64,000 nt of DNA. It comes from Bolinopsis microptera (lineage: Eukaryota > Ctenophora > Tentaculata > Lobata > Bolinopsidae). Location: the NCBI RefSeq assembly GCF_026151205.1, contig NC_087076.1:17967419-18031418 (forward strand), read 5' to 3'. Position 1 is the first letter of the stretch. Each line of letters opens with the position of its first letter. The notes under the pieces were generated by a model, which had not been told where the DNA came from, did not search any database, and worked only from the letters and a program-made list of their open reading frames with translations. The translations under genes were made by a program, and so were the position numbers. This document shows positions 1 to 64,000 of the stretch, one piece after another.

Positions 1-16757
<16,757 letters not shown>

Positions 16758-16772
16758 TATTTATTCATCCCG

Positions 16773-17587
16773 CTATTTAAAGAAATACAATTGATTAGTT
16801 GAAGTCAACACCTATCTTTTAAAGTTTAATTGGTCTTCCATCACTATTCCGCTGTCACTGCTTTGTCACCATGGCATCACTGCTTTGTCACTGCTCCGGT
16901 ACCGAAGTGTCATCGCTTTATTGTCACTGATTTTCCGCCTCATTTTTAGTATGTAGCTAGATTGTGGTTGCCACAGTGCCACAGCGAGATAGTGATGGAC
17001 GAAATCAATAATAAAGTTGATGACGTGGTTAATCGTGTGGTTCCATATTTATCATTAAATATTATATTAAATTCAGATCGTACCTACGGAGTAAAATTAT
17101 CATTAGCCACATGAAAAAAGTATATCAGGGGTAAAATTAAGTTTCGAGGCTAATGAAAATGTCCTATTATGTACTTATAATTAGTAATAATTGTGATGAC
17201 CGATACTAGTAAATGTGGTATTTTCAAACTAAGGGCCTTTTTAATTTAATTTTATGTGACCTGCTTGTTTCGTTGGCCATACGTTTTGTGTCAAAATATT
17301 AATTTAAATTATTGTCAAGGGCTAAATTTAATATTGCACCCCTATTCAGCACCTGCTGAACGAGAGGCAGATCAGCCGCTGAACCGAGCAATAACTCTGT
17401 TAGGTTTAAAGTAATTAAAACTTAAAAGTAGTCTGGTCAGCTATGAACGAAATAAGATGTTTACCTACATTTCATAGTGGAGGGCTGAACATTTTTGGAG
17501 CCTCTCTAAGGTTTTTAGAAAATGTCCCCTTCCTAATTAAAAATGTTTGTTTCAAAATTATCTTAATATATCAAATCCTATTTTTAG
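16773..17587. other. Intergenic region between divergent SELENOO and glycosyltransferase copy A
   Basis: About 0.8 kb separating two genes read in opposite directions, so it should hold both promoters. Short repeats of tcactgctttgtcac at 16857-16930; otherwise nothing recognised. Confidence 0.4.
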
Positions 17588-19615
17588 GTGGCAAAAGATA
17601 TGGGTCTCGTTCGCAAAATCAATTCCACATTAACTCGATGGCTGCAGCTAATCAAATTAGTCCTCGTGGTTTTGATGATCATTTTTATCTTTTACAATTT
17701 GAGGAGTGGGATAGTATACGATCCTGCATTCCTACAATATTCAACTAAAGAAAACAAGCTAATGGCTTCTTTTCCAGTAAAAACAAGGGCAAACTCTAAA
17801 AATATCAGTATTAATACCAATACTAGTGGTTACATTTTCCACAACCACCGATTAAGATTATGGTATGAAGGTAGATGTATAGACTCTAGTGACGGAGAAA
17901 AGTTGACAGTACAGTTCTGTGATCCTGATTTACAGCAGGTGAGACTTTTGATCAACATCATTGAACTGTTGAACTGTTAACCATATTGCTACCACATATT
18001 ACGTCAGCGACCAATGCAAAGCCAGGAGGAGGGGGTTTGGAAACACTGATAGTTGTTGACGGGGACGGGGTCTTATGCTTCAAATCAATTTGATTAACAA
18101 TAAAACTTCGCAAATTTCCTTGATATTACAATTTTAGTGAATTGAGTATCTTTTGACCCACTAATAAATCATTGACCCACTAATCCATCCACCTGGTCCT
18201 TCAACACTTATGAAACATTCTCCCCGTCGGAAAACTTTAAATATCATCTTGAAATTCGGTCAAGGGAGGAAGGGAGAGGGGGGGGGGGGGGGGGCCGGGG
18301 GCAAATGGTGACTGTTGAAGACGGAGGGGGGGGGGGGGGGGTTAAAAATGACCCAAAAATTTGCTGGCGTAATCCACTAATATATGAACGCTCCTCTAAT
18401 TTCTAATAAACATGCTCTCAGGCGTTCAGTCTAACGATGGATAATCGTCTGATATACGAGAGAACTGGAAGATGTGTAAACTACAAAAGCCATGATAATG
18501 CCATATTTCTGGAACTGGTAGATTGCTCTGATGTCACAGAATCGTTCCTAACAGAAGACAAAGATGGAATGTTTTACATACAGCGTATCGTGAAGAATGA
18601 AGAGCTGTGTATCACACCAATGTCAGAGAGGAACGATATGAACGTCACAACAAGTCCTTGTCTGGAGGATCCTGTTGGATTAACAGATTGTGATAAGCAT
18701 GCTTCCAGAATGCTACTGATGGAGGAGGGTTTTTTTCAAGAAGACAGGAAATTGTTAAAGATGGCTGTTGTACCTCCAAATAGTTCATGTGACTTTAAAG
18801 CGTGTGGGTTCAACAAAAGAGAGCCGGTGAAACTCCTGCCACCTGTCCAGGTGGGAAGATGTACAAAGCTGTGGGATTGTGTGACACTTGCAGTAAAAAC
18901 AACCAGAAGACCACATCTTATATTGCGTCTAGCTGAATCGGTGAGAGAAAGTCTGGGATTCGATCTCCCGATAGTTGCATACGACGACGGACCAAACGAT
19001 TACCCTGATAAAATATATCAGCAAATTGCAGAGTATCCCTTATTAAAGTACGTAGTGAGTAAAAATGAAGATCTCGGTATAGCTCGAGGAAGGAATCTGG
19101 CTGTTATGCAGGTTAAGACTAAATACTTCTTCCTTCTTGATGATGATAATTTGTTTACTAAAGACACAAACCTCGATAAACTTGTCGAAGTTCTGGACAC
19201 CACTGATGCAACTGTGGCTTCGGCTGCTCTGGGGTATGTAAACTTTACTGGATACTTTGAATTTGGCCATTTCAACGAAAACAAGGCAAACCGTAGACTG
19301 GGAATTTACCATAAAGCTTGCACACTTGTCAATCAAAAAATTCCAAACCATCCAAGCTGTGTCAGATGTGACATTACTTCAAACCTATTCCTCGCACGAA
19401 CCACTGAGATATTGGATATAGGAGGATGGGACCCAGAGCTAATGATAGTGGAACACAAGGACATATTTATTAGACTGAAGGCAGCTGGCATGAAAGTTGC
19501 ACTTTGCCCGAGTGTTAGACTAAAACACGGTCATCCGTTTAATATAGCAGTTAAAGGCGAGGGTTACGACAAAAAAAGGAAACGAGGAGGACAAAGGTTT
19601 GATAAGCATGATTAA
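17588..19615 (+). CDS. GT12 (B4GALNT-like) glycosyltransferase with ricin-type lectin segment, copy A
   Basis: Exon 1 17600-17938 (ATG at 17600; a GTG 12 nt earlier abuts the acceptor tttttag), intron 483 bp, exon 2 18422-19615; about 510 residues. A short cytosolic end precedes a type II signal anchor (about residues 14-34, LIKLVLVVLMIIFIF). A ricin-B-like segment spans the splice (LRLWYEGRCIDSSDGE; then LIYERTGRCVNYKSHD). The catalytic domain (about 265-500) has TLAVKTTRRPHLILRL, GIARGRNLAVMQVKTKYFF, the metal motif LDDDN at about 352-356, and FLARTTEILDIGGWDPEL, laid out as in GT12 beta-1,4-N-acetylgalactosaminyltransferases. Expected to act in the Golgi on glycans; donor and acceptor are not inferable. 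Copy A is the most divergent, with a long G-rich intron. Confidence 0.85.
18270..18345. repeat. Two long G runs in the copy A intron
   Basis: Runs of about 20 and 18 G flank a short segment. Absent from the 174-178-bp introns of the other copies. Confidence 0.9.
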
Positions 19616-20530
19616 AAAAATGTAAAAAGAAAAAACATAAAAGAACTCCATAAATGTGACAAGGAATCGCAAAATTCGTGACTTTAAGATTAAATTACAG
19701 TAAAACAACAAATCAATTACGTTTATTGGGGACAATTTGTGAAAAGATAAGTTACCAATACAAGCTTTCATTTGATAATATTAAAATTAACATCCAAAAG
19801 GTACTAACTATACTTAATTCAGATATAAAGCTCTGACGAACAACAGATGGAACATTCATTACATATTCGATAGATCGGCAAGCGATCACTTGGTGATGAA
19901 CCACGATACAGGAGAGATAACATACATGGAGGAGAAGGAACATAGATCATGTTAATGGTTTTATTATCATAAAACAGTTACCACTTTAAACATTGTCAAA
20001 CAGAAATTCTATCTTCGAGACTCTACTTTAGAAATCCGGCCGATAACTTTGGCATTAAAAAAAGGTCGCCAACTCTTTCAGAATAGAAATTCTTTCAGGA
20101 TAGAATGGTTTTAACTAAAATTCCTAACCTCTATAGAATAGAGCAGGGATAACCTGCTGATAGTTGTTGCTCTAGGGTCAAATAAGAGCTGTTCTCTGTT
20201 TGGGATACCTTAAGGGCCAATTATAAATTTTGGGCTTATTTAAATGTTTCCCTTTTCAATCATCGTGTTCTTTTTTATACATATTCTTTGTTATATGAAT
20301 ATCATTGTATCGTATACATCAGTCTTGTCGTTTGCAGTTTAAGTTTCTTTAAGTAGTGAATCAGACTAAATGTTTGTATAAGTTGGCTATTCTTATGCTA
20401 TGAATTTCAACTTAATTAAATGTTCGTTTTTTATCCGATTGTTTGAACTGTAGCTGCTGTACGAAACACATTATAAATAATATTTATTCCATATAATTAC
20501 ATAATAGTATTTTCTATGATTAACCTTATG
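19616..20530. other. Array spacer downstream of copy A
   Basis: Backbone sequence shared between array units (for example aacagatggaacattcat, cttggtgatgaaccacgata, gtcttgtcgtttgcagttt). No gene recognised. Confidence 0.5.
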
Positions 20531-20536
20531 AGATAC

Positions 20537-20760
20537 ATCAGCGAATTGCAGAGTATCCCTTATTACAGTACGTAGTGAGTAAAAATGAAAATCTCGCTAT
20601 AATTCGAGGAAGGAATTTGATTGTTATGCAGGTCAAGACTATGTACTTCTTCCTTCTTGATGATGACATCAAGTTCAATGAATACACAAACTCGATAAAC
20701 GTGTTGAAATCCTGGACACTAACGATGTTACTGTGGCCTCAGCTGCTTATATTAAATATG
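20537..20760 (+). pseudogene. Orphan glycosyltransferase core fragment A'
   Basis: Homologous only to the part of exon 2 from IAEYPLLQYV through FFLLDDDIKF to about ASAAY. A frameshift after FNEYTN (one base lost) breaks the frame. No start exon, lectin segment or C-terminus nearby. Confidence 0.85.
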
Positions 20761-21720
20761 GGGGAATAGCTTAACTGGATACGTTCAATTTCAATTCTGA
20801 AATTTAAAAGTTTGTACTCCAATGTATTGTTTTTGTATTATATTAGAGCTTTAGCCACAGCTAGGTTGGTCTTTTTCTTTTTTTTTTTCTTTTTTTTTAG
20901 GTTGGTCTGCACGGAGCCCCACAGATTCAATTCCTTGTTTAACTAGCCGTACAGCAATAATATCCACTGTGCTCACCAGGTTAGGCACATAACCAACACT
21001 ACGGGCTGCTAAAGTTAGCTATATACTATGTATTTTTCGAAAGTATTTCCTTGTATTTGACTTTCGACAAGAAAGTACTCTTGCTTTCAGTTCAGATGTT
21101 ATATAAGCTAGCCTTTATGTGGTCCACAGGGCGGATGAACCGCCACACACTTCTCACCTAATCACATAGTAGAATGTTCATTGTTGTAGCGATATAGTTT
21201 GTACTCATGGAATATGTGACCCGTTAATCAGAGTGTACTTTTAACTCCCACCAAAATACTTTCTAAGCAGACCTCGAGAAAATAACTAGATCTGGTGTAA
21301 ACTCTAAGTCGTGTTTCCATCATTTCACTAGAAAACTTAAAAGCTATCCTCCAAGATCAGATAAAACCACCCAATCTCGAACTCCAGTAAGAATTAAAAA
21401 CCCACGACTATTCTTCTTACTAGATCTACCTCATCAGGTGGTTCAATGATACACATTACACATATGCAAACTTTTTTGTTAACAAAAGCGAGGCATGTAC
21501 TCATGTAATCTTATTGTTATTGTCTAAGTTTGTCTCGTTGGATATTTGCAAAGATTCAATCCAAATGAATTAATAATTCTACATTTTACAGCGTACTCAC
21601 TGTCTTAATTTATCAGCTGATCGGCATTGATTAGTAGTGTTAATGTTATTATTAATGATTTGTCCTTTCTATTCGCTTGTTTGCTTTAGCAATCAATTAA
21701 GTGTTCACATGATCAATTAT
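20761..21720. other. Array spacer upstream of copy B
   Basis: Shared unit backbone (agtagaatgttcattgttgt, ggcatgtactcat, ttaatcagagtgtac). A T-rich run at 20873-20899. No gene. Confidence 0.5.
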
Positions 21721-21732
21721 ATATAATATCAT

Positions 21733-22434
21733 AATTATTATTAATCAACTATATACAGCAAACACAAGATAATAGAAAATAAATCATAAAATCGAGTGGC
21801 CGAGTAGTCTCGACTCACCCATAGCTTCTCCATAAACGTCTATCATGAGCTTTGTACACTAAATCGTTGAAATTACTTAAACTAAATCTTTTATTTACAA
21901 TCACAATAATGTTCTTCGTCATAATGTCTTTTAATAATAAATCAAATAAATGTAAACGAGGTCTGCCCCTCCCTCCTTTGTAGTCAAGACATCCTAAACA
22001 TGCAAATCTGAAAGATAAGAAAGCGGGAGTGTCATCACCGCTTCTGAGAACGTGCCCAAACATCTTCCATCTTGCTTTCTTTGTCCTTTCAGTAAGGGGT
22101 CTGACATTACATCTCTTATATAAGTTCTCGTTACTGATAACCGTAAGCCAATAGGTGTTGATTATCTGTCTCAGATGCTTCCTTTGAAGAACGTCGACAG
22201 ATGCCATAACGGTTTCAGGAGCAGCCCAGCTGCTACAATTATACAACAACACTGAAGTGACAAGAGCTTCGTACAGCTTCAGCTTTCTACTCTCACTGAT
22301 CTGAACAGAATTATTCAACCAGACTTTCTTGTAGGTGTAGAAGGCAACATTGGCTTTGTTGCGTCTGTTGACAATGTCTCTTTCTGAACAGAGTTTTGAT
22401 CCTAATAGCACTGACTCTTGCCACTCTTCTCGCC
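21733..22434 (-). mobile_element. 5'-truncated non-LTR retrotransposon with 12-bp target duplication (upstream of copy B)
   Basis: atataatatcat at 21721-21732 is repeated at 22435-22446, and units D-G show the empty site. The insert encodes on the minus strand (22411-21815) a 198-residue open C-terminal part of a LINE protein with LYEALVTSVLLYNCSSW, LQRKHLRQIINTYW and KARWKMFGHVLRSGDD, the region after the reverse-transcriptase domain. Confidence 0.85.
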
Positions 22435-22659
22435 ATATAATATCATATTATCACAATATGATAAATCAAACGTCACTGATCAAGACTGGAGTCACCACAC
22501 TTAGTAATTGTGGTTGGAACTTACACCAAGAGTCCCAGATGACAAATAGTTTGAAAGATCTGATATAATCTCAAAAAACATATTAAAAATATATTGTATA
22601 ATATAAGGGAAAAATTAACAAAAGAGGCGCCAGTACCAATTTGTTTCAAAATTATCTTA

Positions 22660-23500
22660 ATATTAAGAGAGCCTAGCTATTATGTCAAAAAGTGCAAGAT
22701 TGTCAACATTCTTCCTTTGTCTCAAAATAAAGTTTTACTTAAATGATCTTATTTTTTCCCACCAAGTTTTGAACAATTTAATTCCTGTATCGCTGCCTCA
22801 CTATCTCTCTTTATATCAGGGCACTTCTCGACTAAGACGTTGCCACCTCGACAGTCTGTCTATTGTGTCATGAATTTTACCTAAGTTAAGTCAGAATTCA
22901 CACACCATCTGTACCTCAAATAGTCCACTGGCAAAATCATTTTTCTACAGAACCCATATACTGTGGAATGGACTCCCTTTACAGGTAAGACAGATTGTGC
23001 CTACTAGTCTTTTCAAATCTGAGGTCACTAAGCATCTATGGAAATGTTTATTGGATAGTGAAACAACAGTCTAGCCTAATATCTTTGCTTCCCATATCAT
23101 TTTTTGTATTTTTATTTTTTCTATCTACCTTACTATACGTTCAACATCATATCACACTGCCCCACACAGCTTCTCACACATTAATGACCATATCAGACTT
23201 GTATCTAATGTATCTGGAATTTGACGTATTGAAATACCAATTTTGACTCTATATCCACAGTCATTCACCATGGATTTGTTTGTTATTAAATAGTTTTTCA
23301 TAAATTTTTGGATTTAGATTAATTCGATGTATTGGGTCCAAGTAATTGCGGACATAGTTCACTATGTGTTTACCGTGTTTAAGTGCCCATCATATTTTAC
23401 AGATGGGGGCGATATTTTGACCGATACTATTTTATATTTATATTCATTTATTGCTGTACTCTGTAAAATTTGAAAAGTATTAAATACAAATTTAAAAAAT
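22660..23500 (+). mobile_element. Second LINE 3' fragment just upstream of copy B exon 1
   Basis: Interrupts the conserved pre-exon sequence between atcttaatat and tcaaatcctatttttag. Decayed frame reads DLIFSHQVLNNLIPVSLPHY and, in another frame, TEPIYCGMDS-like (FYRTHILWNGLP in the sister copy), typical of LINE C-termini. Confidence 0.7.
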
Positions 23501-23518
23501 ATCAAATCCTATTTTTAG

Positions 23519-25220
23519 ATGGCAAAAGATATGGGTCTCGTTCGCAAAATCAAATCAACATTAACTCGATGGCTGCAGCTAATCAAATTAGTCCTCGTGG
23601 TTTTGATGATCATTTTTATCTTTTACAATTTGAGGAGTGGGATTTTATACGATCTTGCATTCCTAGGAAATTCGACTAAAGAAAACAAGCTAATGGTTTC
23701 TTTTCCAGTTAAAACAAGGGCAAACTCCAAAAATATCATTATTAATACCAATATTAGTGGTTACATATTCCACAACCATCGATTAAGATTATGGTATGAA
23801 GGTAGATGTATAGACTCTAGTGACGGAGAAAAGTTGACAGTACAGTTTTGTGATCCTAATTTACAGCAGGTGAGACTTAGTGTTAACTTATGTTTCTTCC
23901 ACTAAATGCAGAAGATAATACTAACTGACTGTTTTTGGGACCTAATCAAAAACATTGAAAGTTGAACTACTAACCATATTGCCACCATAACTAAAATAAA
24001 AATGAATGAAGGTCAATTTTTGTCATCATCAATAAATATACTCTCAGGCGTTCAGTCTAATGGATAATCGTCTGATATACGAGAGAACTGGGAGATGTGT
24101 AAACTACAAAAGCCATGATAATGCCAAATTTCTGGAACTTATAGATTGCTCTGATGTCACAGAATCGTTCTTTACAGAAAACACAGATGGAATGTTTTAC
24201 ATACAGCGTATCGTGAAGAATGAAGAGCTGTGCATCACACCAATGTCAGAGAAGAAAGATTTGAAAGTTACAACAAGTCCTTGTCTGGGGGATCCTGTTG
24301 GATTAACACGTTGCAATAAGCATGCTTCCAGAATGCTACTGATGGAGGAAGATTTCTTTCAAGAAGACAGGAAGTTGTTAAAGATGGCTGTTGTACCTCC
24401 AAATAGTTCATGTGACTTTAAAGCGTGTGGGTTCAACAAAAGAGAGCCGGTGAAACTCCTGCCACCTGACCAGGTGATAAGATGTACAAATCTGTGGGAA
24501 TGTGTGACACTTGCAGTGAAAACAACCAGAAGACCACATCTTATATTGCGTCTAGCTCGATCAGTGAGAGACAGTCTGGGGTTCGATCTCCCGATAGTTG
24601 CATACGACGACGGACCAAACGATTACTCTGATGAAATATATCAGCAAATTGCAGAGTATCCCTTATTACAGTACGTAGTGAGTAAAAATGAAGATCTCGG
24701 TATAGCTCGAGGAAGAAATCTGGCTGTTATGCAGGTCAAGACTAAATACTTCTTCCTTCTTGATGATGACATCAAGTTCAATGAATACACAAAACTCGAT
24801 AAACTTGTTGAAATCCTTGACACTACTGATGTTACTGTGGCCTCAGCTGCTTACTTGGTATCCGGCTTTACTTCATACTTTGAATTTGGACATTTCAACG
24901 TGAACAAGGCAGTCCGTAGACTGGGAGCTTACCATGGAGCTTGCACACTTGTCAACCAAACAATTCCAAACCATCCAAGTTGTGTCAGATGCGATATTAC
25001 TCAAAACGTATTTCTGGCACGAACCAAAGAGATATTGGATATAGGAGGATGGGACCCAGAGCTAATGATAGTGGAACACAAGGATATATTTATTAGACTG
25101 AAGGCAGCTGGCATGAAAGTTGCACTATGCCCGGATGTGAAAGTAAAGCACGCTCGTCCAACAAATGGCGAGGACTACTTAGAAAAAAGGAGACGAGGAG
25201 GAGAAAGGTTTGATAAGTAA
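23519..25220 (+). CDS. GT12-like glycosyltransferase with ricin-type segment, copy B
   Basis: Exon 1 23519-23869, intron 178 bp, exon 2 24048-25220; about 507 residues. Here the codon right after the acceptor is ATG instead of the GTG of the other copies, so a second in-frame start 4 codons upstream exists. Exon 2 lacks one codon (AFSLM, not AFSLTM). Signal anchor, lectin segment, GIARGRNLAVMQVKTKYFF and LLDDDIKF are intact. A TAA right after RFDK ends the protein about 8 residues earlier than D and E. Two LINE fragments lie upstream, shared with copy C. Confidence 0.85.
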
Positions 25221-25840
25221 GATTTTAAAAATATGATTCAAAAGATTAAATATAAAAGAAGTCCCCACGTAAATGTGACCAACAATGACTTGTGACTTAA
25301 AATTTAAATTACAGAAAGACTTCATGACACTACCACTAAATAAAGATGAAATGCTCAATTTCCCGATCCGTGGTGGCGTATTTTATCATATTCCATACAA
25401 AATGGGGACCCCAGTCTACTGTTTATGAGCATGCAGATATGGCGGAGTGACAGGCCGAGCGCCGCCAAGTTAATTCCACATTAAATTTGAAAATCGTGTA
25501 AATTTCTATGTAACCATATGTTTATTGTTTATGCAACCTGACACAGATGTGTGCAAAACAGTAATACTAAGTACTAACTCGAAATAATAATAATAATATA
25601 TCTTTGTGATTGTTTCTCCCGTTTTTCTTCCTATGCGTTGCAAGCCCTCTCACTTGTAAAAACAACCACTTTTGTAGATACACACAGTCTCTACGCTTTT
25701 ATTCTCTGGTCCCTAGGGTCAGCTGACTCCGGAAAATTACCGATTGCCAAGGTTTGATGCCTAGGCTCTAGGCAGTCGAGACCTCTTATTGAGACCAAAT
25801 ATAATAATATGCTATCAATTAGTGCCTAGTGGGATAGGTG
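25221..25840. repeat. Downstream flank of copy B with first part of the shared repeat
   Basis: From about 25350, ctcaatttcccgatccgtgg and later agtgcctagtgggataggtg match the repeat in units C-E and, inverted, in the foldback spacer. The repeat is split by a 6.4-kb insertion at gataggtg and resumes at 32233. Confidence 0.75.
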
Positions 25841-27416
25841 GGGGGGGGGAGTAATGACTACCAATGGAGACTTTTGGGGACTAATGGGGACTAAAAATCA
25901 TGGGGACTAGAGGTCAACTCGTTGACGTAATTCACCATTTGTCCCCATAAGTCCCCAGAATTTTTGACAGTTATTCATGGTTTTCAAGTTAGTTTAATAA
26001 CAATACGATCGAGATGTTTTGTCCAAGATAAGAGTAGGATAAATCTGACTTAAAAGTAAAATGAAAAGCCCGGTTGTAATGTGTTCTACCACTGTACAAG
26101 TCAGTTCAAATTGAGGTTAATTGAAGTTTAGCTCTCGTGAAGGTAGAAGTAGGTAGAAGTAGCCGACTCGCTGAAAAATCATGAATTAACCCTTCGACTT
26201 ACCCTCCTAATACGCTTAAAGATGTTAGATGATGGGTGAATGAGTATTTATAACAGCCGTTCTGTGAACAGACTTGAATGATCTTTATTTTAAGCACTGA
26301 CAAGCACTCTTTTGTGAATATTTCCATCAATGATCGTCAAAAACAAAAGAAACCAACGCCAATTTCAAATTACTGAGCATATCATTTCAGACAAATCAAT
26401 ACAAAAGTAATAAGAAAAATTGATAGGGGGGGGGGCAACGCCCCAAAAGGCCCCAAAAAGCCCCGATTTCTAGGGCCCTTTATGGATTTCGATATGTGTA
26501 TTGTGTGGGGCCTTTTGGGGCCCTAGAATTAACTTCAATTTCATCAAGTTTGATATATGCTAAGTGCTTAAATGATATTATCTGACTACTTGCACAGTAC
26601 TTGTATGTTTATTTGAGTGTATTACATGGAGAATGTGGTCCATAAACACTATCAAATAGAGAAAAGCAATGATCTAACAGGGTTGTACCATATTGCATAT
26701 TAGGGGGGGGGGGGGGGGACTTAAGCTCTGATCTCTACCCGTGCTGTCAGTCTGAACTTCCAAGGAAGAGGAGGACTGAGGAGGAGGAGGAGGATGAGGA
26801 TGAGGATGAGGAGGAGGACTGACGTGCAGGAGGAAGACTGGGGACAGAGGAAGGGGACTGAGGAGGATAAGGAGAACTGAGGACTGAGGAGGATGAGGAG
26901 GAGGAAAAGGACTGGAGAGGAGGAGGAGGAGGAGAAAGACTGAGGAGGAGGAGGAGGACTGACGAGGAGGAAGACTTAGGAGTAGGAGAAGGGGGAGGAG
27001 AACTGAGGAGGAGGACTGAGGAGGAGACTGAGGAGGAGGAGGACTGATGAGGAGGAGGATGATGAGGAGAATGCTGACGAGTAGAAGAGGACTGGGGACT
27101 GAGGAGCAAGAGGACTGAGAAGGAGGACTGAGGACTGAGGAGGAGGAGGACTGAGGAAGACTGAGGAAGACTGAGGAAGAAGACTGAGGAGGACGAGAAC
27201 GAGGACTAGGAGGATGAGGACGAGAACTAAGGACGAGGACTAGGAGGATGAGGACGAGAACTAAGGACGAGGAGGAGGACGACTGAGGAGGAGGACTGAT
27301 GAAGAGGAGGACTGGGGGAGGAATAAGGAGGAGTGAAGAGGAGGAGGAGGAGAAGGAGACTGGGGGAGGAGAAGGAAGACTGGGGCTGGACTGATGAGAA
27401 GGAAGAGGAGGAGGAC

Positions 27417-30004
27417 GGGGGGGTACCAATGGCATAGAATGGAGAAGAATGGCATAAAAATCATCAAATGGCATAGAAATTTCATGGCATAAATGGAAAT
27501 TTTGTTTGGCCAATTCTCCATTTATGCCAATTTATGCCATTATTTAGGTCTTCATATTTGACCTTTAGGATGACTTTATATTCGCAAATATTATTAGTAC
27601 TTGAATAAGAGACATGTTTCATGCTTTATAACGCTTGGAATGATCGTTAAAGTCAAAGATTCATATGACAAATAACTAAATAAAGAAAATAGAAATGTAT
27701 TATATCAAATATATACCAAACATTTCACTATTCAAGAAAAGCAAATTGTGAGATGTTCAAAATGTACAGAATACAAACATTGACAACACAACGATTTTGA
27801 ATGTCATCAAGGAACAATGCATCTGATGTATTTGTCTTCGACGAGTAGCCAAACATTAGGAGATCCATTGATTAGGCTATGTTCCTGGCAGTAGTACTTC
27901 ATCAGGCATGACTTAAAAGAAATAAATCTAACCACTCCTGTTGCAAAGTCCTGCTGAGATTTGAAGACTTTAAGAGTTTCTGTACTGCCAGCTTTCAAAA
28001 CTGTTGAACATCCGCATTCAGGTTGATTGTATATGCGAACATCAGAAGACACTCCAAACGCGTCCCCCTTGAATCTTGAAAGACGAGATTTTGTTGATAA
28101 AGTGCTTCTTCCTCCATTGAGCGTGAGTGTCTCAAAAGACCGGAAGGATAGTGTTCCATATTTATCTGTTGATATCGTTTCTCCATCATCACAATCATCA
28201 ACTCCAGGTTCTACCTTATAAGCTAAGTCGTCCTCATCCTCGAGGCATCCAGCTTCATCATCTACAGCTTCCCAAGAAAGTTCTTGGCCATGGACGATTG
28301 GCTTCCCACTCCGTTCTTCAGGATCTGCGACTGCGGCGAACACAGGGAAATTGTATCTTTTCCCTTCTCGAATGCAGTCCCTCGATGCCCTGTCCAGCGT
28401 TTTTGCCAACTTGCCTAGGCTTATCATACCACCAGTCCATTTCACTCGTTCTGCTTTCTGGCCTGTAGATTTAACCTTTTTAGGTGAACTGTAGGATGCA
28501 AAACTGTACTTCCACGTGCATGTGCAATTGCAGATGTGTCTTCATGTAATGTAAAGCACTGTACACATTCTTTCTCTCCATTCCATGGGCCATAGTTATC
28601 ACATCCATATTTCTTGAGCGACCAGATGAAAAAGAAACCCGAATAAATGCAAACAGCTGCTCATTCTGATCACTTCCAAGGTAATAAGTGACGATTTCAG
28701 CATTAGGGAATTGCTTCTTCAGCAGAGTTAAATACAAAACAAGACCGTCACAAGTACATATAAGATCAAGGTACGTCTGATTCGTTATGCTGACAGCTGA
28801 GTAAGTATTCTCTTTCCAAGTAACGAAAAATGTTTTTCTCAAACAGTTCCATTTTTATTATACTTTATAGTTTAGAGTCTAATTTGGCATGATATCAGAT
28901 CATGTGATATTACATGGCCCCAGGGAGAGCATTGCCAGAGCAATTGGCCAGAGAGCTCCATAGAAGTAAGGGGCCTACTCTAGCCAACAGCTCTAATACA
29001 TTTCCTTCCTCAACTTCATTTTCTTCATCTAACTGCTGCTGCTACTCAGCAACTACTTGATAGCTGGCACAGCGACAATTGTTTGCGTAGTGTATCTGTT
29101 AGCCTCAATTTTGCCTCAAGGAGGGAAGGTAGCCTCAATCCAACCTCACATAAGTTTCGATAAAGTCTCAATAACCTTCGGGCTACAATTACAAGTTTTA
29201 TAGTGGGTCTATAACATGTTTCCGTACATTAAAGTTTAAACTTAAAATGCGGTCGAATCATTTATTAGCCTCATTTTGGCCTCCTACAAGGAGACTCTGC
29301 GATATCTGAAATGTTGAGCTTGAAGAGGATGAATAAATTTTTATTGTTGACACATTAGATAGTCACAATACCGAACATGCTCGAAAATATACACAAAAGT
29401 ATACTTGTTAGCCTCATTTCACCCTCTCAAAAGGTGGTTAGCCTCATTTTCACCTCGAATATTTAAAGCTTAGATCTCGATCAAGTATAATCATTATGGA
29501 TTATACTTGCAACTTGGATATCATGGACGTAACATGAGAAAGTTCTTTTTTGAAAGTGGTGAGGCTAATTTGTTAGCCTCAATTGTCCCTCGCAGTTAAA
29601 TCACTCCTACTGAGTCTAGTGAGTGAGCTAGGAGGTCGCCGAACATCTCATTTTAAAGCCGTATCGATTTTCTATACGCATACCAAAAATCAAATGCGTA
29701 ACTAAAACAGAAATGAAATTACAGAAGTTTTAAATTTTTTGTCAAAAAACGAACTTTTAGGGGTGTTTCTAATGACCAGGGTCAGTACAACAAATAGAGA
29801 TAAAGGTGGACAGTACTAGTGGGGTGCAGACTATTCGTTATTAAATTCTTAGTTCAAAGTTTTAAAATTTCATATTTCGAATGGCATAGAATGGAGAAGA
29901 ATGGCATAAAAATCATCAAATGGCATAGAAATTTCATGGCATAAATGGAAATTTTGTTTGGCCAATTCTTCATTATGCCATTTATGCCATTGGTACCCCC
30001 CCCC
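27417..30004. mobile_element. Inner G-run-ended transposon with 8-bp target duplication and ORFs
   Basis: Target duplication aggaggac at 27409-27416 and 30005-30012 within the GA tract. Inverted ends are G-run + taccaatggcata. Both subterminal zones of about 120 bp repeat tggcata/atgccat many times. Carries the minus-strand coding region at 27807-28842. Confidence 0.88.
27807..28842 (-). CDS. Unrecognised protein of the inner element (broken or spliced frame)
   Basis: Two adjacent minus-strand frames, 28842-28480 (120 codons) and 28445-27807 (212 codons), join by a frame change near 28480-28500, either a frameshift or a missed intron. The first contains YYLGSDQNEQLFAFIR and GRSRNMDVITMAHGMER; the second contains KWTGGMISLGKLAKTL and an acidic stretch with three DDE/EDE clusters, then CGC and CLMKYYC. 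The residue pattern GS-x2-NE-x-LFAxIR-x5-GR is what one may find near the C-terminus of a cut-and-paste transposase, but I do not recognise the family. No N-terminal DNA-binding domain was found. Confidence 0.45.
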
Positions 30005-30354
30005 AGGAGGACTGAGGAGGAGGAGAAGGAGGACTTAGGAGTAGGAGGAGAAGGGGGACTGGGGACTGAGGAGGAGGATGAGGATGAGGAGGAGGATGAG
30101 GACTGACAAGTAAGAAAAGGACTGGGGACTGAGGAGGAGGAGGAGGGCTGACGTGCAGGAGGAGGAGGAGGAGGACTGAGGAAGAGGACTGAGGAGGATG
30201 AGGAGGACTGAGGACTGATTAGGATGAGGAGGAGGAGGAGGAAGACTGAGGAGGAGGAGGAGGACTGACGAGGAGGAAGACTTAGGAGTAGGAGAAGGAG
30301 AACTGAGGATGAGGACTGACGAGTAGGAGAAGGACTGGGGACTGAGGAGGAGGA

Positions 30355-30700
30355 TTATTGGCAAGGTTGGGATAGACTTGATGTCGTGAGGCACAGCGTT
30401 ATACAAAGCAGAGGCCACTAAAGGGAAAGAATAAAACCTCATGGTGTTGGTGCTTTTGTATTTTGATCCGCCAAGAGTACGAAGACATGTAACTCCTCTT
30501 CTTTGAGAGTGTTGGAAAGTAATGTTTACACTGTTGGGAATCTCACCGTAGTAAATTTTCCAGACAAGGATGATCGTGTACCTCTCGCGGCGGCGCTGTA
30601 GGAAGTAGAGATCAAGCTGCTTCAGGCGCTCCCAGTAGCTAAGATACTTGTATCCTGCTATTTTTGCAGTGAATGAGCGTTGGATCGACTCAATCATGAT
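30355..30700 (-). pseudogene. LINE (CR1-like) C-terminal fragment
   Basis: The minus strand reads SIQRSFTAKIAGYKYLSYW, RLKQLDLYFLQRRRERYTII and VWKIYYGE, closely paralleling the C-terminal end of the LINE protein at 38834-41707. The frame runs on into GA repeat. Confidence 0.8.
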
Positions 30701-31443
30701 TATGTCACACTGGAGGAGGAGGAGGAGGAGGAAGAGAAGGAGGAGGAGGAGGAGGAAGAGGAGGAGGAGGAGGAGCAGGAGGAAGAGGAGGAGGAGGAGC
30801 AGGAGGAGGAGGAGGAGGAGGAGGAGGAGGAGGAGGAGGAGGAGGAGGAGAAGGAGTACTGGGAGTAAGACTGAGGGGGAGGAGGGGGAATGAGGACTAA
30901 GGTGGAGGGTGAGGAGGACTGAGGAGAAGGACTGATAGGGAGAAGGAAGAGGAGAAGGAGGAGGAGAAGGAAGAGGAGGAATGAGGAGGAGTAGGAGGAG
31001 GAGGAGGAGGAGAAGGAGGAGGACTCAGGAGGAGGACCCAGGAGGAGGACGAGGACGAGGTCTAAGGACGAGGTCGACTATGAGGAGGACTGTGGAGGAG
31101 GACTGATAGGGAGAAGAAAGAGGAGGAGAAGGATGAGGAGAAGGAAGAGGAAGAACGAGGAGGAGGAGGAGGAGGAGGAGGAGGAGAAGGAGGAGGAGGA
31201 CTCAGGAGGTGGACTCAGGAGGTGGAGGAGGATGAGGAAGAGGAGTCAGGAGGAGGACTGAAGAGGAGGAGGACTGAGAAGGATCGGAGGAGGAGGAGGA
31301 GGACTCAGGACGAGGAGGAAGACTAAGGAGGAGGAGGACTTATATCCCTTTTGAGAGGTTTTTGAGATCGATTCTGTAAATTTCTCAATTTTCCGATTTT
31401 TCCGATTTTGGCCTCATCAACACTCATGTGGAAATCGGGTTGG

Positions 31444-31444
<1 letters not shown>

Positions 31445-31483
<39 letters not shown>

Positions 31484-31620
31484 TTGTACATGATAAGCAA
31501 ACTTTGCTGGAGTATAGTTTTGCGAAACAAACTTGACCCGACCCTTGACAATCTTGATATTTGCACTCTCTCAGCTTCGCTTTTTTGATCGAATGCTGAT
31601 GCTGAAATCCCCCCCCCCCC
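31445..31620. repeat. Long C runs
   Basis: A run of about 36 C at 31445-31480 and a run of about 13 C ending at 31620. These may be further remnants of G-run-ended elements or assembly-prone homopolymers. Confidence 0.8.
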
Positions 31621-32232
31621 CGGTGAATGTATTTCTCTGTCAGATAGTCGAGTATGAAAAGAATTACATCCCTCTCACATCTTTCAAATTCGTGTATATT
31701 TGTTTTAAATTGAACAAAATTCATGCCAAAAATACAGGGTCAAAAGGCCCCAAAAGGCCCCAAAAAGCCCCGATTTCTAGGGCCCTCTTCGGATTTTTTA
31801 TATGTGTAGGGCTTTTTGGGGCGTTGCCCCCCCCCCCCCCCCCTGGCCCCTTGATAATGCGTTTATTTTCCTTGCGCTACAACTCGTGTTACTAGATCAA
31901 TCTGATAAAATAAGCGTATATATGCAATATGTCTCCTCAATGTTGTCATTGGTAGTCGCCCCCGCCCCCTCCCTTAATTTACCTGAGGTACTCTAACAGC
32001 CCTCAAGTAGCTCCCAAGAAGTCAGGAATGTCCAGTGACCATTGATAAATATTCTAGACTTCAGTCTTGAGAAGTTTACGATCTGGTCTGGAGAAGCCAG
32101 ATTTTTTTGAAATCTAAATGGGGACTAATGGAGACTTTTGGGGACTAATGGGGACTAAAAATCATGGGGACTCGGGGTAAAATCGTTGACGTAATTCCCC
32201 AAGTCCCCAAAAGTAGTCATTACTCCCCCCCC

Positions 32233-32510
32233 GATAGGTGCTATGTACATGTGGTGAAATTAACAATTTACTTTGTTAATTCAGCGACATAATCAACAAT
32301 TATTTAATTCAGAATATCGCGCAAGATAACTTTGTATAGTCTAGTTAAGAACGTAGGTGACATATTGGCGTGGGGACGTACGTATGTATGTATGTACACT
32401 CGACCGTTACAAGCTACCATATACCAAAAAAACCTCGTTCGCTAACCCTTGTCCTTGACTCTTTTGGGTCTTCGGCACTTGAGTCATGGATCGGGAAAAA
32501 ATCTGATATA
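32233..32510. repeat. Second part of the shared repeat (unit B)
   Basis: Continues the repeat broken at 25840: ggtgaaattaacaatttac, aatatcgcgcaagataac, a TACG/TATG microsatellite near 32378 and aaaaaacctcgttcgctaac. Confidence 0.8.
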
Positions 32511-33620
32511 TTTATTGAGGAAAATTTGTTAAATGGTAAGATTACAGCCTTACATGTGTACTTGATAATAAAAGTAGCGTTGAAACAGAGGTATTAACTG
32601 TACTAATTTCAGGTTTAGAGCTCTAATAAACAGCAGATGGAACATTCAGAGACTTTTCGAGAGACCGGCAAGAGATCACTTGGTGATGAACCACGATACA
32701 GGAGACATAACATACATGGATGAGAAGGAATATGGATGTTAATGGTTCTATATTTTTAATGGTCAAATAAGAGCTGATCTCTGTTTGGGATACCTAAAGA
32801 GTCAATTTTCAATTTTGGGTCCATTTAAATATTTCCCTTTTTAATTATCGTCAGTTACAATCATCGTGTTCTTTCTTATAGTTATATGAATATCATTTTA
32901 TTGTATTTTTACGATACAGATTTATAAATTTGTCTTGTCGTTTGCAGTTTCAATTTCTTTAAGTAGTGAATCGGACTCAATGTTTGTATAAGTTGGCTAT
33001 TTCTACGCTAAACTGCTTAACTGGATACTTTCAATTTTAAAGTTTGTACTCAAACTGCAGAGTAGAATGTTCATTGTTGTAACGGTCTAGAGTTTTATTT
33101 GTACTCATGGGAATATGTGATCCGTTAATCAGAGTGTACTTTTAACTCCCACCAAAATACTTTCTAAGCAGACCTCGAGAAAATAACTAGATCTGGTGTA
33201 AACTCTAAGTCGTGTTTCCATCATTTCACTAGAAAACTTAAAAGCTATCCTCCAAGATCAGATAAAACCACCCAATCTCGAACTCCAGTAAGAATTAAAA
33301 ACCCACGATTATTCTTCTTACTAGATCTACCTCATCAGGTGGTTCAATGATACACATTACACATATGCAAGCTTTTTCGTTAACAAAAGCGAGGCATGTA
33401 CTCATGTAGTCTTATTGTTATTGTCTAAGTTTGTCTTGTTGGATATTTGCAAAGACTCGATCCAAATGAATTAATAATTCTACATTTTACAGCGTACTCA
33501 CTGTCTTAATTTATCAGCTGATCGGCATTGATTAGTAGTGTTAATGTTGTTATTAATGATTTGTCCTTTCTATTCGCTTGTTTGCTTTAGCAATCAATTA
33601 AGTGTTCACATGATCAATTA
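32511..33620. other. Array spacer upstream of copy C, lacking the orphan fragment
   Basis: Unit backbone. The orphan core fragment expected near 33015 is missing: ttctacgctaaactgcttaa joins its two flanks directly. Confidence 0.6.
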
Positions 33621-33633
33621 TATATAATATCAT

Positions 33634-34335
33634 TATTATTACTAATCAACTATATACAGCAAACACAAGATAATAGAAAATAAATCATAAAATCGAGTGG
33701 CCGAGTAGTCTCGACTCACCCATAGCTTCTCCATAAACGTCTATCATGAGCTTTGTACACTAAATCGTTGAAATTACTTAAACTAAATCTTTTATTTACA
33801 ATCACAATAATGTTCTTCGTCATAATGTCTTTTAATAATAAATCAAATAAATGTGAACGAGGTCTGCCCCTCCCTCCTTTGTAGTCAAGACATCCTAAAC
33901 ATGCAAATCTGAAAGATAAGAAAGCAGGAGTGTCATCACCGCTTCTGAGAACGTGCCCAAACATCTTCCATCTTGCTTTCTTGATCCTTTCAGTAAGGGG
34001 TCTGAAATTACATCTCTTATGTAAGTTCTCGTTACTGATAACCGTAGGCCAATAGGTGTTGATTATCTGTCTCAGATGCTTCCTTTGAAGAACGTCGACA
34101 GATGCCATAACGGTTTCAGGAGCAGCCCAGCTGCTACAATTATACAACAACACTGAAGTGACAAGAGCTTCGTACAGCTTCAGCTTTCTACTCTCACTGA
34201 TCTGAACAGAATTATTCAACCAGACTTTCTTGTAGTTGTAGAAGGCAACATTGGCTTTGTTGCGTCTGTTGACAATGTCTCTTTCTGAACAGAGCTTTGA
34301 CCCTAATAGCACTGACTCTCGCCACTCTTCTCGCC
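33634..34335 (-). mobile_element. 5'-truncated LINE with 12-bp target duplication (upstream of copy C)
   Basis: Same insertion as at 21733-22434, at the same site (atataatatcat at 33622-33633 and 34336-34347). The 198-residue minus-strand frame 34312-33716 is still open. Confidence 0.85.
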
Positions 34336-34629
34336 ATATAATATCATATTATCACAAAATGATAAATCAAACGTCACTGATCAAGACTGGAGTCACCACA
34401 ATTAGTAATTGTGGTTGGAACTTACACCAAGAGTCCCAGATGACAAATAGTTTGAAAGATCTGATATAATCTCAAAAAACATATTAAAAATATATTGTAT
34501 AATATAAGGGAAAAATTAACAAAAGAGGCGCCAGTACCAATTTAGAGATCATTTACATATATCCAAATTTTTAGAAACGGTCTCCCTCCCTAACTTTAAA
34601 TTTTTGTTTCAAAATTATCTTAATATTAA

Positions 34630-35505
34630 GAGAGCCTAGCTATTAAATGGATTCTGTTTGAAGAGAGCCGCTGTTATCCACCTGAGCAATATGTAAAAAA
34701 GTGCAAGCTTGTCGACATTCTTCCTTTGTCTCAAAAGTTTGATTTAAATGATCTTATTATTTTCCACCAAGTTTTGAACAATTTAATTCCTGTATCGCTG
34801 CCTCACTATCTCTCTTTATTACTTTATATCAGGGCACTTCTCGACTAAGACGTTGCCACCTTGACAGTCTGTCTATTGTGTCATGAATTTTACCTAAGTT
34901 AAGTCAGAATTCACACACCATCTGTACCTCAAATAGTCCACTGGCAAAATCATTTTTCTACAGAACCCATATACTGTGGAATGGACTCCCTTTACAGGTA
35001 AGACAGATTGTGTCTACTAGTCTTTTAAAATCTGAGGTCACTAAGCATCTATGGAAATGTTTATTGGATAGTGAAGCAACAGTCTAGCCTTATAACTTTG
35101 CTCCCCATATTATTTTTTGTATTTTTATTTTTTCTATCTACCTTACTATACATTCAACATCATACCACACTTCCCCCACACACCTTCTCACACAATAATG
35201 ACCATATCAGACTTGTATCTAATGTATCTGGAATTTGACGTATTGAAATACCAATTTTGACTCTATATCCACAGTTATTCACCATGGATTTGTTTGTTAT
35301 TAAATAGTTTTTCATAAATTTTTGGATTTAGATTAATTCGATGTATTGGGTCCAAGTAATTGCGGACATAGTTCACTATGTGTTTACCGTGTTTGGGTGC
35401 CCATCATATTTTACAGATGGGGGCGATATTTTGAACGATACTATTTTATATTCATTTATTGCTGTACTCTGTAAAATTTGAAAAGTATTTAATACAAATT
35501 AAAAA
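34630..35505 (+). mobile_element. Second LINE 3' fragment just upstream of copy C exon 1
   Basis: Same insertion as in copy B but better preserved: FEESRCYPPEQYVKKCKLVD, FDLNDLIIFHQVLNNLIPVS, FYRTHILWNGLPLQVRQIV can be read in changing frames, a LINE C-terminal signature. Confidence 0.75.
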
Positions 35506-35526
35506 AATATTAAATCCTATTTTTAG

Positions 35527-37179
35527 GTGGCAAAAGATATGGGTCTCGTTCGCAAAATCAAATCAACATTAACTCGATGGCTGCAGCTAATCAAATTAGT
35601 CCTCGTGGTTTTGATGATCATTTTTATCTTTTACAATTTGAAGAGTGGGATAGTATACGATCTTGCATTCCTAGGAAATTCGACTAAAGAAAACAAGCTA
35701 ATGGTTTCTTTTCCAGTTAAAACAAGGGCAAACTCCAAAAATATCATTATTCATACCAATATTAGTGGTTACATATTCCACAACCATCGATTAAGATTAT
35801 GGTATGAAGGTAGATGTATAGACTCTAGTGACGGAGAAAAGTTGACAGTACAGTTTTGTGATCCTAATTTACAGCAGGTGAGACTTAGTGTCAACTTATG
35901 TTTCTTCCACTAAATGCAGAAGATAATACTAATTGAGTATTTTTAGGACCTAATCAAAAACATTGAAAGTTGAACTACTAATTATATTGCCACCATAACT
36001 AAAATAAAAATGAATGAAGGTCAATTTTTGTCATCATCAATAAATATACTCTCAGGCGTTCAGTCTAACGATGGATAATCGTCTGATATACGAGAGAACT
36101 GGAAGATGTGTCAACTACAAAAGCCATGATAATGCCAAATTTCTGGAACTTATAGATTGCTCTGATGTCACAGAATCGTCCTTTAAAGAGGATCCTGTTG
36201 GATTAACACGTTGTGATAAGCATGCTTCCAGAATGCTACTGATGGAGGAAGATTTTTTTCAAGAAGACAGGAAGTTGTTAAAGATGGCTGTTGTACCTCC
36301 AAATAGTTCATGTGACTTTAAAGCGTGTGGGTTCAACAAAAGAGAGCCGGTGAAACTCCTGCCACCTGACCAGGTGAGAAGATGTACAAAGCTGTGGGAA
36401 TGTGTGACACTTGCAGTGAAAACAACCAGAATTTCCACAGAAGACCACATCTTATATTGCGTCTAGCTCGATCAGTGAGAGACAGTCTGGGGTTCGATCT
36501 CCCAATAGTTGCATACGACGACGGACCAAACGATTACCCTGATAAAATATATCAGCAAATTGCAGAGTATCCCTTATTACAGTACGTAGTGAGTAAAAAT
36601 GAAGATCTTGGTATAGCTCGAGGAAGAAATCTGGCTGTTATGCAGGTCAAGACTAAATACTTCTTCCTTCTTGATGATGACATCAAGTTCACTGAATACA
36701 CAAAACTCGATAAACTTGTTGAAATCCTTGACACTACTGATGTTACTGTGGCCTCAGCTGCTTACTTGGTATCTGGCTTTACTTCATACTTTGAATTTGG
36801 ACATTTCGACGTGAACAAGGCAGTCCGTAGACTGGGAGCTTACCATGGAGCTTGCACAATTGTCAACCAAACAATTCCAAACCATCCAAGTTGTGTCAGA
36901 TGCGATATTACTCAAAACGTATTTCTGGCACGAACCAAAGATATATTGGATATAGGAGGATGGGACCCAGAGCTAATGATAGTGGAACACAAGGATATAT
37001 TTATTAGACTGAAGGCAGCTGGCATGAAAGTTGCACTTTGCCCGGATGTGAAAGTAAAGCACGCTCGTCCAACAAATGGCGAGGACTACTTAGAAAAAAG
37101 GAGACGAGGAGTAGGAAGGTTTGATAAGTATGATTTTAAAAATATGATTCAAAAGATTAAATATAAAAGAAGTCCCTAA
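35527..37179 (+). pseudogene. Glycosyltransferase copy C, disabled
   Basis: Exon 1 35539-35877 is intact with the usual acceptor, anchor and lectin start; exon 2 begins at 36056. Two lesions relative to copy B: an in-frame loss of 111 bp (37 residues of the lectin/stem region, between ESS and EDPVGL near 36180) and a 10-bp insertion (atttccacag) at about 36430. The insertion shifts the frame and stops it at 36466. The downstream catalytic part, including GIARGRNLAV and LLDDDIKF, stays open to 37179. It might still make a truncated lectin-only protein; a working enzyme is unlikely unless the 10 bp is removed by use of the new AG as an acceptor. Confidence 0.85.
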
Positions 37180-37219
37180 ATGTGACCAACAATGACTTGT
37201 GACTTAAAATCTAAATTAC

Positions 37220-38035
37220 AGAAAGACTTCATGAAACTACCACTAAATAAAGATGAAATGCGGCCGCTTTTCTTTTGTGGATGGCCGCTCAATTTCCCGA
37301 TCCGTGATATCATATTCCATACAACCTGGGGACCCCAGTCTACTGTTTATGAGCATGCAAAATGCGGATATGGCGGAGTGACAAGCCGAGTGCCACCTAG
37401 TTAATTCCATATTAAATTTGAAAATCGTGTAAATTTCTATATAACCATATGTTTATTGTTTATGCAACCTGACACGGATGTGTGCAAAACAGTGATACTA
37501 AGTTCTAACTCGAAATAACAATAATAATATATCTTTGTGATTGTTTCTTCCGTTTTTCTTCCCTTGCGTTGCAAGCCCTCTCTCTTGTAAAAATAACCAC
37601 TTTTGTAGATACACACAGTCTCTACCCCTTTATCCTCTGGTCCCTAAGGTCAGCCGACTCCGGGCCAGAGGAAAATTACCGATTGCCAAGGTTTGATGGC
37701 TAGGCAGTCGAGACCTCTCATTGAGACCAAATATAATAATATGCTATCAATTAGTGCCTAGTGGGATAGGTGCTATGTACATGTGGTGAAATTAACAATT
37801 TACTTTGTTAATTCAGCGACATAATCAACAATTATTTAATTCAGAATATCGCGCAAAATAACTTTGTATAGTCTAGTTAAGAACGTGGGTGACATATTGG
37901 CGTGGGCACGTACGTATGTATGTATGTACGCACGACCGTTACAAGCTACCATATACGAAAAAAACCTCGTTCGCTAACCCTTGTCCTTGGATCGAAAAAA
38001 AAAGATATATTTAGTGAAGAAATTCCTAAATGGTA
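37220..38035. repeat. Shared repeat downstream of copy C (longest copy)
   Basis: Contains gcggccgcttttcttttgtg, the tgacaagccgagtgcc motif, agtgcctagtgggataggtg uninterrupted, and the TACG/TATG microsatellite near 37910. Copy F has no such insert (tttaaattgtaacaggtaag), so this is an insertion of about 0.8 kb. Confidence 0.75.
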
Positions 38036-38779
38036 AGATGACAGCCTTACATGTGTACTTGATAATAAAATTAGCGTTGAAACAGAGGTATTAACTGTAC
38101 TAATTTCAGGTTTAGAGCTCTAATAAACAGCAGATGGAACATTCAGAACATATTCGAGAGACCGGCAAGAAATCACTTGGTGATAAACCACGATACAGGA
38201 GAGATAACATACATTGAGGAGAAGGAACGTGGATCATGTTAATGGTTTTATATTTTTAATGGTCAAATAAGAGCTGTTCTATGTTTGGGATACCTAAAGG
38301 GTCAATTTTCAATTTTGGGTCTATTTAATTATTTCCCTTTTCAATCATCGTGTTCTTTCTCATAGTTATATGAATATCATTGTATTGTATTTAAGGACAC
38401 GTTCATTTGAGTTTGAGGATATTCGTAAACAAAAATAATAGCGTTTTCGACGATAGTGGCTTAATTTTGACATCTATTAACCTAGCACTTTCAGAAGTTC
38501 TGAACATTAGCCACGTAACCCATACTCCCATATGCACCGCTCAGAAAGAAAATCTATTGTTGTTAGGCACTATAATGTTTCAAATGTCACATTTTGTGTG
38601 ACTTAGTTAATTGCAGTTGTCTAATCATTATTCCTTGGTCTGAAATATAGTAAATTAGGTCAATCTTACAATTATGATACAACATTGGTCAATGGGCACG
38701 GATCGAACGGTTACAAGGCAATATATGGGTAACTTTGTCACACTAATGATACCATACCTCTATTCTACTATGAGGTGTC

Positions 38780-41750
38780 CTAAAAACCCTTTCAACTTTT
38801 GTAGCGCTCACTGAGACTTGGCTCAAACCCTATATGGCTGATGCCCAACTACATGTTCCAGGGTATACAGTCTCCCGATGTGACCGAAGTGGGCGGGTCG
38901 GAGGCGGAGTTTTGCTCTATTCCCACATCAACATACCTGTAAGTGAGTGTGATACGTTTGATGATGGTACCTGCGAGGGTTTATTTTGCAGATTCAGCAC
39001 GATTAATACATGTGTTGTAGTGGCTTATCGACCCCCAAATGCCCCCCTCAGCAGTTTCAACTCACTTTTGGAGTTTATCTCCACGTGTATTCACCGTGTT
39101 AATGATGAAAGCTACGATATTATGCTCACAGGTGACTACAACTTACCCTCAATAGACTGGCAGACTGTATCCGTGTCGTCAGGAGGTTCCAGTGAGACTC
39201 AGCTATCAGCTCACTCCCTTCTCAACTTCATGGCCAAGCATCTGCTGAGTCAATACGTCCTTTGTCCAACCAGGGGTAACAATGTTCTAGACTTGTTCAT
39301 CACGAATAACAGCAGACTTGTTACTAATGTTCAGGCACAAGCTACCTCACTGTCTGACCATCATCTGGTGGATGTTATGCTCGCTACCAATCCGCTATCC
39401 CGAACGGAGGCTACCATCCCTAAGTTTGACGAAAGTAGCTTCAGGTCTCTTGACTTTTTTAAGGCGGATTTTGATGCACTAAAGGAGGAGTTACAGGAAG
39501 TTAACTGGTCTCAGCTTCGTGACTCATGCTCCTTTGAGGAGTTTCCTGCTCTTTTTACGGAGACCCTGTTCCAGATTTGCTGTTCGTGTGTTCCTCAGAA
39601 ATCGGTGCCCTCTGGACGTCCTAAGCACAGCAACGCGTTGAGACGGAAATGCAACCGGCAAAAAGCACGACTCCAAGCATTAATTGACAAGAATGCTTCA
39701 GAAGACCAGATCAAGGCAGTCAGGAATAAAGTTGCACTCTTACAGTACGACATCATGACTGCACATACCAAGAAACTGGATGAGAAGGAGAACAGAGCCA
39801 TCGAGAAGATTAAAAGTAATCCGAAGTTCTTCTATAGTTATGCCCGATCCCTCTCAACTATCAAATCCAGTATTAACATGCTATTTGATGCAAACCAGGA
39901 GATCACTACTGACACAAAGCAGATGGCGGACTTACTTCAGGAGCAGTTCAGCTCAGTGTTCAGTGATCCAAGCTCTCCTGATATCAAGGACCCAGATTTC
40001 CCGTTACCTATGATCGAACATCCGCAAACTCTTGAAGATTTTTGCATCATGGATGACGATATCATATCTGCAATTGGGAATATTCCTCCTAACTCTGCTA
40101 GCGGACCTGATGGAATACCTGCTATCCTCTTAAAGAGCTGTGCAAAAGAGATGTGCGAGCCGATACGGCTCATCTGGAGCGAATCCTTTGAGCGTGGTGA
40201 AGTACCTAAGTTCTACAAAGATACCTACATCACTCCTCTATACAAAAAGGGTGATCGGGCGAGAGCTGTCAACTACCGGCCGGTGGCGCTCACATCTCAC
40301 GTTATAAAAGTGTACGAACGCATACTGCGTGGCAAGATGGTTAGCTTCATAGAGAAGAACGGATTACTCTGTAATAATCAACATGGCTTTCGATCTGGGC
40401 GGAGCTGTCTCACCCAACTGCTCAGTCACGTTGATGACATTGTTCAAGGATTGGTGAAAAACGCTGATACTGACGCCATATACCTTGACTTTGCGAAAGC
40501 ATTTGATAAAGTGGATCACCGACTGCTTATTAAGAAACTTAGAAGAATGGGAATTCACGAAAAGGTGGTGTCGTGGATTGAATCCTTCTTAAGTGACCGC
40601 ACACAGTGTGTTGTGTTGGACGGGATGTCATCACTTGCTGCAGCAATCATAAGCGGAGTGCCACAGGGTACAGTTTTGGGCCCGCTGCTTTTCATTTTGT
40701 TCATTAATGACATGAAGCTGTGCATCACAGGATGTGTCATTAGATTCTTTGCTGACGATACACGGATTTTGAGGCACATCTATACACTTGATGATGCAAG
40801 TATACTGCAAAATGATCTCAACTCTGTCATTGACTGGGCAAGATGCAATAACATGTCATTGCATGAGGATAAATTTGAGATACTTGTGCACAAACACTGT
40901 CCCCGAAACAGCTTGCAAGACCTCCCGTTTGCCATCCTGACGCAAACTTATCAAGTTTCGCATGGTAACATAATGTACCCTACGGATGCAGTCAAAGACC
41001 TGGGGGTTTTGATCTCGGCGGACTTGTCTTGGAGCTCACATGTTACTATGATAGCAGATCGTGCCCGTAAAGTTGCCTCTTGGGTTCTGAGCGCTTTTAG
41101 ATCGAGAAACAAGATCACTATGCTGACCCTCTACAAGTCATTAGTCAGAAGCCATCTCGAGTACTGTTGTCCCCTCTGGAATTCAACTAAGCAAGCTGAT
41201 ATCGCTGAGCTAGAGGGAGTACAACGTACATTTACGTCCAAAATACATGGTGTGCAACATCTGAACTATTGGCAGAGACTGAAGGCCTTAAAATTGATGT
41301 CACTTCAACGGAGGAGAGAACGTTACACTATCATTCATATGTGGAAGATCCTACACAAGAAGTGTCCTAATGATGTCAACGTTCAGTTTACAGATACACT
41401 CCGTTATGGCCAGAAAGCAGTAGTCCCTAGCTTGTCAACGTCCAGTAGCCAAAGGAATCAATCGATCTTTGACAGCTCATTTGTAGTGATGGGGCCTCGA
41501 TTGTGGAACATCATTCCCGCAAACCTGCACCTTATCGAGGACCCCCTACGTTTCAAGTCATTGTTGACGGAGTTTGTTACATCTATTCCGGACGAACCTC
41601 CTGTTACTGGATATTGTTGCCAGAACGGGAATTCGTTATTGAACTGGAGCGCAGAAAAGACAGCAACTTCGCTGCACGGGTGGTCAGCCGTTCTGATGAC
41701 CCGATAGAGGATCTATGAAGCAACCCCAAGTAACCCAAGTAAGTAACTCA
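38780..41750 (+). mobile_element. 5'-truncated CR1-like LINE inside the TTAA element
   Basis: Coding sequence is open before the first ATG: VALTETWLKPY precedes it, the usual start of a LINE endonuclease motif. ORF1 and the endonuclease N-terminus are therefore lost. It ends shortly after the stop in ccaagtaacccaagtaagtaa, a short repeat such as LINE 3' ends have. Confidence 0.7.
38834..41707 (+). CDS. LINE endonuclease/reverse transcriptase (CR1/Jockey group), uninterrupted frame
   Basis: 957 residues from the first ATG. Apurinic-type endonuclease part: VVAYRPPNAPL, LTGDYNLPSIDWQ, SDHHLVDVML. Reverse-transcriptase part: YKKGDRARAVNYRPVALTS, QHGFRSGRSCLTQLL, YLDFAKAFDKVDHRLL, SGVPQGTVLGPLLFILFIND and the catalytic FADDTRI. 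C-terminal part: LVRSHLEYCCPLWNS, LNYWQRLKALKLMSLQRRRE. Functions in target-primed reverse transcription of its own RNA. The intact frame suggests recent insertion, although the 5' truncation probably leaves it unable to move by itself. Confidence 0.93.
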   Translation: MADAQLHVPGYTVSRCDRSGRVGGGVLLYSHINIPVSECDTFDDGTCEGLFCRFSTINTCVVVAYRPPNAPLSSFNSLLEFISTCIHRVNDESYDIMLTGDYNLPSIDWQTVSVSSGGSSETQLSAHSLLNFMAKHLLSQYVLCPTRGNNVLDLFITNNSRLVTNVQAQATSLSDHHLVDVMLATNPLSRTEATIPKFDESSFRSLDFFKADFDALKEELQEVNWSQLRDSCSFEEFPALFTETLFQICCSCVPQKSVPSGRPKHSNALRRKCNRQKARLQALIDKNASEDQIKAVRNKVALLQYDIMTAHTKKLDEKENRAIEKIKSNPKFFYSYARSLSTIKSSINMLFDANQEITTDTKQMADLLQEQFSSVFSDPSSPDIKDPDFPLPMIEHPQTLEDFCIMDDDIISAIGNIPPNSASGPDGIPAILLKSCAKEMCEPIRLIWSESFERGEVPKFYKDTYITPLYKKGDRARAVNYRPVALTSHVIKVYERILRGKMVSFIEKNGLLCNNQHGFRSGRSCLTQLLSHVDDIVQGLVKNADTDAIYLDFAKAFDKVDHRLLIKKLRRMGIHEKVVSWIESFLSDRTQCVVLDGMSSLAAAIISGVPQGTVLGPLLFILFINDMKLCITGCVIRFFADDTRILRHIYTLDDASILQNDLNSVIDWARCNNMSLHEDKFEILVHKHCPRNSLQDLPFAILTQTYQVSHGNIMYPTDAVKDLGVLISADLSWSSHVTMIADRARKVASWVLSAFRSRNKITMLTLYKSLVRSHLEYCCPLWNSTKQADIAELEGVQRTFTSKIHGVQHLNYWQRLKALKLMSLQRRRERYTIIHMWKILHKKCPNDVNVQFTDTLRYGQKAVVPSLSTSSSQRNQSIFDSSFVVMGPRLWNIIPANLHLIEDPLRFKSLLTEFVTSIPDEPPVTGYCCQNGNSLLNWSAEKTATSLHGWSAVLMTR

Positions 41751-42049
41751 TTATTTGATGGTTGCTCTACCAATCATAGCCCTAAAATATATTTTTTTGA
41801 ATAGTTAGCTAATACAGGCACTTGGTTATTGGGAAATGAGGTTAATTCTGTCACAATATATGAAATTTTAAATTTTGGGCGAATTATTTATATTTGATTT
41901 TGGGTTTGAAAGGCGGAAAAACTTTATATAATGACAATGTAGTTGATGCAAGTTAAGATCAGTTGATGTTTACATTGTCACAAAAATTATACGAAATAGT
42001 AAATAGGTTAAAAACAATGATTATAGAATGAAATAGTCTCTTATAATAA

Positions 42050-42690
42050 CTGATGTGACAAAGTGAACATGTCTTGCCCCTATTTTGAAGATCTATATTC
42101 TATACCTCTATTAGAATTCAACATTCTTAAGTTTAACAATTTTAGGTTAAATTTGTCAAAGTCACTAAGAATGTGACAAAATTAACTTTCCCTGCCCCAA
42201 CAATATCAAGATAGTGTGTTAAAATTGGCATAGGATGCTTTATTGCCTATATAAATCAATCCAAACTACAAAATATATGTTAATGTGATGACGATTACCT
42301 AACTCTTATAATAACTGATGTGCCAAAGTAAACATGTCTTGCCCCTATTTTGAAGATCTATAACACTATTAGAATTCAACATTCTTTCAGAAAGGATTGG
42401 AAGAATATTGTCCAGAACATCAGAGCTCAATTTTAACAATTTTAGATTAATTTGTCAATGACACTGAAAATGTGACAAAATTAACTTTCCCTGCTCCAAC
42501 AATATCAAGATAGTGCACGTTAAAATTGGCATAGGATGCTTTATTACAGGTATATTAATCGATCCAAACTACGAAAAATATCTTTTAATCTGATGACGAT
42601 TACCTAACTCTTATAATAACTGATGTGACAAAGTAAACATGTCTTGCCCCTATTTTGAAGAACTTTACCTCTATTAGAATACTATCTTAC
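42050..42690. repeat. Tandem repeat of about 260-310 bp in the TTAA element
   Basis: The phrase tgtgacaaagtaaacatgtc followed by ttgcccctattttgaaga occurs at about 42055, 42313 and 42625 with related sequence between. Confidence 0.85.
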
Positions 42691-43654
42691 TATGTAACTT
42701 AATCATCAAAAATTTTTCGATAAACTAGTTATTTTGCCAGCAAGGAGCTAACAGAGTTATAATACATTTTTTGTGACGAAATTACCCTATTTTGACCATG
42801 TTGTGGTAGTTTAATTGTGACACTGTTAACATATTACCACCTGATAATGATTCATGTGACTGGTGCATGATACTAGCAGTGTTGTTTGATCCATAGTATG
42901 TAATATAAGGGGTTTAAGCTGGTATATCATTATTTGTTTAATTTCACACATGTTCAGATATCATCAAGATTATGTGACAAAGTAAACTTGGTTGTGCCTT
43001 TTGTGTTTTAATTCCTTACGACTATTATATGATATAATAACAATTCCCAGCACTTTCAGGCCATCAAATAAACCTACACTACTCAGCATTGCTTATCAGG
43101 GTACCCTAAACATTCATCACATATTTTCTTTAATGTGTGACAGAGTAAACCTGAGTGCACCATCCAACGAAAAAAGTCGTCAAATATGTAGGTGATGGTC
43201 ATATGTACCCATCCAATCAACTGAACACTCAAAAATTTGGTCAAAAACGGCAGCAAGGGGTCCATATTTACTCCGTCACATGTTTATAGTGTGACAATGT
43301 AACCATTTCCGTGCCGGCCGTATTTAAGCGATATCTTATCACCTGATTAAGATATCGTTATGTGACAAAGTTAGCCTAGAGGATAAGACGATTATACTAA
43401 CCATCAATGGTTTATGTAATTTCATAGTGTGACAAAGTCAACTACACTGTGCCTTTTAATAGGGTCACTTATATTTACCAATATCCTCAAACTCAAATGA
43501 ACGTGTCCTTAAACGATACAGATTTATAAATCTGTCTTGTCGTTTGCAGTTTCAATTTCTTTAAGTAGTGAATCGGACTCAATGTTTGTAAAAGTTGGCT
43601 ATATCTACGCTATGAATTTCAATTTAATTCAATTATTTTCTCTGATTAATCTGA

Positions 43655-43900
43655 GGAGATACATCAGCGAATTGCAGAGTATCCCCTATAACAGTACGTA
43701 GTGAGTAAAAATGAAAATCTTGCTATAACTCAAGGAAGGAATTTGGCTGTTAAGCAGGTCAAGACTAAGTACTTCTTCCTTCTTGATGATGACATCAAGT
43801 TCAATGAATACACAAAACTCGATAAACTTGTTGAAATCCTGGACACTACCGATGTCACTACCTGATGTCACAGTGGCTTCAGCTGCTTATATTATATATG
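43655..43900 (+). pseudogene. Orphan glycosyltransferase core fragment C'
   Basis: Same portion as A' (ELQSIP... to ASAAY). Contains a stop (gttaagcag in place of gttatgcag) and a short duplication gatgtcactacctgatgtca. Confidence 0.85.
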
Positions 43901-44317
43901 GGTGAATAGCTTAACTGGATACTTTCAATTTTAAAGTTTGTACTCAAACTGCAGAGTAGAATGTTCATTGTTGTAACGGTCTAGAGTTTTATTTGTACTC
44001 ATGGGAATATGTGATCCGTTAATCAGAGTGAACTTTAAAAAAAATTTTAAATTTTAAAAAGTATTACTCTCAACTCCCACTAAAATACTTTCTAAGCAGA
44101 CCTCAAGAAAATAACTAAATCTGGTCTAAACTCTAAGTAGTGTTTCCATTATTTCACTAGAAAACTTAAAAGCTATCCTCCAATCAGATAAAACCACCCA
44201 ATCTCAAACTCCAGTAAGAATATAAAACCCACAACTATTCTTCTTACTAGATTTACCTCATCAGCTGGTTCAATAATACACAAATTACACATATGCAAGC
44301 TTTTAAGTTAACAAAAG

Positions 44318-45559
44318 CCCATATCCAAAAAAATTTTAATTTCCTACATTCTCATTTTTTTCGTTTTCTGTGGCCCGCTCGCTTCGCTCGCATAAAAAGT
44401 CTTTGCATTCGCGCGGTTCAAAGATTTTTCATGGCGGATTCCAGATTCTCAATCTTACTTTTTTAGGGCCCGGAACAGGGACGTAGCCAGGATTTTTCTT
44501 TGAGGGGGGCTGTTGGCGAGCGAAGCGAGCCGACGCGTCTAATCCAGCTGCGCAGCAAGCGAAGCGAGCAAGCTGTGGCAGGGGTCTGGGGGCGCAGCCC
44601 CCAGCAGGGTCCAGGGGCGGAGCCCCTTGGCGGGGGCTAGGGGGGCGCAGCTCCCCGGAAAATTTTTGCGAAACAGGGTGTTTTAGACGACATTTGGCAT
44701 TAAAGAAATTTGTAGGACAGCAATAAACTGGGATTGAAAAGAATCAAGTACTCACGTAAATTTGGTAACTTCACAACAGCAATCTGCATTCTCCAATCAG
44801 AATTTACGACTTACTCAGGCCTCATTGTCTTAAGATTTTTACATTTCCTACGGTTTAGGGGACACTATTGACTATTTATAGAAGTCTTCTAGAATGTTTG
44901 CTTGGATTTAATGACAGATATTTACTAATCCACAGTTCAAATCTTTGACTGACTGCAGTCATAAACACAGCCCAGTTACCAGGCGACCATGGGGACTAGG
45001 GGGCTTATCTTTTTTCTGGGGTTCGATTTTTTCCGGGGGGGCTGCCGCCCCCTAGCCCCCCCCCCCCCCCCCCCCTGTCTACGTGCCTGGCCCGGAATGC
45101 TTTTTAATAGATAATCCTAGGTTACTTTTGGGGGCGAAGCCCCCGAAAATTTTGGAAATTTAAACTAGATTTGGCCTCCTGGAACGAATCTGACAATGGA
45201 GAACGATTTTAGCATACTATTTTCTAATAATGACAACTATTTATGTCGTGTACGCGAAAATGCCCCAATAATTAGCATCTGGTTAGTGGTTACTTGATGC
45301 ACAGATTTTGTAGCTAATAGCAACAAACTTTGGTCTGTGAAACGAAATTTGATAGACTGGATCAGTGGATCCCTGACTGAGGACATTTAAATAACGGTCC
45401 AGCAACTTTTAGTCTGCTCTTTCACTTAAATTCCTACTGAAATATTATCGAATATTCTCAGAGTTGGCTCTCGAATTTCCTACTTTTTGTCAAAAATTTC
45501 CTACTTTTAAAAATTTCCTACATTCTTAGAATGCGAGAATGCGGGTTTTTGGATATGGG
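44318..45559. mobile_element. CCCATATCC-ended element with 8-bp target duplication
   Basis: Inverted ends CCCATATCCAAAAA; target duplication aacaaaag at 44310-44317 and 45560-45567; units B, C and E have the empty site. Subterminal repeats of tttcctac. No coding capacity. Split by a hAT-like element. Confidence 0.88.
44476..45089. mobile_element. hAT-like non-autonomous element nested in the CCCATATCC element
   Basis: Ends CAGGGACGTAGCCAGG and, inverted, CAGGCACGTAGACAGG (14 of 16). Target duplication gcccggaa at 44468-44475 and 45090-45097. GC-rich interior with gcgagcgaagcgagc and ggggcgcagcccccagc type hairpins. 614 bp, non-coding. Confidence 0.88.
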
Positions 45560-45567
45560 AACAAAAG

Positions 45568-46590
45568 CGAGGCATGTACTCATAGAAAATACTAGTCTTA
45601 GTCATATTATCTACGTTTGGCTTGCTTGAACTTCACTCGTAATAAATTAATAATTCTACATTTTACAGCGTACTCACTGTATTAATCAATCAGCTGATCA
45701 GCATTGATTTATTATATTAGTGTTAATGTTGTTAATAATGATTTGTCCTTTCTATTCGCTTGTTTGCCTTAGCAAATTTTCCGATCAATTAAGTGTTCAC
45801 AAGATCAGTTATATATAATATCATATTTAATTATCACAATATGATAAATCAAACGTCACTGATAAAGTCTGGAGCTACCGCACTTTGTAGTTGGAACTTA
45901 CACCAAGATGAAAAATAGTTTGAAGGATCTGATATAAATGAGCTTATACTCTAGTTTACCATACCTAACGACCATATCCCATTATTCCCCGGCCATGCAG
46001 TTAGTTTAAACACATCTAGAAGTATCTTACATTTTTATATCAAAAGTTAGCAAAATTTGGCCAGTGCACACATAGCCAAAATCAGTTAGACTAATAAATC
46101 CATCATAAGGCATTTTTGGCATAGATTGTTGCATAAGTTGTATATGATTGTGGCCATTGCGGTCAATTTGAGCCTTCACAAAAGTTTGTGCAGTGTTCAG
46201 GAGCTGAGATTACTGTGTATATACGAATATAAGACAAGTGGGCGGGGCCAAAAGAGCAACTTCGCCAGTCTGAAGTTTTGGGCTCGGATTTGTTTGTTTC
46301 TAAAAACCTTGGAAAGAACCCCAAAAATGTCAAGCCTTCTACTATGAAATGCAGGTCGATGTGCATAATTGAGAAGATTATAAGTGGTTAATAATTGACT
46401 CTGAGGGTCATCAAATGGCCAAGAAACAATTAACTTTATGTGGTTGCATGTTTTCTTATATCAAATTCTATTTTTAAGTGGCAAAAGATATTGGTCTCAT
46501 TTACAGATCCAAATTTTTAGAAACGGTCCCCCTCCCTAATTTTATATTTTTCTTTCAAAATTATCTTAATATATCAAATTCTATTTTTAG
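45568..46590. other. Array spacer upstream of copy D with a duplicated exon-1 start relic
   Basis: Unit backbone shared with E-G (ccggccatgcagttagtt, aagttttgggctcggat). At 46463-46500 ctatttttaagtggcaaaag + atattggtctcattt is a decayed copy of the exon-1 start, with AG lost from the acceptor (aag for tag) and ATG changed to ATT. Confidence 0.75.
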
Positions 46591-48328
46591 GTGGCAAAAG
46601 ATATGAGTCTCGTTCGCAAAATAAAGTCAACATTAACTCGATGGCTGCATCTAATCAAATTAGTCCTCGTGGTTTTGATGATCATTTTTATCTTTTACAA
46701 TTTGAGGAGTGGGATAATATACGATCTTGCATTCCTAGGAAATTCGACAAAAGAAAACAAGCTAATGGTTTCTTTTCCAGTTAAAACAAGGGCAAACTCC
46801 AAAAATATCAGTATTCATACCAATATTAGTGGTTACATATTCCACAACCATCGATTAAGATTATGGTATGAAGGTAGATGTATAGACTCTAGTGACGGAG
46901 AAAAGTTGACAGTACAGTTTTGTGATCCTAATTTACAGCAGGTGAGACTTAGTGTCAACTTATGTTTCTTCCACAAAATGCAGAAGATAATACTAATTGA
47001 CTATTTTTGGGACCTAATCAAAAACATTGAAAGTTGAACTACTAACCATATTGCCACCATAACTAAAATAAAAATGAATGAAGGTCAATTTTTGTCATCG
47101 TTAATAAATATACTCTCAGGCGTTTAGTCTAACGATGGATAATCGTCTGATATACGAGAGAACTGGAAGATGTGTAAACTACAAAAGCCATGATAATGCC
47201 AAATTTCTGGAACTTATAGATTGCTCTGATGTCACAGAATCGTTCTTTACAGAAGACAAAGATGAAATGCTTTACATACAGCGTATCGTGAAGAATGAAG
47301 AGCTGTGCATCACACCAATGTCAGAGAGGAACGATTTGAACGTTACAACAAGTCCTTGTCTGGAGGATCCTGTTGGATTAACACGTTGTAATAAGCATGC
47401 TTCCAGAATGCTACTGATGGAGGAAGATGTTTTTCAAGAAGACAGAAAATTGTTAAAGATGGCTGTTGTACCTCTAAATAGTTCATGTGACTTTAAAGCG
47501 TGTGGGTTCAACAAAAGAGAGCCGGTGAAACTCCTGCCACCTGACCAGGTGGGAAGATGTACAAATCTGTGGGAATGTGTGACACTTGCAGTAAAAACAA
47601 CCAGAAGACCACATCTTATATTGCGTCTAGCTCGATCAGTGAGAGACAGTCTGGGGTTCGATCTCCCGATAGTTGCATACGACGACGGACCAAACGATTA
47701 CCCTGATGAAATATATCAGCAAATTGCAGAGTATCCCTTATTACAGTACGTAGTGAGTAAAAATGAAGATCTCGGTATAGCTCGAGGGAGAAATTTGGCT
47801 GTTATGCAGGTCAAGACTAAATACTTCTTCCTTCTTGATGATGACATCAAGTTCAACGAATACACAAAACTCGATAAACTTGTTGAAATCCTGGACACTA
47901 CCGACGTCACTGTGGCCTCAGCTGCTTACAATGTAATCGGTTTTACTTCATACCTTGAAATCGGACATTTCAACGAGAACAAGGCAAAGCGTAGACTGGG
48001 AGTTTATCATGAAGCTTGCACAATTGTCAACCAAACAATTCCAAACCATCCAAGTTGTGTCAGATGCAATCTTACTCAAAACGTATTTCTGGCACGAACC
48101 AAAGAGATATTGGATATAGGAGGATGGGACCCAGAGCTAATGATAGTGGAACACAAGGATATATTTATTAGACTGAAAGCAGCTGGCATGAAAGTTGCAC
48201 TTTGCCCGGATGTGAAAGTAAAGCACGCTCGTCCGTCAAAGATAGCAGTTAAAGGCGAGGACTACTCAGAAAAAAGGAGACGAGCAACAGGAAGGTTTGA
48301 TAAGTATGATTTTAAAAATATGATTTAA
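46591..48328 (+). CDS. GT12-like glycosyltransferase with ricin-type segment, copy D
   Basis: Exon 1 46603-46941, intron 178 bp, exon 2 47120-48328; about 515 residues. Anchor WLHLIKLVLVVLMIIFIF, lectin segment, GIARGRNLAVMQVKTKYFF, LLDDDIKF and DIGGWDPELMIVEHKD are all kept. Differs from E by few residues, for example RCNLTQNVF where most copies have RCDIT. The C-terminal tail (KIAVKGEDYSEKRRRATG) is variable between copies. Confidence 0.87.
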
Positions 48329-48469
48329 AAAATTATTTTAAAAATATGATTCAAAAGATTTTAATTTATAAAAAAAGTCCCATAATGTGACCAACAATGA
48401 GTCAATGACTTGTGATTCGAAGTTTAAATTACAGAAAGACTTCATGACACTACCACTAAATAAACAAGA

Positions 48470-48870
48470 AATGCGGCAGCTTTTCTTTTGTGGATGACCG
48501 CTCAATTTCCCGATCCGTGATGGCGTCTATTATCATATTCCATACAATCTGGGGACCCCGTCTTAACTGTTTATAAGCATGCAGATATGGCGGAGTGACA
48601 GGCCGAGCGCCGCCCAGTAAATTCCATTTTAAATTTTAAAATCGTGTATATTTCTATGTAACCATATGTTTATTGTTTATGCAACCTGACACAGATCTGT
48701 GCAAAATAGTAATATTAACTCGAAATAATAATTATAATATGCTATCAATTAGTGCCTAGTGGGATAGGTACATGGTGAAATTAAAAATTCACAAGGTAAA
48801 TTAAGCACCATGCGCCAACAATTATTTATTTCAGAATAACCCCGCAAAATTACTTAAATAATAAAAGTAG
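48470..48870. repeat. Shared repeat downstream of copy D (shortened)
   Basis: gcggcagcttttcttttgtg, gtgacaggccgagcgccgcc, agtgcctagtgggatagg. The microsatellite end is missing. Confidence 0.75.
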
Positions 48871-49391
48871 CGTTGAAACAGAGGTATTAACTGTACTTAA
48901 TCCAGGTTTAGAGCTCTAATAAACAACAGATGGAACATTCATAGACTATTCGAGAGACCGGCAAGAACTCACTTGGTGATGAACCACGATACAGGAGAGA
49001 TAACATACAAGGAGGAGAAGGAACGTGGATGCTAATTATTGTCAAACAAAAATTGCATTTTCGAGACCTGACTTTTAGACGTTCGGCTGATATCTTTGCC
49101 ATTAAAAAGGTCGCCAACTCTTTCAGAATAGAAAATCTTTCAGGATAGAATGGTTTCAACTAAAATTCCTAACCTCTCCAGAATAGAGCAGGGATTACCT
49201 GCTGATAGTTGTTGCTCTAGGGTCAAATAAGAGCTGTTCTCTGTTTGGGATACCTAAAGGGCCAATTTTAAATTTTTGGCCTATTTCAATATTTCCCTTT
49301 TTAATTATCGTGTTCTTTCTTATATGAATATCATTGTATAATATAAATCAGTCTTGTCGTTTGTTTGCAGTTTAAGTTTCTTTAAGTAGTG
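48871..49391. other. Array spacer
   Basis: Unit backbone (acagatggaacattcatag, gcagggattacctgctgat). No gene recognised. Confidence 0.5.
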
Positions 49392-49399
49392 AATCAGAC

Positions 49400-50190
49400 C
49401 AGTGATCGACCGGGATCCCGGCCCCGGCCCCGGATACGGCCGGGATTTGTGTTTTTTCCCCGGCCCCGGCAATATAATTTTCAAAATCCTGGCCCCGGCC
49501 CCGGCCAGAGGCCCCCAATCCCAGCCCCGGCTGTTTTTGTCAATTTTTGCCGGGATTTCTCGTATTTTCTGCCTCAATTCAAACCGATAGATTATCAGAA
49601 TTTATCTTGATTTTTAGACTTAAATTAAACACAAAATTTTCGGTAACATGAGATCGAGTGAAAAATATAAATACGAGGACTTGACATCATTCCAGTTTGA
49701 TATTCAGAAAATTTTAACTTTGAATTTACAAAGAATGTAAAATATTAATGTTAATTAAAAAAGTTCGAGGTTGATTGAAAAGTTCGAGTTAAGTCATGTG
49801 TTCGTGTACCGTCTTTCATATAACTAGTACAAACGTCAAACAATTTAGTTCAGGAGCAAAAAACAGTAGAGGGTGAGGCCGACTCAATGCAGATGATGAT
49901 GATAGTCATCAGATCACAGATGACTACTCGTTTCCGGTGTCAGCTTCAGTATCCGAAATATCTATGTCCGATGTTTCGTCTTCGCTCTGTCTCGATTCTG
50001 TCATAACAGTTTCCGGAAACTTTCAAAAAATTTCAAAATTAGATTAAAAAAATCCCGGCCCCGGCCCCGGCATATTTTAGCCAATCCCGGCCCCGGCCTT
50101 GGCAACATTTCAAAATCCCGGTTAATCCCGGCCCCGGCTGATTCAACTTGGTCCCGGCCCCGGCTAAATTTCGTCCCCGGTCGATCCCTG
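49400..50190. mobile_element. hAT-like non-autonomous element with GGCCCC-rich ends
   Basis: Ends CAGTGATCGACCGGG and, inverted, CAGGGATCGACCGGG. Target duplication aatcagac at 49392-49399 and 50191-50198; the other units show the empty site. Subterminal arrays of ccccggc on both sides; AT-rich middle without a transposase. 791 bp. Confidence 0.88.
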
Positions 50191-50368
50191 AATCAGACCC
50201 AATGTTTGTATAAGTTGGCTATTTTTACGCTATGAATTTCAACTTAATTAAATGTTCGTATTTTTATCCGATTTGTTTGTATTGTTGCTGCTGTACGATA
50301 TATACATTATAAATTATATTTATTCCATACAATTACATAATAGTATTTTCTATGAGTAACCTGATGAG

Positions 50369-50560
50369 ATACATCAGCAAATTGCAGAGTATCCCTTATT
50401 ACAGAGATGAAGATCTCGCTATAACTCGAGGAATTAATTTGGCTGTTAAGCAGGTCAAGACTAAGTACTTCTTTCATCTCGACGAGAATACACAAACTCG
50501 ATAAACTTGTCAAAACCCTGGACACTACTGATGTCACTGTGGCTTCAGCTGCTTATTTGA
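50369..50560 (+). pseudogene. Orphan glycosyltransferase core fragment D'
   Basis: Same region as the other fragments but with several deletions: gtacgtagtgagtaaaa lost near 50404 and the DxD codons damaged (ttctttcatctcgacgagaa). The most decayed of the set. Confidence 0.8.
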
Positions 50561-51973
50561 GGGAATATCTTAACTGGATACTTTAAATTTCAATTTGTAA
50601 ATTTCAAAGTTTGTACTTCAACAACATAGTAGAATGTTAATTGTTGTAAAGGTCTAGTTTGTACTCATATGTGAATATGTGAACCGTTAATCAGAGTGTA
50701 ATTTTAACTCCCACCAAATTACTTTCTAAGCAGACCTCGAGAAAATAAACAGATCTGGTCTAAGACATAAGTCGTGTTTCCATTATTTCACTTGAAAACT
50801 TAAAAGCTATCCTCCAATCAGATAAAACCACCCAATCTCGAACTCCAGTAAGAATATAAAAACTACAACTATTCTTCTTTCTAGATCTACCTCATCAGCT
50901 GGTTCAATAATACACATTACACATATGCAAGCTTTTTAGTTAACAAAAGCGAGGCATGTACTCATAGAGATACTAGTCTTAGTCATATTACCCAAGTTTG
51001 TCTTGCTAGAACTTCACTCGTAATAAATTAATAATTCTACATTTTACAGCGTACTTACTGTATTAATTAATCAGCTGATCAGCATTGATTATTAGTGTTA
51101 ATATTGTTAATAATGATTTGTCCTTTCTATTCGCTTGTTTGCCTTAGCAAATTTTCCGATCAATTAAGTGTTCACAAGATCAATTATATATAATATCATA
51201 TTTAATTATCACAATATGATAAATCAAACGTCACTGATAAAGACTGGAGCTACCGCACTTTGTAGTTGAAACTTACACCAAGATGAAAAATAGTTTCAAT
51301 AATCTGATATAAATGAGCTTATACTCTAGTTTACCATACCTAACGACCATGTCCCATTATTCCCCGGCCATGCAGTTAGTTCAAACACATCTAGAAGTAT
51401 CTTACATTTTTATATCAAAAGTTAGCAAAATTTGGCCAGTGCACACATGGCCAAAATCAGTTAGACTAATAAATCCATCATAAGGCATTTTCGGCATAGA
51501 TTGTTGCATAATTTCTATATGATTGTGGCCATTGCGGTCAATTTGAGCCTTCACAAAAGTTTGTGCAATGTTCAGGAGCTGAAATTACTGTGTATATACG
51601 AATATAAGACAAGTGGGCGGGGCCAAAAGAGCAACTTCGCCAGTCTGAAGTTTTGGGCTCGGATAGTCGGATTTGTTTGTTTCTAAAAACCTTGGAAAGG
51701 ACCCCAAAAAATGTCAAGCCTTCTACTATGAAATGCAGGTCGATGTGCATAAATGAGAAGATTATAAGTGGTTAATAATTGACTTTGAGGGTCATCAAAT
51801 GGCCAAGAAACTATTAACTTTATGTGGTTGCATGTTATCTTATATCAAGTTCTATTTTTAAGTGGCAAAAGATATTGGTCTCATTTACAGATCCAAATTT
51901 TTAGAAACGGTCCCCCTCCCTAATTTTATCTTTTCTTTCAAAATTATCTTAATATATCAAATCCTATTTTTAG
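50561..51973. other. Array spacer upstream of copy E with a duplicated exon-1 start relic
   Basis: Near-identical to the spacer of copy D without its transposons. The relic at 51848-51890 (ctatttttaagtggcaaaag) matches that upstream of D, so it predates the D/E split. Confidence 0.7.
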
Positions 51974-53711
51974 GTGGCAAAAGATATGAGTCTCGTTCGC
52001 AAAATAAAGTCAACATTAACTCGATGGCTGCATCTAATCAAATTAGTCCTCGTGGTTTTGATGATCATTTTTATCTTTTACAATTTGAGGAGTGGGATAG
52101 TATACGATCTTGCATTCCTAGGAAATTCGACTAAAGAAAACAAGCTAATGGTTTCTTTTCCAGTGGAAACAAGGGAAAACTCCAAAAATATCAGTATTCA
52201 TACCAATATTAGTGGTTACATATTCCACAACCATCGATTAAGATTATGGTATGAAGGTAGATGTATAGACTCTAGTGACGGAGAAAAGTTGACAGTACAG
52301 TTTTGTGATCCTAATTTACAGCAGGTGAGACTTAGTGTCAACTTATGTTTCTTCCACAAAATGCAGAAGATAATACTAATTGACTATTTTTGGGACCTAA
52401 TCAAAAACATTGAAAGTTGAACTACTAACCATATTGCCACCATAACTAAAATAAAAATGAATGAAGGTCAATTTTTGTCATCGTTAATAAATATACTCTC
52501 AGGCGTTCAGTCTAACGATGGATAATCGTCTGATATATGAGAGAACTGGAAGATGTGTAAACTACAAAAGCCATGATAATGCCAAATTTCTGGAACTTAT
52601 AGATTGCTCTGATGTCACAGAATCGTTCTTTACAGAAGACAAAGATGAAATGCTTTACATACAGCGTATCGTGAAGAATGAAGAGCTGTGCATCACACCA
52701 ATGTCAGAGTGGAACGATTTGAACGTTACAACAAGTCCTTGTCTGGAGGATCCTGTTGGATTAACACGTTGTAATAAGCATGCTTCTAGAATACTACTGA
52801 TGAAGGAAGATGTTTTTCAAGAAGACAGAAAATTGTTAAAGATGGCTGTTGTACCTCCAAATAGTTCATGTGACTTTAAAGCGTGTGGGTTCAACAAAAG
52901 AGAGCCGGTGAAACTCCTGCCACCTGACCAGGTGGGAAGATGTACAAATATGTGGGAATGTGTGACACTTGCAGTAAAAACAACCAGAAGACCACATCTT
53001 ATATTGCGTCTAGCTCGATCAGTGAGAGACAGTCTGGGGTTCGATCTCCCGATAGTTGCATACGACGACGGACCAAACGATTACCCTGATGAAATATATC
53101 AGCAAATTGCAGAGTATCCCTTATTACAGTACGTAGTGGGTAAAAATGAAGATCTCGGTATAGCTCGAGGGAGAAATTTGGCTGTTATGCAGGTCAAGAC
53201 TAAGTACTTCTTCCTTCTTGATGATGACATCAAGTTCAATGAATACACAAAACTCGATAAACTTGTTGAAATCCTGGACACTACCGACGTCGCTGTGGCC
53301 TCAGCTGCTTACAAGGTAATCGTTTTTACTTCATACCTTGAATTTGGACATTTCAACGAGAACAAGGCAAACCGTAGACTGGGAGTTTACCATGAAGCTT
53401 GCACAATTGTCAACCAAACAATTCCAAACCATCCAAGTTGTGTCAGATGCGATATTACTTCAAACGTATTTCTGGCACGAACCAAAGAGATATTGGATAT
53501 AGGAGGATGGGACCCAGAGCTAATGATATTGGAACACAAGGATATATTTATTAGACTGAAAGCAGCTGGCATGAAAGTTGCACTTTGCCCGGATGTGAAA
53601 GTAGACCACGCTCGTCCGTCAAAGATAGCAGTTAAAGGCGAGGACTACTCAGAAAAAAGGAGACGAGCAGCAGGAAGGTTTGATAAGTATGATTTAAAAA
53701 ATATGATTTAA
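51974..53711 (+). CDS. GT12-like glycosyltransferase with ricin-type segment, copy E
   Basis: Exon 1 51986-52324, intron 178 bp, exon 2 52503-53711; about 515 residues. All core motifs kept (GIARGRNLAVMQV, LLDDDIKF). Private changes include SEWNDLNV for SERNDLNV, VVGKNEDLG for VVSKNEDLG, and KVDHARPS near the C-terminus. Closest to D, sharing the exon-1 relic upstream. Confidence 0.87.
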
Positions 53712-53849
53712 AAAATCATTTAAAAAATATGATTCAAAAGATTTTAAAATATAAAAAAAGTCCCATAATGTGACCAACAATGAGTCAATGACTTGTGATT
53801 TGAAGTTTAAATTACAGAAAGACTTCATGACACTACCACTAAATAAACA

Positions 53850-54240
53850 AGAAATGCGGCAGCTTTTCTTTTGTGGATGGCCGCTCAATTTCCCGATCCG
53901 TGATGGCGTGTATTATCATATTCCATACAATCTGGGGACCCCCGTTTTAACTGTTTATAAGCATGCAGATATGGCGGAGTGACAGGCCGAGCGCCGCCCA
54001 GTAAATTCCATATTGAATTTGAAAATCGTGTACATTTCTATGTACGTAACCTTATATGTTTATTGTTTATGCAACCTGACACAGATCTGTGCAAAATAGT
54101 AATATTAACTCGAAATAATAATTATAATATGCTATCATTTAGTGCCTAGTGGGATACATGGTGAAATTAACAATTCACTAGGTCAATTCAGCACCATGCG
54201 CAAACAATTATTTATTTCAGAATATCGCGCAAAATTACTT
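53850..54240. repeat. Shared repeat downstream of copy E (shortened)
   Basis: gcggcagcttttcttttgtg, gtgacaggccgagcgccgcc, tagtgcctagtgggata, aatatcgcgcaaaattac. Confidence 0.75.
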
Positions 54241-54481
54241 AAATAATAAAAGTAGCAATGAAATAGCGGTATTAACTGTACTTAATCCAGGTTTAGAGCT
54301 CTAATAAACAACAGATGGAACATTCAGAACATATTCGATAGATCAGCAAGAAATCACTTGGTGATGAACCACGATACAGGAGAGATAACATACAAGGAGG
54401 AGAAGGAACATGAATCATGTTAATGTATTTATAATCATCAATTAGTTACCACTTTAAACATTGTCAAACAGAAATTGTATC

Positions 54482-54851
54482 CCCAGGAAACCTTACTGGC
54501 TGGGGCTTAACTTCAAAAGTAAGAGAGCTAGAGACTTCCGGCTTTTTGCAAAATGTTCGCCTTATAAAAATAACGTTTCCTTCCCAGAAGGAAAATTAAG
54601 GACAACATAGATTTTGACTTATCTCAAAATCTCCAGAAAAGTTTCATTTTGGGCCGATCACAAGTTTGCAAGTTTAACTTAGCGGATTCCTGTCGTCTGA
54701 TTGGCTGAATTGTGTCCCGTGCTGGCTGCTTAAAGATTGGAAAGTGCCACGTGTGCAAATCACTTAATGTCGCGCGCAAGGTCAAGCCATCTGTTTAAAT
54801 TAGACAACCTGTAGTAACACGGCCAGCCAGTAATATTTAACGTTTCCTGGG
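54482..54851. mobile_element. 370-bp MITE with CCCAGGAAAC ends
   Basis: Inverted ends CCCAGGAAAC plus nearby ttactggctgg/ccagccagtaa. It interrupts the backbone phrase attgtatcttcgagac; only tc is duplicated. Non-coding. Confidence 0.7.
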
Positions 54852-55335
54852 TCTTCGAGACCTGCCTTTAGAAGTCCGGCTGATAACTTTGGCATTATAA
54901 GGGTTGCCAACTCTTTCAGAATAGAACATCTTTCAGGATAGAATGGTTTCAACTAAAATTCCTAACCTCTCCAGAATAGAGCAGGGATTACCTGCTGATA
55001 GTTGTTGTTCTAGGGTAAAATAAGAGCTGTTCCCTGTTTGGGATATGGATACCTAAAGGGTCAATTTTAAATTTTTAGCCTATTTAAATATTTCCCTTTT
55101 CAATCATCGTGTTCTTTCTTATATGAATATCATTGTATCATATAAAATATAAATCAGTCTTGTCGTTTGCAGTTTAAGTTTCATTAAGTTGGCTATTTCT
55201 ACGCTATGAATTTCAACTTAATTAAATGTTCCTATTTTTATCCGATTTGTTTGAATTGTTACTGCTGTACGATATCCATTATAAATTATATTTATTCCAT
55301 ATAATTACATAGTAGTATTTTCTATGATTAATCTT

Positions 55336-55562
55336 ATGAGATACATCAGCGAATTGCAGAGTATCCCTTATTACAGTACGTAGTGAGTAAAAATGAAGAT
55401 CTCGCTATAACTCGAGGAAGGAATTTGGCTGTTATGCAGGTCAAGACTAAGTACTTCTTCCTTCTTGATGATCATAATATCATGTTCAATGAATACACAA
55501 AACTCGATAAACTTGTTGAAATCCTAGACACAACTGATGTCACTGTGGCTTCAGCTGCTTAT
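55336..55562 (+). pseudogene. Orphan glycosyltransferase core fragment E', frame open
   Basis: Reads IAEYPLLQYVVSKNEDLA, ITRGRNLAVMQVKTKYFF, LLDDHNIMFNEYTKLD to ASAAYIH without a stop, but with His inserted into the DxD motif. Interrupted at its 3' edge by a mariner-like MITE. Confidence 0.85.
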
Positions 55563-55569
55563 ATTCATA

Positions 55570-56584
55570 CAGGGTGGGCCAAAAGTCAGTGGGCATACGT
55601 TGGCCTTAATAGCTCCGCCGTGTTTTATATTTGAGAGCTGTTGCTTTGCAGATGGCATACTGAAGGGAAAGGAAGCAGTTCTAACGAGCTCTTCTCAAAC
55701 ACAAGGATATATCTTGTGAACTTGGCTAGTATATATGAAACATTTGATATGGAGTTGTAGAGGGAGTTATGTGCCTCGCCGGGCTAAAGTAGTGGATGAC
55801 CTTGCTGTACGGCAAGTTAAACAAGGATCTGAAACTACTAGGTTCCGTACAGACTCAACTCTGCACCCGTGTCAATATGTTCATTATATGCAAGCCTCTT
55901 GATTTATACTGTACTTACTGGTTCGAGGATTTCGTCGTCAAAATTTGAAAATTCGAATATTCTAGACCACGCCCATTCAATATTAAAACACCTATATTGT
56001 TTTCTCTGAACATGCTGAACGCCTATTTTTTTCAGAGACGGTAGATTATTAAATGTTGCATATGATCTGAAAACATGAGGCAAAACGGATTAGAAATGAC
56101 GAAGTTATCAAGCATTTTCTGTATCTCGTTAACAACATTGACTGGGTGATTATGTGACACCGTGACACGACACCTTAATTGGGCACCCTTAACAATTCCC
56201 ATAATGTTTAACGGGGTGGTTAACGGGGTCACCTAATCACGTGATTAGGTAAATCATTCACCTGATCACACGTAATGAATAAACTCGTTATGCTTCATAT
56301 CTCTGTCATCTGAGAAGCTACAGTTCTAATTTTTTCAGGACAAACGTAATTCGAATGGCCAAACACAATTCAATAAAATTTAGCTCGATTCGACTATCAA
56401 AACTATCAAATGAATGCAAAAATGAATCTCATTTGAAAAAAATGAACTCTAATATTTATCGATTTGACAAATTCCTCGAACCAGCGGTGGTAGTAAGTCA
56501 TACCAGAAAGAATTATTTCAATTGGGCACTCAGTGACTGAGCTATTAAGGCCAACGTATGCCCACTGACTTTTGGCCCACCCTG
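55570..56584. mobile_element. Mariner-like MITE (1015 bp), intact ends
   Basis: TA duplication at 55568-55569 and 56585-56586; about 46-bp inverted ends starting CAGGGTGGGCCAAAAGTCAG. A 66-codon minus-strand frame (56232-56032) recurs in the copy at 15824-16024, but resembles no transposase that I know. Tc1/mariner assignment rests on the TA target and terminal sequence style. Confidence 0.8.
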
Positions 56585-56586
56585 TA

Positions 56587-57777
56587 TATATGGGGGAATA
56601 GCTTAACTGGACACTTTCAATTTCAATTTGGAAACTTTCAAAGTTTGTGTTCCAAACACATAGTAGAACTAGAGAAAATTGATAGTGCGTGGTGAAACTG
56701 TTGCGAAATTCGTGTTTGCCATTGGAACCCCCCAATCTTTATTGTTGTAGCGGTTTATTTTGTACTCATGGGAATATGTGATGATATGTATGATGATACA
56801 CATAACTATAAGCAAGCTTTTTCGTTAACAAAAGCGAGGCATGTACTCATATAGATTGTAATCTTATTGTTATTGTCTAAGTTTGTCTTAGCTGCACTAG
56901 TAATGAATTAATAATTCTACATTTTACAGCGTACTTACTGACTTAATTTATCAGTTGATTGATCGGCATTAATTATTAGTGTTAATGTTGTTAATAATGA
57001 TTTTTCCTTTCTATTCGCTTGTTTGCTTTATCAAAATTTCAGATCAATTAAGTTTTCTCATGATCAATTATATATAATATCATATTATCACAATATGATA
57101 AATCAAACGTCACTGAATAAGACTGGAGTCACCGCACTTTGTAGTTGGAAAATGGAACTTACACCAAGATGACAAATAGTTTCAATGATCTGATATAAAT
57201 GAGCTTATACTCTAGTTTACCTGTTACCATACCTAACGACCATATCCCATTACTCCCCGGCCATGCGGTTAGTTTAAAAACATCTAGAAGTCTTTTACAT
57301 TTTTATATATAAAAAGTATATATAAAAGTTAGTAAAATTGGGCCAGTGCACCGGTGCAGGCATGGCCAAAATCAGTTTGGCCAATAAATCCATCATAAGG
57401 CATTTTTGGCATAGATTGTTGCATAAGTTGTATATGATTGTGGCCATTGCGGTTAATTTAAGCCTTCTCAAAAGTTTCTGCAATGTTCAGAAGCTAAAAT
57501 TACTATATATGAATATAACATGTAAATGGGCGGGGCCAAAAGGGAGATTTTTCCAATCTGAAGTTTTGGGTTCGGATTTTGTTGTTTATAAACAGTAAAC
57601 ACCTTGAGGGTCTCAAAAAATGCCAAGCCTTCTACTATGAAATGCAGGTCGATGTGCATAAATGAGGACATTATAAGTGGTTAATCATTGACTCTGGTCT
57701 CTGAGGGTCATCAAATGGCCAAGAAAATATCAACTTTATTTGGTTGCGTGTTATCTTAAATCAGATTCTATTTTTAG
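56587..57777. other. Array spacer upstream of copy F
   Basis: Unit backbone: ggcatgtactcatatag, ccggccatgcggttagtt, aagttttgggttcgga. The duplicated exon-1 relic of D/E is absent. No gene. Confidence 0.5.
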
Positions 57778-59553
57778 GTGGCAAAAGATATGGGTCTCGT
57801 TCGCAAAATCAAGTCAACATTAACTCGATGGCTGCAGCTAATCAAATTAGTCCTCGTGGTTTTGATGATCAATTTTTTCTTTTACAATTTGAGGAGTGGG
57901 ATAGTATACGATCCTGCATTCCTAGAAAATTCAACTAAAGAAAACGAGCTAATGGTTTCTTTTCCAGTAAAACTAAGGGCAAACTCCAAAAATATCAGTA
58001 TTCATACCAATATTGGTGGTTACATATTCCACAACCACCGATTAAGATTATGGTATGAAGGTAGATGTATAGACTCTAGTGACGGAGAAAAGTTGACAGT
58101 ACAGTTCTGTGATCCTGATTTACAGCAGGTGAGACTTAGTGACAACTTATGTTTCTTCCACTGCAGAAGATAATACTAATTGAGTATTTTTGGGAATTAA
58201 TCAAAAACATTTAAAGTTGAATTACTAACCATATTGCCACCATAACTAAAATAAATATGAATGAAGGTAAATGTTTGTCATCATTAATAAATATACCCTC
58301 AGGCGTTCAGTCTAACGATGGATAATCGTCTGATATACGAGAGAACTGGAAGATGTGTCAACTACAAAAGCCATGACACTGCCAAATTTCTGGAACTGGT
58401 AGATTGCTCTGATGTCACAGAAAGGTTCTTTACAGAAAACACAGATGGAATGTTTTACATACAGCGTATCGTGAAAAATGAAGAGTTGTGCATCACACCA
58501 ATGTCAGAGAGGAACGATATGAACGTTACAACAAGTCCTTGTCTGGAGGATCCTGTTGGATTAACACGTTGTGATAAGCATGCTTCCAGAATGCTACTGA
58601 TGGAGGAGGGTTTTTTTCAAGAAGACAGACAATTGTTAAAGATGGCTGTTGTACCTCCAAATAGTTCATGTGACTTTAAAGCGTGTGGGTTCAACAAAAG
58701 AGAGCCGGTGAAACTCCTGCCACCTGGCCAGGTGGGAAGATGTACAAAGCTGTGGGAATGTGTGACACTTGCAGTAAAAACAACCCGAAGACCACATCTT
58801 ATATTGCGTCTAGCTGAATCAGTGAGAGAAAGTCTGGGATTCGATCTTCCGATAGTTGCATACGACGACGGACCAAACGATTACCCTGATGAAATAAATC
58901 AGCAAATTGCAGAGTATCCCTTATTACAGTACGTAGTGAGTAAAAATGAAGATCTCGGTATAGCTCGAGGGAGGAATCTGGCTGTTATGCAGGTCAAGAC
59001 TAAGTACTTCTTCCTTAATGATGATGATATCATGTTCAATGAATACACAAAACTCGATAAACTTGTTGAAATTCTGGACACTACCGATGTCACTGTGGCC
59101 TCAGCTGCTTACGATGTAGGGATTAACTTTACTGCATACCTTGGATTTGGATATTTTAACAAAAACAAGGCAATCCGTAAACTAGGAATTTACCATTCTG
59201 CTTGCACACTTGTCAACCAAACAATTCCAAACCATCCAAGTTGTGTCAGATGCGATATTACTTCGAACGCATTTCTGGCACGAACCAAAGAGATATTGGA
59301 TATAGGAGGATGGGATCCAGAGCTAATGATAGCGGAACACAAGGATATATTTATTAGACTGAAGGCAGCTGGCATGAAAGTTGCACTTTGCCCGGATGTG
59401 AAAGTAAAGCACGCTCGTCCGTCAAGTAAAGCTAAAGGCGTGGACTACAAAGAAAAAAGGCATAGAGGAGGAGGAAGGTTCGATAAGTATGATTTAAAAA
59501 ATATGATTCAAAAAATAAAGAAGTCCCTAAATGTGACCAACAATGAATTATAA
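57778..59553 (+). CDS. GT12-like glycosyltransferase with ricin-type segment, copy F
   Basis: Exon 1 57790-58128, intron 174 bp, exon 2 58303-59553; about 529 residues, the longest copy because the usual stop is lost and the frame continues through QKIKKSLNVTNNEL. The DxD region reads FFLNDDDIMF where others have FFLLDDDIKF, and the loop after ASAAY is one residue longer (DVGINFTAYLGFGY). Other motifs intact. The shared repeat is absent downstream. Confidence 0.87.
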
Positions 59554-60150
59554 CTTAATGTTTAAATTGTAACAGGTAAGATGACAGTTTTTCATGAGTA
59601 CTTGATAATAAAAGTAGCATTGAAACAGAGGTATTAACTGTACTAAATTCAGGTTTAAAGCTCTAATGAACAACAGATGGAACATTCAGAACCTATTCGA
59701 TAGAACGGCAAGCCATAACTTGGTGATTAACAACGATACAAGAGAGATAACATACATACAGGAGAGGGATCGTGAATCATGTTAATGGTTTTATAATCAT
59801 CAGACAGTTACCACTTTAAACATTGTCAAACAGAATTTGTATCTTCGAGACTTTAGTAGTCCGGCTGATAACTTTGGCATTAAAAAAGGTCGCCAACTCT
59901 TTTGGAATATAAACTCTTTCAGGATAGAATGGTTTTAACTAAAATTCCTACCCTCTCCAGAATAGAGCAGGGATTACCTGCTGATAGTTGTTGCTCTAGG
60001 GTAAAATAAGAGCTGTTCTCTGTTCGGGATACCTGAAGGGCCAATTATAAATTTTTGGCCTATTTCAATATTTCCCTTTTCAATCATCGTGTTCTTTCTT
60101 ATATGAATATCATTGTATCGTATAAATCTGTCTTGTCGTTTACAGTTTAA
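59554..60150. other. Array spacer downstream of copy F
   Basis: Backbone without the shared repeat: tttaaattgtaacaggtaag is the empty site. No gene. Confidence 0.6.
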
Positions 60151-60159
60151 GTTTTTAAA

Positions 60160-60650
60160 CTCAATGTAGTTTAAAAAGTCTGATAAGTTATCAGACTAAA
60201 TAAAAAAGTAGAGTAAAGTAAAATTTATGACATCACATCATCACACATGTCTACAAAATTTCATCGCACTGTGTGAAAAAATATATAATAAATATTTCCC
60301 CACCAACATTAATTATTTATCAAATACAATATTTAAAAACAATTTTACCAAAAACATTATTATCCTATTTTAAAGACTTCCCAGTGGAATAAAGATTTAT
60401 AAAATGCTTATTTGCCACATAAGGATGGAACCAAAGATAATTGTTGTGTTTCTCTTTATTACTGACATAACTGGCTCCTTCAATTCTTACTAAAACTTCA
60501 TTAGAAATATTCCAAAAAAAGCAATCATTTGTAATACTTTTAGAAATCATATCTTTCTTAAATCCTTCTAATTTAATTTTAAAACCTAAAACTGTCACAG
60601 AGTTCTTGACGTCCGGAGAAAGTTTGTTCCAATAAAAATATTTGAATAAA
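60160..60650 (-). mobile_element. Retroelement C-terminal fragment in the F-G spacer
   Basis: The minus strand (about 60643-60365) reads KYFYWNKLSPDVKNSVTVLG then FKIKLEGFKK, the W-N-x-L-P ... F-K-x-x-L pattern at LINE C-termini, ending in an AT-rich tail. Absent from the corresponding place in the E-F spacer. Confidence 0.55.
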
Positions 60651-60804
60651 TTGGCTATTTTTACCCCATGAATTTAAACTTAATTAAATGTTCGTATTTT
60701 TATCCGATTTGTTTGAATTGTAGCTGCTGTACAATATACGGTATAAATTATATTTATTCCATATAATTACATAATAGTATTTTCTATGATTAATCTTATG
60801 AGAT

Positions 60805-61030
60805 ATATCAGCGAATTGCAGGGTATCCCTTGGCCTTATTACAGTACGTATTGAGTAAAATTGAAGATCTCGCTTTAACTCGAGGAAGGAATTTGGCTGT
60901 TATGCAGGTCAAGACTAAGTACTTCTTCCTTCTTGGTGATCATAATATCATGTTCAATGAATACACAAAACTCGATAAACTTGTTGAAATCCTAGACACA
61001 ACTGATGTCACTGTGGCTTCAGCTGCTTAT
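60805..61030 (+). pseudogene. Orphan glycosyltransferase core fragment F'
   Basis: Sister of E' with the same MITE at its edge. Has a 6-base change (cccttggccttattacag) and LLGDHNIMF, so the DxD motif is lost. Confidence 0.85.
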
Positions 61031-61037
61031 ATTCATA

Positions 61038-62052
61038 CAGGGTGGGCCAAAAGTCAGTGGGCATACGTTGGCCTTAATAGCTCCGCCGTGTTTTATATTT
61101 GAGAGCTGTTGCTTTGCAGATGGCATACTGAAGGGAAAGGAAGCAGTTCTAACGAGCTCTTCTCAAACACAAGGATATATCTTGTGAACTTGGCTAGTAT
61201 ATATGAAACATTTGATATGGAGTTGTAGAGGGAGTTATGTGCCTCGCCGGGCTAAAGTAGTGGATGACCTTGCTGTACGGCAAGTTAAACAAGGATCTGA
61301 AACTACTAGGTTCCGTACAGACTCAACTCTGCACCCGTGTCAATATGTTCATTATATGCAAGCCTCTTGATTTATACTGTACTTACTGGTTCGAGGATTT
61401 CGTCGTCAAAATTTGAAAATTCGAATATTCTAGACCACGCCCATTCAATATTAAAACACCTATATTGTTTTCTCTGAACATGCTGAACGCCTATTTTTTT
61501 CAGAGACGGTAGATTATTAAATGTTGCATATGATCTGAAAACATGAGGCAAAACGGATTAGAAATGACGAAGTTATCAAGCATTTTCTGTATCTCGTTAA
61601 CAACATTGACTGGGTGATTATGTGACACCGTGACACGACACCTTAATTGGGCACCCTTAACAATTCCCATAATGTTTAACGGGGTGGTTAACGGGGTCAC
61701 CTAATCACGTGATTAGGTAAATCATTCACCTGATCACACGTAATGAATAAACTCGTTATGCTTCATATCTCTGTCATCTGAGAAGCTACAGTTCTAATTT
61801 TTTCAGGACAAACGTAATTCGAATGGCCAAACACAATTCAATAAAATTTAGCTCGATTCGACTATCAAAACTATCAAATGAATGCAAAAATGAATCTCAT
61901 TTGAAAAAAATGAACTCTAATATTTATCGATTTGACAAATTCCTCGAACCAGCGGTGGTAGTAAGTCATACCAGAAAGAATTATTTCAATTGGGCACTCA
62001 GTGACTGAGCTATTAAGGCCAACGTATGCCCACTGACTTTTGGCCCACCCTG
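61038..62052. mobile_element. Mariner-like MITE, duplicate of the one at 55570
   Basis: Same length (1015 bp), same TA site and near-identical sequence in the same fragment: copied by segmental duplication, not by a second transposition. Confidence 0.85.
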
Positions 62053-62054
62053 TA

Positions 62055-63247
62055 TATATGGGGGAATAGCTTAACTGGACACTTTCAATTTCAATTTGGA
62101 AACTTTCAAAGTTTGTGTTCCAAACACATAGTAGAACTAGAGAAAATTGATAGTGCGTGGTGAAACTGTTGCGAAATTCGTGTTTGCCATTGGAACCCCC
62201 CAATCTTTATTGTTGTAGCGGTTTATTTTGTACTCATGGGAATATGTGATGATATGTATGATGATACACATAACTATAAGCAAGCTTTTTCGTTAACAAA
62301 AGCGAGGCATGTACTCATATAGATTGTAATCTTATTGTTATTGTCTAAGTTTGTCTTAGCTGCACTAGTAATGAATTAATAATTCTACATTTTACAGCGT
62401 ACTTACTGACTTAATTTATCAGTTGATTGATCGGCATTAATTATTAGTGTTAATGTTGTTAATAATGATTTTTCCTTTCTATTCGCTTGTTTGCTTTATC
62501 AAAATTTCAGATCAATTAAGTTTTCTCATGATCAATTATATATAATATCATATTATCACAATATGATAAATCAAACGTCACTGAATAAGACTGGAGTCAC
62601 CGCACTTTGTAGTTGGAAAATGGAACTTACACCAAGATGACAAATAGTTTCAATGATCTGATATAAATGAGCTTATACTCTAGTTTACCTGTTACCATAC
62701 CTAACGACCATATCCCATTACTCCCCGGCCATGCGGTTAGTTTAAAAACATCTAGAAGTCTTTTACATTTTTATATATAAAAAGTATATATATAAAAGTT
62801 AGTAAAATTGGGCCAGTGCACCGGTGCAGGCATGGCCAAAATCAGTTTGGCCAATAAATCCATCATAAGGCATTTTTGGCATAGATTGTTGCATAAGTTG
62901 TATATGATTGTGGCCATTGCGGTCAATTTAAGCCTTCTCAAAAGTTTCTGCAATGTTCAGAAGCTAAAATTACTATATATGAATATAACATGTAAATGGG
63001 CGGGGCCAAAAGGGAGATTTTTCCAATCTGAAGTTTTGGGTTCGGATTTTGTTGTTTATAAACAGTAAACACCTTGAGGGTCTCAAAAAATGCCAAGCCT
63101 TCTACTATGAAATGCAGGTCGATGTGCATAAATGAGGACATTATAAGTGGTTAATCATTGACTCTGGTCTCTGAGGGTCATCAAATGGCCAAGAAAATAT
63201 CAACTTTATTTGGTTGCGTGTTATCTTAAATCCGATTCTATTTTTAG
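62055..63247. other. Array spacer upstream of copy G
   Basis: Nearly identical to 56587-57777; single differences include tccgattcta for tcagattcta and gcggtcaattt for gcggttaattt. Confidence 0.7.
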
Positions 63248-64000
63248 GTGGCAAAAGATATGGGTCTCGTTCGCAAAATCAAGTCAACATTAACTCGATG
63301 GCTGCAGCTAATCAAATTAGTCCTCGTGGTTTTGATGATCAATTTTTTCTTTTACAATTTGAGGAGTGGGATAGTATACGATCCTGCATTCCTAGAAAAT
63401 TCAACTAAAGAAAACGAGCTAATGGTTTCTTTTCCAGTAAAACTAAGGGCAAACTCCAAAAATATCAGTATTCATACCAATATTGGTGGTTACATATTCC
63501 ACAACCACCGATTAAGATTATGGTATGAAGGTAGATGTATAGACTCTAGTGACGGAGAAAAGTTGACAGTACAGTTCTGTGATCCTGATTTACAGCAGGT
63601 GAGACTTAGTGACAACTTATGTTTCTTCCACTGCAGAAGATAATACTAATTGAGTATTTTTGGGAATTAATCAAAAACATTTAAAGTTGAATTACTAACC
63701 ATATTGCCACCATAACTAAAATAAATATGAATGAAGGTAAATGTTTGTCATCATTAATAAATATACCCTCAGGCGTTCAGTCTAACGATGGATAATCGTC
63801 TGATATACGAGAGAACTGGAAGATGTGTCAACTACAAAAGCCATGACACTGCCAAATTTCTGGAACTGGTAGATTGCTCTGATGTCACAGAAAGGTTCTT
63901 TACAGAAAACACAGATGGAATGTTTTACATACAGCGTATCGTGAAAAATGAAGAGTTGTGCATCACACCAATGTCAGAGAGGAACGATATGAACGTTACA
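63248..64000 (+). CDS. GT12-like glycosyltransferase, copy G (cut by window edge)
   Basis: Exon 1 63260-63598, intron 174 bp, exon 2 from 63773 to the window end. The visible part encodes the signal anchor and ricin-type segment only; it reads the same as copy F throughout, including the FFF change in the anchor (VLMINFFFYNL). Whether the catalytic part is intact cannot be seen. Confidence 0.8.

Follow-up and report, generated by a model that had tools for sequence, protein, structure and literature searches.

A locus in the window (the whole 64,000-nucleotide stretch of Bolinopsis microptera DNA that was analysed) raises the question of whether three elements lying one inside another, each opening with a run of G and closing with a run of C, are related to each other and to any known transposon superfamily. 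The answer that we favor, with a probability of roughly 0.7, is that the outer, middle, and inner elements all belong to a single uncatalogued lineage of cut-and-paste DNA transposons, which has a short inverted tip opening with a G homopolymer, direct subterminal cassettes, and, in those families with identified coding sequence, transposases that are related and probably of the DDE type.

Results

Three nested elements and their target sites

A first-pass annotation of the window had described a threefold nest of elements, and direct reading of the sequence bore this out (Table 1). The outer element starts with a G run extending to 25849, followed by AGTAATGAC, and ends with GTCATTACT and C8 (32225-32232). 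The middle element starts with G10 (26426-26435) and CAACGCCCC, and ends with GGGGCGTTG, C17 (31827-31843), and TGGCCCC; the corresponding sequences of the inner element are G7 and TACCAATGG on the left, and CCATTGGTA and C9 (29996-30004) on the right. The exact 8-bp target site duplications (TSDs) claimed for the outer (GATAGGTG) and inner (AGGAGGAC) elements were read at both sides of each, and the point where the inner element is inserted is a GGA-rich repeat of the window copy. The empty outer site reported in a sister copy is also present, as 37372-38129 aligns to the joined outer flanks at 88% and carries GATAGGTG only once. The 6-bp duplication of the middle element, TTGATA, is new to this study; it was recognized because an outer copy lacking the middle element (L069) runs continuously across the site, and that copy retains the empty middle site. 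An 8-bp TSD for the middle element was rejected, since both the window copy and the majority of resolved copies have 6 bp.

Table 1. Features of the nested elements, in window coordinates
Feature	Position	Strand	Evidence
Outer element, G run to C run, encloses middle and inner	25841..32232	+	Read directly; genome copies
Outer TSD, left copy GATAGGTG, last G fused with G run	25833..25840	.	Read directly; single copy at empty site
Outer TSD, right copy GATAGGTG	32233..32240	.	Read directly; TSD scoring
Outer left subterminal cassette, GGGGACT words	25860..25952	+	83/93 identical to right cassette, direct orientation
Outer right subterminal cassette, oriented as left	32124..32214	+	Cassette alignment
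Empty outer target site, single GATAGGTG, in tandem sister copy of flanks	37765..37772	.	Flank alignment
Middle element, G10 ... C17 + TGGCCCC, encloses inner	26426..31850	+	Read directly; genome copies
Middle TSD, left copy TTGATA	26420..26425	.	Outer copy L069 continuous here; TSD scoring
Middle TSD, right copy TTGATA	31851..31856	.	L069 comparison; TSD scoring
Middle left subterminal cassette, GGCCCC words	26437..26521	+	71/85 identical to right cassette, direct orientation
Middle right subterminal cassette, oriented as left	31744..31822	+	Cassette alignment
Middle body homologous to right body of family B	26528..26763	-	87.9% over 247 bp
Inner element, G7 TACC ... GGTA C9	27417..30004	+	Read directly; genome copies
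Inner TSD, left copy AGGAGGAC	27409..27416	.	Read directly; TSD scoring
Inner TSD, right copy AGGAGGAC	30005..30012	.	Read directly; TSD scoring
Inner left subterminal cassette, TGGCATA words	27428..27541	+	111/114 identical to right cassette, direct orientation
Inner right subterminal cassette, oriented as left	29880..29991	+	Cassette alignment
Inner transposase remnant, C-terminal 244-aa open frame	27807..28541	-	Related proteins in other families; without Pfam match
Inner transposase remnant, upstream 124-aa open frame, SDQNEQLFA motif	28480..28854	-	Open frames; protein comparison

Boundaries and TSDs of genome copies

The boundaries of copies elsewhere in the genome recurred at the edge of the G run, and not at unrelated points inside the runs. 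Beyond that edge, 29 distinct flanks were found among 30 inner left ends, the one repeat being a duplicated locus (L014/L015). When run bases were excluded, the 8-bp TSD was reproduced at other loci, with exactly 8 bp in 17 of 23 inner pairs and 6 of 10 outer pairs, and family C, another family with G-run ends, had TSDs of 8 bp in 4/6 and 7 bp in 2/6. The TSD of family B was 6 bp in 14 of 22 pairs (6-7 bp in 18/22), and that of the middle element was 6 bp in three of the six copies scored, namely the window and five loci (6-7 bp in 3/6). This recount used the same flanks as a scoring in which up to one G and up to four C of the runs may count as TSD and which may therefore lengthen the TSDs; there, at least 8 bp was obtained in 22/23 inner, 7/10 outer, and 6/6 family C pairs, and no TSD was detected in 1/23 inner, 2/10 outer, 2/22 B, and 1/6 middle pairs. 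With re-paired flanks as a control, 8 bp was attained in at most 0.09%.

The TSD sequences varied among copies. The base table of sites was a hand-compiled list in which one site is out of register and TTGATA is entered twice. The first end patterns missed 1/20 inner right ends, 12/20 B copies, and 4/10 outer pairs, all of which were rescored with wider patterns. The 30 middle loci include several that overlap, and most contributed a left end only.

Subterminal cassettes and words

In each of the four families measured, a subterminal cassette of 80-115 bp is present at both ends, and its two copies point the same way rather than being inverted; same-strand second matches revealed direct cassettes in four family C elements as well. 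A plain terminal-inverted-repeat anatomy was rejected because left and right cassettes align far better directly than inverted; the inverted alignments likewise exceed their own shuffles. The annotation had assigned to each element its own subterminal word, and the assignment held when each 130-bp end was compared with 1000 shuffles of its letters. GGGGACT occurs 3 and 4 times in the outer ends (about 0.01 expected) and TGGCATA 4 and 4 times in the inner ends (0.01 expected); the word of the middle element is the weakest of the three, with GGCCCC present 1 and 2 times and GGGGCC 2 and 0 times (0.015-0.03 expected). The sequences just inside the G run also differ between families. Although the middle element and family B have 247 bp of body in common (88%), their end cassettes are unlike each other, and on this account the subterminal word looks like a swappable module.

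A transposase common to several families

Relatives of the inner transposase were found inside G-run-ended elements bearing other words. Both ends were seen for the inner element, B, and C, while for families D and E one G-run end lies in the same locus as the gene, the link being one of proximity. The transposases most alike are those of inner and D, with 48-52% in three stretches, and the words of these two are also the closest (TGGCATA and ATGGCATAAA). The other end of D was not found; a C13 run just before the gene in L085 does not look like that end, since no D cassette lies beside it. A transposase tree grouped inner, D, B, and the L072 protein and placed C and E apart, but we give it no weight because only 3 of 9 interior branches were well supported and long branches meet.

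The window copy of the inner element holds a broken, C-terminal part of the gene, and a bounded B element holds a C-terminal part containing a stop. In a bounded family C element, a 521-aa open frame begins just before a QDxxH motif, and about 230 bp remain between it and the G-run end. A full-length gene was seen in no bounded element, and since the bounded elements carry C-terminal parts only, no autonomous element was seen. The longest proteins are those of L072, L079, and L080; no closing G-run pair was found around these three genes, nor any G-run end for the L072 and L079 relatives in the stretches examined. The outer and middle copies examined, including those of the window, yielded no recognizable transposase. 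The annotation had raised the question of whether autonomous relatives share a transposase; a common transposase emerged, but not as a full-length gene in a bounded element. Its wider proposal, a single group with shared ends and different words, gains from the related transposase pieces in inner, B, and C (and, by proximity, D and E), but the TSD length is not common to all, and the outer and middle copies contributed no transposase.

In the protein alignments, [IV]DxT is present in 3 of the 3 rows that reach that position, DxxH and KK in 6 of 6 rows, and SDxxEQ in 6 of the 6 rows that reach it. These motifs suggest that the common transposase is a DDE nuclease, the putative catalytic residues being assigned by conservation among few, partly broken sequences. 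Near the N-terminus of the L072, L079, and L080 proteins, a zinc-finger-like Cys/His pattern could be discerned by eye. Among viral contigs, two stretches fit the L072 protein pattern, with no relative confirmed, and no stretch fit the L073 pattern.

Discussion

General traits of cut-and-paste DDE transposons are all present at this locus and its relatives: TSDs, inverted tips, empty sites, and multicopy dispersal. One could envisage that a known superfamily (hAT, P, or KDZ/Zisupton) includes these elements as members so diverged that their transposases escape profile detection, the G runs being a local peculiarity of the genome. We regard this as a serious but on balance doubtful alternative. 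The P superfamily resembles the inner, outer, and C families in its 8-bp TSD, and the order of its DxxH and late E-like motifs resembles that of the transposase described here, but the tips of hAT and P elements are unlike the G-run tips. KDZ/Zisupton elements have long subterminal repeats, as do those here. Their TSD is 8 bp (PMC12730594), like that of inner, outer, and C and unlike that of B and middle. The hAT superfamily likewise has an 8-bp TSD, its described subterminal repeats (PMC4763223) have a counterpart in the short word clusters, and the Cys/His pattern adds an N-terminal likeness; the elements here differ from hAT in their G-run tips, their direct rather than inverted cassettes, and the mostly 6-bp TSD of B and middle.

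Other superfamilies invite comparison through the shorter TSD. Dada, which is described as related to hAT, P, Kolobok, and MuDR, has a DxxH motif after the second catalytic D and a 6-7 bp TSD (PMC3706591), comparable to that of B and middle; the DxxH motif seen here thereby speaks for the diverged-member explanation. Dada targets small RNA genes, and terminal inverted repeats are absent from its U6 and U1 families (PMC3706591), whereas the present elements have varied TSDs and flanks, inverted tips, and, in inner, outer, and C, a TSD of mostly 8 bp. IS3EU shares a 6-bp TSD with B and middle, but the ends given for its fungal members are TAYGG..CCRTA (PMC12730594) and not G runs.

The profile searches argue against the diverged-member explanation. 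Four transposase proteins had no match to Pfam-A at E<=1, and eight proteins gave three weak matches, each in a single one of them (the best to DUF4902, E 0.032), with no transposase; neither a hAT family nor PF18758 (KDZ/Zisupton) was among the matches of either set. A search of PDB sequences with one protein and two profiles was empty at E<=10, and no P transposase was matched in Pfam-A or PDB among the proteins and profiles scanned. Furthermore, the related transposases of B and inner accompany TSDs of different length, 6 bp and 8 bp. No G-run-defined transposons were found in a literature search that ran without Repbase and most subscription journals, and searches on known superfamilies and on ctenophore transposons brought up nothing on the families described here.

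It is unlikely that the outer and middle elements are unrelated to the inner one, with G-run ends arising repeatedly and an unrelated transposase in each family. Such repeated origin would agree with the lack of a transposase found for outer and middle, with the differing sequences inside the G run, and with the L072 and L079 relatives for which no G-run end was seen in the stretches examined. However, the middle element has body sequence in common with B, a family in which part of the common transposase is present; all four families measured have the same unusual arrangement of direct cassettes; and the transposase is joined to G-run ends in inner, B, and C, and at one end in D and E. Very improbable is a third explanation, that the G runs are non-templated or slippage products of insertion junctions and not element sequence: run length is unequal at the left and right ends of a single copy and also when near-identical copies are compared, but no family falls below 4-5 G among the copies seen, six family C copies have G5-6 and C4-6, and duplicates of a single insertion differ (G7 in L014 and G6 in L015; G25 and G34 in two C11 copies), which indicates slippage after insertion. 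The run ranges from 4 to 39 G across copies, so no exact length is required.

If the three elements belong to one uncatalogued lineage, as we favor, that lineage is apparently large in the Bolinopsis microptera genome. Its transposase would bind the word of its family inside the cassette and cut where the G run meets the flank, with a target stagger of 8 bp in inner, outer, and C and of 6 bp in B and middle. We propose, tentatively and at somewhat less than even odds, that it represents a new eukaryotic DDE superfamily in which the G homopolymer is the cleavage end, a swappable quasi-palindromic direct cassette sets specificity, cassette exchange as between B and middle founds families, and related transposases give 6- or 8-bp TSDs. 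The classification of transposon superfamilies relies on the terminal sequence, the TSD length, and the transposase. In the present families, the design of the ends and the transposase stay coupled, while the word and even the TSD length vary, and the B/middle pair resembles a natural end swap. A change of end recognition is thus directly testable with natural variants, and a transposase family that matched no Pfam-A model in our scans would be added from a ctenophore.

The outer and middle elements would be mobilized by a transposase of the common kind that is encoded outside them. In the outer copy at C11 4.97 Mb (L041), the middle element follows the same bases as in the window, with one base different, and the outer TSDs of the two copies differ (GATAGGTG in the window, GATGCT in L041); in the copy at C10 1.08 Mb, the middle element lies at the matching distance and the TSD is GAAGCTAC. 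Because the position of the middle element is the same within outer copies whose TSDs differ, we conclude that the outer element, with the middle element enclosed, reached further sites by moving or being copied as a single unit.

The nest and its target duplications

The first-pass annotation had described a threefold nest of transposons, all opening with a run of G and closing with a run of C, and direct inspection of the sequence bore this out (see table). The 8-bp target site duplications (TSDs) that it had reported for the outer and inner elements are present, as is its empty outer site: window 37372-38129 is a tandem sister of the outer flanks that lacks the insertion and carries a single GATAGGTG, at 37765-37772. 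This sister site exists because the outer element sits just downstream of one copy of a tandem array of related open frames, where the 58318 member has a match to PF00535 (glycosyltransferase family 2). The middle TSD was revealed by L069, an outer copy that lacks the middle element and is unbroken through the insertion point. Where it is aligned to the left and to the right of the middle element, the two alignments share exactly six bases, TTGATA. The inner TSD of the window taken alone is weak evidence, because it is itself a stretch of GGA-rich repeat, and the case for inner TSDs rests on the other 22 inner copies.

Coordinates of the nested elements, their coding frames and related families
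Feature	Location	Strand or ends	Remarks
Outer element	25841-32232	G run at start, C run at end	flanked by GATAGGTG
Middle element	26426-31850	G run at start, C run at end	6-bp duplication TTGATA
Inner element	27417-30004	G run at start, C run at end	flanked by AGGAGGAC
Inner transposase frame	27807-28541	reverse strand	open frame in window copy
Inner transposase frame	28480-28854	reverse strand	open frame overlapping the 27807-28541 frame
Tandem array of related open frames	18437-19615, 24060-25220, 36382-37179, 47135-48328, 52518-53711, 58318-59553
Family B	L076, L077	ends GGGG..CCAAGTGG	word TGTAGA; gene part with internal stop
Family C	L073 598-2697	GGGGGTAATGCAACG	word TCATTAATGG; transposase relative between G-run ends
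Family D	L085	one end seen, G17 CAATGGCATAAAATGGCAT	~1.6 kb before gene part
Family E	L084	one end seen, C14 with AAAAAACCC words	repeated in copy L149

Boundaries inside the G runs, or 8-bp TSDs confined to this locus, would have spoken against the annotation's reading; flanks were found to diverge beyond the G run, and 8-bp TSDs recur. The 30 fetched inner left ends have 29 distinct flanks (L014 and L015 share one and represent one duplicated locus), with G runs of 6 to 39 and a length of 7 in 15 of them. Both ends were compared in 23 inner, 10 outer, 22 family B, 6 family C and 6 middle copies, a non-random sample, since each search had only its 40 best candidates scored. With run bases excluded, the TSD was 8 bp in 17 of the 23 inner copies (7 bp in one, 6 in two, 5 in one, 4 in one, none in one), in 6 of the 10 outer copies (7 bp in one, 6 in one, none in two) and in four of the six family C copies (7 bp in two). 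It was 6 bp in 14 of the 22 family B copies (7 bp in four, 5 in two, none in two) and in three of the six middle copies (5 bp in one, 8 in one, none in one). The outer copy with 7 bp is that of the window, where the eighth TSD base is G; the middle copy with 8 bp sits in a TAG repeat. When TSDs were allowed to include one G and as many as four C from the runs, TSDs of at least 8 bp were seen in 22/23 inner and 6/6 family C copies and 8-bp TSDs in 7/10 outer copies, while family B gave seven at 6 bp, eight at 7, five at 8 and two without, and the middle element four at 6 bp, one at 10 and one without. Re-paired flanks, used as a control, produced 8 bp in 0.09% of inner trials and never did so for outer, B, C or middle. 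In a hand-compiled list of family B and middle target sites, T occupied the first of the six places in 15/18 and A the last in 14/18.

The two outer copies that showed no TSD (C11, 4.86 and 4.92 Mb) have an identical right flank and an additional GCCCCC, and look like a single insertion duplicated along with its surroundings; at 4.92 Mb the 8-mer ATGCATTC stands on both sides once the additional bases are passed. Seven additional bases (TGGCCCC, window 31844-31850) separate the middle element's C run from its TSD and resemble this GCCCCC. Within the middle element, other lengthy stretches of G or C (26703-26718, 31445-31480, 31609-31621) may be traces of additional nested or deleted elements. 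Repeat arrays rich in GGA/CCT (window 26745-27410 and 30010-31340; also L069, L076 and L083) were found within the outer, middle and family B elements and near the L083 transposase.

End cassettes in direct orientation

Inside the runs, the subterminal cassettes of the left and right ends proved to be alike in direct orientation, a feature absent from the annotation's description. Identity, with runs removed, was 83/93 for outer, 71/85 for middle, 111/114 for inner and 82/92 for family B; for these four, direct alignments scored 100-209 (shuffle maxima 22-30) and inverted ones 32-78 (shuffle maxima 23-30). The tip is inverted between the ends, and weaker inverted similarity extends further inward because each cassette is partly palindromic: in the outer, inner and family B cassettes and at the middle left end, the first portion has the word in forward orientation and the second has it reversed. 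No reversed word was found in the middle right cassette. In four family C elements, the second cassette lies about 2 kb off on the same strand.

Transposase relatives

The joined translation of the two inner frames had 127 matches in the genome, of which the best 16 were stop-free across all 261 residues, and inner copy L071 has one frame of 344 aa. Following up the more remote matches brought in L072 (747 aa), L073 (521 aa), L076, L079, L080, L084, L085 and others, with identities to the inner protein of 48-52% for L085, 40% for L073, 27% for L084 and, for L076, 35-39% over the longer and 62% over a short stretch. The aligned proteins conserve [IV]DxT, GDGD (DDGD in L072), DxxHxxKKxRN, D[KR]Q[DN]P and SDxxEQLFA, an order of motifs that suggests a DDE nuclease, one belonging to the wider group marked by DxxH. 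Four of the proteins had no Pfam-A match at E<=1; eight searched at E<=10 gave three weak matches, each in one member (best DUF4902, E 0.032), and one protein and two profiles had no match at E<=10 among PDB sequences.

The common transposase that the annotation had envisaged is supported in part. Related pieces lie within the bounded inner, B and C elements and are linked by proximity to one end each of families D and E, but no full-length gene was seen in a bounded element among those examined. Inner and B retain C-terminal parts, and the C frame starts just ahead of the QDxxH motif. Single-end searches yielded 608 candidates for C, 484 for D and 155 for E, with the best 40 of each scored. 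The N-terminal motifs are present in L072, L079 and L080, and around these no paired G-run ends were found: L072 with its 4-kb upstream neighbour L078 has one run of six G, no G run was found at L079, and L080 has two runs, between its gene pieces, with no TSD pairing. Runs at L083 are likewise not paired. Two pieces of the L080 transposase gene are separated by 133 bp (L080 1479-1611) that open with G16, close with C7 and have inverted ends; this may be an additional small G-run element, and inspection by eye revealed no TSD in its flanks. Only the C-terminal half is kept across several families (L071, L073, L076), and in the inner family it persists in many near-identical copies without stops.

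Mechanism and known systems

The element edges, duplications, empty sites and related protein pieces are observed directly, and the nest is best explained by cut-and-paste transposition (probability about 0.7, a figure lowered because none of the bounded elements contains a full-length transposase). A transposase would bind the cassette words at each end, pair both ends, cut at the G-run edge with the run as the presumed cleavage signal, and join the element to a target cut with a stagger of 6 or 8 bp; outer and middle would use the same transposase. According to PMC12730594, Zisupton makes 8-bp TSDs, like inner, outer and C but unlike the mostly 6-bp B and middle, and fungal IS3EU makes 6-bp TSDs, like B and middle, but has TAYGG ends in place of G runs. 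Dada, according to PMC3706591, shares the DxxH motif and makes TSDs of 6-7 bp in small RNA genes, whereas its U6 and U1 families are described as being without terminal inverted repeats, in contrast to the inverted tips here. None of the known families compared matches all features. The literature searched on G-run termini yielded no such transposon; the claim of novelty extends no further than Pfam-A, PDB sequences and that literature.

Probable exchange of end cassettes and history of the nest

Inner and D combine the closest transposases with almost identical words; the transposases of B, C and E are more distant, and their words differ. Middle and family B, both with mostly 6-bp duplications, have 247 bp of body in common (88%) adjoining different cassettes, which we read as a probable exchange of end cassettes, in either direction.

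The middle element is preceded by the same bases, with a single base different, in the window and in outer copy L041 (C11 4.97 Mb), and at C10 1.08 Mb its distance from the outer end is the corresponding one. The outer TSDs of these three copies differ (GATAGGTG, GATGCT and GAAGCTAC, respectively), and therefore the outer element, with the middle in it, was moved or copied as a unit on one occasion at the least, and probably on several. A small family B-like element apparently nested within the outer copy L069 (2652-3025) indicates that nesting recurs among these families. Duplicates of single insertions differ in their runs (G7 in L014 and G6 in L015; also G25 and G34), which points to slippage after insertion. 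The inner copy L070 is split, by eye, by an open frame resembling that of a non-LTR retrotransposon.

Long G/C runs also occur outside the three elements, at window 18278-18341 and 45035-45075; a search with seven end patterns gave no match at these places. A long open frame at 38834-41707 with endonuclease and reverse transcriptase domains represents a non-LTR retrotransposon, and an open frame at 2322-5471 carries LDL-receptor class A and rhodopsin-type seven-transmembrane domains.
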